Virus record (IMG/VR): IMGVR_UViG_3300005577_000020
Span: 1 to 37,984 of that record
Direction: 5' to 3' (one strand)
From: a virus
DNA: 37,984 nucleotides
Shown here: in pieces, positions 1 through 37,984 of the stretch
Layout: every line of letters begins with the position of its first letter
Position numbering within the stretch: position 1 is the first letter of the stretch
The notes under the pieces: generated by a model
Databases searched by the model: none
What the model saw: the letters and a program-made list of their open reading frames with translations, nothing else
Told to the model about the DNA's origin: nothing
Made by a program: the position numbers and the translations under genes

Positions 1-120
1 GCGCGCGAAAGGGTCGGGCGCGTGGCCCGTCGCTACGCGGCACACGCAACCCGAACGCGTCGTATGGCGACGACGTGGTCGCACGCGTGCGGGCGCTCGC
101 GGCGGCCGGCGTACCTCGCG
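1..120. repeat. Direct terminal repeat, left copy
   Basis: The first 120 bases are identical to the last 120 bases (37865-37984). An HNH endonuclease frame enters from the right end and continues through this copy to a stop at 201-203. The simplest reading is the overlap left when a circular or circularly permuted molecule is assembled, rather than a physical packaging repeat. A true short terminal repeat cannot be excluded from sequence alone. Confidence 0.97.
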
Positions 121-203
121 CCGAAATTCGGCTGTCCGTTGGCGCCAGCAAGTCATGGGTGGCTTACGTCATCCGCGGAGTGCAGAGGGCGGTGCCGGCA
201 TGA
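1..203 (+). CDS. HNH endonuclease, C-terminal part (gene spans the circle join)
   Basis: This is the 3' part of the HNH gene that begins at 37576. Reading in frame from base 3, it continues the protein of the right end without interruption through the 120-base repeat and stops with TGA at 201-203. On the circle the whole protein is 163 residues. The HNH core lies in the right-hand part. This end encodes a basic linker and then a helix-turn-helix-like segment (VRALAAAGVPRAEIRL, then SKSWVAYVIRG), as is common at the C-terminus of phage HNH enzymes, where it contributes to DNA recognition. The stop overlaps an ATG at 200 (ATGA), suggesting coupling to what follows. Confidence 0.9.
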   Translation, partial: ARKGRARGPSLRGTRNPNASYGDDVVARVRALAAAGVPRAEIRLSVGASKSWVAYVIRGVQRAVPA

Positions 204-247
204 ATCTCGTCACCGGGCCGAGGCCGAAGTGGCTGCGGAGGCGGTGA
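200..247 (+). CDS. 15-residue mini-ORF coupled on both sides
   Basis: ATG at 200 overlaps the HNH stop (ATGA), and its own TGA at 245-247 overlaps the GTG of the next gene (GTGA). A purine-rich AGAGGGCGG lies about 8 bases upstream of the ATG. The peptide is short and basic, ending in LRRR, and has no recognisable domain. It may serve only to pass ribosomes from the HNH gene to the next one, or it may be chance. The evidence is position and overlap only. Confidence 0.3.
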   Translation: MNLVTGPRPKWLRRR

Positions 248-411
248 CCTGCGTCCACTGCGGCGCGCCGCTCGGGCGGAGCATCACGACGGCGCTCGTC
301 GGCGAGACGACGCACGTGCTCCACGACGCGTGCCGCGCGCCCGCGTGTGTGGAGGCGGCGATGCGGGCGCGCGAGCCGCGCCAGTTGCTGCTTTTCGGGG
401 GCGCGCCGTGA
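244..411 (+). CDS. Small CXXC zinc-ribbon-like protein
   Basis: A 55-residue protein starting MTCVHCGAPLG, with a CXXC knuckle at residues 3-6 and further Cys/His residues near HDACRAPAC, compatible with a single zinc site. GTG at 244 is preferred because it overlaps the preceding mini-ORF stop. An in-frame GTG at 229 is an alternative. The end overlaps the helicase start by 4 bases (GTGA), so it is probably translated together with the helicase. Its function is unknown. It is one of many small Cys-rich proteins in this genome. Confidence 0.65.
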   Translation: MTCVHCGAPLGRSITTALVGETTHVLHDACRAPACVEAAMRAREPRQLLLFGGAP

Positions 412-1703
412 TCCCGCAGCTCCGCCCCTACCAGACGGCGGCGATCGACGCCATTCGTGCCGAGGCGCGCGCCGGCCACCGGTCGATCCTCTGCGTGTCC
501 CCGGTGGGTTCCGGGAAGACAACGATATTCAGCAGCATCGCGCAGCGACACGTCGACCAAGGCGGCCGCGTACTCGTGCTCGTCCACCGGCGCGAGCTCT
601 TGCAGCAAGCCGCCGCCCGGCTCGAGGCATTCGGAGTCCAAGCCGCCGTCCACACGATCCAGACGCTCGTGGCCCGCGAGCAGCGGCCCGAAGCCAGTCT
701 GGTGATCCTCGACGAAGCGCACCACTTCCAGCCGGACGCTACCGGGTGGGGCGAATTCGCCGCCGGCTACGGCCAAGCGCTACGTCTCGGGTTCACCGCG
801 ACGCCCGAGCGCGGCGACGGCACGGGGCTCGGCGCTCTATTCACCAGCCTCGTAGTCGCGGCATCGGTCCACGAGCTCACCACCGCGGGCCACCTCGTGC
901 GGTGCAGCGTGGTTGCGCCGGCCAAGCCGCTCAAGAGCGGGCAGATCGCGCAGCGCCCCGTAGACGCGTACCTGGAGCACGCACGCGGACGCCGATGCAT
1001 CGTGTTCAGCCCGCACGTGAAGGCCGCCGTCGAGCACGCGTGCGAGTTCCGCGCGTCGGGCGTCTCGTGCGCGGTCGTCGAGGGGGCGATGGCGCCGCTG
1101 GTGAGGGCCCGGGCGCTCGCCGACTTCCAGGCTGGGCGGGTGCCTGTCCTCTGCAACGTCAACGTGCTGACGGAGGGGTTCGACTGCCCCGAGACGGACG
1201 CCGTCATCATCGCGCGGGGCATCGGCACGCCTGGGCTGTTCATTCAGATCGTGGGTCGCGCGCTCCGCCCTGCGCCAGGGAAGACCAACGCCGTGATTCT
1301 CGACCTGCGCGGCGTCGTGCACGTGCACGGCAAGCCCGACGAGGATCGCTCCTACTCGCTCGACGGGCGCGCTATTCGACGCGACGAGGACGCGGTCGAC
1401 GTGCGGTTCTGCATCGTGTGCGGCGCCGTCATCGAGGGCGACGCCTGCACCGATTGCGGGCGCACGCCTGAGGAGCTCGAGGCGCCCACGGTGACCGGTG
1501 CGCCGCTGGTGAAGTTTGAACGCATCCGACGCGACACCGACGAGGAGCGCATCGCGCGGCTCGCAAAATGGATCGGGCAGGCGCGCAGCAAGGGCTGGAA
1601 TCCGAACCAGGCGCTCCACCGCTACCGCGCAGCCTATGGCGACTGGCCCCCGCCGGACGTGAAGCGCGCCGCCCTCGCCCTCTCCGTGTCCCACACAAGA
1701 TAG
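408..1703 (+). CDS. DEAD/DEAH-box SF2 helicase (DNA repair/restriction type)
   Basis: This 431-residue superfamily 2 helicase is expected to use ATP to move on or unwind DNA during phage replication or recombination. Visible motifs in order: Q-motif-like LRPYQ near residue 5; Walker A PVGSGKTT at 32-39; DEAH at 102-105; FTATP (motif III) at 129-133; NVNVLTEGFD (motif V) around 250-259; and QIVGRALRP (motif VI) at 280-288. A Cys4 zinc knuckle (C335, C338, C347, C350) follows, as in phage helicases related to the RecQ/UvsW/restriction R-subunit group. GTG at 408 overlaps the upstream stop. A terminator follows directly, so this gene ends a transcription unit or marks an attenuation point. Confidence 0.95.
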   Translation: MIPQLRPYQTAAIDAIRAEARAGHRSILCVSPVGSGKTTIFSSIAQRHVDQGGRVLVLVHRRELLQQAAARLEAFGVQAAVHTIQTLVAREQRPEASLVILDEAHHFQPDATGWGEFAAGYGQALRLGFTATPERGDGTGLGALFTSLVVAASVHELTTAGHLVRCSVVAPAKPLKSGQIAQRPVDAYLEHARGRRCIVFSPHVKAAVEHACEFRASGVSCAVVEGAMAPLVRARALADFQAGRVPVLCNVNVLTEGFDCPETDAVIIARGIGTPGLFIQIVGRALRPAPGKTNAVILDLRGVVHVHGKPDEDRSYSLDGRAIRRDEDAVDVRFCIVCGAVIEGDACTDCGRTPEELEAPTVTGAPLVKFERIRRDTDEERIARLAKWIGQARSKGWNPNQALHRYRAAYGDWPPPDVKRAALALSVSHTR

Positions 1704-1726
1704 GTCCGACCATGCAACGTAACCTC

Positions 1727-1747
1727 AGCCCCACCGGGGCTTTTTTT
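1727..1747 (+). terminator. Rho-independent terminator after the helicase gene
   Basis: A 6-bp perfect stem, AGCCCC / GGGGCT with an ACC loop, is followed by a run of seven T, 24 bases after the helicase stop. It should end transcription of the rightward early operon, or act as a barrier that a phage antitermination mechanism would have to overcome to express VRR-NUC and VapE downstream. A second, weaker inverted repeat (CCTGC at 1774-1778, GCAGG at 1789-1793) lies between it and the next start and could fold near the ribosome binding site. Confidence 0.9.
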
Positions 1748-1799
1748 GCGCCCCGCGAACTGAACGCATGCATCCTGCACACGCCTGGGCAGGTGGGAG

Positions 1800-2132
1800 A
1801 TGCGTGAGGGAGCACTGACCCATGCCATCCGCGCCGCGGTGAATCGCCAGCCGGGCGCGCGGTTCTGGCGCAACAACGTCGGGCTCGCTCATTACGAATC
1901 CGGCGCCGTCCCCTACGGCCTGGGCCGCGGGAGCGCGGACCTCGTCGGGCTCGTGCGCGGGACATTCACTGCACTCGAGGTGAAGACCCTCAACGGCCGG
2001 ACAAGCGCCAAGCGAGCGGAGGAGCAACGGCTCTGGCGCGAGACGGTGCGCCGATTCGGCGGCGTCGCCGAAGTCGTGTGCTCCGTCGAGGAGGCCATCG
2101 CCGTGGTCCAGGGGGTGAGCCGTGGTCGCTGA
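1800..2132 (+). CDS. VRR-NUC domain nuclease
   Basis: A 110-residue PD-(D/E)XK-fold nuclease of the VRR-NUC family, a minimal form common in phages and related to structure-specific or Holliday-junction-type nucleases. Key features: an N-terminal EGALTHAIRAAV helix, GRGSADLVG with the metal-binding Asp at 47, ALEVK with E60 and K62, and a conserved Gln at 76. ATG at 1800 has AGGTGGG just upstream, with slightly tight spacing. It begins a new unit after the terminator and overlaps the next gene. It probably acts with the helicase and VapE in DNA replication or recombination. Confidence 0.9.
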   Translation: MREGALTHAIRAAVNRQPGARFWRNNVGLAHYESGAVPYGLGRGSADLVGLVRGTFTALEVKTLNGRTSAKRAEEQRLWRETVRRFGGVAEVVCSVEEAIAVVQGVSRGR

Positions 2133-2358
2133 TCTTCAGACGCCGCCCGGCGTCACACCCGCCAAGCTCTACCTCGAGCTCGCCCGACGACTCGCCGACG
2201 TCGCCGCCGCAGATGCACGCCACGCCGAGGAGCTGCTCGCCGACGCGCTGGTGCACGCAGAGCAGGCCAGAGAGCGACTCCACGTCGCCGCCGACCACCT
2301 CGAGGCCGCGTGCCGGGCAGTGGTGGCGGCAGAAACAGCAGGCACCGAATGTCCTTGA
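2122..2358 (+). CDS. Hypothetical Ala-rich helical protein
   Basis: A 78-residue protein that starts at GTG 2122 inside the end of the nuclease gene (11-base overlap) and ends 10 bases into VapE. The sequence is nearly all helix-forming, with repeated Ala, Arg and Glu and a heptad-like spacing between residues 15 and 65. This suggests a coiled coil or a small helical adaptor. No family is recognised. Its place between VRR-NUC and VapE suggests a replication accessory, which is inference from position only. Confidence 0.7.
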   Translation: MVADLQTPPGVTPAKLYLELARRLADVAAADARHAEELLADALVHAEQARERLHVAADHLEAACRAVVAAETAGTECP

Positions 2359-3884
2359 CCCACGACATCGCCGACGCCCGCCGGCGCCTGCACGCGCTCC
2401 GCGGCGGAGGACCGCCCACCGCGCCAGGAGAGTGGCAGTCGCGGGCGGTCCGGGCGCGAGACGGCGTCTCGTTCAAAGGCTGCCTGGCGAATGCGGTGCT
2501 CGTCCTGGAGCACGACATCGCCCTCGTCGGACGTATCCGCTACGACGCGTTCCGCGACCGCATCGTGGCGCACAACCTCCCATGGTCGCGCGACGATCAC
2601 GAATGGACGGACGAGGACACGGGCGAGCTCCGCATCTGGTTCCACCGGTACGAGAACCGCTACGGCATGGACGTCGGTCGGAGCGATGTCGATACCGCCG
2701 TGGCGTGCGTCGCGCACCACAACGAATTCCACCCGCTCCGCGACTGGCTCAGCGGTCTGGCGTGGGACGGCGTTGCCCGGCTCGATCGACTCTGGATCGA
2801 CTACTTCGGCGCCGCCGACACGCCGTACGCCCGCGGTGTAGCTGCTCGGTGGGCCATCAGCGCGGTGGCGCGAGCGTTCGAGCCAGGGTGCCAGGTCGAC
2901 TACGCCCCCGTGCTCGAGGGGGCGCAGGGGCTCGGCAAGTCGACAGGGCTTGAGGCCCTCGTCGGAAAGGAGTGGTTTTTCAACAGCGGCATCGATCTGA
3001 CGAACCTCAAGAGCGCGTACGAAACCATCCAAGGCAAGTGGGTCGTGGAGCTCGGCGAGCTCGACGCGCTCAGCAAAGCCGACATCACCCGCGTGAAAGC
3101 GTTTCTCACGAGCGCCCAGGACCACTTCCGCGCTGCGTACGCGCGTCACGCGGTCACCCACCCTCGCCAGGTGGTCTTCGTGGGGAGCACGAACGAGGAC
3201 CGCTACCTCAAAGACGCCACCGGCAACCGCCGGTTCTGGCCGGTGGCCTGCGGGACCATCGACCGAGACGCCATCCGCCGCGACCGGGAACAGCTCTGGG
3301 CCGAGGCTGTCGTCCGCTACCACGCCGGCGAGGCGTGGCGCCCGGACACCGCGCTGTCCAGGCTCGCCATGGAGGAGCAGGAGCACCGATATCAAGACGA
3401 TGCCTGGGAGGAGCCGGTCGCGACGTGGTTGGGTCCACGTGACGGGGTGTCCACATATGAGGTGCTCGTCGGCGCCCTCGCTGTCGAAAAGGGACGCATC
3501 ACGCGGGGCGACGAGATGCGGTGCGCATCTGTCCTACGCCGGATCGGCCTAACGGACATTCGACGGGAGCAAGAACGAGGGGTTCGTGCCCGACGCTATT
3601 ATCGAGGTGAGCCATATAGGCCAGATGGCCGGGCACCGATTCAATCGTCGAATCAAACACCTGTACCTAGTGGCCAACCTGACCAACCTTCTAACAGAGA
3701 ACAGAGTAATGGATCCGTGAATCCTATGGCCTATGGGGAGTACGGGGGCACGGGTGTCCACCATGGCCAGATGGCCACCTTGGCCAGTCAGGCAGCCGAC
3801 GACCCGACCGATGGGTTTGGCGAGTGGTTGTCTGACATGGGTGTCGGTACACCGTCATCCGAGGAGCCAGACAATGACGACTGA
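2349..3884 (+). CDS. VapE-type replication ATPase (virulence-associated E family)
   Basis: This 511-residue protein matches the virulence-associated E (PF05272) ATPase pattern, an SF3-like helicase that serves replication in many phages and phage satellites. Residues 1-130 form an N-terminal region with LSGLAWDG near 134. Walker A is GAQGLGKST at 191-199, Walker B-like WVVELGELD at 231-239, the sensor is VGSTNE around 278-283 and the Arg finger is GNRRFWPV at 292-299. ATG at 2349 is chosen because it follows the typical overlap with the upstream gene. The last 95 residues (from about 3590) are polar, rich in Gln/Asn/Ser, and coded by visibly less GC-rich DNA that contains short repeats, possibly a replication origin inside the gene. 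Confidence 0.93.
   Translation: MSLTHDIADARRRLHALRGGGPPTAPGEWQSRAVRARDGVSFKGCLANAVLVLEHDIALVGRIRYDAFRDRIVAHNLPWSRDDHEWTDEDTGELRIWFHRYENRYGMDVGRSDVDTAVACVAHHNEFHPLRDWLSGLAWDGVARLDRLWIDYFGAADTPYARGVAARWAISAVARAFEPGCQVDYAPVLEGAQGLGKSTGLEALVGKEWFFNSGIDLTNLKSAYETIQGKWVVELGELDALSKADITRVKAFLTSAQDHFRAAYARHAVTHPRQVVFVGSTNEDRYLKDATGNRRFWPVACGTIDRDAIRRDREQLWAEAVVRYHAGEAWRPDTALSRLAMEEQEHRYQDDAWEEPVATWLGPRDGVSTYEVLVGALAVEKGRITRGDEMRCASVLRRIGLTDIRREQERGVRARRYYRGEPYRPDGRAPIQSSNQTPVPSGQPDQPSNREQSNGSVNPMAYGEYGGTGVHHGQMATLASQAADDPTDGFGEWLSDMGVGTPSSEEPDNDD
3619..3787. repeat. Iteron-like GGCCA repeats in the 3' end of vapE (candidate origin)
   Basis: The 12-base inverted repeat GGCCAGATGGCC (GGCCA-GA-TGGCC) occurs exactly at 3619-3630 and 3765-3776. 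Further TGGCCA motifs lie at 3671-3676, 3772-3777 and around 3781-3786. The intervening DNA is lower in G+C than the rest of the genome. Repeats inside a replication-initiator gene are known from lambda-type phages, where the origin lies inside gene O. Calling this the origin here is inference. Confidence 0.45.
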
Positions 3885-3917
3885 CCGTGTTACAGAACGG
3901 CGTATGAGGCCGGCCTG

Positions 3918-4292
3918 ATGGCCAAGCCCGAGGCGCGCGAGGCGGTGCTCGGTTTCCTGCGGCGTGGGCTGCATCGCACCGACTCTGCGCGCAGCGCAGG
4001 CATCAATTTCTCCACTTTTCGCGAGTGGATGAAGGACCCCAAGTTTTCCGCTGCTGTAAAAAAGGCCGAAGCCGACAGCCGGTCGGTGCTCGTCGAACGG
4101 ATCCAGGCCGCCGCCGAGGACCCGAAGCACTGGACCGCGGCGGCCTGGCTCCTCGAGCGCCGGTCGCCGAGACGATGGGGCCGAAAAGACCGGGTGGACG
4201 TGAAGCAGCTCGCGCCAGAGCACCTCACCGACGAGCAGCTGGCCGCCGAGCTAGAAAAGGCGCTCGCTGCGCTCCGGAAGGGGGCAGCGTGA
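3918..4292 (+). CDS. Putative terminase small subunit (HTH protein)
   Basis: A 124-residue protein. Residues 1-45 fold like a helix-turn-helix (LGFLRRGLHRTDSARSAG, then FSTFREWMKDP). A helical region around 46-95 has the phrase AWLLERRSPRRWG, often seen in small terminase or HTH phage proteins. The C-terminus is acidic then basic, with leucine repeats. As the first gene of the late block, a few genes ahead of TerL, the expected role is recognition of packaging sites on phage DNA and recruitment of TerL. Synteny and HTH character support this. Another DNA-binding regulator remains possible. No strong SD is seen before the ATG. Confidence 0.6.
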   Translation: MAKPEAREAVLGFLRRGLHRTDSARSAGINFSTFREWMKDPKFSAAVKKAEADSRSVLVERIQAAAEDPKHWTAAAWLLERRSPRRWGRKDRVDVKQLAPEHLTDEQLAAELEKALAALRKGAA

Positions 4293-4651
4293 GGCGCGGA
4301 GTGGTCGCGGCGATGCTGGGCAAGCCGTTGACGACAGACCGGCCGGCGCCCTCGCTGGCCCGGCGCCGCGTCACCGAACGCATTTTCGTCGAGCAGCGGG
4401 CGGACAAGCGGTGGGCGGCGCTCTCCGACGAGGAGCTCCGCGCGAGTATCAACAGGTTCCTCGACGAAGAGGGATTCGCGATGCAGGTTGACCCGGAGTC
4501 GCTGCCCGCGACGCCGGCGGGTCGCCTCGAGCTCGTGAACGACTTGTTGCACCCGGTCGACGAGAACGGCCAGCCGATCGATCCGCTCATCAGCGCGGAG
4601 GACGCACGCAGGCTACTCGACGCGTGCGACGGCGGGGACGAGATCGAATGA
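4289..4651 (+). CDS. Hypothetical protein in packaging cluster
   Basis: A 120-residue, mostly helical, charged protein. GTG at 4289 overlaps the upstream stop by 4 bases. ATG at 4313 is an alternative start. The middle, LSDEELRASINRFLDEEG, resembles a short helical hairpin, and the C-terminus is acidic. No known family is recognised. It lies between putative TerS and a small Cys protein in a chain of overlapping genes, so it is likely co-expressed with the packaging genes. Confidence 0.7.
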   Translation: MRRGVVAAMLGKPLTTDRPAPSLARRRVTERIFVEQRADKRWAALSDEELRASINRFLDEEGFAMQVDPESLPATPAGRLELVNDLLHPVDENGQPIDPLISAEDARRLLDACDGGDEIE

Positions 4652-4923
4652 TCATCCACTGCGCGACTGGCTGCGATGTCTGCCGCCGCAAGCCGATGCC
4701 AGAGGCGATCCGCGCAGCTGCGGTGAAGCTCGACGCCGACGCGCTCGAGGCTCTCTGGCGTGCGATCGGCGACACAGATCGCAGCGTCGCCGAGGGAGCA
4801 TTCGCGCTTGCTCGCATCGTGCGTCACGCGACGCAGCAACCGATCACGGGTTCAGAAGACGACATCGACCGGGCGTACGAAGAGGGGACGGCGCGGTATG
4901 AGACGCGCCGCATCAAGCGATGA
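4648..4923 (+). CDS. Hypothetical small protein with N-terminal Cys cluster
   Basis: A 91-residue protein starting MIIHCATGCDVCRRKP: Cys residues at 5, 9 and 12 within the first 15 residues, then a helical domain. ATG at 4648 overlaps the previous stop (ATGA) and is the start consistent with the operon's overlap pattern. The end overlaps the GNAT-like gene by 4 bases. The Cys cluster could bind a metal ion, but there is no clear second half of a zinc site. Function unknown. Confidence 0.7.
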   Translation: MIIHCATGCDVCRRKPMPEAIRAAAVKLDADALEALWRAIGDTDRSVAEGAFALARIVRHATQQPITGSEDDIDRAYEEGTARYETRRIKR

Positions 4924-5351
4924 CCACCGCCCTTCCCATTCTCGTCCGCGCGATCGACTGGAACGACCCCATGGAGGTCAACCTCGTCCGCTCGTCGTGG
5001 CTCCGCTCCAACGCGTCGAGCGGGCTAGCGCGCTCTCTTGGCCGAAAGGCGTACTACTCCGGGCACCACGATCTCATCGACCGGTTGATGCGCCGTGGAG
5101 AGATGCGCATCGCGTGCTCCGTCACGCGCCACGACACCATTGTGGGCTGGGCGTGCGTCGAGCCCGCGACGGTGCACTACGTATTCGTCCGCGAAGAGTT
5201 TCGGTGCAACGGCGTCGCGCGCCGCCTGCTCGCCGAGCTGCCCGACCGCGTGACGTACACGCATCGAACGGACATGTGTCGCGCGCTCCCTATCCCAGCG
5301 TCGTGGTTCTACAACGCGTACGCCGCGTTTCTACCGAAAGAGGCCGCATGA
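4920..5351 (+). CDS. GNAT-fold acetyltransferase-like protein
   Basis: A 143-residue protein. The segment VHYVFVREEFRCNGVARRLL (86-105) matches the GNAT motif A, with the acetyl-CoA pyrophosphate loop R95-C-N-G98-V-A100. The preceding strand TIVGWACV and the C-terminal SWFYNAYAAF are also in keeping with GNAT topology. Related GNAT-like proteins are known within structural clusters of podophages. Whether they acetylate a substrate or act only as structural proteins is not settled. It lies between small head-cluster genes and TerL and overlaps both neighbours by 4 bases. Confidence 0.7.
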   Translation: MTTALPILVRAIDWNDPMEVNLVRSSWLRSNASSGLARSLGRKAYYSGHHDLIDRLMRRGEMRIACSVTRHDTIVGWACVEPATVHYVFVREEFRCNGVARRLLAELPDRVTYTHRTDMCRALPIPASWFYNAYAAFLPKEAA

Positions 5352-5626
5352 AGCTCCAGAGAGTCGCGTTCAAGCAACCGGTGAAGCTCAACGAATCGAA
5401 TCGCGAGCTCATAACCTCGACGATGGCGCCAGACCTGCGTTTCGAGCAGGGCTTCGTACGCTACACCGACAAGACGGGTAAGCACCTCGTGCCGGTCACG
5501 AACGTGAAGCGCATGACCGAAGCCGGCGAGGAGAAGAGCGCGCCGGCATCGAAGTCTGCGCCGGCGAAGAAGGCCGCCTCGCCCCCCGCCGCCACTCCCC
5601 CATCGCCCGCGCCCGCAGGAGACTGA
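5348..5626 (+). CDS. Hypothetical protein with Lys/Ala/Pro tail
   Basis: A 92-residue protein. Residues 1-60 look like a compact beta-rich domain (RFEQGFVRYTDKTGKHLVPVTNVKRM in the DNA from about 5440). Residues 61-92 form a low-complexity tail of Ser, Ala, Lys and Pro. ATG at 5348 overlaps the GNAT-like stop. Such small domains with a disordered tail are frequent in phage head clusters, but no family is recognised. Confidence 0.7.
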   Translation: MKLQRVAFKQPVKLNESNRELITSTMAPDLRFEQGFVRYTDKTGKHLVPVTNVKRMTEAGEEKSAPASKSAPAKKAASPPAATPPSPAPAGD

Positions 5627-5627
5627 C

Positions 5628-6020
5628 ATGCCTACCGACAACGCGAAGAAGAAGCAGGATGCCGAAATGGTCGACGCGTATTCGCGCACGCCCGACGAGC
5701 TCGACGAGTACGCCGCGGCGAAGGACCGGCTGCGCGCAGGGCCAGTGAACGAGTCCGATCTCCGCTACGTGTCGAAATACGAGGGCGGCAACGCTGGGCC
5801 GATCCACGCGATGCCGAAGCAGGGCGACGGTACACCCGTCAACCTCGACGAGGAAGAGCCGGCGCCCGCTGTCGCTGCAGCGCCGCCGCCCGCGCCACCG
5901 CCGGTCACCGCGCAGGTGTCGCGCGTCGGCGTCGCACCCGTGGCGAAGGAGTACGCGACCGGCGGAGCGCCTGGGCTGTTCGTCGGGGCGCTTCAGGATC
6001 TCCGTCGCCGGCGGCAGTGA
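5628..6020 (+). CDS. Hypothetical protein upstream of TerL
   Basis: A 130-residue protein. The N-terminal 65 residues are charged and mostly helical, followed by an Ala/Pro-rich stretch at about 75-95 and a short basic C-terminus (DLRRRRQ). ATG at 5628 follows AGGAGAC at about 5 bases, a good ribosome binding site. The stop overlaps the TerL GTG (GTGA), so it is coupled to TerL. Function unknown; a packaging accessory is possible by position. Confidence 0.7.
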   Translation: MPTDNAKKKQDAEMVDAYSRTPDELDEYAAAKDRLRAGPVNESDLRYVSKYEGGNAGPIHAMPKQGDGTPVNLDEEEPAPAVAAAPPPAPPPVTAQVSRVGVAPVAKEYATGGAPGLFVGALQDLRRRRQ

Positions 6021-7402
6021 GTCGGCTCGCGGCGCTGCTCGCCGAGGCACAACGGAGGACGGCCGCGCCCGCAGTGTACATCCCGCACACGCCGCACCCG
6101 CAGCAAGCGAAGTTTCTCGCGCTCGACTGTCTCGAGGCGCTCTATGGCGGCGCGGTCGGCGGAGGCAAGAGCGACGCGCTGCTGATGGCGGCGCTCCAAT
6201 ACGTGCACGTGCCCGGCTACGCGGCGCTCGTGCTCCGTCGCACGTACCAGGACCTCGCGCTGCCAGGTGCCATCATGGATCGCGCGAGCGAGTGGTTGTC
6301 TCCGACGCCGGCGAAGTGGAACGGGACGGACAAGCGCTGGACGTTCCCGAGCGGCGCCACGCTGTCGTTCGGTTACCTCGACACGGAGCGCGACAAGTTC
6401 CGCTATGCGTCGGCGGAATTCCAATTCATCGGCTTCGATGAGTTGACGCAATTCCCCGAGGCTTGGTTTCGCTTTCTGTTCTCGCGTCTCCGCAAGGCTG
6501 AGGGCATGCCCGTTCCGCTCCGCATGCGCGCGGCGACGAACCCCGGTGGGCTCGGTCACGAGTGGGTGAAGCGTCGCTTCATCGACGGCGATGTGCCTTT
6601 CGTTCCCGCCAAGCTTTCCGACAACCCGAGTGTCGACGCCACGACGTACCTGGAGTCGTTGGCGCAGATGGACGCAACGACACGGCGGCAACTGCTGGAC
6701 GGCGTGTGGGTCCGCGACTCGGGCGGTCTGGTGTACCAGTTCGACGATCTGCGGAACGTCGTCGACCGCGCCCCGACGTGCACGCGGCACATTATCGGCA
6801 TCGACTACGGCTTCACCGACGCGACCGCGTTTTGCGTCATCGGCTGGCGTAACAACGAGCCAGCCGCCTACGTGCTCGACGCGTACAAGCGCACCGGCAT
6901 GACGCCGACCGAGGCGGCGGAGGAAGCGAAGAAGCTCGCTGCGTCGTACAGTCCCGATCGCATCGTCGCGGACATCGGCGGCCTCGGGAAGGGTTACGCC
7001 GAGGAGGCGCGCCGGCGGTTCAGGCTCCCTATCGAACCCGCGGAGAAGAAAAACAAGCGTGGGTACATCGATCTCCTGAACGACGACCTCGCCGCTGGTC
7101 GCCTCACCGTCGTGCGTTCGACGTGCGCCGACCTGACGAAGGAGTGGCTCGAGCTGCCCTGGACGGAGGACCGGTCGAAAGAGGCCGCCGGCTTCGATAA
7201 CCACTGCGCCGACGCCGTCCTCTACGCCTGGCGCGCAGCGTTCGCCTACCTCGAGGAGCCACGCAAGCCGAAACCCTCCGCAGCTGAGCGCGAGGAGGAG
7301 ATGGAGCGCGAAGTCGTCGCGCAGCACGAGCGCGAGCTCGCCGCCGAGTGGTGGGACAAGCCACCGAAAGACGACGACGCTTCTGATTGGTGGTCGCGGT
7401 AG
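6017..7402 (+). CDS. terL: Terminase large subunit (TerL)
   Basis: The 461-residue packaging motor, which cuts concatemeric phage DNA and pumps it into the procapsid through the portal. The ATPase domain has Walker A GGAVGGGKS at 44-52, Walker B FIGFDE at 137-142 and the coupling motif ATNPGG around 173-178. The RNase-H-like nuclease domain has IGIDYGFTD (D263), VADIGG (D319) and DNHCADA (D394, D399), the three acidic clusters that bind metal. The C-terminal tail is acidic and Trp-rich. GTG at 6017 is coupled to the upstream gene. Length and motifs are complete. Confidence 0.97.
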   Translation: MSRLAALLAEAQRRTAAPAVYIPHTPHPQQAKFLALDCLEALYGGAVGGGKSDALLMAALQYVHVPGYAALVLRRTYQDLALPGAIMDRASEWLSPTPAKWNGTDKRWTFPSGATLSFGYLDTERDKFRYASAEFQFIGFDELTQFPEAWFRFLFSRLRKAEGMPVPLRMRAATNPGGLGHEWVKRRFIDGDVPFVPAKLSDNPSVDATTYLESLAQMDATTRRQLLDGVWVRDSGGLVYQFDDLRNVVDRAPTCTRHIIGIDYGFTDATAFCVIGWRNNEPAAYVLDAYKRTGMTPTEAAEEAKKLAASYSPDRIVADIGGLGKGYAEEARRRFRLPIEPAEKKNKRGYIDLLNDDLAAGRLTVVRSTCADLTKEWLELPWTEDRSKEAAGFDNHCADAVLYAWRAAFAYLEEPRKPKPSAAEREEEMEREVVAQHERELAAEWWDKPPKDDDASDWWSR

Positions 7403-7418
7403 CACACTATCGGCTGGC

Positions 7419-7445
7419 GTTCTGTAGATTCTGAAGATACAGAAT
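7419..7445. promoter_or_regulatory. Palindromic element TTCTG-N15-CAGAA before the portal unit
   Basis: In the 41-base gap after TerL there is a 7-bp inverted repeat, TTCTGTA (7420-7426) and TACAGAA (7438-7444), which runs into the ATG of the next gene. A similar element with the same outer arms and the same 15-base spacing lies at 25884-25908, before the lysis genes. Both are preceded by GCG and followed by YGKTG. This suggests a shared binding site for a late regulator, or a promoter element, at the start of two late units. Confidence 0.5.
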
Positions 7446-7728
7446 GTTGATGTCCGATCCGGCGTCGCTCGACCCGCTCGTCGATTGGATGCGGAGGCGC
7501 GGCGTCGTGAGCGTTCGACTACCAGACGGCACGGAGCTCGACCTCGGCCCCGAGCCGCCCTCCAAGGCGAACGGCGCCGCGGACCGCGTCGAGTCGGCAG
7601 AAGAGGAACTGAAGCGACTGCGCGCGGAGATGCGCGAAGAGCTCGTTACGCGGTTCGCGCACGTCGGGCACGAGCCGACCGATGAGGAAGTCGACACGGC
7701 GCTCCGTCAGGGCGGGTGGATCTCGTGA
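7444..7728 (+). CDS. Hypothetical protein preceding portal
   Basis: A 94-residue protein. The first 35 residues contain a small beta segment (GVVSVRLPDGTELDLGPEP). Residues 45-75 form a charged helix (EEELKRLRAEMREELVTRF) likely to make a coiled coil. ATG 7444 or 7450 may be used; no clear SD is present and the region is occupied by a palindrome. The stop overlaps the portal GTG. A small protein of this type just before portal may be an accessory head protein, but no family is recognised. Confidence 0.7.
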   Translation: MLMSDPASLDPLVDWMRRRGVVSVRLPDGTELDLGPEPPSKANGAADRVESAEEELKRLRAEMREELVTRFAHVGHEPTDEEVDTALRQGGWIS

Positions 7729-9575
7729 GCGTGCGCACCGACGTCGAGTGGTGGTCCGCCGAGGCGCGCGGCAAGCAACCGCACGACGCGGTAGGGGCGA
7801 TCGTCTCGCGGCTTCGGTCGCAGCAGGCGACGCGGCGTGACGCGTATCTGAAATTCGCGCGCAGCTACGGCGGGTGTGAGATCGGAGGGCTCGGCGCGCG
7901 GACATACGCCGCGCGGTCGTTCAAGGGAACCACGCTCGCGTTCAACGTCATCGCGAGCGCCTGCAATACGGTGCAGGCGAAGATCTCCAAGAACCGTCCC
8001 GTCCCGATGTTTCTCACGAAAGGCGGCGACTGGTCGCAGCAGACGCGCGCGAAGAATCTGTCACGGTACGTCGAGGGCGAGTTCTATCGGTGCGGCGTGT
8101 ACGAGAACGATCCGCTCGTCGTGCTCCACGCCTGCGCGCTCGGCGACGGGTTCGTCAAGATCTACCGCGACAACGAACGGATTTACGTCGAGCCCGAGTT
8201 TCCCTGGCGCATCTACGAAGACGACGCCGAGGCGCAGTACGGCTCACCACGGAGCCGCTACCAGCGCAAGCCAGTCGATCGGCGCGTGCTGCAGGCGAAG
8301 TATCCGAAGAAGAAGGACGAGCTCGAGACGGCGGACAACGATCGCGACGAAGACGAATGGGGCCTCGACGGAACCAGCGATCAGCTCGTCGTCACCGAGG
8401 CGTGGCACTTGCCCAGCGTCAAGGGCGCGAAGGACGGGCGGCACGTCATCTGCGTGAACGGCGTGACGCTGCTCGATGAGGCGTACACGCGCGACTATTT
8501 CCCGTTCGCGCACCTCCGTCGCAACCGGCCGATGATGGGCTCGCGCGGTATCGGGTTCGCCGAGGAGCTCGACGGCCTGCAGTACGAGATCAACTTCACC
8601 GCGCGCAAGGTGCAGGAGAGCCATCGGCGCATGGGCGGCTCGCATTGGGCCATCGAGGCGAGCAGCAAGGTCCAAGTCGAGCAGGTCAACAACGGCATCG
8701 CGACGTTCCTGAAGTACACGGGCGTCGCGCCGATCCCGGTGAACGTCCAGCCGGTGCACCCTGACACGTACGCGTACCTGATGGGGCTCATCCCGCAGGC
8801 GTTTCAATTCAGCGGCGTGTCGCAGATGAGCGCGCAGTCGCAGAAGCCGGCGGGGCTCAACAGCGGCGCGGCCATCCGCGAGTACAACGACGCGGAGACG
8901 GAGCGGTTCGTTGTCTTCGCGCAGATGTTCGAGGCGTTCCACCTGGAGATCGCCCGCCAGATCATCGACCTCGCACGCGAGCTCGCGGAGATCAACCCGA
9001 AATACACGGCGCAGTGGCGCGGCAAGCGCAACGTCAAGCCGATCGTGTTCGTCGACGCCGATCTTCCCGAGGAAGCGTACGTGATGCAGTGCTTCCCGAC
9101 CTCGATGCTGGCCAAGACGCCGGCGGGTCGGATGGCGCAGGTTCAGGACCTCGCGAAGGCGGGGTGGATCACGCCGGCGCAGGGCAAGCGCCTGCTCGAC
9201 TTCCCCGACATCGAGCGGCTCAACGATCTCGAGATGGCCATGCACGAGTTCGTCGAGGAGCTCATCGAGCGCATGCTCGACGAGAACCACTACGAAGAGC
9301 CCGAGCAGTACCTCGGCACGTCGGGGCTCATCGACGCGCTCCACACCACTGTCATGGCCTACTACCGCGCCAAGGCGGATGGCGCACCCGAGCAGGGCCT
9401 GCGCAACCTGCGCCAGTTCATGGATGCGTGCGCCGCTCTCCTGAAGGACGCCGCTGGCCCGCCGGAGAGCGACACCACGGCGCCCGACGCCGGGATGCCG
9501 CCGCCGCAGCAGTTGCCACCGACCGGCCTCTATGGACCGGGCGCCAACGGAGCACCGCCGCCGATGGCGGCCTGA
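7725..9575 (+). CDS. Portal protein
   Basis: A protein of about 616 residues forming the dodecameric DNA channel at one capsid vertex, binding TerL during packaging and the tail afterwards. Features typical of short-tailed-phage portals are an N-terminal WWSAEARGK, an alpha/beta wing domain with DGFVKIYRDNERIYVEPEFPWRI in the DNA from about 8147, the clip/stem region around LDGLQYEINFTARK, and a Gln/Pro/Gly-rich C-terminal tail. GTG 7725 gives a 4-base overlap with the upstream gene and is preferred over GTG 7716. Position straight after TerL and before scaffold and capsid genes supports the call. Confidence 0.92.
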   Translation: MSVRTDVEWWSAEARGKQPHDAVGAIVSRLRSQQATRRDAYLKFARSYGGCEIGGLGARTYAARSFKGTTLAFNVIASACNTVQAKISKNRPVPMFLTKGGDWSQQTRAKNLSRYVEGEFYRCGVYENDPLVVLHACALGDGFVKIYRDNERIYVEPEFPWRIYEDDAEAQYGSPRSRYQRKPVDRRVLQAKYPKKKDELETADNDRDEDEWGLDGTSDQLVVTEAWHLPSVKGAKDGRHVICVNGVTLLDEAYTRDYFPFAHLRRNRPMMGSRGIGFAEELDGLQYEINFTARKVQESHRRMGGSHWAIEASSKVQVEQVNNGIATFLKYTGVAPIPVNVQPVHPDTYAYLMGLIPQAFQFSGVSQMSAQSQKPAGLNSGAAIREYNDAETERFVVFAQMFEAFHLEIARQIIDLARELAEINPKYTAQWRGKRNVKPIVFVDADLPEEAYVMQCFPTSMLAKTPAGRMAQVQDLAKAGWITPAQGKRLLDFPDIERLNDLEMAMHEFVEELIERMLDENHYEEPEQYLGTSGLIDALHTTVMAYYRAKADGAPEQGLRNLRQFMDACAALLKDAAGPPESDTTAPDAGMPPPQQLPPTGLYGPGANGAPPPMAA

Positions 9576-9587
9576 GAGGACAGGACG

Positions 9588-10007
9588 ATGTCGAACAAGA
9601 AAGCGATCCTTCGGAGCAGCGTGCAGTGGGTCAGCGGCGGCGGGGGCGTGGCGAAAGAGCCCGCCGCCGGCGGCGTCGACGCCGTCCAGGCGGAGTACCG
9701 CGGCGCGGAGCCGGACAGTCAGATCGACGTCCCCGACGCGACGGCGGCGAACACGGTGTACGCGATCCCGTTCGGGACCGTCGCCGGCGCCACGCTGCTC
9801 GTCATCGAGAACCAGACGGGCCAGGACGTAGCCATCGCGCTCAACGGCGGCACCTACGACACGCACCTGCCCACGGGCGGGAAGCTCATCATGGCGAGCG
9901 CGGGCCTCCCGGCGGCGGCCAAGGTCGCCTCGGCCAATGTGAAGATCCTGGCGACCCAAGTGGGCGCCGGCACCATCGTTGGTCGCGTCTTCGGTGATCC
10001 GGTATGA
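9588..10007 (+). CDS. Putative head decoration/minor structural protein
   Basis: A 139-residue, Gly/Ala/Val-rich, beta-strand-rich protein (TVYAIPFGTVAGATLLVIEN; LPTGGKLIMASAG). It has no signal peptide and no membrane segment. ATG 9588 has GAGAGGACAGG upstream. It lies between portal and scaffold and overlaps scaffold by 4 bases. A small beta-rich protein here would fit a capsid decoration or head-associated protein, but that is inference from composition and place. Confidence 0.65.
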   Translation: MSNKKAILRSSVQWVSGGGGVAKEPAAGGVDAVQAEYRGAEPDSQIDVPDATAANTVYAIPFGTVAGATLLVIENQTGQDVAIALNGGTYDTHLPTGGKLIMASAGLPAAAKVASANVKILATQVGAGTIVGRVFGDPV

Positions 10008-10948
10008 CGATGCCCGCCGAAGCGCCCGCTCCCGAGGCGCCGCCGCCGACAGAGCCGGCACCGGACGAGACGCCCGCGGAAGCACCGGCGGAGTCCGGCG
10101 ACACCCCGCCCGCTGCAGCCAGTGGCGAGCAGTTGACGCCGGCGGAGCCGCCGCCCGAGCGCGAGACGGCGTTATTTCGCAAGGCGCTCCGCATGCGGGA
10201 GCAGGGCGTCGCCGAGCGGAAGAAGGCGGAGGACGTCCTCAGCTCCGTGCGCAAGGAACGCGAGCAGCTACAGGCCGAGCGTGCGGAGCTGCGCGATCTG
10301 CGGAAGCTGAACGAAGCCATCGACGCCGATCCGATGGCGTTTTTCGAGCACTTCCACATCAACCCTGCCGACTTCGCTCGGCGCCTGATGAATCTGCAGG
10401 ATCCGGTGCGCGCCGACGTCGAGCAGGTGCGCAAAGAGAACGCCGCGATCAAGGCGGAGCTGCAGCGGGAGCGCGAGGAGCGCGCGGACCGCGATCTGCA
10501 GAGCAAGGTGGGCCAAGCGAAGAGCAACTTCGTGAGGTTCGTGCAGGAGCGCGACGACTACCCCGACATCGCCGACGAGGACGAGGGCGATCTCGCTGAG
10601 GTGTTCTGGGATCTCGCTTCCGAGCATCATAGGAATACGGGGAAGGTCCCCACATTCGAGATGGTCGCGGCTCACCTGCAAAAGCAGGCCGAGGCCAAGC
10701 GTGCTAGACGAGAACAGCGGCGCCAACAGCGAGGCGCGCCGCCACCCGCGAACCCCGCAGCACCTCAGCGAACAGCACAGACCGGCCGATCAGCGAACGG
10801 GCCAGGGCAGCGAGCGCCGGACACGCTCACGAACGCGGACACGACGACGAGGACGACCGCCCCGAGCGCGAATGCGACCGAGGAGGAGCTCGACGCGTGG
10901 GCGGTTCAGGAGCTCCGGAAGGCGTTCCGCAAAGACGCTGACTCCTAA
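10004..10948 (+). CDS. Capsid scaffolding protein
   Basis: A 314-residue protein that should guide procapsid assembly and then leave or be degraded. It has a Pro/Ala/Glu-rich N-terminal 50 residues, a long charged helical region from about 58 to 250 with coiled-coil character (RKEREQLQAERAELRDLRK), an internal segment ADPMAFFEHFHINPADFARR often seen in phage scaffolds, a low-complexity Gln/Arg/Ala/Thr region, and a short helical C-terminus (ELDAWAVQELRKAFRK) that would contact the coat. Directly upstream of the major capsid gene, as expected. Confidence 0.85.
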   Translation: MTMPAEAPAPEAPPPTEPAPDETPAEAPAESGDTPPAAASGEQLTPAEPPPERETALFRKALRMREQGVAERKKAEDVLSSVRKEREQLQAERAELRDLRKLNEAIDADPMAFFEHFHINPADFARRLMNLQDPVRADVEQVRKENAAIKAELQREREERADRDLQSKVGQAKSNFVRFVQERDDYPDIADEDEGDLAEVFWDLASEHHRNTGKVPTFEMVAAHLQKQAEAKRARREQRRQQRGAPPPANPAAPQRTAQTGRSANGPGQRAPDTLTNADTTTRTTAPSANATEEELDAWAVQELRKAFRKDADS

Positions 10949-10966
10949 CGCTGAACGGAGGCCATG

Positions 10967-12196
10967 ATGGCCCTCGGTAACGAAACAGTCGCAGCACTCG
11001 AGAACGTCCTCAAGACCAAGTACCACGACAAGTGCCACCTGATGGCGTACGAGGAGGATTGGTTCCTCCAGAACGTACGGAAGGATCTGAAGTTCGGCGG
11101 CAACGACTGCCGCATCTCCCTCCGCTACGGACATTCCCAGGGCGGATCGTCGACGTACACCGACGCCGACGAGGGGCAGACGTCGTCCGAATCGGCCGGC
11201 TTCTTCCTCACGCGAGCGAAGGGCTACCACCTCATCAGCATGGACGCAGAGGCCCTGCTCGCGGGCGAGGGCTCCGAGAACACCGTGCTGAACGCGGTGG
11301 ACGCGGCCATGGAGGGCGGCACCCGCATGATCGGGCATGCGCTCGCCATCGGCGTCAACGGCGACGGGACGGGAACGCGCGGCATCATCGACGCCGCGAC
11401 GACCCTCTCCGGGCCGGTGCTCAAGCTCAAGAGCGTCTCGACGATCATCAACTTCGAGCGCCAGCAGCGCTACCAGTTCGCCGATCCTGTCGCTCTCACG
11501 CTGCGCGACTCCGGCGACTTCCTCACCGTCATCGGCGTGGACCGCGACACCGGAGAGGTCACGTTCGACGGCGACCTCGACGACATCGCCGGTATCTCGG
11601 TCGGCGATCTGGTCGTCCGCAAGGGCGACTTCAAGAAGGACATCGCTGGGCTCGCGGCGTGGCTCCCGCTCGACCGGACGAACCTCGACGACCTGTTCAT
11701 GCAGCAGGATCGCTCGCTCGACAAAACGCGCCTGGCGGGCGTCATGTTCGACGGCGAGGGGAACGACAAGGCCGACACGCTGCAGCGCGCTCTCACGCGT
11801 CTGTCGCGCGAGGGCGGGAAGGACAAGAACCGCGTGGGTCTCGTCAACATCGAGACGCTCGCGGAGATCAGCATCGAACTCGGCGCCAAGGCGCACTACT
11901 ACCCCGCGGAGAGCGGCAAGGGTACGGCCGGATTCGACACGCTGATCATCAGCACGCCACGAGGCATGTTCAAGCTCGTGGGCTCGCTGCTCTGCCCGCC
12001 CGAGGAGTTCTACATCCTCGACATGTCGACCTGGGTCCTCAAGTCGATCAAGAAAGCCCCGCACATCGTCGACGACGACGGCCGCACCATCCTCCGCTTG
12101 CCGAACAGCGACGCGGTGGGCTGGCGACTGCGCTACTTTGCGCAGCTCGGCTGCGACGCGCCCGGATGGAACCTCCACGGCATCTGGGGGACCTGA
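10967..12196 (+). CDS. Major capsid protein
   Basis: A 409-residue coat protein of HK97-fold type, as judged by position after scaffold, length and pattern: an N-terminal helix (ETVAALENVLKTKY), an E-loop-like Gly/Ser/Thr stretch (GHSQGGSSTYTDADEGQ), a spine-helix region around LNAVDAAMEGGTRMIGHAL, an inserted beta domain (DSGDFLTVIGVDRDTGEVTF) and a C-terminal strand pair ending GWNLHGIWGT. The 5-base spacing from GGAGG favours ATG 10967; ATG 10964 is the alternative. The inserted domain might serve as an I-domain like that of P22 coat protein. Confidence 0.88.
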   Translation: MALGNETVAALENVLKTKYHDKCHLMAYEEDWFLQNVRKDLKFGGNDCRISLRYGHSQGGSSTYTDADEGQTSSESAGFFLTRAKGYHLISMDAEALLAGEGSENTVLNAVDAAMEGGTRMIGHALAIGVNGDGTGTRGIIDAATTLSGPVLKLKSVSTIINFERQQRYQFADPVALTLRDSGDFLTVIGVDRDTGEVTFDGDLDDIAGISVGDLVVRKGDFKKDIAGLAAWLPLDRTNLDDLFMQQDRSLDKTRLAGVMFDGEGNDKADTLQRALTRLSREGGKDKNRVGLVNIETLAEISIELGAKAHYYPAESGKGTAGFDTLIISTPRGMFKLVGSLLCPPEEFYILDMSTWVLKSIKKAPHIVDDDGRTILRLPNSDAVGWRLRYFAQLGCDAPGWNLHGIWGT

Positions 12197-12402
12197 TGAA
12201 GTCGCCCGCGGCGCTCGTCATCGGGCTCGGCAAACACGCCGACGACGAAGACGACAGCGACGGAGACGCCGTCTCCGAGGATGGCGACGAGAAGAAGGAC
12301 GCGGCGCAAGCGCTCCTCGATGCGATTGCGTCGAAAGACGCGGACGCTGTCGCGGATGCCTTCTCCACGCTCCACGCCATCTGCAACGAAGGGAAGTACT
12401 GA
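12196..12402 (+). CDS. Small acidic head-cluster protein
   Basis: A 68-residue protein with a very acidic centre (DDEDDSDGDAVSEDGDE, residues 17-33) followed by a short amphipathic helix (AAQALLDAIASKDADAVADAF). ATG 12196 overlaps the capsid stop (TGATG). Helical tail domains of this kind occur in several small phage head proteins. Function unknown. Confidence 0.75.
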   Translation: MKSPAALVIGLGKHADDEDDSDGDAVSEDGDEKKDAAQALLDAIASKDADAVADAFSTLHAICNEGKY

Positions 12403-12405
12403 TCC

Positions 12406-13104
12406 ATGGCCTACACGACGACGCCGGCGGAGGTGCTGGCCGCCGCGCGTCGTCGTGCGGACCAGGTCAACGGCACCTTTCGTGAGGACGAGGACATCCT
12501 CGCGCTCATGGACACCACGTGGGCGGAGATCTGGGAGACCGTCCTCACCGCCCAGCCCGAGCGTGCCGTCAAGAGCGTGGACCTCGAGACGGCGTCGGAC
12601 CAGGACACCTACGCGCTCGCGGACATCGTCGGTGAGAACGACGTGTGGAAGGTGAAAGACGTCGACGCGGTGGTGAGCGGTCGATCGATCAACCTCGAGC
12701 AATTCCAGTGGGAAGAGCGCAACCGCTACCAGTACGGCGGCGGGTGGAACTACGCCCGCCCACTCGCCTGGCGCATCGTCGGTGACGATCTGGTGGTGCG
12801 CCCGAAGCCGACCGGCGTCTACTCGCTCACGCTTTGGTACCACCCCGTTCCGGTCAAGTGGTCCGCGCTCGACCTCGACACCGATGTGGACACCGTCACC
12901 GGCTGGGAGGAAGCGCTCATCGTCGGCGTGGCGTGGAAGCTCGCGCTCGAGGAGGAAGACCTCGAGCTCGCCGATCGACTTGGCGCCGAGTTCCAACGCC
13001 AGTTGAGTCGCATTCTCACGTTCGGCGCGGTGCGCGTCACGGAGAAGACCGAGCAGGCGCGCGACGTGTACGCGTCCTCCATCGATGAGGATCTGCTTCC
13101 ATGA
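12406..13104 (+). CDS. Head-tail adaptor / head completion protein
   Basis: A 232-residue protein. Position right after the capsid genes and the sequence WYHPVPVKW, DTVTGWEEALIVGVAWKLALEEEDLELADRLGAEF (12895-13000) match the pattern of podophage adaptor (gp4/gp11-like) proteins: an N-terminal helical bundle, a beta insertion and a long C-terminal helix pair. It would form the ring that joins the portal to the tail hub. No exact family can be named without a profile search. The end overlaps the next gene by 4 bases. Confidence 0.75.
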   Translation: MAYTTTPAEVLAAARRRADQVNGTFREDEDILALMDTTWAEIWETVLTAQPERAVKSVDLETASDQDTYALADIVGENDVWKVKDVDAVVSGRSINLEQFQWEERNRYQYGGGWNYARPLAWRIVGDDLVVRPKPTGVYSLTLWYHPVPVKWSALDLDTDVDTVTGWEEALIVGVAWKLALEEEDLELADRLGAEFQRQLSRILTFGAVRVTEKTEQARDVYASSIDEDLLP

Positions 13105-13484
13105 TGCCTCGCACCATCCGCTACGTGGGCAGCACCGCCGTGGAGACGGTGAAAGCCATCGGCACGCGCATCGAGAAATTCAGCGAGCGGGCGCTCGACG
13201 CTCTGCAGCGGAACCTCCTCGACGCGATGCTCCCCGCCGTGGTCACACCTATCGTAGGCGGAAACCTCATTCTCGACGTGGCGTTCACGCCGTTCTCGCC
13301 GACGCCGGTGCTTCATCGGCTCGGCCGGGCGTACGTCGGCGTCATCGTCTGCGCGCCGCTCATGGTGGGCGGCTCGCACCTGGCTCCAACTTTCTGGCGC
13401 GTCGAGCAGTCGGCCGATCTCGATGCGTCGCAGGTCCAACTGGCGTGCACGGCGACGTGCACCGCACCTGTTTACGTCTTCTGA
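13101..13484 (+). CDS. Putative minor tail/virion protein
   Basis: A 127-residue protein with a helical N-terminus (VKAIGTRIEKFSERALDALQRNLLDAML) and a beta-rich C-terminus containing FTPFSPTPVLHRLGRAYVGVIV. The FxxxP..H.LGR pattern is seen in small structural proteins next to podophage nozzle genes. ATG 13101 overlaps the adaptor stop. It has two Cys near the C-terminus and no signal peptide. Probably a tail or connector component by location. Confidence 0.65.
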   Translation: MMPRTIRYVGSTAVETVKAIGTRIEKFSERALDALQRNLLDAMLPAVVTPIVGGNLILDVAFTPFSPTPVLHRLGRAYVGVIVCAPLMVGGSHLAPTFWRVEQSADLDASQVQLACTATCTAPVYVF

Positions 13485-13486
13485 CC

Positions 13487-13528
13487 ACACCACGCTGATC
13501 CCACCACGCTGATCCCACCCCGCTGACC
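13487..13528. repeat. Three tandem 14-bp repeats before the tail hub gene
   Basis: Three back-to-back copies of a 14-base unit, CCACCACGCTGATC with 1-2 differences per copy, fill the 44-base gap between the two genes and end at the ATG of the 1037-residue gene. The repeat replaces the usual ribosome binding site: no purine-rich SD is present before 13529. It may have arisen by slippage, or may affect translation of this large gene. Confidence 0.85.
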
Positions 13529-16500
13529 ATGCCCGAGCGCGCCAACATTCAGATCGACTTCTCTGGCGGCGTCGACCAGCGCACCGACGTAAAGCACGTG
13601 GTGCCGGGCAAGCTCACGTCACTGACGAACGGCGTGTTCGACAAGGCGGGCAGCATCCGCAAGCGACGCGGCTTCACCGCCCTGTCGCGCGCCACGTTCG
13701 CCGCCGGCACCATCCTCGCCGCCACGCGCCTCACGACGTTCGGCTCCGATCTCGTCATGACGGACGGCGACTCGCTCTACTCGTACTCGCCCGCCGTCGA
13801 TAAGTGGGCGTACAAGGATCAGGTCAGTCAGGCGGTCGCGACGCGCCAGCCCATCGCGCATGGCTCGACGACGTACTACAGCCCCGACGTCGCATACGGA
13901 AACGGCTACGTCGTCATTGCGTGGCTCGAGAACTACGACGGAACCAACAAGCGCGGCGACGTCAAGGCCACGGTCGTCGAGGTCGCGACGGGCGCGCAGG
14001 TGCTCTCCGGCGTCTCGCTCGCGACCGGGCAGACGAATCACATCCCGCGCGTCGTCGTCGTCGGTAACACCGCGGTGATCGTCTACGGCACGAGCGCCGG
14101 TCAGATCAAAGCGCGCACGCTCGATCTCACGAGCCCCAACGCATTCGCGGCGGCGGTGAATCTCGCGACCGACTCAACGGCAACAGCGACCAAGTTTCAG
14201 CTCGACGCGACCGCTCTCACCGGCGCGTTCGCCATCATCTACGTCAACAGCCAGACCGGCGCGAACGCCAAGCTGAATGTGAAGACATTCGACCCCGCAG
14301 CGCTCGGCGCGGCGCTCGCATCGCGCACGCTCGCGGAGACGGCGGATCCGGCAAGCTGGGCGCTGTCGATCCGCGGCGTGACCGGCGAGCGACTCTGGAT
14401 TGCGCACGGCGCGCTCGTGACGCTGACCCAAACGGTCAAGGCCACCGCGCTGAATACGACCACGCTGGCCGACTCCACCGCGCCGTTCACCGTGGTGACG
14501 GTGGCGAGCATGAGCGGATTCGCCACCAGCTACCCCATCGGCATCGAGCGCGTGGACTCGGCCAATGCGGTGGTCACGTGGGGCGAGCTCGACTCCACGA
14601 GCAACGTGCGCGTGGCCAAGTGGCGCGCCGTCTCGTCGGGGGGCGCGCTCCTCGGGCCGAGCGCGCACTACGTCAAGCGCATGGCCTGGCTCAGCAAGCC
14701 ATTCATGGCCGGCTCGCGCTGCTACGCCGTGTGCGGCCACGCCGCGAGCGTCACCTCGGGCACCGAATCCACGACGTTCCTCGTCGACCTCACGATCAGC
14801 GACACGGGAAGCGCCACCGTGCTCGCGCGCCCGGTCACGACCATCGCTCCCCGCCGCTCGTCGACCACGCCCGTCACCGACGTGCGCGCGAACCTCTGCA
14901 ACGTCGCGGCGACAGGCTCGGCCTACGTGACCGCCACGGTGGTGCGTAAGAGCGCTGCGGGGAAGCTCGGGCTCGACCTCGCTACGCTCGACTTCGCGAC
15001 GCGGGCGCGGCACATGCCCGCCGAGCTCGGCGGCTCGCTCCACATCTCCGGCGGCGTGCCGGCGATCTACGACGGCGGGCGCGTCATCGAGAATGCTGCG
15101 CTCCTGATTCCCGAGACGCCGTACGGCTTCTCCCAGGTCACCGGGTCGGGCGGCGTCGCGAATGGCGCATACAGCTACGTCGTCACGTTCAGTAGGTTCG
15201 ATTTGCAGGGACAGAGGCAACGGAGCGCCCCGAGCGCCGCCCTCGCCGTCACCATCAACGGCGTCAACGTCTCGTCCAATACGTCGCAGTTCATCCTCGC
15301 GCCGCTACCCATGACGCTCCTGCAGGATGCGGAGAGCGGATTCGAGCCGCGCTGGTACATCGAGGTGTGGCGCACGACGGCGAGCGGCACGGTCTTCTTC
15401 CGAGTGCCGGACTCCAAGATCCAGTGGAGTGGGACCGGTCCGATCACCGCGTCGCCCGTGCTCAACGATCCGACGCTCGACACCATCGCCATCTACGACA
15501 CGGCGAGCGACGCCGATCTGACGGGCGCGGAATTCATCTACACGACGGGCGGCAACCTTGAGAACCGCTGTCCGCCGAGCGCGTCGATCGTGGCGATGCA
15601 CAAGGAACGCGTGTGGCTCGCCGGCACCGACGATCCGAAGGTGCTCTGGTACTCCCAGGCGTACGCGTTCGGCGAGGCGCCCGGCTTCCACGACGCGCTG
15701 ACCATCACCATCGAGGAGGGCGGACCCATCACCGCGCTCGCCTCGCTCGACGGCCACCTCATCGTCTTCAAGCGCGACCGCATCTTCTTCATCGACGGCG
15801 ACGGACCGGGGCTCGCCGGCGGCGCCGGCTTCTCCACGCCGCAGCGCATCTCGGTCGATCTCGGGTGCATCGACGCCAACAGCGTCGCCGTTGTGCCCGA
15901 TGGCGTCGTCTTCCAGAGCACCGCGGGCCTGTACCTGCTCGACCGCTCGCTACAGGTCGTCTACCTATCCGGCCCCGTCGAGGACACGCTCGCGGATAAC
16001 CCCATCGTCACGAGCGCGGTCGTGCACGAGTCGCAGTTCCAAGTGCGCGTCACGTGCCGGGCGAGCGTCGGAAACACCGGCGTGATCCTCGTCTACGACT
16101 ACCTCGCGAAGCAGTGGAGCACGTTTCAGGTGTACGACTCCGTGGCGGCGCAGGGATCGTCTGCCATCGCCGGCGCGTGCAACCACAACGGCGTGTACAA
16201 GTGGGTCGCGCCGAATGGAAGCGCGCATCAGGAGACCGCGGGCGCGCACACCGATGACGGGACGTGGGTCATCCTGTCGCTCGAGACGGCCTGGCTGAAA
16301 GTCGGCGGCCTGCAGGGCTGGCAGCGCGCGTGGTCGGTGCAGCCGCTCGCTGACCGACTGTCGCCGCACGACTTCACGATCCAGATCGCGTCCGACTACT
16401 CGACCGGATACGCGCAGACGTCGGCGTGGACGGACGACGTGCTCGACAACATGACGGCCGAGGAGCTGCGGATTCAGGTGAAGCAGCAGAAGTGCCAGTC

Positions 16501-16642
16501 GATCCGATTCGCTCTCTACGACTCCGCGCCCACCGGCGGCGGCTCGGTCGGCACGGGCCAGGGGTTCTCACTCGCGGGGCTGCTGCTCGAGGCGGCGGTG
16601 CTTCGCAAGGCCAAGCGGCTGCCCGCCGCGCAGAGGGGGTGA
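13529..16642 (+). CDS. Tail hub/nozzle protein (beta-propeller type)
   Basis: A 1037-residue structural protein. The N-terminus FSGGVDQRTDVKHVVPGKL followed by SIRKRRGF is the usual opening of podophage nozzle or stabilisation proteins (P22 gp10 / T7 gp12-like), which list the tail channel ring. It continues with many beta-strand repeats that suggest a propeller. The segment ITALASLDGHLIVFKRDRIF with FIDGDGPG and VVFQSTAGLYLLDRSLQVVYL is characteristic of this group. It should form the lower tail tube carrying the receptor-binding proteins. It is larger than most nozzle proteins, suggesting an inserted domain. No signal peptide. Confidence 0.85.
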   Translation: MPERANIQIDFSGGVDQRTDVKHVVPGKLTSLTNGVFDKAGSIRKRRGFTALSRATFAAGTILAATRLTTFGSDLVMTDGDSLYSYSPAVDKWAYKDQVSQAVATRQPIAHGSTTYYSPDVAYGNGYVVIAWLENYDGTNKRGDVKATVVEVATGAQVLSGVSLATGQTNHIPRVVVVGNTAVIVYGTSAGQIKARTLDLTSPNAFAAAVNLATDSTATATKFQLDATALTGAFAIIYVNSQTGANAKLNVKTFDPAALGAALASRTLAETADPASWALSIRGVTGERLWIAHGALVTLTQTVKATALNTTTLADSTAPFTVVTVASMSGFATSYPIGIERVDSANAVVTWGELDSTSNVRVAKWRAVSSGGALLGPSAHYVKRMAWLSKPFMAGSRCYAVCGHAASVTSGTESTTFLVDLTISDTGSATVLARPVTTIAPRRSSTTPVTDVRANLCNVAATGSAYVTATVVRKSAAGKLGLDLATLDFATRARHMPAELGGSLHISGGVPAIYDGGRVIENAALLIPETPYGFSQVTGSGGVANGAYSYVVTFSRFDLQGQRQRSAPSAALAVTINGVNVSSNTSQFILAPLPMTLLQDAESGFEPRWYIEVWRTTASGTVFFRVPDSKIQWSGTGPITASPVLNDPTLDTIAIYDTASDADLTGAEFIYTTGGNLENRCPPSASIVAMHKERVWLAGTDDPKVLWYSQAYAFGEAPGFHDALTITIEEGGPITALASLDGHLIVFKRDRIFFIDGDGPGLAGGAGFSTPQRISVDLGCIDANSVAVVPDGVVFQSTAGLYLLDRSLQVVYLSGPVEDTLADNPIVTSAVVHESQFQVRVTCRASVGNTGVILVYDYLAKQWSTFQVYDSVAAQGSSAIAGACNHNGVYKWVAPNGSAHQETAGAHTDDGTWVILSLETAWLKVGGLQGWQRAWSVQPLADRLSPHDFTIQIASDYSTGYAQTSAWTDDVLDNMTAEELRIQVKQQKCQSIRFALYDSAPTGGGSVGTGQGFSLAGLLLEAAVLRKAKRLPAAQRG

Positions 16643-16645
16643 CGC

Positions 16646-17491
16646 ATGCCCGTTCGTGACGACAGCTACGAAGTACTGACCGGGCGCGCCTCGGGCTACG
16701 GCGTTTACGATCCGCGCGATCACTACGAATGGGGCGGATACGCCGGCGGTGCGGACAACCAGCGCGCCGGTATGTGGAACCAGGCTCAGGGCGCCCAGCA
16801 GCGCCAGGGTCCGACCATAGACCAGCGGCAGAGCGACGCCGACTTCGTGAATGCGCTGCAGGCGCGCCAGAATCAAGAATACCTGCAGGGCTACCTGGGC
16901 GGCGTGATGACCGGCCAGACGGCGACGCCCGCACAGCAGCAGCTACGCGCGCAGACGGCGCAGGCGCAGGGCCTGCAGCGATCGGCGGGCGCGAGCGCGC
17001 GCGGATTCGGCGCCGTCGCCGGCGCGCCGCGCGATGCGATGCTGCGCGGCCAGCAGATCGGACTCGTGGGCGGGCAGCAGATGCAGGTACAGCGCGCCAA
17101 CGACATGGCGTCGGCTCGCGACCAGTACGCCGATCTCGCCGCTGCGATGCGCGAGCAGGATTTGCGCTCGCGAGGGCTGCAGCAGCAAGGCGCGTGGGAC
17201 CAGGCGAAGCTGTCGGACGAGCAGCGCGCGCAGAACGACGCGATGGCGCGGTTCTACCTGAACGAGCGGTACAAGGTTGGCGGCGATCAGCTCGCGGCGA
17301 ACGAAGGGTACGAGCACCAGCAGGGCGCGAACGCCGCGGGCGAGTCCAACGTGAATTGGGCGCTGTTGCAGCAGAAGGACGCCAGCGATGACCGCGGCAC
17401 CGCGGCTGCGAACAAGATGACCGGTGACACGCTGTCGGTCGGCACGTCGATGGCCGGCGAGGACGACGACGACGACAGGCGGAGGGGCTGA
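16646..17491 (+). CDS. Internal virion/ejection protein A (Gln-rich, paralogue of next gene)
   Basis: A 281-residue, Gln/Ala/Arg-rich, helical protein, acidic at the C-terminus. AGAGGGGG lies 9 bases before the ATG. It resembles the next gene in three places: HYEWGGYAGGAD versus YYWGGSEGGAD; DADFVNALQARQNQEYL versus DAELARALAERGNQQVV; and RAQNDAMARFY versus RARNDAMAQFY. Both also end in an acidic stretch. It is likely carried inside the capsid and ejected with DNA, as in P22-type (gp7/gp16/gp20) or T7-type cores, inferred from position, composition and size. Confidence 0.7.
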   Translation: MPVRDDSYEVLTGRASGYGVYDPRDHYEWGGYAGGADNQRAGMWNQAQGAQQRQGPTIDQRQSDADFVNALQARQNQEYLQGYLGGVMTGQTATPAQQQLRAQTAQAQGLQRSAGASARGFGAVAGAPRDAMLRGQQIGLVGGQQMQVQRANDMASARDQYADLAAAMREQDLRSRGLQQQGAWDQAKLSDEQRAQNDAMARFYLNERYKVGGDQLAANEGYEHQQGANAAGESNVNWALLQQKDASDDRGTAAANKMTGDTLSVGTSMAGEDDDDDRRRG

Positions 17492-18402
17492 TGGCGCAGA
17501 CGACGCTGAACGACCCGGCCGATCCGGAGCTCGAGAACGACTGGCGCAAGCGCGATCCGAATGCGCCGAACAGCGGCCAGCTGGATCCGCTCGACCGAAC
17601 GAATTTCACCGGTGAGCCAGGCGCGCGCGGCGGAACGCAGTCAATCAGCCGCAGTAACTACTATTGGGGCGGCTCCGAAGGCGGCGCGGACCGCGACGTC
17701 GAGGGCCTCCGCTATCAGAACGACATCGCCCAGCAGCGGGGCGCGGTGCAGATCGACACCCGCCGGGCCGATGCCGAGCTCGCGCGCGCCCTTGCCGAGC
17801 GTGGCAACCAGCAGGTCGTCCTGTCGGGCTATCGCCAGCAGCTCACCGGGCGCGGGCCGAGCGCTGCGCAGTGGGGCGGCCAAGCGGCGCTCGAGGCGGC
17901 GCTGACCCAGCAGGCCGCGCAGACGGGCCAGGCGCCGAATGCGTATCTGGCGGCGGGCCAGGCGGGCGGCCAGGCGATGGGAGCCTCGAATGCGCAATAC
18001 GCGGGCGCGCGCGGCGCGGAGGTCGCGGCGGCGGCGCACGGGTTCAGCGGGGTGGCATCGTCGCAGCGCGTCGGCGATCTGATGAGTGCGGGCATGTCGC
18101 AGGAGCAGGCGCTGCATCAGGCGCAGCTCGAGGCGGCGCAGCGTGCGCGCAACGACGCGATGGCGCAGTTCTACACCGCGCAGGAGAACGACATCAGGCG
18201 CCAGCAGCTTGCCGCGATGGGCGCGTACGAGGCGCAGCGCGACGCGAATGCCGCCGTCGCTGGCGGGGACTGGCAGCGGCGTCAGTCGCGCGCGAATGAT
18301 CGGGCGAATGCGGCATACGTCAATACCGCCGACGTGCTGGGCAAGGTGATGACAATGGGCGCGGTGAGCATGAAGAAGGACACTGACGACGATGGCCGGT
18401 GA
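17491..18402 (+). CDS. Internal virion/ejection protein B (paralogue of previous gene)
   Basis: A 303-residue, Ala/Gln/Arg-rich helical protein sharing blocks with the preceding gene (WGG..GGAD near the N-terminus, the central Gln-rich helices and RARNDAMAQFY near residue 214). It starts at ATG 17491 overlapping the upstream stop (TGATG) and ends 11 bases inside the next gene. It is probably the product of a tandem duplication and forms part of the ejected protein core. No membrane segment is obvious. Confidence 0.7.
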   Translation: MAQTTLNDPADPELENDWRKRDPNAPNSGQLDPLDRTNFTGEPGARGGTQSISRSNYYWGGSEGGADRDVEGLRYQNDIAQQRGAVQIDTRRADAELARALAERGNQQVVLSGYRQQLTGRGPSAAQWGGQAALEAALTQQAAQTGQAPNAYLAAGQAGGQAMGASNAQYAGARGAEVAAAAHGFSGVASSQRVGDLMSAGMSQEQALHQAQLEAAQRARNDAMAQFYTAQENDIRRQQLAAMGAYEAQRDANAAVAGGDWQRRQSRANDRANAAYVNTADVLGKVMTMGAVSMKKDTDDDGR

Positions 18403-20233
18403 ACCGCTGACTCCCGAGGAGCTTGCGCGCCTGTCGGCCGTGTCCGGCCCGCCCAGGCCGCCGGGCATGATCTATTACGAGCAGCAGCCGATCGTGCGCT
18501 TCGGCCCCGAGCGCGGGAGCGGCGCGCAGGTGTTCACGCCGCCGGTGCCGCCACCCGTCGCCGCGCCCCGCCAGCCCCTGTCGTTCGTCCGCGAGCAGCC
18601 GCCGGCCATCGAGCCCGACGCGTTTGCCGCGAGCCGTGGGGCTGCCCAGCAGAACCGCGCGCGCAAAGTCGCCGAGGCCGCCGCCCCGCCGCTCGAGGTC
18701 GCAGCGCACGCCGCGATGCAGCCCGAGCCCCCGCCGCCCGCCACCCCGCCGCCGACGCCGCCGGCCGATGCCGCTGCACCCGAAGCGCCCGGCGGCGGCC
18801 CCGTCGCCGCTCCCATCGCTCCGCTACAGGTCATCCCTGGCGGGTGGGCGCCGCATCACCGCGTCGGGCGGCTCGAGGTCGACGAGGGGACGAAAGAGGA
18901 GTACGTCGGCGCCGACGCGCTCCACGAGCAGGCGATCCAGCAGAAGACGGACGCCGATCAGGCGAGGTACGACGCCGAGGCCAAGCAGATCGTCGACACG
19001 GAACGACGCGTGCGCGCGATCGACAACGCCGTGGCTCGCAACGAGAGTGACCGCGCCGCGCAGATCCAATCGCAGCAGATCAAGCTCGAGGAGCTGACCG
19101 ACAAGGTCAACAAGGCACCCGAGATCGACTCCGGGCGTTTCTGGGCGAAGAAGAGCACCGGCGCCAAGCTCTTCGCGATCCTCGGCGTCGCCCTCGGCGG
19201 CTTCGCCGCCGGCATGCGCGGTGGGCAGAACCAGGCGATCGACCTCTGGGAAAAGGAGATGGATCGCGATCTGGAAGCGCAGAAGGCGCAGGCCGCGAAC
19301 GCCGGCAACAAGCTCGCGCAGCAGCGTGGCCTCCTCGGGCAGATGAAAGAGAATTTCAACGACACGCGCCAGGCCGAGGCAGCGGCGAAGGTGGCCTACC
19401 TCGGGCGTGCCGAGCTGCAGCTCAAGGCGCTCGCGGCGCAGTCGCAGAGCCCCGAAGTGCAGGCGCGCGCTACCGACTTGCTCGCGCAGCTGCAGGAGCG
19501 ACGCGCCGCGCGACAGCTCGAATTCGACAAGCTCGCGCAGGGCAACCTAACGGAGGTGTACCGGCCTCCCACGGTCGTCGGCGGTGGTGGTCCGAAGCCC
19601 GATCCGGAGAAAGAGAAGCTGTTCGTGCCGACCGGCCCGAACGGCGCGGGCTACTACGCGCGCACCGAAGATGAGGCGAAGAAGCATCGCGCCGCGCGCG
19701 AGGGAGCCGCCGAGCTCGAGGAGGTCATCAACAAGGCGCTCGCGATCCGCGCGAAGACGGGCGCGCTCGAGCGCGGCGTCGCGAAGGCGGGCCTCTACGA
19801 CACGGAAGACATGTCCTCGCTGCAGAGCCTCCAGACCCAAGCGGGAACGGCGCTCAATAAGATGAAGGGGATGGGGACGTGGGACGCTGGATCGTCGAAA
19901 GCGGCGGACGAGCAGGTCGGTAAGCTCCTGAACGTCACCGGCAACCCAGAGGCCGCGGCGCGGTCGCTGCTCGGTATCACGCGTCACTCGCTCGTCGCCG
20001 CAGAGCGGTCGCAGGCGGGGCAGGGCGCGCGCGCCGCCATCGCGGTTGACCAGCAGGGGCGCCCGGTGCAGGTCACGCTGGGCCAAGCGTCCATGGCGTC
20101 GCCCAAGTCGCAGATGCCGCCCGGGTTCAAGCCGCTACAGGGCGAGGCGGTGGAGAACGTGCCGTCGCCGCAGAAGGCCGCGGAGCCGGAGCTCGTGGTC
20201 GGGCCGGCGGCGAAGAAAAAGCGGGGGAAGTAA
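18392..20233 (+). CDS. Internal virion/ejection protein C with membrane-like segment
   Basis: A 613-residue protein. Residues 1-150 are Pro/Ala/Glu-rich and look disordered. Residues 165-255 form a charged coiled coil. A Gly/Ala-rich hydrophobic stretch, LFAILGVALGGFAAGM, follows near residue 265. Another long helical region with LEAQKAQAANAGNKLAQQRG and Ala/Arg repeats comes next, and the tail is Lys-rich (KKKRGK). The combination of long helices with one short hydrophobic segment is typical of ejection proteins that help DNA cross the cell envelope. Not assigned to a named family. Confidence 0.7.
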   Translation: MAGEPLTPEELARLSAVSGPPRPPGMIYYEQQPIVRFGPERGSGAQVFTPPVPPPVAAPRQPLSFVREQPPAIEPDAFAASRGAAQQNRARKVAEAAAPPLEVAAHAAMQPEPPPPATPPPTPPADAAAPEAPGGGPVAAPIAPLQVIPGGWAPHHRVGRLEVDEGTKEEYVGADALHEQAIQQKTDADQARYDAEAKQIVDTERRVRAIDNAVARNESDRAAQIQSQQIKLEELTDKVNKAPEIDSGRFWAKKSTGAKLFAILGVALGGFAAGMRGGQNQAIDLWEKEMDRDLEAQKAQAANAGNKLAQQRGLLGQMKENFNDTRQAEAAAKVAYLGRAELQLKALAAQSQSPEVQARATDLLAQLQERRAARQLEFDKLAQGNLTEVYRPPTVVGGGGPKPDPEKEKLFVPTGPNGAGYYARTEDEAKKHRAAREGAAELEEVINKALAIRAKTGALERGVAKAGLYDTEDMSSLQSLQTQAGTALNKMKGMGTWDAGSSKAADEQVGKLLNVTGNPEAAARSLLGITRHSLVAAERSQAGQGARAAIAVDQQGRPVQVTLGQASMASPKSQMPPGFKPLQGEAVENVPSPQKAAEPELVVGPAAKKKRGK

Positions 20234-22792
20234 GTGGCCTCACCGCCGGCGGCACCGGCTGCGGCACCGGCCAAGACGGTCGCGATCCGCGCGCCGGACG
20301 GGTCGATCGGCACGGTTCCGCACGACCAGCTTGCGCAGGCCCTCGACGCTGGCGCCGTGGTCGTCTCGCCCGAGGAGTTCCACAAGGCGAAAATCCAGGC
20401 GCGATACGGCGACGCCGCAGGCCAATACGTCGCCGGCACCGCTGGCCTCGCGCGCGGGCTCACGCTCGGCCTCTCCGACCAGGCGGCGGTGGCGCTCGGC
20501 GGCGAAGAGGTGCGCCAAGATCTGGCCGGCCTGCAGCAGGCGAATCCGTACGCGTCTGTGGGCGGGGAAGTCATCGGCGCAGCTCTGCCCGTGCTCGCCG
20601 GCGGGGCTGCGGCGGCTCCGGAGGAAGGGCTCAGCATCGGCCGTGCGGTGCGTGGGCTCGGCGCCCTCCCCCGCGGCGTCGCGGCGATGGGAGGCGCAGC
20701 GGAGCGTGGGGCGCTGGCGCTCGCGGGTGAGGGGCTCGGCGGGCGCGTGGTGGCCGGCGCGGCGCGTGGTGCCGTCGAGGGTGCGGCGTACGGCGCCGGT
20801 GGGGCCGTGTCGGAGGCGGCGCTCGGCGATCACGAGCTCACGGCAGAGTCGTTGCTCGCCGGCGCGAAGGGCGGCGCGCTGGCAGGCGGCCTGCTCGGCG
20901 GCGGCGGGGGCCTGCTCGCGAGCGCGCTTGTGCCGCGCGTCGCGCCCGGCCTGCGCGACGTCGAGGCGGTTGCGGCGCGGGGGCTCGGCGACGCGTCGCC
21001 TGGACTCGGGCGCGCGGTGAGCGAGGCGTCTGCGTTCGACGCGGCGGCGGAGCGCTACGCGGCGAAGGTGAGCGACACGCCCGAGCAGGCCAAGCTCTTG
21101 TCCGACGCGTGGCGCCGGCGTGCGGAGGTGTTCGGCTCGCACGAGGAGCTGCTCGAAAGGTCGACGCGTCAGGTCACGGAGCATCTCGACACGGCGCTCA
21201 AGGCGGAGCGAGCGGTCGATCTGGCGTCGTTCGGCGAGGCGAAGGAAGGGCAGATGGCTCGCCTCGTCGACTCCGGCAAGTGGCGCGAGGCCCGCGATAC
21301 GGCGCTCGGCGTCTGGCAAGACAGCAAGGCCGTAATCGACGAACTGATGGCCGATCCGACCAGGGGCGGTAGCGGCGTCGCCGTGAGCCGGGCGCAGAAG
21401 TGGCTCGAGAAATTCGGAAACGAGATCGGAGCTATCGCGACGGCGAAGGACAAGACGGAGGTGGCGCGCCAGCTGTTCACCCAACTCGACGATTTCAAGC
21501 GCGCGGTGGGCCAGAACGCGATGTACGGGCGTGGTCCGTTCGGCCTCCCCGAGGCGGCGCGCGAATTCGACTCCCTCTATCACCGCGTCCGGAGCGCGCT
21601 CGAGGATGAAGGTGTGTGGGGCCGTGCCGCCGTCGCGCAGCGCGAGGTGAACGCGGCGACCCAGGCGCGCCTTGCGACGCGGCGTCCGTTCGGCTCGACG
21701 TTCACCACCGAATACGGGAGCGAGGCGGGCCGGCCGATCCACGTAGCGAATCCAGAGGGCACCGCGACGTATGTCCGGAACCTCACGAGCGCGAAAAACG
21801 ACCTGAAGCACCGCGCCCTCGTCGACTACGTCACGAGCGAGGAGAAGTTCCTCGACACGGTGGAGCGGCACTACCAGCTGACGCCCGCGCAGAAGGAGCA
21901 GGTGGCCAGGGCGCGCGAGGCGTTCGCCGGCTTGCGCACCACCGTCTCGTCGACCGCGCGCGAGGTCACCACGATCAACCAGCTACGCCGGCTGCAAGAC
22001 GCGGAGAAGGCGGGCGGGCTCGGGGGCCTGGTGGGCCTCGCCGCCGACGTCGGCACGCGCCCGCTGCGCACGCTGCAGCGACTCGCCGTCATCGAGCAGC
22101 AGACGCGGCGCATCAACGACACGCTGAAAAAGGGCGTGCGCGTCGTATTCGGTGGCGGCGCTCCTCCGCCCGCGGCGCCGCGCGAGTCGCTTTCCGCGGA
22201 ATTCGACCGCGTGTCCAAGGGCGTGCGCGCCGTGGTGGCGTCGGGTGTCACTGACTCCGTCGCGCGTGCCACGGAGCATTTCTCTGACGCGGCGCCGAAC
22301 ACCTCGATGCACATCGGCGTGCTCGCCACGCGCGTCGCCACGTTCCTCGCCTCCAAGCTGCCCGCGGGGCGCTCCGATCCAGAGTCGTTGACGCCGCACC
22401 TGGACGATCCGCGCGTGAGCGACGCGGAGAAGGATCGCTTCCTCCGCTACGCGCGCGCGGCCAACGATCCCACGACTGTAGTGCACGACCTCGCGCACGG
22501 GCGCATGTCGCGTGAGAGCGCCGAGGCGTTTCGCGTCATCTACCCCAAGCTGTACGCGAAGACCCAGGCGGAGATCCTCGGCCACCTCGCGCAGCAGACG
22601 GCGCCGCTCACCTACCAGAAGGAGCTGCAGCTCCGCATCCTGCTCGGTAAGCCGCTTGCGAACCCCGCGTTCGTTAGGGTGCTCGAGAAAGCCATCGCGG
22701 ACGAGCCCGAGGCGAAGAAGCCGACGACCGCGCCCATCCGGTTCGACGTCGACGCCTCGCGCTCCGAATCGGAACGCATCGAGGGCGACTGA
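20234..22792 (+). CDS. Internal virion/ejection protein D (large)
   Basis: An 852-residue protein starting at GTG 20234 directly after the previous stop. The N-terminal 40 residues contain a small beta element (IRAPDGSIGTVPHDQL), after which about 200 residues are extremely rich in Ala and Gly with several hydrophobic blocks (VIGAALPVLAGGAAAA; GGALAGGLLGGGGGLL) that could enter membranes. The rest is helical. The order and length fit a large ejected core protein (P22 gp16/gp20 or T7 gp16 type). I see no transglycosylase catalytic motif. Confidence 0.7.
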   Translation: MASPPAAPAAAPAKTVAIRAPDGSIGTVPHDQLAQALDAGAVVVSPEEFHKAKIQARYGDAAGQYVAGTAGLARGLTLGLSDQAAVALGGEEVRQDLAGLQQANPYASVGGEVIGAALPVLAGGAAAAPEEGLSIGRAVRGLGALPRGVAAMGGAAERGALALAGEGLGGRVVAGAARGAVEGAAYGAGGAVSEAALGDHELTAESLLAGAKGGALAGGLLGGGGGLLASALVPRVAPGLRDVEAVAARGLGDASPGLGRAVSEASAFDAAAERYAAKVSDTPEQAKLLSDAWRRRAEVFGSHEELLERSTRQVTEHLDTALKAERAVDLASFGEAKEGQMARLVDSGKWREARDTALGVWQDSKAVIDELMADPTRGGSGVAVSRAQKWLEKFGNEIGAIATAKDKTEVARQLFTQLDDFKRAVGQNAMYGRGPFGLPEAAREFDSLYHRVRSALEDEGVWGRAAVAQREVNAATQARLATRRPFGSTFTTEYGSEAGRPIHVANPEGTATYVRNLTSAKNDLKHRALVDYVTSEEKFLDTVERHYQLTPAQKEQVARAREAFAGLRTTVSSTAREVTTINQLRRLQDAEKAGGLGGLVGLAADVGTRPLRTLQRLAVIEQQTRRINDTLKKGVRVVFGGGAPPPAAPRESLSAEFDRVSKGVRAVVASGVTDSVARATEHFSDAAPNTSMHIGVLATRVATFLASKLPAGRSDPESLTPHLDDPRVSDAEKDRFLRYARAANDPTTVVHDLAHGRMSRESAEAFRVIYPKLYAKTQAEILGHLAQQTAPLTYQKELQLRILLGKPLANPAFVRVLEKAIADEPEAKKPTTAPIRFDVDASRSESERIEGD

Positions 22793-23790
22793 TGGCCGAC
22801 ACGCTGTATTTGCCCGTCTTCTCCGCGCTGCTCGCCGCGGCGGTGACGCAAGGCTACGTGGTCACGTCGAACGCTGGCGGCACGGGCGCCGTCACCGCGA
22901 CTACCGCGGCGCTCGCGGCGTCGATCACTGGCACATACGAAGGCATCGCGATCCAGGGGCGCGACACGGGCAAGGTCATCGAGGTTCAGCGCATCGGTCG
23001 CGTGGACGCCGCTTACGTTCCGTGGCTCGGCGCTGGCATCTCCGAGCCGTGCGTCGTCGACGCCAACGGCAAGCCGCAGCGAGCGAGCGCAGCAGCAGGC
23101 ACGACCATAGGCACTGTCGACAAGCAAGGGAACGTCTGGCTGTTCCTTCCGCTCGGCGTGCTCGCATACCAGACGCTCTACTACCAGACGATCCAGGCCA
23201 ACGGCTCAGACCAGACCCAGCGTACGAAGCTGAATTTCTCCGCCGACTTCGGTGTCGCCGACGTCGGCGGCGTGACGAAAGTGTCGCTGGCGGCGGCGGT
23301 CGCGAGCGGCGCTGCGCTCGCGGGCCTTCGCTGGGAGCTCCCGCTCGCGGGCGGCGTGTGTCCGTTCGCGATGGTCGTCAGCACGCGCATGGACGGCGAC
23401 CCATCCACCGTCTACAGCGTGCAGCTCAGGTTTCGCGGCGTGTGCGAGACGAACACGTACACCGGCGGCTCGAGCTCCACATATTTCCAGACCGGCGGCG
23501 CCTGCAGCCAGACGATCAGCGCGAACCGCAACATCTACCGCCTCATCGTCGAGGATCCGGCGCAGACGTATTTCCTCAACAAGAGCCAGGGCGCTGGCGA
23601 CCAGGGCGCCGTCACGGTGGCGCTCGATTACACGGTTACGATTAGCATCCGCGGCGAATCGCGCGTGACGCTCGTGGCCGAGTCGTTCGACAAGCTCGAG
23701 GCGGCCAATACGACCGGCACCATCCTCCCAGGCGACGGCGCGGCCTACGTGGGCCAAGCGATTCAAATGGACGTGGTGAGCGTCACATGA
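22792..23790 (+). CDS. Putative tail/receptor-binding structural protein
   Basis: A 332-residue, beta-rich, Gly/Ala/Thr-rich protein with several Cys residues, beginning MADTLYLPVFSALLAAA. The first helix could be a virion-attachment segment rather than a signal peptide, as no cleavage motif is clear. Place after the ejection proteins and before the LamG-type protein suggests a tail spike, fibre or head-fibre component. No catalytic motif of a depolymerase is visible. Confidence 0.6.
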   Translation: MADTLYLPVFSALLAAAVTQGYVVTSNAGGTGAVTATTAALAASITGTYEGIAIQGRDTGKVIEVQRIGRVDAAYVPWLGAGISEPCVVDANGKPQRASAAAGTTIGTVDKQGNVWLFLPLGVLAYQTLYYQTIQANGSDQTQRTKLNFSADFGVADVGGVTKVSLAAAVASGAALAGLRWELPLAGGVCPFAMVVSTRMDGDPSTVYSVQLRFRGVCETNTYTGGSSSTYFQTGGACSQTISANRNIYRLIVEDPAQTYFLNKSQGAGDQGAVTVALDYTVTISIRGESRVTLVAESFDKLEAANTTGTILPGDGAAYVGQAIQMDVVSVT

Positions 23791-24599
23791 CGGCGCCGCG
23801 CAACATCACCGGTAGCCGTCGCGTCCAGCTGTATCCCGCCGCCGCGCTGCGGTGGAAGCTGAACGAAGCGAAGCAGCCGTTCAATTCGCTGAACCCGTTC
23901 GTGAACGGCGGGACGCTCGGCACAAACGGCGACCTGGTGAACCCCGGCACGGGCGCGAAAATCACCTCGGGCGTGCGCGGCATCCTGCAGCGCGGCGCGC
24001 AGTTTTTCGGACCGGACGGCACCAACCGCCATTGCGCGTACTCGGCGCTTCCCACTGCGGTCATCGCGGGCAGCGTGCTCGCCATCAGCGCGTGGATCTT
24101 CCCGATGGCGTTCAACGCGAACGGCTACATCGTCGGCAAGTCGTATGACTCCAACCTCGCAAACTGGGCGACGCCGTTTACGTCGTGGGTCCTTCTGATC
24201 TCCGACACCTCAGGCAACGTGCAGCTACAACTCACGACGGGGACGGCCGGCGCCGGTACGCGATCCTTCGCTACGTCGACCACCCCCATCCGCATGTACG
24301 AGTGGACGCTCCTTTCCGCCGTCTACGACTCGATCAACATGAGGGTGTACGCGAACGGCTGTCTGATGCCCGGAGCAACGACAGCGAAGACGGGCGCTAT
24401 CGATAATTCGACCACGAACAGCAACTTTGGCGGACACCACTTCGTAGGGGCGCCGCCGTCGACGCACGTGAACACGAACAACGTCGCCTTCGCCGGCATC
24501 GTCGAGGAGGTCGTCGTCGAGACGACGGCGCCGAGCGAAGAAGTGCTTCGGCAGCGGTACCTCGACGGGCTTGGGCTATTCGAGCAGACGGCGACGTAA
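23787..24599 (+). CDS. LamG/concanavalin-like tail protein (receptor-binding candidate)
   Basis: A 270-residue beta-rich protein. Residues about 90-250 show the pattern of a laminin-G/concanavalin A-like jelly roll: ISAWIFPMAFNANGYIVGK, WVLLISDTSGNVQLQL, SAVYDSINMRVYANG and the closing FAGIVEEVVVE. Such domains bind sugars or proteins, so a role in host-surface recognition is likely. ATG at 23787 overlaps the preceding stop. It is the last clear virion structural gene of the late block. Confidence 0.75.
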   Translation: MTAPRNITGSRRVQLYPAAALRWKLNEAKQPFNSLNPFVNGGTLGTNGDLVNPGTGAKITSGVRGILQRGAQFFGPDGTNRHCAYSALPTAVIAGSVLAISAWIFPMAFNANGYIVGKSYDSNLANWATPFTSWVLLISDTSGNVQLQLTTGTAGAGTRSFATSTTPIRMYEWTLLSAVYDSINMRVYANGCLMPGATTAKTGAIDNSTTNSNFGGHHFVGAPPSTHVNTNNVAFAGIVEEVVVETTAPSEEVLRQRYLDGLGLFEQTAT

Positions 24600-24607
24600 G
24601 GAGACGC

Positions 24608-25183
24608 ATGATCCCTGATGGCCACCTCACTGGCGAGCAGATGCGCGCCTTCATGCTCGCCGTGGTGATGGCGAACACGCGGCAGATCATCCCGCGCGAA
24701 GACCTGCCAGAGGACGAGCCGCCGACCACGCCGGCGCGCCCGCGTCGCCTGAATCCGAGGTACGTGCTCATCGTCGAGGACGATCGCGACATACGCGATC
24801 TGTTCGCCGAGGAGCTGCGCGAGGCGGGCTACACGGTGCACACCGCGGCCAACGGAAAGGAGGCGCTCGACGTGCTCGACGAGCAGTTCTACTTGCCGCA
24901 GCGCGAAGGCAAGCCGCCGGCGGTGCCATCGGTGATCCTGCTCGACATCTTCATGCCCGTCATGAGCGGGTTCCTCTTCTTCGCCGAGCTGCTCCGCAGC
25001 AAGCCGCACCTGGCGCCGCCCGTGAGCAAGGTGATCGTGATGAGCGCCGACCACAACATCACCGCGTTCCAGGATTGGGCGCTCAATACGGCGGGCGTCG
25101 AGGGCGCGGACGACGCGATCCCTAAGCCCGTCTCGCATACGATGCTGCTCGAGAAAGTAGCACGGGCAGCTGGTCTACCGTGA
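24608..25183 (+). CDS. CheY-like response regulator receiver protein
   Basis: A 191-residue protein with a receiver domain from about residue 50 to 188 and an N-terminal extension of about 50 residues. Key residues are all present: acidic pocket E57-D58-D59 (VLIVEDDRD), phospho-acceptor D113 (ILLDIFMPVMSG), S146 (VIVMSAD) and the conserved K173 (PKPVS). AAGGAG precedes the ATG by about 7 bases. It follows the tail genes and overlaps the next gene by 4 bases, so it belongs to the late block. There is no output domain, as in CheY. Its N-terminal segment (HLTGEQMRAFMLAVVMAN) is of unknown fold. A receiver in a phage late cluster is unusual; its role, perhaps acting on a host phosphorelay, is inference. 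Confidence 0.92.
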   Translation: MIPDGHLTGEQMRAFMLAVVMANTRQIIPREDLPEDEPPTTPARPRRLNPRYVLIVEDDRDIRDLFAEELREAGYTVHTAANGKEALDVLDEQFYLPQREGKPPAVPSVILLDIFMPVMSGFLFFAELLRSKPHLAPPVSKVIVMSADHNITAFQDWALNTAGVEGADDAIPKPVSHTMLLEKVARAAGLP

Positions 25184-25698
25184 GCGACGAGCGGCGCCCC
25201 ACGACGCGCCCACGAGGTCATCCGATCGGGCGCATCCAACCGCAGCCGATGCCGCCGCGCGACGAGTGGGAGGCGGAGAGGGCGCGGATCCTCTCCGAGG
25301 TCGACGCCAAGATCCAAGGTCTCTCCGATGGCCTCGGCGAGCGGGTCAAGGCGGCGGTGAAATTCGAGTTCGCGGCGCAACAGGCGAAGCTGGATTCGAT
25401 CCAAAGGACACTCGACGAGGACCGTGAGGACCGAAACCGCTACCGCATCGAGCGGGAGATCGCCGACCGGCTACGCGCTGAGCAGCAGTCGCGGGAGCTC
25501 CACAACCTCGCGCTTCAAAAGGGGGCCGCGGAGGTGGACAAGAGTCGGGCGGAAACGGGCGCTATCACCGTCACCGCCAAGCTCGCGCCCACCGACAGCG
25601 CACGCCGCTACCGGAACGCGCTGTTCGCCACCATCGCAACGATCGTCGTAGCGCTCGTCGGTCTCGCCGGCGTCGTGTGGGGCTCGCACCACCGCTAG
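25180..25698 (+). CDS. Coiled-coil protein with C-terminal membrane anchor
   Basis: A 172-residue protein. A long charged coiled coil spans about 28-125, and a single hydrophobic segment at 147-168 is followed by a short His/Arg tail, giving a tail-anchored topology. GTG 25180 overlaps the receiver stop (GTGA), so the two are likely co-translated. Possible roles are a lysis or holin-related factor, a membrane partner of the receiver protein, or an envelope-associated protein; the sequence does not decide. The 3' third overlaps an antisense reading frame of the zinc-ribbon gene. Confidence 0.75.
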   Translation: MSDERRPTTRPRGHPIGRIQPQPMPPRDEWEAERARILSEVDAKIQGLSDGLGERVKAAVKFEFAAQQAKLDSIQRTLDEDREDRNRYRIEREIADRLRAEQQSRELHNLALQKGAAEVDKSRAETGAITVTAKLAPTDSARRYRNALFATIATIVVALVGLAGVVWGSHHR

Positions 25699-25809
25699 CG
25701 TCGAGCCGCACACGCACTCGCGCCACTCGAGCCCGCTCGCGTGCCCGAGCAGCGGTAGCACGAGCCACGCCGCCATCGTCCACGCCTGTCCACAACTGCA
25801 GAGCTTCAC
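25471..25809 (-). CDS. Small zinc-ribbon protein with long C-terminal read-through (antisense overlap)
   Basis: On the minus strand, GTG at 25809 has AGGAG seven bases upstream and gives VKLCSCGQAWTMAAW, then LVLPLLGH, EWRECVCGSTLAV. The pattern W..LP..G...E.R.C.CGST.AV is shared with the minus-strand zinc-ribbon gene at 33216-33395, so residues 1-42 are likely real. The two CXC pairs could bind zinc. No stop is met until 25471, so the frame runs on for 228 bases antisense to the 25180 gene. The C-terminal part (about 70 residues) looks like a shadow. Either the ancestral stop was lost or the product really is long. Confidence 0.5.
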   Translation of the reverse strand: MKLCSCGQAWTMAAWLVLPLLGHASGLEWRECVCGSTLAVVRAPHDAGETDERYDDRCDGGEQRVPVAACAVGGRELGGDGDSARFRPTLVHLRGPLLKREVVELPRLLLSA

Positions 25810-25882
25810 GATCCGTTCTCCTGCAACCAGTGATCCCATACGGCGCAGTCGCGTAGCCGCAATAGGGTGGCGCAGCCGTTGC

Positions 25883-25909
25883 GTTCTGCTGGTGCAGAAT
25901 CTGCAGAAC
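25883..25909. promoter_or_regulatory. Palindromic element TTCTG-N15-CAGAA before the lysis genes
   Basis: GTTCTGC (25883-25889) and GCAGAAC (25903-25909) form a 7-bp inverted repeat with 13 bases between. Counted from the shared core it is TTCTG-N15-CAGAA, the same as the element at 7420-7444. It lies in the 117-base gap between the minus-strand zinc-ribbon start (25809) and the plus-strand holin-like gene (25927), so it could control either. A regulator site or promoter for the lysis unit is the likely role. Confidence 0.5.
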
Positions 25910-25926
25910 GGTGGCATGATCGTCGG

Positions 25927-26208
25927 GTGGAGAGGCCCAATCCGCTGGCGAGCATTGCGCTGTCGCGCAAGGGGATCCTCACCCTTGGCGCGCTCGCCGC
26001 GTGTACTGCGCTCGCCATCGCGGGCCGGATCGAAATGCACCAGTTCGTCACGACGCTGACCGTACTTGTCGGAGTGCTCACCGCTGGCATAGCCATCGAG
26101 GACCACGGCGCCAAGTCGGCCCCCACGAGCATCGCCACGACGGGCGACGTCAACGTGCGGAGCGAGGCGCCGCCGCCCATTCCCCCGCCGCCGAGGGTGC
26201 CGTCGTGA
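25927..26208 (+). CDS. Holin-like two-helix membrane protein
   Basis: A 93-residue protein with two hydrophobic segments, residues 17-32 and 40-57, separated by a short polar turn (GRIEMHQ), and a soluble Pro-rich C-terminus. This fits a small holin that would accumulate in the inner membrane and open it to endolysin at the end of infection. It starts at GTG 25927; no strong SD is seen. It is the first gene of the lysis block, downstream of the palindrome, and is coupled to the next gene by GTGA. Holin identity is inferred from topology and context. Confidence 0.65.
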   Translation: MERPNPLASIALSRKGILTLGALAACTALAIAGRIEMHQFVTTLTVLVGVLTAGIAIEDHGAKSAPTSIATTGDVNVRSEAPPPIPPPPRVPS

Positions 26209-26438
26209 TTCGCCTGCTGACTGCCGCCGCCTGGGCGTGCTACCTCGCCAGTCTCACCGGCGGCTGCGCCGGCGCGTCGCATGAAGAGAACGCCGTGACC
26301 GCGGCGACGTACGAGGCGCAGCAGCTCGCTTGCGTCGACACCGCGCGGACGCTGGAAGAGAGCCACGCGTGCCGCTGCGGCCACCCTGCGGCGAATGGCC
26401 ACGTTCCCGACTTCTGCCACGACGGAGGCACGCCGTGA
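26205..26438 (+). CDS. Small Cys-rich lipoprotein
   Basis: A 77-residue protein with an N-terminal hydrophobic segment and lipobox-like LTGGC (Cys21), suggesting lipidation and outer-membrane anchoring. The mature part has Cys at about 43, 56, 58 and 70 (ACRCGHP), so it may be cross-linked or metal-bound. Overlapping position in the lysis block recalls Rz1-type outer spanins, but the partner coiled-coil inner spanin is not seen next to it and the Cys pattern is atypical. It starts at GTG 26205 in the end of the holin-like gene. Confidence 0.65.
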   Translation: MIRLLTAAAWACYLASLTGGCAGASHEENAVTAATYEAQQLACVDTARTLEESHACRCGHPAANGHVPDFCHDGGTP

Positions 26439-26596
26439 CCGAGATGATGGAGAAGTTGGTGGAAGCCGTCGTCCTCTCCTGGGCGAAGTACATGCTCAGC
26501 AATGGGCGCGATCCGAAGGCCGAGCTCGACGCCATGCTCGAGACGTCAGACGCCACGGTGGATGCGACGGAGAAAGCGCGCTTCCCGAATGGCTGA
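26435..26596 (+). CDS. Small hypothetical protein of the lysis block
   Basis: A 53-residue soluble protein starting at GTG 26435 over the lipoprotein stop (GTGA). It is predicted to be helical (EMMEKLVEAVVLSWAKYML, then a charged second helix). No known domain. It is probably co-translated with the lysis genes; function unknown. Confidence 0.6.
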   Translation: MTEMMEKLVEAVVLSWAKYMLSNGRDPKAELDAMLETSDATVDATEKARFPNG

Positions 26597-26642
26597 CGCG
26601 GTCGCTCGTTTCTTTGCGAAGGTGAGTCAGGTGCAACCATGA
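26589..26642 (+). CDS. 17-residue mini-ORF linking two lysis-block genes
   Basis: ATG at 26589 starts inside the end of the previous gene, and the TGA at 26640-26642 overlaps the ATG of the next (ATGA). The peptide MADAVARFFAKVSQVQP is a short amphipathic helix. The overlaps are the only support; it may simply carry ribosomes across the gap. Confidence 0.3.
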   Translation: MADAVARFFAKVSQVQP

Positions 26643-26839
26643 GCCTGCTCATTTGGCTGTTCATCTGGGTCCTCATCTTCGCCGTCCTCTGTTGGATGGT
26701 GTCGATCGCGCCTCTCCCCGCGAAACCGCCGTTTCTGCGGAACGTGCTGTATCTGCTCGTCGGGCTGATCGCGCTGCTGTTCCTTCTGCACCTCGTGGGC
26801 TGGGTCGATCTCGGCGTTCCGCGCCCACACTGGCGATGA
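26639..26839 (+). CDS. Small two-helix membrane protein (Thivi_2564-like)
   Basis: A 66-residue protein with two hydrophobic helices (about 2-23 and 34-57) joined by IAPLPAKPPF. The LPLP..P linker is characteristic of a family of tiny membrane proteins in Proteobacteria and their phages (often named Thivi_2564 family). In a lysis block a second holin or antiholin role is possible. ATG 26639 overlaps the mini-ORF stop, and its TGA overlaps the lysozyme ATG. Confidence 0.65.
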   Translation: MSLLIWLFIWVLIFAVLCWMVSIAPLPAKPPFLRNVLYLLVGLIALLFLLHLVGWVDLGVPRPHWR

Positions 26840-27618
26840 GCGGCGACGAGAAAGACGATGACGTCGGCGGCGACACGCTGGACGACGATCGCTACGCCCC
26901 GAGCGCCCTGCTGACCATGACTGGCACCGCGGAGCCGTCGCGTGGCGCCGGCTGGCGTGGCCTGCTCGCCGGCTTCGATGGCGTGACGCGTCGCGCCGCC
27001 GTCGACGCGTTCCTCCCCATCACCGTTCCGCTCGAGGGGGCGTGCGCCTTCATGTACCTGGACCAGATCGGGCTGGTCACGACGGGGATCGGCAATCTCG
27101 CCGATCCTGCGGCGCTGGCGCTCGCGATGCCATGGCGCAACCGCGACGGCTCGCCGGCGAGGCCCAGCGAGATCAAAGCGTGCTGGGACCTGGTGAAGAG
27201 CCGCTACGACATGCGCTTTGGCGGCGGCGTCGCCTACGGCAAGCTGCCCGGCAATGACCTGCGCCTGGACCGCGACGGCGTAGCGCTCGTCGTCCGCTGG
27301 CGTCTCGAGGAGAACGAGGTCCGGCTGGCTAGTCGGTTCCCCGCGTTCCCCGAGTGGCCCGCGGACGCGCAGCTCGGCGTCCACCTCATGGCCTGGGCGC
27401 TCGGTCCGTCTTTCCGGTTCCCCGAGTTCACTCGGGATGCGCTGGCCGGAGACTGGCAAGCCGCCTCGGGCGCCTGTCACATCCGCAACGCGATGCCGTC
27501 GCGCAACGATGTGCAGCGGCTCTGCTTCATGAACGCCGCGCGGGTCGTGCGTGAGGGGCTATCGCTCGATGCGCTGCTGACGCCCGTGCCGGAGACGGGT
27601 GGGGGTCTCATCACGTGA
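26836..27618 (+). CDS. T4-type lysozyme (endolysin)
   Basis: A 260-residue muramidase that should cut the glycan strands of peptidoglycan. The catalytic triad spacing of T4 lysozyme is exact: E67 (LEGACAFMYLD), D76 nine residues on and T82 six further, followed by TGIGN as in the family. It lacks a signal peptide, so it needs a holin. The first 50 residues are acidic and not part of the usual fold. At 260 residues it is longer than T4 lysozyme (164), with extra segments after the active site. ATG 26836 overlaps the upstream stop. Confidence 0.88.
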   Translation: MSGDEKDDDVGGDTLDDDRYAPSALLTMTGTAEPSRGAGWRGLLAGFDGVTRRAAVDAFLPITVPLEGACAFMYLDQIGLVTTGIGNLADPAALALAMPWRNRDGSPARPSEIKACWDLVKSRYDMRFGGGVAYGKLPGNDLRLDRDGVALVVRWRLEENEVRLASRFPAFPEWPADAQLGVHLMAWALGPSFRFPEFTRDALAGDWQAASGACHIRNAMPSRNDVQRLCFMNAARVVREGLSLDALLTPVPETGGGLIT

Positions 27619-27704
27619 TTGACGACAGCCTCATCATCGCCGGCTGTCTCGTTGTCGCAATTCTTGCCGCTGTCGTCTACGCGGCGCGTCGGGGGCCGCC
27701 GTGA
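27615..27704 (+). CDS. 29-residue single-span membrane peptide
   Basis: GTG 27615 overlaps the lysozyme stop (GTGA) and the TGA at 27702-27704 overlaps the next gene's GTG. The peptide has a strong hydrophobic segment (LIIAGCLVVAILAAVVYAA) and a basic end (RRGPP), giving a clear membrane peptide with positive-inside topology. It is shorter than most gene finders accept. It may be a holin accessory, antiholin or spanin remnant. Confidence 0.6.
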   Translation: MIDDSLIIAGCLVVAILAAVVYAARRGPP

Positions 27705-28159
27705 CTGCGTGGGTGCTCGCCCTTATGCTCGTGCTGCAGCCGCGTGCGCCATGGGTGGACAGCTACCAAGACACCGCGCGAGCCATCGCGGACGTCACCG
27801 CCGAGGAGGAGCCTCTGTTCGCTGGACACCTCGGGCGACAGCGGACGGCCGCGCTACTCGTCGCCGTCGCGTGGTTCGAGTCGACGTTCCGCCCGGACGC
27901 TGTCGGTGACAAGGGGGCGGCCAAGTCGCTCTACCAGGTCCACGGTCCCATGCCGTCCGACGCGCGTCAGGCGACGCGGGAAGCGCTCGCCATGATGCGG
28001 GCGTCGTTCCGGGCGTGCCGCGCGCTACCGCTCGAGGAGCGCTTGGCTTGGTACGCGAGTGGTCTTGCGGACGGCTGCTCGAGCGACGCGGGCCGTCGCG
28101 CCTCGCGCCACCGCGTCGGGCTCGCGCTGAGGCTGTTCAGCAAGCACGCGCCACCGTAA
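27701..28159 (+). CDS. SLT-type lytic transglycosylase
   Basis: A 152-residue protein with an N-terminal hydrophobic segment (WVLALMLVLQP) that may be a signal peptide or signal anchor. It carries the SLT motif VAWFESTFRPDAVGD with the catalytic Glu at 60, then KSLYQVHG corresponding to the usual ASLxQ. It would cleave peptidoglycan with 1,6-anhydro product formation. It is the second cell-wall enzyme here, besides the lysozyme. GTG 27701 overlaps the preceding mini-gene. Only 4 bases separate its stop from the convergent 28164 gene. Confidence 0.82.
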   Translation: MTAWVLALMLVLQPRAPWVDSYQDTARAIADVTAEEEPLFAGHLGRQRTAALLVAVAWFESTFRPDAVGDKGAAKSLYQVHGPMPSDARQATREALAMMRASFRACRALPLEERLAWYASGLADGCSSDAGRRASRHRVGLALRLFSKHAPP

Positions 28160-28163
28160 CTAC

Positions 28164-28499
28164 TCATCGGCTGCGGGCCGGCAGCTTCGCGAGCGCGTCG
28201 CGGGCGATGTGCACAGCAACCGTCGCGACGCCCGACCACCACTCTCTCGTGTCGAGCTTGGAGATTTGCTCCACCGCCGCCCGCAGCTCGTCCCGCTCGC
28301 GCGCGATGTCCACCGGGCCATGCCACTCCTCGCACGGCCTCGTTAGCGTGCCGCATGACGGGCACACGCGCGCCCCCTCCAGCGCGTCGAGCAGCGCGGG
28401 CAGCGCTTCCAGCAAGCGAGTCGCCATCGACGCCGCGTAGTCTGGATTCTCCGCCATCGCCCGCAGCCTCTGAATCTCCGCCGCGTCGATGTCAGCCAT
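28164..28499 (-). CDS. Hypothetical protein with zinc-ribbon knuckle (last gene of leftward operon)
   Basis: A 111-residue protein: helical N-terminus (residues 5-42), a CPSC knuckle at 46-49 with C56 and H60, then a second helical part. AGGAGG stands 8 bases before the ATG, the best ribosome site in this operon. It is the terminal gene of the long minus-strand early operon and converges on the transglycosylase gene. Similar short proteins accompany Sak4-type phage recombination operons, but function is unknown. Confidence 0.75.
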   Translation of the reverse strand: MADIDAAEIQRLRAMAENPDYAASMATRLLEALPALLDALEGARVCPSCGTLTRPCEEWHGPVDIARERDELRAAVEQISKLDTREWWSGVATVAVHIARDALAKLPARSR

Positions 28500-28659
28500 C
28501 GTGCTTCCTCCTAGCCGGTGCCTCGACGACGCGGATGACTTCGCCGCCGCGCCATGACTCTAGGCGCGCTACTCGCAGTAGCTGGAACGCGCGCGGCGAG
28601 AACGCTGACCCGGGAATCGTCACCAGCCACCACACCCGCGCCCTCTTCTTCGCGCTCAC
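28492..28659 (-). CDS. Small hypothetical protein (55 residues)
   Basis: The GTG at 28659 overlaps the upstream gene's stop, and its own stop overlaps the next gene's ATG by 8 bases. The sequence (MSAKKRARVWWLVTIPGSAF, later FQLLRVARLESWRGGEVIRVVEA) is a compact alpha/beta-like protein rich in Trp and Arg. No family is recognised. The frame is strongly supported by the overlap pattern of the operon. Confidence 0.7.
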   Translation of the reverse strand: MSAKKRARVWWLVTIPGSAFSPRAFQLLRVARLESWRGGEVIRVVEAPARRKHDG

Positions 28660-28871
28660 CGCTCGCCTGCCTTCGCTTGCTCGGCGTCCAGCGCCTCGTT
28701 CTCGGGGATAGGGCAGCCCGCTGCGTGCTCGAATCCTGGATGGCCGCAGTGGTAACAGGCGGCCCCACCCCGCTTGTCGTCAGCGGAGCGGATGTCGATC
28801 GCGTATCGCGCCGGCATCTGCATGACCTCGATGCCGTGCTCCCTCGCCTTGTCCGCGAGCGTCTTTTTCAT
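28656..28871 (-). CDS. Small zinc-ribbon protein
   Basis: A 71-residue protein: N-terminal basic helix (MKKTLADKAREHGI), a beta part, and a CYHCGH...HAAGC zinc knuckle around residues 40-54. ATG 28871 overlaps nothing but sits 3 bases from the previous gene, and GGGGGAGT precedes it. One of eight Cys-rich proteins in the leftward operon. It could bind nucleic acid or protein; function unknown. Confidence 0.75.
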   Translation of the reverse strand: MKKTLADKAREHGIEVMQMPARYAIDIRSADDKRGGAACYHCGHPGFEHAAGCPIPENEALDAEQAKAGER

Positions 28872-28873
28872 CG

Positions 28874-29086
28874 CTACTCCCCCTCCTTCCCGCCGTGCGC
28901 GGCGTTGCGGCGCGATGCAGCCTTGGCCGCGACACTCACCCGCAGCGCCTCGGGGTCGCGTGTCGCCCAGCGATTGCCGCACGCGCGACATGCCAAGCCG
29001 GCGCTCTCTCCGTGAACACCGGTACCCGGATATGCGGGCGCGTACAGATACGTGTCGGACGAACCGCAGTTCTTGCACTTGATCAC
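28874..29086 (-). CDS. Small zinc-ribbon protein
   Basis: A 70-residue protein with two CXXC pairs (CKNC near residue 4, CRAC near 34), a classical zinc ribbon, and a basic C-terminal tail. GGAGAC lies 6 bases before the GTG at 29086, which overlaps the upstream stop by 4 bases. Function unknown, probably nucleic-acid or protein binding. Confidence 0.75.
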   Translation of the reverse strand: MIKCKNCGSSDTYLYAPAYPGTGVHGESAGLACRACGNRWATRDPEALRVSVAAKAASRRNAAHGGKEGE

Positions 29087-30765
29087 GGCTTGTCTCCTTC
29101 GCGCTCGGCGAGGGCGGCGATACGCGTCGCGCAGTTCGCGGCGGACTCGCGATGCTCGAACGCGTAGCAGAGCGCCGTAACGCGGCACACTTGCTCCGCC
29201 TCCCGCAGCGCCTCCACCCTCCCAGCGCGTCGCTCAGCGGCGAGGATGGGCGCAACCTTCCTGACGACGTCTTGGCTGATCCACGTCACGTTTGGGTTAT
29301 GCGCACGCACCACCGCGAGCGCGCGGTCGTACTCCTCGACGTCGGGCGCGGCCCCCGGAGGGGAGGAAGAAGTGCCGGGAACGACAGGCGCCACCGCCCG
29401 GCTCGGCTCGTCGACCGTGTTAGGGCCCGTCTGCGCCCCCGCCATCTGTTTGCCCGTGCCCTTGCAGACTGGACACCGGCTCGTCACGTACACCGCCGGC
29501 ACCGGACCACCAGGCACGAGCGGCTTGGGTTGAGGGCCGGGAACGCGTCCCGTTCCCCCGCACCGCGCGCACCTCTCCTCGGCCGGCGGGGCGGGCTGCT
29601 TCGCATGACCCTCGACGTGCTCGGATCGAAGCAGACCGCACCAGCATCGGGTGTTCGGCAGTTCCAACGTGCAGGTGTCGCGCGCGTGACGCTGCCAGTA
29701 CCACCTCACACCGTCGAAGCCTGACGGAACCGGCATCAATCCGCACGCGCACTGCGCCTCGGGCTTATCCGCCTCCTTCACCTGCGGGGCGGCGCCGCCG
29801 CGGGCGCGGATGCGAGCGGCCAGTTCGTGCGCGGTCTCACACGCAGCGTCGTACGCGACGTCGGAGCCATCTGTTGCACGGCCCACGAGGCGGTCGCACT
29901 CCTTCGCGCATTCCTCCCGCTCGCGCGCCACCGCCTCGGCGATGCGGCGGTCGACGTCGGTACGCATCTTCTGGCGTGCTTCGAAGGACGCCTGCTCGAC
30001 GGTCGCCACAACATCTTGGCAATGCTTCCGCAACCGCTCGATCTCCTCGCGATACGCCGAGCACTGCGCGTCTCCTGTCGCGAGGAGGGCGGCGGCGAGG
30101 GATTCGGCGTCACGCAGCCGCCTGCAAAGGACGTCGACCGTGCGGCCCTGCTCGATCGTCAGCTCGCGGTACGCATCGAGCGACTTCTTCATCTCCTCCT
30201 CCGCCGCACCGCGCGCGGGCCACAACTTCACGAGCGCGTCACCGATCGCGCGAGCCAGCAAAGATGCCTGGTCGTGCATGGCAACGTTGTTGCTCTCGAC
30301 CGACCACACCTTGTGCTCGCCAGCGATCCAGACTGAACCGCGCTCGCCGACGCGGCTGTACGTCACCTCCGGCACGCCCGCGGGTGGGGTGAGACGAGCG
30401 CGCATCCATCGAATCGCGGTGTCGACGGCACCCTCGCTCTGCGACGGCTCGCCGGGCACTTCGTGCATGATGAAGTTCGCCAGCTGCTCCACCTGCTGCT
30501 CCAGGTCGCCCGCGGGCGGGGTGGCGAGGCGGTCCCGCATGCCGATGATGAACCCGCGCAGCGAGACGCCGTCACCAACCGCCAAACCAAGGTCTTCGCG
30601 AATGGCGCGTACCAACCACTGGTGACGCTCGACCTCGTCCCGCGCCTCGTCCCGCTGCCTCACCAGCGCCCGCACCGCCTCGTGGTACTCGCGCAGCACC
30701 CGCGCCAGTTCCACCTCCAGGCGGTGGATACTGGCGCGGCAGTCGATGTGACCGACGTCGACCAT
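29083..30765 (-). CDS. Large coiled-coil/zinc-finger protein of the recombination operon
   Basis: A 560-residue protein. Residues 1-100 form a coiled-coil start (LEVELARVLREYHEAVRALV). A long mostly helical middle follows with several Cys, then a Cys-rich part (about 340-440) with CACG, CWCG and two DnaJ-type CXXCXGXG units (CARCGGTG, CPVCKGTG), and a final helical domain. The DnaJ-type units bind zinc and often contact proteins or nucleic acid. ATG 30765 shares its A with the upstream stop. No enzyme motif is visible, and the fold is unknown. It seems unusual in size for this operon, where all other genes of unknown function are short. Confidence 0.75.
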   Translation of the reverse strand: MVDVGHIDCRASIHRLEVELARVLREYHEAVRALVRQRDEARDEVERHQWLVRAIREDLGLAVGDGVSLRGFIIGMRDRLATPPAGDLEQQVEQLANFIMHEVPGEPSQSEGAVDTAIRWMRARLTPPAGVPEVTYSRVGERGSVWIAGEHKVWSVESNNVAMHDQASLLARAIGDALVKLWPARGAAEEEMKKSLDAYRELTIEQGRTVDVLCRRLRDAESLAAALLATGDAQCSAYREEIERLRKHCQDVVATVEQASFEARQKMRTDVDRRIAEAVAREREECAKECDRLVGRATDGSDVAYDAACETAHELAARIRARGGAAPQVKEADKPEAQCACGLMPVPSGFDGVRWYWQRHARDTCTLELPNTRCWCGLLRSEHVEGHAKQPAPPAEERCARCGGTGRVPGPQPKPLVPGGPVPAVYVTSRCPVCKGTGKQMAGAQTGPNTVDEPSRAVAPVVPGTSSSPPGAAPDVEEYDRALAVVRAHNPNVTWISQDVVRKVAPILAAERRAGRVEALREAEQVCRVTALCYAFEHRESAANCATRIAALAEREGDKP

Positions 30766-31229
30766 CAGAACAGCGGCTCGCCCGTCTCGCCTGTCGGTCC
30801 GGCGTCCGGCGCCGGCTTGGGTGCACCGTTTCCGATCGTAGCCGCGAGCTTCGCGAATTTCGCACCGAAGGCGCGCTTCGCCTTGCCGTCCATCTGCTGC
30901 TTCAGGACGACGCGACCGCCACCGGTGCGAATCTGCACCTTCATCTGCTGCTTGCCCTCCCACTGCTCGTACTTGACCTCGACCTCGACCTCGTTCGAGT
31001 CGATGCCGACGAGCTTCCCGAGGTCGTTGCCCTGCCACCCGAGGGCGCGGAGGCGCTCGAGCTCGTACTCGGCGCTGTTGTCAGTGAAGATGAGGAACGT
31101 CGACACGCGCGCGCCGATGTCCAGCAACTCGAGGTCCAGGACGATCTGATCGTTCCCCTTGCTCGTCAGCCCGTACTGCTCACTACCCGCCACACCACGC
31201 CCCCGATACGTCCCTGCCTGAATACCCAT
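30765..31229 (-). CDS. SSB/DUF669-like single-strand DNA-binding candidate
   Basis: A 154-residue, beta-rich N-terminal domain (GIQAGTYRGRG, GNDQIVLDLELLD, EVEVEVKYEQWEGKQQMKVQIRT) and a Pro/Gly/Glu tail, similar in build to phage proteins placed next to Sak4 that are annotated DUF669 or SSB-like. They are thought to bind single-stranded DNA for the annealing recombinase. ATG 31229 has AAGGAG at the right spacing. ATG 31235 gives a 4-base overlap with the upstream gene and is the alternative. Its function is inferred from synteny and shape. Confidence 0.7.
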   Translation of the reverse strand: MGIQAGTYRGRGVAGSEQYGLTSKGNDQIVLDLELLDIGARVSTFLIFTDNSAEYELERLRALGWQGNDLGKLVGIDSNEVEVEVKYEQWEGKQQMKVQIRTGGGRVVLKQQMDGKAKRAFGAKFAKLAATIGNGAPKPAPDAGPTGETGEPLF

Positions 31230-31231
31230 CG

Positions 31232-32212
31232 TCATTTCTCCTTATTTCCCAGCTTCACCGTGAGCGCGTTCGCGATCTCCGCGAGGCGATCAGGGTCGTT
31301 CTTTGCCGCGGCGACGTAGCCTGTTGCCTTCTTCGTCACATCGACGTCGCCGATCTGCTCGATGAGTCGACCAATGCGCGCCTTGAGCTCGTCGACCGCA
31401 CCCTCCGCCGCTCCCACCGCGCTCGCGAATTCCGACCACGATAGCGGGATCTCGTCGGGCAGCTTCACTCGCGCCTTGGCCTCGAACGCCGCGCTCCACC
31501 GCGTGTGGATGATCCGCGCGCCCGTCTCCGTTCCCTTGTTACGGCGCGAGTCGTCCTTCTTCGCCACGACTTCGTGACGCATGAAGAGGACGAAGTCGCA
31601 CCACTGCTGCAGCACGCCCGCCGCCTTGTGGTGCATCTGCACCTCATACCGGTCGTATCCGGGGCCGCTCGGATCGTTGAACCCCTTCACATGGGAGTGC
31701 GCGAGGAGAATAACGTTCATCCCGCGTTTCCAGTGCCGCTCAAGCTCGAATACGAACACCCGCCAGAGCGAGACCACCGCGTCGTATCCCTTGTTGAAGC
31801 CGCCCTCGTACTTCGCGAGCTTCGCCGACGTATCGCCGCCCCACTTCGCGCCGGGACCCTCAACGAGACGCGCCCAGGCGAGCAGCTCGAGCCAGTTCAC
31901 CGTGTCGACGACCAGCGTCTTGAAGTCGTGTGGCTCGTCGAGGATGGCGAGCGCATCGAAAACGTCGTCCCACGTCTCCGGACTCGGAAGACGCGCGACG
32001 TCGAATTCTTGCGTACCGCTCTCTGAGCAGAGAAACACCGGATCCGGCGCGCCCGCAGCGAAGGTTGTCTTACCCACGCCAGGCACGCCATAGCCGAGGA
32101 TGCGCACCGGCATCGGCTTCTTTCCCCGTGTAATGCTCGCCGACGTCCACCGCTTGGCCTTCGCCGGCCCCGCGACGAGCTGCGGCTTCACCGCTCCAAC
32201 ATTCGTAGTCAA
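31232..32212 (-). CDS. Sak4-like ATPase recombinase
   Basis: A 326-residue RecA-fold ATPase of the AAA_24/Sak4 type. Walker A is GVPGVGKTT (42-50), Walker B-like TLVVDTVNW around 99-107, and ILLAHSHV at 168-175 is a sensor strand. Residues 195-280 contain a DNA-binding-like region and LPDEIPLSW. Such proteins act as single-strand annealing or recombination proteins in phages and usually travel with an SSB-like protein, as here. ATG 32212 overlaps the upstream nuclease stop. Confidence 0.88.
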   Translation of the reverse strand: MTTNVGAVKPQLVAGPAKAKRWTSASITRGKKPMPVRILGYGVPGVGKTTFAAGAPDPVFLCSESGTQEFDVARLPSPETWDDVFDALAILDEPHDFKTLVVDTVNWLELLAWARLVEGPGAKWGGDTSAKLAKYEGGFNKGYDAVVSLWRVFVFELERHWKRGMNVILLAHSHVKGFNDPSGPGYDRYEVQMHHKAAGVLQQWCDFVLFMRHEVVAKKDDSRRNKGTETGARIIHTRWSAAFEAKARVKLPDEIPLSWSEFASAVGAAEGAVDELKARIGRLIEQIGDVDVTKKATGYVAAAKNDPDRLAEIANALTVKLGNKEK

Positions 32213-33219
32213 AACGTCACCTCCTCAGCGGCCATCAGCTCTTCGTGAGCATCGGGCGCCGTCCGAAAACGGGTATCGTCGTCGATCGACGCGCGGCCTG
32301 AGCACACCTCGAAATATTCGCAGCGGCGCCCATACCGTATGCACGCGTCGGGGTTACGCGGGTAGCGACCCTGGAGCTCCGCCTCGCGCATCGACCGCGC
32401 CGTCCACCACACGTCGGCACCGTGCTCCTCATCATCGTGTGCGAGTCGGACGAGGTCACCGCGTGCGTAGTAGCGCGCGGGATTCTCCGCGATGTTCTCG
32501 CGCACTCGCGCACGGTACTCGTCGGGCGTCTCGTCGTGCTCGCGCTGGTTCGCGTAGAGCGAGCCGGTTTTGGTGTATTGGCGCTTCTCCACCGGCGTCG
32601 CGCGCTTCGGGCGCAGCGACACCTTCCGAATCACGTCGTACGTGCACGGTCCATCGACGCCGAGCGCGCGCGCGCCGACCTTGTACATGCTCACCTGCGC
32701 GTCTAGCGCGGTGACGTTCTCCCAATAGTCGCCGCCGAGCTCGATGTCGACGGACGTCGTCTTGTGCTCCATGTACCGGTCGGGGAATACGACATCGAGC
32801 TTGCCGCTGAGCCGGTAGGTGCGCGACTCGGCGCCCGTCGCCGGGTTCACGAGCGGCGCGTCGAACTGCGCCTCCACGGCGGTGGGCGTTGCCAGATCGT
32901 CGCCCCACCGTGCGGTGTAGCCGAGCATCAACTCCTCGGCATCTACGCGGTCGTACGCGTCGCACTCGGCCTCGCCGACGTGAGCTCCGATGGCGGCGAG
33001 CGCGGCCCCGAGCCGCGCATTGGGATCCGCGGGCGCGCGCCACCATGCCTCGAGCGCGTGGTGGATGAGCGTTCCGAACCGCAGCGACTCGGCGCGTCGG
33101 ATCGGCCGGCGACGGAGCTTGTAGGCGTACTTCCACTCGCGAGCGCACCGGCGGAACGTCTTCAGCTCCGTATTCGTGACGACCGGGAGATGCTTGGGCA
33201 GGCTCACCGCGGCGCTCAT
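32209..33219 (-). CDS. Cas4/RecB-type PD-(D/E)XK Fe-S nuclease
   Basis: A 336-residue nuclease. The PD-(D/E)XK core is G49-T-xx-H53 (LRFGTLIHHAL), GKLDV (D142), EHK (E151, K153) and Q175 in DAQVSMYK. A Cys tetrad, C25 in the N-terminal helix and C293, C300 and C306 near the C-terminus (CIRYGRRCEYFEVC), matches the 4Fe-4S cluster seen in Cas4, AddB and related exonucleases. It would resect DNA ends to feed the Sak4/SSB pair. ATG 33219 overlaps the upstream zinc-ribbon gene. No cas1/cas2 are present, so no CRISPR role is implied. Confidence 0.92.
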   Translation of the reverse strand: MSAAVSLPKHLPVVTNTELKTFRRCAREWKYAYKLRRRPIRRAESLRFGTLIHHALEAWWRAPADPNARLGAALAAIGAHVGEAECDAYDRVDAEELMLGYTARWGDDLATPTAVEAQFDAPLVNPATGAESRTYRLSGKLDVVFPDRYMEHKTTSVDIELGGDYWENVTALDAQVSMYKVGARALGVDGPCTYDVIRKVSLRPKRATPVEKRQYTKTGSLYANQREHDETPDEYRARVRENIAENPARYYARGDLVRLAHDDEEHGADVWWTARSMREAELQGRYPRNPDACIRYGRRCEYFEVCSGRASIDDDTRFRTAPDAHEELMAAEEVTF

Positions 33220-33395
33220 CGCGGCACCTCGACGGCGATCGTCGAGCCGCACTCGGGGCAGTTCCGCATCTCCGCGTCGTGCTTGTCGTCGAGCTCGAGG
33301 CGCCCGACGTAGGGGAGGCGGGGCCACTCGCTGTCGGTGGTCGTCTTCTGATTCGACAGCGAGCCGCAGGCGTGCGTCTTGACCACGGCGCTCAC
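33216..33395 (-). CDS. Small zinc-ribbon protein (paralogue of 25471-25809)
   Basis: A 59-residue protein with a lone Cys near residue 10 and MRNCPECGSTIAVEV at the end. The pattern WPRLPYVGRLE...E.RNC.ECGST.AVEV is shared with the minus-strand gene at 25809 (LVLPLLG...EWREC.CGSTLAV), and is the basis for grouping them. GTG 33395 overlaps the upstream stop. Function unknown. It has only one clear zinc-binding pair. Confidence 0.7.
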   Translation of the reverse strand: MSAVVKTHACGSLSNQKTTTDSEWPRLPYVGRLELDDKHDAEMRNCPECGSTIAVEVPR

Positions 33396-33844
33396 TTGCC
33401 ACCGCCTTCCAGCGCGGCGCGGCCGGCGGGGGTGATGACACCCGTGACCCCACGTCCTTTGCAGCGAGGACACCTCTCGTCGAACGAAGCGCCGACCACG
33501 CATTCACCACATGCCTCGTAACGCGCCGCGCCTATCGCCTCGGCCAGCGGGCAGTCGTGCTCGTGCGGCTCGGCCGGCGTCGGGTGCGCGGGATTCCTGT
33601 CCTCGCCAACCGATCCGCAGATGGGGCACGCACCACCCGGCGGACCGAGGTCGTCGCTGGGCACATGCTCAACCTCACGCAAGATGCCGACGAGCGGTTC
33701 GGTGGCACGGCAGACGAAGCCCATCACGCGGCCGTGACACGGGAGACAGAAGTTCTGACCGTCGTAGCTGCCGTACGTCGTGCCGAGCTTCTTCGTACAC
33801 ATGAAGCACCGCCGCTGCGCGGGCGCAAGCTTGGGGGCGCTCAT
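33392..33844 (-). CDS. Multi-zinc-ribbon protein
   Basis: A 150-residue protein with at least three CXXC knuckles: CFMC...CLPC near residues 14-32, CPIC around 75, and CGEC...CPRC near 115-130. The spacing suggests two or three zinc ribbons in series. ATG 33844 overlaps the upstream stop. Such proteins can bind nucleic acids or serve as adaptors; no known phage family is recognised. Confidence 0.7.
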   Translation of the reverse strand: MSAPKLAPAQRRCFMCTKKLGTTYGSYDGQNFCLPCHGRVMGFVCRATEPLVGILREVEHVPSDDLGPPGGACPICGSVGEDRNPAHPTPAEPHEHDCPLAEAIGAARYEACGECVVGASFDERCPRCKGRGVTGVITPAGRAALEGGGK

Positions 33845-34146
33845 CGCAGGCCCGTCCCGTTGCAACCGCCGTAGCAGGCCGTCAGGCCAGAGAACCCAGG
33901 CACCGCGCCAGAGCCCTCGCACGTCGCGCAGCGGTTCGGTGCCGCGCGGTTTTGCGACTTGCGGATCGACGCCTCGAGCTCGACGCGCACGTTGCGCGCT
34001 TCTTCCTCATCGCAGGGGAGGCATCGCCCCTGAACGAGATCGCCCGTGCACTTGGGACACCACGCGAAGACGCGGGCGAGCGTCTTGGCGCGGGCGGTAT
34101 TGGCGTCGAGGTCGGCGGTATCTGGTTCGCGGGCGGCCTTGCTCAT
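33841..34146 (-). CDS. First gene of leftward early operon: zinc-ribbon protein
   Basis: A 101-residue protein with CPKC...CLPC (about 30-45) and CATCEGSGAVPG (about 74-85), then CYGGCNGTG. The latter are DnaJ-type CXXCXGXG units. ATG 34146 follows the proposed early promoter directly, with no SD, so its mRNA could be leaderless. As the first gene of the operon it might serve a regulatory role, but no homologue is recognised. Confidence 0.7.
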   Translation of the reverse strand: MSKAAREPDTADLDANTARAKTLARVFAWCPKCTGDLVQGRCLPCDEEEARNVRVELEASIRKSQNRAAPNRCATCEGSGAVPGFSGLTACYGGCNGTGLR

Positions 34147-34182
34147 GCCGGACAATATTACGCACGTATGCGTAATGCGCAA
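34147..34182 (-). promoter_or_regulatory. Leftward early promoter (PL-like), probably leaderless
   Basis: On the minus strand, TTGCGC (34182-34177) and TAATAT (34160-34155) are 16 bases apart, with the ATG of the first gene 8 bases after the -10. The start of transcription would fall within a couple of bases of the ATG. The operator at 34157-34176 fills the spacer and most of the -10, so repressor binding would block it. Confidence 0.5.
34157..34176. promoter_or_regulatory. Operator OL1
   Basis: ATTACGCACGTATGCGTAAT: arms ATTACGCA and TGCGTAAT are exact complements around CGTA. It is the best copy of a family with the common core ACGCx-NNNN-xGCGT. It overlaps the leftward early promoter and probably binds the XRE repressor and/or the Cro-like protein. 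Confidence 0.75.
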
Positions 34183-34200
34183 GCGAAGAAATTCACGTTC

Positions 34201-34214
34201 ACGCATCTATGCGT
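34201..34214. promoter_or_regulatory. Operator OL2
   Basis: ACGCATCTATGCGT, arms ACGCA/TGCGT around a 4-base centre, the same spacing as OL1. It lies 25 bases from OL1 and before the plus-strand lipoprotein gene, so it could add cooperativity or regulate the lipoprotein. Confidence 0.65.
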
Positions 34215-34265
34215 ACCGGCGCGCGAATCAGTGCGACGGCGGAACACCGGGTGCACAATGGCCTG

Positions 34266-34547
34266 GTGAGACCGCTATGTGTCGCAGTGCTCGCCGCGCT
34301 CGCCGGGTGTCCCGATCCGCCGCCATACGCGCAGTTTCGCGGCCCCGATGGGCGCTACGGATGGATCGTCATCGACTGCCGACATCACGGCGGATGCCTG
34401 GAGAAGGCTGATCGCTACTGTCCAGGGGGCTACCGTGTCGCCGATGACGAAGGCGGCGACGTCTCAGCGTCGCACGCGCCGCTCAACTCGCACACCATGA
34501 TGGTGAAGTGCAAAGAGGGGCGCCGGCGAAACCCGGAAGAGCCCTAG
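34266..34547 (+). CDS. Small lipoprotein of the immunity region
   Basis: A 93-residue protein with a short N-terminal region and a clear lipobox (LAALAGC, Cys14), likely exported and lipidated. The mature part has WIVIDCRHHGGCLEKADRYCPGGY with paired Cys. GTG 34266 is preferred, with GTG 34251 possible. It lies on the plus strand between the leftward operon and the repressor gene, which places it beside the operators but outside both early operons. A lysogen-expressed surface or superinfection-exclusion role is inference; known phage lipoproteins such as T5 Llp act this way. Confidence 0.65.
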   Translation: MRPLCVAVLAALAGCPDPPPYAQFRGPDGRYGWIVIDCRHHGGCLEKADRYCPGGYRVADDEGGDVSASHAPLNSHTMMVKCKEGRRRNPEEP

Positions 34548-35158
34548 CCGGCCTTGCGGCGCGCGAGCATGCCAGAGCGCTTGCTCTTCGGCTTCGCACG
34601 CGGCGCCTCGCGCGGCGTCGCCCGTGGAGTCGGCGGGCTGTCTTGGCGGGCGAGCTCCACGATCCGCTTGCGCCGGTCAGCGTCGCTCAAAAGCAGGCGC
34701 TGCTGACTTGTCGTGAGCTGCGTGGCGCGGATCGTCTCGCCCTCGGCGCGGAACATCTCGAACCACCAGCCGGCCGGCTTGTCCTTCAACGCGGGGTCGC
34801 CCCACGCGAGGACCGGCTCGAGCTGCGCTTCAGGCATTCCGAGCAGGCGAGCAGCCAGCGTCGCTCGAGCTCGCTCGGGTAGCGGATCGGTGGCTTCGGA
34901 TTCACCGCTCGCGACGCCCATCTGCGCGAAGAGCTGATCGACACCGATGCCGCGAGCGACCATCGCGATCTTGGTCGCCGTGGGGTAGCTGATCCCTGTC
35001 TTCCCCGCGAGGAACTTGGAGACCGTCTGCTGTCCCACGCCGAGGCGTGCGCCAACGACTGTTTGCACAAGGTCTTCGCGCTGCGCGTACTCGCGGATGA
35101 CCGCCCGAAGAGCTTCGTTCTGCTCGTCGGTGAAATTCTGCGGCTTGCCTCTCGGCAC
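34544..35158 (-). CDS. Phage repressor (XRE-family HTH)
   Basis: A 204-residue protein. The XRE helix-turn-helix is at about residues 25-60 (LGVGQQTVSKFLAGKTGISY, then PTATKIAMVARGIGV), followed by linker and a helical C-terminal part with no obvious LexA-type Ser-Lys catalytic pair, so RecA-stimulated cleavage is not indicated. The start is uncertain: GTG 35158 is used because upstream starts (GTG 35185, ATG 35254) would place both operators inside the coding region. Its 3' end overlaps the convergent lipoprotein gene by 4 bases. It is the likely keeper of lysogeny. Confidence 0.8.
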   Translation of the reverse strand: MPRGKPQNFTDEQNEALRAVIREYAQREDLVQTVVGARLGVGQQTVSKFLAGKTGISYPTATKIAMVARGIGVDQLFAQMGVASGESEATDPLPERARATLAARLLGMPEAQLEPVLAWGDPALKDKPAGWWFEMFRAEGETIRATQLTTSQQRLLLSDADRRKRIVELARQDSPPTPRATPREAPRAKPKSKRSGMLARRKAG

Positions 35159-35183
35159 AAATGAACTTGTACCGCGTACTTCC

Positions 35184-35197
35184 ACGCGGGTAGGCGT
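35184..35197. promoter_or_regulatory. Operator OR2 (imperfect)
   Basis: ACGCGGGTAGGCGT: arms ACGCG/GGCGT with a 4-base centre, a weaker copy of the operator family. It lies between the repressor and cro starts. An adjoining inverted repeat (CCGCGT at 35172-35177, ACGCGG at 35184-35189) is also present. Confidence 0.5.
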
Positions 35198-35217
35198 ATT
35201 CGCAGGCGGACACCACC

Positions 35218-35246
35218 TTGACGACTCAATAGTACGCGCGTATGCG
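35218..35246 (+). promoter_or_regulatory. Rightward early promoter (PR-like), probably leaderless
   Basis: TTGACG at 35218-35223 and TATGCG at 35241-35246, 17 bases apart, with the cro ATG at 35253 where transcription should begin. No SD lies before the ATG. The -10 sits inside operator OR1. The -35 is close to consensus and the -10 is weak, so the call is moderate. Confidence 0.45.
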
Positions 35247-35249
35247 TAA
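35232..35249. promoter_or_regulatory. Operator OR1
   Basis: GTACGCG-CGTA-TGCGTAA: the right arm and centre are identical to OL1, and the left arm matches in 5 of 7 positions. It covers the proposed -10 of the rightward early promoter. Confidence 0.65.
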
Positions 35250-35252
35250 GTC

Positions 35253-35516
35253 ATGGCACGTTCACGCCGAAAGACTCCGCGCGCGGTTCCGATGACCGAT
35301 GGCCTGCGCCGCCTCCGCGAGATCGCGGAGACGATTTCCCAGGCGGAAATCGCACGACGCACGGAGGTGTCGCAGCAGACGGTCTCTTGCTACTTGCGCC
35401 GCGTTGCGCGCCCTGACGAGATCGTACGCGAGCGCATGGAGCACGAATTCGGCATCCCGCGGACATCGTGGCGCACTCCCGAGGAGGAGCGACACGCGTC
35501 CGGGCGGGCGGCGTGA
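35253..35516 (+). CDS. Cro-like HTH regulator
   Basis: An 87-residue basic protein with an HTH (ISQAEIARRTEVSQQTVSCYL, residues about 28-48). ATG 35253 directly follows operator OR1. It is divergent from the repressor gene and is the first gene of the rightward operon, the usual place of a Cro protein that shuts off the repressor and sets the lytic path. Identity is inferred from position and HTH, not from sequence homology to lambda Cro. Confidence 0.75.
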   Translation: MARSRRKTPRAVPMTDGLRRLREIAETISQAEIARRTEVSQQTVSCYLRRVARPDEIVRERMEHEFGIPRTSWRTPEEERHASGRAA

Positions 35517-35526
35517 GGGGGCCATC

Positions 35527-35613
35527 GTGGCTCATCGTGAAACAAGTGCAGTGTGCAAGCAACGGGTGACGTTCGTTCACTGGTGGGCGTGCCGCCACCG
35601 GGGTGACGCGTGA
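35527..35613 (+). CDS. 28-residue ORF between cro and excisionase
   Basis: GTG 35527 follows AGGGGGG by 5 bases, and the stop overlaps the next start (GTGA). The peptide MAHRETSAVCKQRVTFVHWW, then CRHRGDA, is Cys/His/Trp-rich. The good ribosome site and the overlap are the only evidence, so it may be a real small regulator or only a translational link. Confidence 0.35.
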   Translation: MAHRETSAVCKQRVTFVHWWACRHRGDA

Positions 35614-35996
35614 CTCCGCCGCCGCGCGTTTTCACGGCGCAGGACATCGCGGCGCTCGTGCAGGTGAGCGAGTCGCACGCGTACGCGATCATGCGGCAGA
35701 TGCCGCACCGCAAGGTGGGGACGTGTATCCGGGTTCTCGAGGCTGATTTCTGGGCGTGGTGGGAGGCGGAGAAGACATGCGGATCTACAAGCGCGGAAAG
35801 TACTGGTGGTGCGCGTGGACTGAAGGCGGGCTCACTCTCCGGCGTTCTACCCGGTGCACCACGCGCCGGGCGGCGGAGATCGTCAGCGCGCGCTGGGAGC
35901 GCGAGCGAGCCGATCCGGCCTATCACGCCGCGAACACCGCGACGCTCGGCGCCGAGGCCCGCACCTTCCTCGACGAATGCAAAGCGGACGGCCTGA
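35610..35996 (+). CDS. Excisionase-like HTH protein overlapping integrase
   Basis: A 128-residue reading frame. Residues 1-55 (VFTAQDIAALVQVSESHAYAIM, RKVGTCIRVLEADFWAWWE) have the winged-HTH look of AlpA/HTH_17-type excisionases, which bend attachment-site DNA for Int. The remaining 73 residues are low-complexity Ser/Arg/Pro and run in another frame over the first 220 bases of integrase, so they may be a passenger tail. The functional part probably ends near residue 60. GTG 35610 overlaps the 28-residue ORF. Confidence 0.7.
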   Translation: MTPPPRVFTAQDIAALVQVSESHAYAIMRQMPHRKVGTCIRVLEADFWAWWEAEKTCGSTSAESTGGARGLKAGSLSGVLPGAPRAGRRRSSARAGSASEPIRPITPRTPRRSAPRPAPSSTNAKRTA

Positions 35997-37000
35997 GGCC
36001 GGGGACGCTCAACATGTACGACTGCAAGGTGGCCCACGTCTGTCGCTTGCTGGGCGCCAATACGCGCACTGCGGCCATCACCCCGCCGATGGTGATCGCG
36101 TACATCGCGCAGCGGCGCGTCGAGGGCGCGAGCGATTCCACCATCTATAAGGAGTGGGTTGCGCTCCGCGGCATCCTCAACAGCGCACGCCACCGCGGTC
36201 GCTACGCGCGCGATCCGGGCGCTCTGAAGCCGCCGCGGTTCTCGCCGTCGTACGAGCCGCGCCAGCGCTTCCTGTCGTGGGCCGAGCTCGGGCTCCTCTG
36301 TCTCTCCGGCGTGCTGCCCTTGCACCGTGCGCAGGCGGTCGCGTTCATCGTCGCCACTGGCGCCAGGCGCGCCGAGTTCCGCGCGGCGCAGGCGCACGAC
36401 GTCACCGATCGGACCGTCCACCTGCACGGGACGAAGACCGACTCGAGCAACCGCGTCATTCCGGTGCCGGCCACCTACCAGGCGCTCCTCGCGTTCGCCG
36501 GCCCGCCGCCGTTCGATCCGTGGACGAATGCGCGGCGCGATCTCGAGGAAGCATGCGCACGCGCCGGCGTCGAGCCGGTCACGTTCAACGATTTGCGCCG
36601 CACCTTCGCATCGCTCTTGGTGCAAGAGGGCGTGGCGCCTCACCTCGTGGGGAAACTGATGGGACACACGACGAGCGCGATGGTCGAAAGGGTCTATGGG
36701 CGGCAGTCGACGGAGGCGTTGGCGCGTCTGATCGATGGCCCATTGGCGTACCAGACGCCAGCACTCCAGGACGCACCGGACGGACCCAGTGAAGACGATT
36801 CACCGGTAAATCGTGGGCCGACCGGGACTCGAACCCGGGACCTACGGATTAAAAGGCCGGCGTCACCCGCTGCAATGCCCGCAGAAACCGGCGATATGGG
36901 CGCCGGCGTACCACCAGCGTACCAGGCGCCTGCACCCTGGCCATGGGGTCCGGCGCGCAAATTCCTGGTGGAGAGCGGGATGGTTCGGAGGGTGGCTTGA
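35777..37000 (+). CDS. int: Tyrosine integrase with attP inside its 3' end
   Basis: A 407-residue tyrosine recombinase. Residues 1-45 form an arm-binding beta domain (MRIYKRGKYWWCAW), 55-145 the core-binding SAM-like domain, and 165-320 the catalytic domain: R197 (ATGARRAE), K220 (GTKTDSS), then FNDLRRT with R274 and N271 where most members have His, H297 (MGHTT) and Y307. ATG 35777 has GGAGGCGGAG upstream. DNA for residues about 346-360 is the tRNA-Lys half, so the spurious-looking GPTGTRTRDLRIKR is encoded by attP. After integration, residues beyond about 360 would come from host DNA. Confidence 0.93.
   Translation: MRIYKRGKYWWCAWTEGGLTLRRSTRCTTRRAAEIVSARWERERADPAYHAANTATLGAEARTFLDECKADGLRPGTLNMYDCKVAHVCRLLGANTRTAAITPPMVIAYIAQRRVEGASDSTIYKEWVALRGILNSARHRGRYARDPGALKPPRFSPSYEPRQRFLSWAELGLLCLSGVLPLHRAQAVAFIVATGARRAEFRAAQAHDVTDRTVHLHGTKTDSSNRVIPVPATYQALLAFAGPPPFDPWTNARRDLEEACARAGVEPVTFNDLRRTFASLLVQEGVAPHLVGKLMGHTTSAMVERVYGRQSTEALARLIDGPLAYQTPALQDAPDGPSEDDSPVNRGPTGTRTRDLRIKRPASPAAMPAETGDMGAGVPPAYQAPAPWPWGPARKFLVESGMVRRVA
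36814..36855 (-). other. attP: attP core: 3' half of tRNA-Lys (UUU)
   Basis: On the minus strand this stretch reads as the anticodon loop CTTTTAA (anticodon UUU), the 3' anticodon strand TCCGT, variable loop, the complete T-arm (CCGGG/TTCGAGT/CCCGG), the 3' acceptor strand and the discriminator A. The 5' anticodon strand no longer pairs, so the identity starts at the loop. It is 42 bases of a tRNA, not a working tRNA. Site-specific integration into a host tRNA-Lys gene, restoring its 3' end, is the established mechanism for this arrangement. Confidence 0.88.
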
Positions 37001-37308
37001 GCGCCCGTGTCGACGCGCGCCCGCTCGGCGTGGACGCGCCCACGGCGTATCGGACGTACCTACGGTTCCGCGCACGCGACAACGCCGAGCGGCGGATCAC
37101 CATTGCCGCGACGGCGCATTTCTTCGATCGCCGCCAGCGCGGTCAGCGGTGCTCGTCATGCGGTGGCACGTCGACGCGTTTGCTCGCGCTTGCGTGCGCT
37201 GACCCGCTGGCGGCCGACGAGAACCCCGACACCACGCGCCTCTGGACGGGCCTCTGTCGTGGATGCGTCGAGGCGGTCGTCGACGCTGCTGAGGAGATGT
37301 GGCCGTGA
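36997..37308 (+). CDS. Zinc-ribbon protein after integrase
   Basis: A 103-residue protein with CSSCGGTS (about 54-60) and CRGC (about 88-91) pairs forming a zinc ribbon, and an N-terminal helical part. TTG 36997 is preferred: GGAGGG lies 4-5 bases upstream and the TTGA overlaps the integrase stop. GTG 37009 is the alternative. It overlaps the DnaA-like gene by 4 bases. It is the first gene after attP, so it would be cut off from the early promoter in the prophage. Confidence 0.75.
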   Translation: MSARVDARPLGVDAPTAYRTYLRFRARDNAERRITIAATAHFFDRRQRGQRCSSCGGTSTRLLALACADPLAADENPDTTRLWTGLCRGCVEAVVDAAEEMWP

Positions 37309-37583
37309 CCGCCGCCGCATCGTGGTTCCCCGGCACCATTCCGCCGGCGCCCATCCGCGCGCAGCTCGACGACATCGCCGCCGACGTCTGCGCCTCGCAC
37401 CGCGTGACGCTGGCCGAGCTGTTCGGCCGCGATCGCCACGCGGACATCGTCGCCGCCCGCAGGGAGTTCGCGGTCAGGGGGCGCGCCACGGGCGCCAGCT
37501 ACCCGGTGCTGGGGCGGTACATGGGGCGGGACCATTCTACGGTCCAGGCGCTGGTGAAGGGGCTCGGGTGGCACCGTGCGTGA
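37305..37583 (+). CDS. Stand-alone DnaA domain IV-like DNA-binding protein
   Basis: A 92-residue protein. Residues 25-90 match DnaA domain IV: helices ADIVAARREF, a middle SYPVLGRYM, and the DnaA-box-reading signature GRDHSTVQALVKGL (compare GRDHTTVLHA in DnaA). There is no ATPase domain. GAGGAG stands 8 bases before GTG 37305. Single DnaA-IV domains occur in phages, where they may bind DnaA-box-like sites to start phage or block host replication. Just before HNH and the helicase, on the replication side of attP. Confidence 0.85.
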   Translation: MTAAASWFPGTIPPAPIRAQLDDIAADVCASHRVTLAELFGRDRHADIVAARREFAVRGRATGASYPVLGRYMGRDHSTVQALVKGLGWHRA

Positions 37584-37984
37584 GGCAGACGCCCGGCGGT
37601 TCTGGCGCAGGGTCCGCAAGGGATATAGCTGCTGGGAGTGGACCGGGGCGCGGAACCAAAAGGGGCGCCGCGGCTACGGTCGCATCACGATCGGGCGGAA
37701 GGCCGATGGGACTCGGCGGGCCTGGCTGGCGCATCGCGTAGCGTGGCAACTCGCATACGGTCCGATCCCGGACGGCCTTTTCGTCTGCCACCACTGCGAC
37801 AACCCGGCATGCGTGCGGCCGGACCACCTATTCCTAGGTGACCAGGCCGCCAACATGTCGGATTGCGCGCGAAAGGGTCGGGCGCGTGGCCCGTCGCTAC
37901 GCGGCACACGCAACCCGAACGCGTCGTATGGCGACGACGTGGTCGCACGCGTGCGGGCGCTCGCGGCGGCCGGCGTACCTCGCG
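37576..37984 (+). CDS. HNH endonuclease, N-terminal part (continues at 1)
   Basis: GTG 37576 overlaps the DnaA-like stop. The protein has the HNH_3 pattern: WEWTGARNQKGRRGYGRI, AHRVAW, then CHHCDNPACVRPDHL with H72/H73, N76 and H84, and three Cys that can bind zinc. The frame is open at the window end and continues in the repeat copy at base 1 to a stop at 201-203 (163 residues in all). HNH enzymes near the packaging or replication genes can nick phage DNA or act as homing enzymes; here it sits in the replication operon. Confidence 0.93.
   Translation, partial: MREADARRFWRRVRKGYSCWEWTGARNQKGRRGYGRITIGRKADGTRRAWLAHRVAWQLAYGPIPDGLFVCHHCDNPACVRPDHLFLGDQAANMSDCARKGRARGPSLRGTRNPNASYGDDVVARVRALAAAGVPR
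37865..37984. repeat. Direct terminal repeat, right copy
   Basis: Identical to bases 1-120. It contains the HNH coding frame, whose continuation past the window end is found at 121-203. Removing one copy gives a 37,864-base circle. Confidence 0.97.

Follow-up and report, generated by a model that had tools for sequence, protein, structure and literature searches.

The attP of the phage in the window, a stretch of 37,984 nt analysed at its full length, lies inside the phage's own integrase gene (int), within a single rightward early unit that has cro and the excisionase-like gene on one side of it and the replication genes on the other. We consider it fairly probable that integration at tRNA-Lys splits this early unit and that the replication genes await excision. 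Judged from gene order, the split of the operon by attP is real and recurrent, being found in the window and its relative G186, in the prophage G147 and in the myxobacterial phage Mx8. The system would be a phage version of the excision-coupled expression known from Tn916, placed on top of the published attP-in-int design of Mx8.

The window record closes into a circle of 37,864 bp via a terminal direct repeat of 120 nt (1-120, identical to 37865-37984; no strand). The attP core was located at 36814-36855 (minus strand), inside the int reading frame (35777-37000) and past the catalytic tyrosine. It corresponds to the 42-nt 3' half of a tRNA-Lys(UUU), from the anticodon loop, where identity to the tRNA stops, to base 73. 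When 84,980 species genomes were searched for exact copies, all 42 bases were matched in four intact tRNA-Lys(UUU) genes and nowhere else. These belong to four Polyangiaceae MAGs, one of them labelled only as Myxococcales, and the core matches name a member of the Polyangiaceae as the likely host. A single copy of the core is present in the circular record and no complete tRNA was found in the window, which argues that the core is attP rather than attL or attR. It is flanked by two arm-like direct repeats of 19 nt on the plus strand, the left one (GCGTACCAGACGCCAGCAC) at 36746-36764 and the right one (GCGTACCAGGCGCCTGCAC) at 36917-36935, which are 89% identical and spaced 171 apart, compared with 178 for the equivalent pair in G186. 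The possibility of a tRNA relic that is not an attP was ruled out because the core lies beside int in two phages, arm-like repeats are present, and relatives found as prophages use corresponding tRNA segments. An Rfam search found nothing. Taken together, the 42 bases are best read as a true attP crossover core, at which the tyrosine integrase encoded by the phage recombines with the Polyangiaceae tRNA-Lys(UUU) gene. The preliminary description had placed both a tRNA-Lys(UUU) 3' half of 42 bases and attP inside int, and both placements agree with the exact match to a host-type tRNA and with the single core of the circular record.

The int gene (35777-37000, plus strand) encodes a tyrosine recombinase of 407 aa (PF00589, 1.3e-12; phrog_1, 1.6e-47) whose reading frame runs through attP. 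Its GC3 is 0.87 in the body compared with 0.54-0.66 in the tail, which lacks the third-position GC bias of the body. Upstream, an excisionase-like HTH_17 reading frame (35610-35996, plus strand; PF12728, 7.4e-4, below its cut-off) overlaps the int start by about 220 bases, and an overlap also occurs in L002, in L003 and between uoi and int of Mx8. Homologues of the window int were identified in 41 of 184 Polyangiales genomes. Many of them adjoin an antisense tRNA-Phe, -Met, -Lys, -Arg or -His gene, and several of the elements carry a matching core of 44-47 bp at their far end. Where the integrase reading frame enters the tRNA, 21 of 23 homologues share one frame and have their stop at a common position in the D arm (e.g., G011, G132, G009, G146, G277 and G283), indicating that the antisense strand of the tRNA commonly encodes the integrase tail; the window int reads its core in another frame. 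Mx8-type integrases likewise read into tRNA-Asp or tmRNA. Among the other elements examined, an Mx8-type int in G090 was dismissed as a phage int since it sits in an island of host genes, and G013, a promising candidate for a prophage of the window phage because its int homologue lies at tRNA-Lys, was set aside since the genes inside the second core copy run the opposite way. A first profile scan of genome contigs with the int alignment gave no confirmed match. An integrase of the window int family was also observed in a 10-kb element between tRNA-Phe cores (G238:C288, about 8478-18627) with all genes on one strand; the N-termini of its proteins resemble a terminase subunit and a primase, and it may be a phage satellite.

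Regarding the early region, a CI-like repressor (34544-35158, minus strand; weak matches to HTH_31/HTH_3 and a repressor PHROG) is divergent from a Cro-like HTH protein (35253-35516, plus strand, with a second start at 35292; PF01381), which is 44% identical to the Cro-like protein of G086. Between them lies a candidate rightward early promoter, TTGACG-17-TATGCG (35218-35246, plus strand; consensus match only). Past attP, the first gene encodes a zinc-ribbon-like protein (36997-37308, possible start at 36943; a gene call with no family match), followed by a DnaA domain IV-like protein (37305-37583; Bac_DnaA_C, PF08299, 3.9e-9), an HNH endonuclease that continues to base 192 across the circle join (37576-37984; PF13392, 2.6e-15), a 60-aa protein (229-411; a gene call) with a 4-base overlap with the next gene, and an SF2 helicase (408-1703; PF04851/PF00271; phrog_16, 3.1e-78). 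From cro through the excisionase-like gene and int to the helicase, all these genes share the plus strand, with overlaps of 4-8 bases at most joins. Directly after the helicase, an intrinsic terminator was recognized at 1727-1747 (plus strand), AGCCCC-ACC-GGGGCT-TTTTTTT, a GC-rich hairpin with a perfect 6-bp stem and a run of seven T directly after it. It contains the only run of at least six T on the plus strand of the genome and separates the helicase from the genes, also on the plus strand, for a VRR-NUC/Holliday-resolvase-like nuclease (1800-2132; phrog_93, phrog_5702), a VapE-like replicative helicase/primase (2349-3884; PF05272, 6.9e-79) and the small terminase subunit, the first late gene (3918-4292; phrog_4102, 1e-19). 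As the fold alone has a z of -1.8, the case for the terminator rests on the perfect stem and the T7 run, unique on this strand.

A sigma-70 consensus scan, which could overlook promoters in a host of 68% GC, gave no strong promoter match between attP and the helicase. It returned one weak match, TTAAAA-16-TGCAAT (36849-36876, plus strand; 8 of 12 consensus positions), which starts in the core and is of a strength reached by 28 matches on the plus strand of the circle. The early unit probably ends after the helicase, at the terminator, unless it is antiterminated. With the terminator in front of them, VapE and the late genes would need antitermination or another promoter, and the stretch from the early promoter to VapE would not form one simple unit. 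The preliminary description had seen a tightly packed rightward series of genes with no promoter between them; the strand, the order and the mostly small overlaps hold, and so does the lack of a strong match as far as the helicase, but the terminator had been missed and a weak match is present at 36849. Its further claim that VapE and the late genes also hang on the early promoter is probably wrong in part, as these genes, given the terminator that precedes them, may not depend on it directly. The anatomy it described is right; its functional claim is plausible, but reaches too far in taking in VapE and the late genes.

Given the gene order of the window, integration at this attP would necessarily place the zinc-ribbon-like, DnaA-like, HNH and helicase genes at the prophage end opposite to cro, the excisionase-like gene and int. 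No prophage of the window phage itself was found when int, helicase, VapE, terminase and the G186 portal were searched in Polyangiales/Polyangia genomes; the attL and attR sites seen in these genomes belong to relatives. One such relative is a prophage of 41,416 bp in a closed Polyangiales chromosome of 12.24 Mb (G147), with related portal, helicase, nuclease and structural genes. Its 46-bp core, the 3' half of a tRNA-Arg, occurs only at the two prophage ends and lies inside int at one of them. The order in this prophage is attL, helicase and nuclease genes, late genes, leftward genes and CI, then cro and onward to int with attR. The promoter and the genes that would depend on it thus sit at opposite ends of the integrated element, a geometry predicted for the window and seen directly in G147. 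The int product of G147 would be 493 aa in the circle compared with 463 aa in the prophage, and the circle form would end about 42 bases before the first gene past attP. No promoter-like match was found by the sigma-70 consensus scan in the first kb inside attL. G147 shares with the window the layout of cro, int with attP and downstream genes, as well as related portal and other structural proteins; it differs in an integrase of another group and in a tRNA-Arg that points in the opposite direction, so a different integration module accompanies the same layout here. The search for prophages with this int, proposed in the preliminary description, thus yielded none of the window phage but a relative in which the split is visible, and its placement of the replication genes at the far prophage end agrees with that relative and follows from the Mx8 map.

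The 42-base core recurs unchanged in another IMG/VR phage, G186 (L003), just downstream of an int whose product is about 42-45% identical to that of the window. In G186, int, attP and the downstream genes as far as terminase and portal lie on one strand. This phage shares with the window the cro-to-downstream-gene layout and related portal and other structural proteins; unlike the window, its int ends some 40 bases short of the core, and G186 yielded no helicase homologue. The position and function of the core are therefore conserved and the overlap with the reading frame is not. Scans of viral contigs with the DnaA-like, VapE and portal proteins returned nothing carrying the attP region.

On this anatomy, the lysogen would keep cro, the excisionase-like gene and int at one end, reading out through the antisense tRNA, and the zinc-ribbon-like, DnaA-like, HNH and helicase genes at the other end, where they would lack a phage early promoter. 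Upon loss of CI, cro, the excisionase-like gene and int would be made first and the prophage would excise; only in the circle could the early transcript reach the helicase, so that replication would start after excision. The early unit would probably end at 1727-1747, with VapE and the late genes served by antitermination or another promoter, and integration would also change the integrase C-terminus, as in Mx8. It is plausible that the replication genes are quiet while the phage is integrated and become active once it excises. The points that weigh against the claim in its full form include the terminator at 1727-1747, the host tRNA promoter of G147, which reads toward the replication genes, the weak match at 36849, which integration would leave on the side of the replication genes, and the recombination genes of the leftward unit (Sak4-like and exonuclease), whose promoter remains with them in the prophage.

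A different account is module exchange: a cassette of int and attP would have been inserted between cro and the replication genes, which would carry a promoter of their own, either repressed or constitutive (for instance at 36849-36876, or one that departs from the consensus), so that integration is irrelevant to their expression. It is consistent with close relatives that lack int at this place, such as G086, in which cro is followed directly by replication genes with no int between, and the helicase operons without int in G082, G104, G110 and G148, as well as with G185, G121 and G011, which carry int at a different place, and with the single 8/12 promoter-like match at the core edge. However, integrases that are not homologous and tRNAs that differ accompany the same layout in window/G186, G147 and Mx8, the genes are tightly packed across the join, the promoter-like match is weak, its strand holding 28 of this kind, and G147 shows none in the first kb inside attL. 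We judge module exchange to be rather unlikely.

It is also improbable that attP lies in int for the sake of integrase control, by a swap of the C-terminus that changes activity as in Mx8 (PMC6070905), with the operon split having no regulatory role. The precedent of Mx8, the fixed frame in which most tRNA-entering homologues read the tRNA and the two lengths of the G147 integrase are in its favour, but the window int reads the core in another frame with a tail devoid of coding bias and the G186 int stops short of the core, so it is the gene order, and not a C-terminal swap, that is conserved here. The two effects are compatible with each other. Transcription from the host could instead enter at attL and drive or limit the replication genes, with the terminator insulating VapE and the late genes in the manner of T1 of Tn916 (PMC11658703). 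The tRNA-Arg gene of the G147 host, with its promoter, points straight into the replication genes, so such entry could occur there, and the window terminator sits about 2.7 kb in from the attP side. In the window, however, the tRNA runs antisense and remains with the int end, and we assign this account a low probability.

The reading in which excision reconnects the early unit has its closest anatomical parallel in Mx8 (Myxococcus; Myxoctovirus), where attP is annotated inside intP and the order uoi, int with attP, p13, a DnaC-like p20 and terminase follows on one strand (D86464). In Mx8, integration swaps the integrase C-terminus and thereby alters its activity (PMC6070905). Both phages have attP in int, an excisionase gene immediately ahead of int and overlapping it, same-strand genes past attP and a myxobacterial host; in contrast to the window, Mx8 has imm on the same strand and a different gene as attB, and tblastn of the window proteins against Mx8, including its Int, gave no match at E 1e-3. 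In Tn916, the split was shown to couple expression to excision, and a terminator insulator (T1) and an antiterminator are present (PMC11658703); by analogy, the terminator at 1727 may insulate VapE and the late genes. The Tn916 family resembles the window in having the main promoter and the processing/transfer genes at opposite integrated ends, rejoined by excision, with terminators inside the unit, but these are conjugative elements that are not homologous to it, and expression is proven there and inferred here. Integration-dependent immunity in mycobacteriophage BPs, in which attP lies inside the repressor gene and integration changes gene expression (PMC4557955), is alike in having attP within a gene; the gene is the repressor in BPs, whereas in the window it is int and the downstream operon is affected. 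No phage operon described as split by attP was found in the literature searched, which does not prove that none has been described.

If the proposal is true, the order of induction, excision and then replication, would be set by DNA topology and not by a regulator. It would forbid in-place replication, which in other phages harms hosts and drives lateral transduction, and would carry the Tn916 principle into tailed phages. That several myxobacterial phage lineages with unrelated or distantly related integrases arrived independently at an excise-first design, with attP in int between cro and the replication genes and a prophage physically unable to make its replication proteins or to replicate in place before it leaves the chromosome, is suggested only tentatively. 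Mx8 and Myxococcus xanthus form a genetically tractable system.

Other features of the genome include a protein of 560 aa (29083-30765, minus strand) that ends the leftward operon and has no Pfam or PHROG match, and two stretches of 66 nt (17192-17257 and 18109-18174), 77% identical, in neighbouring structural genes. A contig from another sample (L214; IMGVR_UViG_3300005617_000059) encodes a portal protein 99% identical to that of the window, so this phage, or one nearly identical to it, has been recovered twice.

Follow-up and report, generated by a model that had tools for sequence, protein, structure and literature searches.

The window analysed here (37,984 nt, positions 1 to 37,984 of the virus record IMGVR_UViG_3300005577_000020) contains terminase, portal, helicase and exonuclease genes and a tyrosine integrase gene, int, whose reading frame runs through the phage attachment site. 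The arrangement is probably of the type described for the Myxococcus phage Mx8: int contains attP, the tail of the encoded protein would be mainly translated attP arm DNA, and integration would exchange the C-terminus of Int for one supplied by the host. An attP located within int is already known from Mx8, and the window phage is an additional member of a kind with few experimental examples (Mx8 and Mx9). Among the elements of Myxococcota, attP-spanning integrases are common.

The integrase gene and its attachment site

The int gene (35777-37000, plus strand) starts with ATG and encodes a phage form of 407 amino acids. The translated protein matches the Pfam family Phage_integrase (PF00589, E = 1.3e-12) and, over residues 2-320, the family phrog_1 (E = 1.6e-47). 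The catalytic columns R, H and Y are invariant in an alignment of three sequences including the window Int, and the invariant tyrosine column identifies the catalytic Tyr307 (Y307; codon at 36695-36697, plus strand). An excisionase candidate is encoded by an HTH ORF upstream of int (35610-35996, plus strand), which extends, in a different frame, into the beginning of int. The ORF is HTH_17-like, with a Pfam HTH_17 match under the gathering score (E = 7e-4) and a PHROG HTH match (E = 4.5e-4). A viral relative of the window (L002) likewise has an HTH ORF upstream of and overlapping int, and the position of the window ORF before int resembles that of uoi in Mx8.

The int frame runs antisense through the attP core (36813-36855, minus strand), a sequence of 43 bp that corresponds to the 3' half of tRNA-Lys(UUU) and covers the part between anticodon loop and discriminator base, both included. 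The core lies 3' of the catalytic tyrosine and starts around 39 codons past Y307. No complete tRNA was found in the window by ARAGORN, and the Rfam tRNA model gave a weak match at 36814-36880. A search of a genome contig collection with the exact 42-nt core pattern returned four matches, all of which are tRNA-Lys(TTT) genes in Polyangiaceae/Myxococcales MAGs; the core is therefore not a chance match. Because the exact core occurs in these four tRNA-Lys genes, the phage host is probably a myxobacterium, and the window probably represents a temperate phage of Myxococcota, more precisely of Polyangiaceae, which is predicted to integrate into the tRNA-Lys gene of its host. A lysogen of the window phage was not found, and the four MAGs with the exact core yielded no relatives of the window Int at 1e-8.

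A 19-nt direct repeat, GCGTACCAGRCGCCWGCAC, was found on both sides of the core by a repeat search, all of it within the int frame. Its copies lie at 36746-36764 (GCGTACCAGACGCCAGCAC) and 36917-36935 (GCGTACCAGGCGCCTGCAC, copy 2), both on the plus strand, and an additional copy of GCGTACCA is located at 36906-36913 on the same strand. The 19-nt repeats and the GCGTACCA copy at 36906 are good candidates for the arm-type sites of Int. Two further copies of GCGTACCA are located far from attP, at 28049-28056 and 30607-30614. In the best-supported interpretation, the 3'-terminal part of int is taken up by attP with its arm sites, and attP would thus be translated in part.

The protein-coding character of int fades in this region. 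The linker between the catalytic domain and the core (36713-36812, plus strand), which is attP arm DNA, shows a weak codon signal: compared with a GC3 of 0.87 in the body of Int, linker residues 313-346 have a GC3 of 0.59 (binomial p = 4e-5) and the tail has one of 0.65 (p = 1.4e-4). The codon bias weakens past approximately residue 325, and the codon composition of the tail is non-coding-like. AlphaFold2 assigned a pLDDT below 50 to nearly all residues from 311 to 407, which is weak evidence given the shallow alignment of three sequences. The fading codon bias could also mean that the true Int stops earlier and that the overlap with attP results from a contig frameshift or an assembly error, and the closest viral relatives do end at 331 and 362 amino acids (the former, L002, is 49% identical to the window Int). 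Homology, however, continues in frame past Y307 to around residue 320, the frame has no stop until 36998, and an overlap of int with a tRNA gene is common among the relatives; an artefact of this kind is very improbable. It was also considered whether an open frame through attP is improbable per se. This was rejected for the window, since in Markov DNA of the window's composition 12% of frames remain without a stop over 92 codons by chance.

At the 3' end of int, its stop codon and the TTG start codon of the following gene (36997-37308, plus strand) overlap in the sequence TTGA, and an SD-like GGAGGG precedes this start. This gene was recognized by its sequence and codon GC and encodes a protein of 103 amino acids with CxxC pairs. 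The overlap speaks against a tail that is purely a by-product and suggests that the end of the tail is truly translated and placed. Integration would also part int from these apparently coupled downstream genes, and this separation, rather than a change of the protein, might be its key effect if int is translationally coupled to the downstream early genes in the phage form. The TTGA overlap and the SD-like motif are consistent with such coupling, and the int gene of phage Mx9 overlaps its next gene (HNH) by 4 nt, but only a single coupled junction is present in the window and the int gene of Mx8 has no overlap with its next gene. Uncoupling as the main effect of integration is considered unlikely. 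The region 3' of int (36997-37984) encodes the small CxxC protein, a DnaA C-terminal-like HTH protein and an HNH endonuclease.

The predicted prophage form of the window integrase

The initial annotation had placed the residues of Int beyond about 360 past the attP core and, with Y307 upstream of the core, had expected an intact core enzyme in two forms, one with a phage tail and one with a host tail. The comparison of host and phage sequences confirms the position and supports the prediction that integration gives Int another C-terminus. The first differing base is 36856, so that the first altered residue is 360 (R in the phage form, S in the host-derived form) and residues 360-407 (36854-36997, plus strand) constitute a phage-specific tail, which would be swapped for host sequence on integration. 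In the proposed mechanism, Int would recombine the 43-bp core with the host tRNA-Lys gene, the crossover presumably taking place in the anticodon-loop region. The prophage int would keep residues 1-359, including all catalytic residues, and continue into the antisense strand of the 5' half of the host tRNA, while the 48-residue phage tail would be left at the opposite end of the prophage. R, H, Y and approximately 13-20 conserved residues past Y307 are retained in both forms, and the tails are exchanged 53 residues past Y307. In lambda-family integrases, a short segment directly after the tyrosine packs on the neighbouring protomer. The exchange point of the window Int lies beyond this segment, and a strong effect on catalysis is therefore not expected; the likely consequence would be at most a modest change of Int activity, as reported for Mx8.

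As suggested in the initial annotation, the fusion frame was rebuilt at host tRNA-Lys loci. The window was joined in silico to nine such loci from Myxococcota with at most two core mismatches, one gene being included twice (L010 and L082). This resulted in nine fused Int proteins of 363, 378, 370, 391, 363, 381, 378, 378 and 425 amino acids. In seven of the nine host tRNA-Lys genes, the int frame reads beyond the tRNA: it passes through without a stop at the usual D-loop length, and one extra D-loop base leads to an early stop. Since the stop depends on the length of the D loop, the host-encoded tail of the window phage would vary by host.

Comparison with known attachment sites within genes

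The closest precedent is Mx8. According to two papers (PMC6070905, PMC4701971), its attP is located inside int, which acquires a different 3' end on integration: 13 residues take the place of the 112-residue C-terminus of Int, and the enzyme of the prophage is less active or altered in its specificity. Integrases encoded across attP, such as those of Mx8 and SSV, are treated as a known exception in the Islander database (PMC4383910). With Mx8 as summarized from the original studies (Tojo 1996, Magrini 1999) in these sources (PMC6070905, PMC4701971, PMC4383910), the window shares the position of the core in int past the catalytic domain and its match to a myxobacterial tRNA gene, and it is predicted to share the replacement of the Int C-terminus on integration; unlike Mx8, which loses 112 residues, the window Int would lose 48. 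Both phages also have repeats flanking the core within int, those of Mx8 intP being annotated in D86464. The two integrases show no detectable homology in a blastp comparison (20.4 bits, E = 0.12), and Mx8 is absent from the tblastn matches of the window Int. As homology beyond the general fold family is not detectable, the window appears to be Mx8-like in its working without a sign of the same integrase lineage. The Mx8 target is reportedly a tRNA-Asp gene, the predicted target of the window phage a tRNA-Lys gene. A search of 356 Myxococcota genomes did not find the tRNA of the Mx8 host. Mx9, another temperate myxobacterial phage, is described as similar in principle (Julien 2003, cited in PMC6070905), and its int stop overlaps the next gene; it is a different phage with a different attachment site.

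The initial annotation had drawn a parallel to C-terminally tagged integrases of mycobacteriophages. This analogy is inexact because attP of the mycobacteriophage BPs splits the repressor gene and not int, and integration removes an ssrA-like tag from the repressor (PMC4557955). BPs and the window share an attP inside a gene whose product receives, or in the window is predicted to receive, another C-terminus on integration (PMC4557955); the single attP detected in the window, however, sits in int, for which Mx8 provides the better precedent (PMC6070905, PMC4701971). In the archaeal suicidal integrases of the SSV type, attP likewise lies within the integrase gene, but integration separates the N-terminal part from the catalytic C-terminal part and thereby inactivates the enzyme (PMC8371274), whereas all catalytic residues of the window Int stay together. 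Streptococcal ICEs in rumA also exchange the C-terminus of their integrase with host sequence; in contrast to the window, they use a serine recombinase and a protein-coding target (PMC4701971).

Integrated relatives and a stop codon antisense to the tRNA D arm

A protein search with the window Int in 377 Myxococcota genomes identified relatives in 22 of them. A second search at class level, in which a different family member was compared to 317 genomes, identified 26 genomes with relatives; the two sets overlap. A profile scan of genome contigs with the three-sequence alignment returned zero relatives. At most of the loci, a complete tRNA gene is located just downstream of int in convergent orientation, which corresponds to the integrated state. 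The int frame enters the tRNA gene in 26 elements (L029 was left out of this count, as its int is broken), and in 24 of these it stops at an identical site, a TGA antisense to U12-C13-A14 of the tRNA D arm. This frame is used at 19 of 20 tRNA-Phe genes, at all three tRNA-Met and both tRNA-Lys genes, but not at the one tRNA-Arg gene. In five other elements (L034, L035, L038, L092, L102), int stops ahead of the tRNA.

For seven elements in which int overlaps the tRNA, the phage form was rebuilt from the second core. Together with the window fusions of 363-425 amino acids and the integrated relatives in Myxococcota, these forms support the existence of two versions of Int at the sequence level. 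The prophage and phage tails are unlike in all seven, with 5 and 30 residues, respectively, in L015, 6 and 88 in L031, 5 and 18 in L033, 51 and 25 in L032, 4 and 22 in L096, 4 and 50 in L105, and 5 and either 7 (nearest core) or 17 (distal core) in L088. Owing to the same D-arm TGA stop, the prophage tails have a constant length of 4-6 amino acids, the one exception being the out-of-frame L032; the phage tails range from 7 to 88 amino acids and have no common length or sequence.

These tails bear on a further proposal of the initial annotation, namely that the phage tail sets the stability of Int or the balance between integration and excision, so that its loss on integration would be a regulatory event. 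Such a dedicated switch could be reconciled with the altered activity of the Mx8 prophage Int, as described for that phage (PMC6070905, PMC4701971), and the two Int forms demonstrably differ in sequence. A possible codon constraint is seen in L032 and L033, whose post-core DNA is homologous and, judged by eye, differs largely by synonymous changes when read in the frame of L033, a hint at constraint on some of the tails. The tails of the relatives, however, are unrelated (7-88 amino acids), the tail of the window has non-coding-like codon use and low model confidence, and in several members of the family Int is already complete ahead of the tRNA or the core. In the viral relative L003, which has an identical core, Int ends 41 bp before it, and an overlap of int and core is therefore not essential. 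An ssrA-like degron was considered and rejected: the phage form of the window Int ends in ...MVRRVA and those of the relatives in RRRAG, DEQA, RLE, RPK, VGK or SGSG, and no common ssrA-like terminus was found among them by eye. With its arm-type repeats and a chance of about 12% for an open frame of this length, the phage tail of the window gives little indication of a dedicated role, and a switch is improbable. In the preferred Mx8-type arrangement, the window tail would mainly be attP arm DNA with incidental translation, and integration would trim or replace this translated part of attP.

The common stop of the relatives raises the question of what is selected. In most tRNA-Phe genes, all three antisense frames are open, two of them running on into host DNA, so that the use of one frame in 19 of 20 cases is unexpected. 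The probability of this outcome by chance is 1.2e-8 if the cases are independent; shared ancestry lowers their independence, and counting by the 10 clusters at 60% identity (9 of 10 in this frame) gives approximately 3.6e-4. The tRNA-Met and tRNA-Lys cases are less informative because the other frames often close within the core. Between the catalytic tyrosine and the tRNA, the linkers vary from about 150 to 471 nt and are all in phase. Of 24 linkers, 20 are open compared to 7.1 expected from off-frame stop rates. Between close relatives, substitutions in the linker show only a weak bias by codon position (0.34/0.37/0.48, versus 0.34/0.28/0.47 in the body).

The preference at tRNA-Phe has the appearance of selection acting at the end of the prophage form. 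Selection might hold int in frame with the stop provided by the tRNA D arm of the host and leave the phage tails free to drift, an explanation that we consider to have slightly less than an even chance, given the 24 of 26 common stops, the tRNA-Phe frame use and the in-phase linkers on the one hand and the shared ancestry in 10 clusters on the other. The data suggest that selection, if acting at all, favours a clean end of the prophage Int. The window does not follow this pattern, as its int uses a different frame, which continues beyond the tRNA at seven of nine tRNA-Lys genes. The initial annotation had named an immediate host-side stop at about the same place in all relatives as evidence against its proposal; such a stop largely applies to the relatives, of which 24 of 26 share one position in the tRNA, and does not apply to the frame of the window. 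It is tentatively proposed, at slightly less than even odds, that the int frame in integrative elements across Myxococcota is kept such that U12-C13-A14 of the host tRNA, read antisense, supplies the TGA, resulting in a short constant prophage tail and a drifting phage tail, with the window phage as a natural read-through exception. Selection at the prophage end is compatible with the Mx8-type arrangement for the family, the window being the exception. If this frame rule is true, a conserved tRNA structure shapes the end of the integrase protein from the antisense strand, the prophage form is the form seen by selection, and the purpose of the C-terminal swap in Mx8 becomes directly testable. 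A literature search, in which subscription papers were thinly covered and which is not proof of absence, returned nothing relevant on integrase stops supplied by a tRNA or on Int frames running antisense into a tRNA.

Three further Int copies (L030, L021, L103) have a phage-type tail and no complete tRNA adjoining, and possibly lie on free phage or island contigs; the core peptides of L030 and L021 resemble those of the integrated copies L031 and L036. Two extra tRNA-Phe core copies are present upstream of int in L088/L114 (G423:C288) and suggest tandem elements at one site. The att sites of L033/L053, L032/L061, L088/L114, L096/L117 and L105/L123 are spaced approximately 7-15 kb apart, and many carriers of this integrase family are therefore probably not full phages but satellites or islands.

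Follow-up and report, generated by a model that had tools for sequence, protein, structure and literature searches.

A stand-alone DnaA domain IV in the early region of a phage that probably infects soil myxobacteria

An open reading frame at 37305-37583 (+ strand) of an IMG/VR virus record, all 37,984 nucleotides of which we call the window, encodes a 92-amino-acid protein that we confirmed to be a real DnaA domain IV (Bac_DnaA_C). Judged by its sequence and predicted fold, it is a small, net-basic protein that would bind DNA sequence-specifically and that has no ATPase, oligomerisation or helicase-recruiting domain. Its short reading frame, DnaA domain IV as its only domain and its place in a phage early region make it a further member of the stand-alone DnaA-IV proteins, a recurrent kind of phage protein of which several are annotated in GenBank. 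The carrier is a temperate phage, probably with a Polyangiaceae myxobacterium of soil as its host. We favour, tentatively, a role as an accessory early factor of phage replication that binds DNA sequence-specifically and with a shifted specificity.

In a Pfam search, the protein matched Bac_DnaA_C (PF08299) with an E-value of 3.7e-9 and 36.9 bits, over the curated cut-off of 31.5, and residues 22-82 aligned with positions 2-64 of the 69-position profile. The next family, HTH_38, reached 22.0 bits, under its cut-off of 27, and no other HTH family in Pfam exceeded its own. This was the only Bac_DnaA_C match in the whole 37,984-base record. A hidden Markov model built from seven DnaA-IV sequences (three stand-alone and four canonical, with the window protein left out) scored 52.4 bits on the protein, against a best score of 10.0 in 5000 shuffles of it, whereas a model built from the four canonical DnaAs alone was much weaker (14.4 bits vs 11.4 for shuffles). 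The model of the full-length initiator, TIGR00362, failed (28.0 bits vs a cut-off of 343.9) and matched only at its positions 345-411 of 437; the AAA+ part is missing from the 92 residues. Thus the original prediction of a DnaA domain IV that lacks the AAA+ domain holds.

The predicted fold agrees with this assignment. The closest solved structure by sequence was E. coli DnaA domain IV, a weak match (E 0.022). An AlphaFold2 model made with 12 related sequences as input (the window protein and 11 viral loci) had a pLDDT of 81.6 and a pTM of 0.71. When the model was compared with known structures, the top six entries were all DnaA (Z 9.2-10.4, with 10.4 to 3pvp and 10.3 to 1j1v) and the next row stood at 4.8. 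Foldseek gave the same ranking, with a TM of 0.69, an rmsd of 1.0 over 67 columns and an E-value of 0.011, and no match at E<=0.001. The predicted fold clearly matches DnaA only.

The gene begins with GTG at 37305, with GAGGAG 8 nt 5' of this start and an alternative GTG upstream at 37299, and contains GRDHSTVQALVKGL, the stretch quoted in the original prediction. Its start shares GTGA with the stop of the preceding gene (36943-37308, +), whose 121-residue product looks zinc-ribbon-like by eye, with two CxxC pairs and no Pfam match over cut-off. Its own stop sits inside the start of an HNH endonuclease gene (HNH_3, zf-His_Me_endon; 37576-37984, +), which it overlaps by 8 bases and which is cut by the record end. 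The GC content is 0.93 at third and 0.58 at second codon positions, the former being typical of coding sequence in a record of 68% GC.

We then compared the residues that touch DNA. In the excerpted text of PMC5043019, the base contacts of E. coli DnaA are placed at positions 399, 423, 432-435 and 438-439, with 435, 438 and 439 singled out as variable. In our alignment the stretch encoded at 37430-37550 (+) runs from a basic loop, whose R44 corresponds to R399 of E. coli, through the helix-turn-helix GRDHSTV (R75 D76 H77 S78, corresponding to R432-T435). The window protein has R, P, R, D, H, S, Q and A at the eight positions, E. coli DnaA has R, P, R, D, H, T, L and H, and 22 myxobacterial DnaAs have mostly R, P, R/K, D, H, T, M and S. 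Five of the eight are thus identical to E. coli (R399, P423, R432, D433, H434), T435 is conservatively replaced by S, and two are changed, so that the window protein differs from E. coli at precisely the variable positions. The core of the DNA-reading head is therefore kept. Among the 22 myxobacterial DnaAs, Q438 occurs in two and A439 in two, never both in one protein. The nearest phage relative, MW202476, has S, Q and A in common with the window protein and has lost R399, R432 and H434.

Stand-alone relatives were found repeatedly. Three tblastn runs on a set of 50,697 phage records returned 4, 2 and 21 of them, together 24 different ones: 19 from pelagiphages, MW202476, MW202483 and three gut records without annotation. 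Among 72,556 plasmids the single match was a prophage-like plasmid of Devosia, and 20 of 87 candidate stretches in viral contigs encode relatives. In all 25 hits, which come from the window and the loci examined, the frame is at most 222 residues, too short for a full-length DnaA, and none of six representatives (the L025, L026, L027, L042, MW202476 and HTVC010P proteins) had a further Pfam domain over cut-off. No match was obtained when the single window protein was scanned against the viral contigs or when genomes were scanned with a four-sequence alignment. The excerpted text of PMC6811365 names 'DnaA' among the proteins of all HTVC010P-related genomes; in the literature that we searched, no study dealt with what a stand-alone DnaA-IV protein does in a phage.

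In a tree of 70 columns with long branches, from which repeated identical domain sequences had been dropped beforehand, the window protein lay among the phage stand-alone proteins, apart from the 22 myxobacterial DnaAs, with MW202476 as its sister (97/83) in a clade supported at 94/90. The stand-alone proteins formed two separate lineages, the pelagiphages and the rest, and the window protein belonged to the rest. We considered a recent capture from the host and set it aside, as the tree sides with the phage proteins, although grouping the window protein with full-length DnaAs was not rejected by the AU test (p 0.215).

Compared with bacterial DnaA domain IV (PF08299; 1j1v, 3pvp, 8btg), the window protein has the same family, predicted fold, helix-turn-helix signature and most base contacts, but it lacks domains I-III, is one residue shorter between helices and has QA at 438-439 where they have L/I/M and H/Y/S. 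MW202476 (a siphovirus) and MW202483 (a podovirus with VapE) resemble it in carrying a stand-alone domain in the early region, and MW202476 is nearest to it both by identity (48-49%) and in the tree, yet MW202476 has lost several base contacts and the neighbour genes of both differ from those in the window. The DnaA-like proteins of HTVC010P-type pelagiphages, annotated as 'chromosomal replication initiation protein DnaA-like protein' or 'DNA replication initiation', are likewise DnaA-IV without AAA+ in small phages, but they form a separate branch (100/99) and have an N-terminal extension of about 85 residues, and these phages have no annotated polymerase or primase. The domain is also reused outside DnaA at the C-terminus of REP-associated tyrosine transposases, where, unlike in the window protein, it is fused to an HUH nuclease; according to the excerpted text of PMC6006769, the repeats that flank these transposases are unlike DnaA boxes.

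The gene lies in what appears to be a rightward early operon, and the start/stop overlaps couple it to the genes on either side. At the head of the rightward early genes is a cro-like HTH gene (35253-35516, +), divergent to the gene of a repressor-like HTH protein (34544-35362, -) and followed by a tyrosine integrase (35756-37000, +). An attP core of 43 nt (36813-36855, -), which matches base for base the 3' half of tRNA-Lys(UUU) in Polyangiaceae/Myxococcales genomes, sits inside the 3' end of the integrase frame, upstream of the DnaA-IV gene, which thus lies between attP and the HNH gene, just as described at the outset. As the core comes without the 5' half of the tRNA and is read through by the integrase frame, what the record holds is attP flanked by phage DNA, and the DnaA-IV gene is therefore phage-borne. 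Integration would cut it off from the cro/integrase side and excision would rejoin them; going by gene order, it would be among the first genes made after excision. With the core inside its reading frame, the integrase would have its C-terminus altered by integration.

At the other end of the record, the first recognisable gene is a DEAD/ResIII helicase (330-1703, +), accompanied by a VapE-type helicase/primase (2310-3884, +) and a VRR_NUC-like gene, the latter seen in the window only and with a match below the VRR_NUC cut-off. Structural genes include a terminase (6017), a portal (7716) and a head protein. Both the helicase and the VapE gene point the same way as the DnaA-IV gene. Since a relative (L004) has a recombinase directly before a helicase and a further gene in a row, the left and right ends of the window probably join in the phage, with the piece between 37984 and 1 missing. 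The original prediction spoke of a replication operon. The link to replication is plausible, as relatives lie mostly beside replication genes; the operon is less direct, because the record breaks off within the HNH gene, with the helicase and VapE at its opposite end.

The neighbours of the relatives speak for a function in replication, although genes of this kind can lie beside any small early gene. PHROGs called six of ten neighbour proteins as replication genes: O-like/replication initiation in L024, L025 and L027, primosomal in L026 (a DUF1376 gene), primase in L042 and replication initiation in L089. The remaining four were two MW202476 neighbours with no clear replication call and two pelagiphage neighbours, one with a weak O-like match (E 1.1e-4) and one an Erf annealing protein. 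Primase-type genes with DUF5906 adjoin the stand-alone gene in L032 and L043, and MW202483 has VapE and MW202476 an annotated replicative helicase. The annotations of the HTVC010P-type pelagiphages L045, L047, L048 and L050 show neither a DNA polymerase nor a primase or helicase. L047, L048 and L050 are better annotated, and their few annotated genes of DNA metabolism include those for a nuclease, an annealing protein and the DnaA-like protein.

The host is probably a polyangial myxobacterium because of att-core matches and portal relatives. Forty-one bases of the att core were found exactly in four genomes, all Myxococcota (three Polyangiaceae and one Myxococcales), and relatives of the portal occur in prophages of 4 of 144 Polyangiales genomes, where the stretches fetched contained no DnaA-IV reading frame at E<=1e-4. 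The window protein itself matched 66 of 377 Myxococcota genomes, nearly always in DnaA domain IVs, the best of which were 38-40% identical and included that of the att-matching genome G018. Only three of the 68 places listed had frames shorter than 300 residues (103 in G057, 264 in G368 and 287, near a contig end, in G207). A 264-residue frame with a C-terminal Bac_DnaA_C at L091:7719-8510 lies in a myxobacterial genome and not in an obvious prophage.

How might such a protein work? In the reading that we favour, it would bind 9-mers related to the DnaA box in the phage's own replication region, with a specificity that the exchanges at E. coli positions 438-439 (to QA) would have shifted, and, once bound, would assist or regulate initiation by the phage VapE helicase/primase. 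It would thus be an accessory origin-binding or early regulatory factor and not an initiator on its own. This role is suggested by the domain identity, the kept contacts, the replication neighbours, the VapE and helicase genes in the same orientation, the tree and a weak cluster of degenerate boxes. Against it stand the absence of exact boxes, one-mismatch boxes at chance level and the lack of iterons near the gene; adjacency to replication genes is, moreover, weak evidence.

The original proposal that the protein binds DnaA boxes in the phage's own origin was not borne out by the box search. The window has no exact TTWTNCACA (0.2 expected) and six one-mismatch boxes against 6.8 expected, and we dropped DnaA boxes as a clear feature of it. 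The degenerate excess is weak: 33 sites within two mismatches of TTATCCACA were found in this incomplete record against about 23 expected, a count reached by 3-4% of shuffles and 8% of permuted motifs. A weak candidate target region at 3401-4700 (no strand assigned) has six box-like sites in 1.3 kb and adjoins the part of the record with the highest AT content (about 3541-3720), where VapE has its 3' end; it was picked after the fact and all six sites carry two mismatches, so that we take it as suggestive only. Iteron-like repeat clusters exceed shuffles in the window (for example, 18 vs 5.7 for 9-mers), and none of these clusters is near the DnaA-IV gene; one repeat search gave repeats at chance level only.

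The main rival, which we consider rather unlikely, is that the free domain acts as a decoy by occupying boxes in the host oriC and in DnaA-regulated promoters; as no orisome would form there, host initiation would stop and resources would pass to the phage. Competition with host DnaA, which the original prediction also raised, would be allowed by the contact residues. These residues are largely kept while the phage genome is without boxes, the Myxococcota matches (G018 included) are nearly all DnaA domain IVs, and phage proteins that hinder host DnaA are known, namely lambda P, which binds DnaA domain III, and YfdR, which binds DnaA (both from the excerpted text of PMC4776307). However, the Q and A at 438/439 are unlike the usual M and S of the 22 myxobacterial DnaAs, and the loss of R399, R432 and H434 from the sister MW202476 suggests that the lineage has not retained the binding of canonical boxes. 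Nor was a host oriC recognised: the 12-19 kb surrounding dnaA in the four genomes with an att match held no box cluster. Box avoidance, which we tried as evidence for a decoy, was rejected; the apparent depletion in pelagiphages against dinucleotide shuffles was not extreme among permuted motifs, and box counts in four pelagiphages with the gene were similar to those in two control pelagiphages without it. The counts set against shuffles covered 17 sequences (the window, ten of the 20 viral-contig loci and six named records, i.e. the four pelagiphages, MW202483 and the Devosia plasmid), and only L042 had more exact boxes than any of its shuffles.

It is distinctly unlikely, in our view, that the protein is instead a transcription regulator that binds operators in early phage promoters, as DnaA does as a transcription factor. 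What suggests such a role is a paired inverted box-like sequence, TTNTNCACATGTGNATAA with 0-2 mismatches, that lies 5' of the gene in all eight examined members of one related phage group (L034-L038, L041, L042, L046) and that in L042 and L037 falls within sigma70-type promoters (TTGACA, 17 nt, TATAAC). But the right half of the palindrome overlaps an extended -10 element and may be mere promoter sequence, and another such promoter keeps ACATGTG and not the left half of the box. Paired boxes were also absent from all seven examined members of a sister subgroup with a similar protein (L028, L029, L032, L039, L040, L043, L044) and from the window. Palindromic double boxes in early promoters, real in one group, were therefore rejected.

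In the podophage group, abutting inverted box-like pairs occur 5' of early genes at L036:3187, L042:5616, L037:2971, L046:29011 and other places, one of them perfect (TTATCCACATGTGTATAA). At L037:2145-2530, dense GTTTACGTAAAC-type palindromes and repeats lie 5' of an early operon and are perhaps an operator array or an origin. According to the excerpted text of PMC9437464, the phages analysed there show no asymmetry in where their DnaA sites lie.

A partnership with the adjacent HNH nuclease, to which the protein would supply a landing site as part of a mobile DNA-binding/nuclease cassette, is very improbable: the two genes overlap by 8 bases, and a GIY-YIG gene similarly overlaps the stand-alone gene of the Devosia plasmid, but the neighbouring nucleases are not of one family, and in most relatives examined no recognised nuclease adjoins the gene. 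It is scarcely credible that the gene is a relic without function, left over from a full-length host dnaA that was captured, to which the presence of the C-terminal domain alone and the unrejected grouping with full-length DnaAs would point, given that it has its own start and ribosome-binding site, overlaps both neighbours, has a GC3 of 0.93 and retains its contact residues, and that stand-alone genes recur in unrelated phages.

The relatives also suggest a wider proposal, which we regard as unlikely: that the stand-alone DnaA-IV family comprises phage regulators of host replication, in which the DNA-reading head of the initiator, without its motor, blocks or reprograms host DnaA-box sites, some alphaproteobacterial-type phages adding GcrA and GapR in the same region. 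Among phages of that type with DnaA-IV, GcrA-family genes occur at L025:8228-8560 and L026:6822-7340, and the Devosia plasmid, itself a stand-alone DnaA-IV carrier, encodes a GapR-annotated protein (L049:34923-36101). Together with DNA methylase genes, which some of these carriers have nearby, they look like a set of DNA-binding proteins of the host cell cycle.

The identification itself is ordinary domain annotation. If the domain acts alone, however, it would be a minimal natural reagent that separates DnaA-box recognition from orisome assembly, and would offer the phage a route to take over or shut down host initiation. Because HTVC010P-type pelagiphages carry a DnaA-like gene (19 records found), a function found here would reach far past this record.
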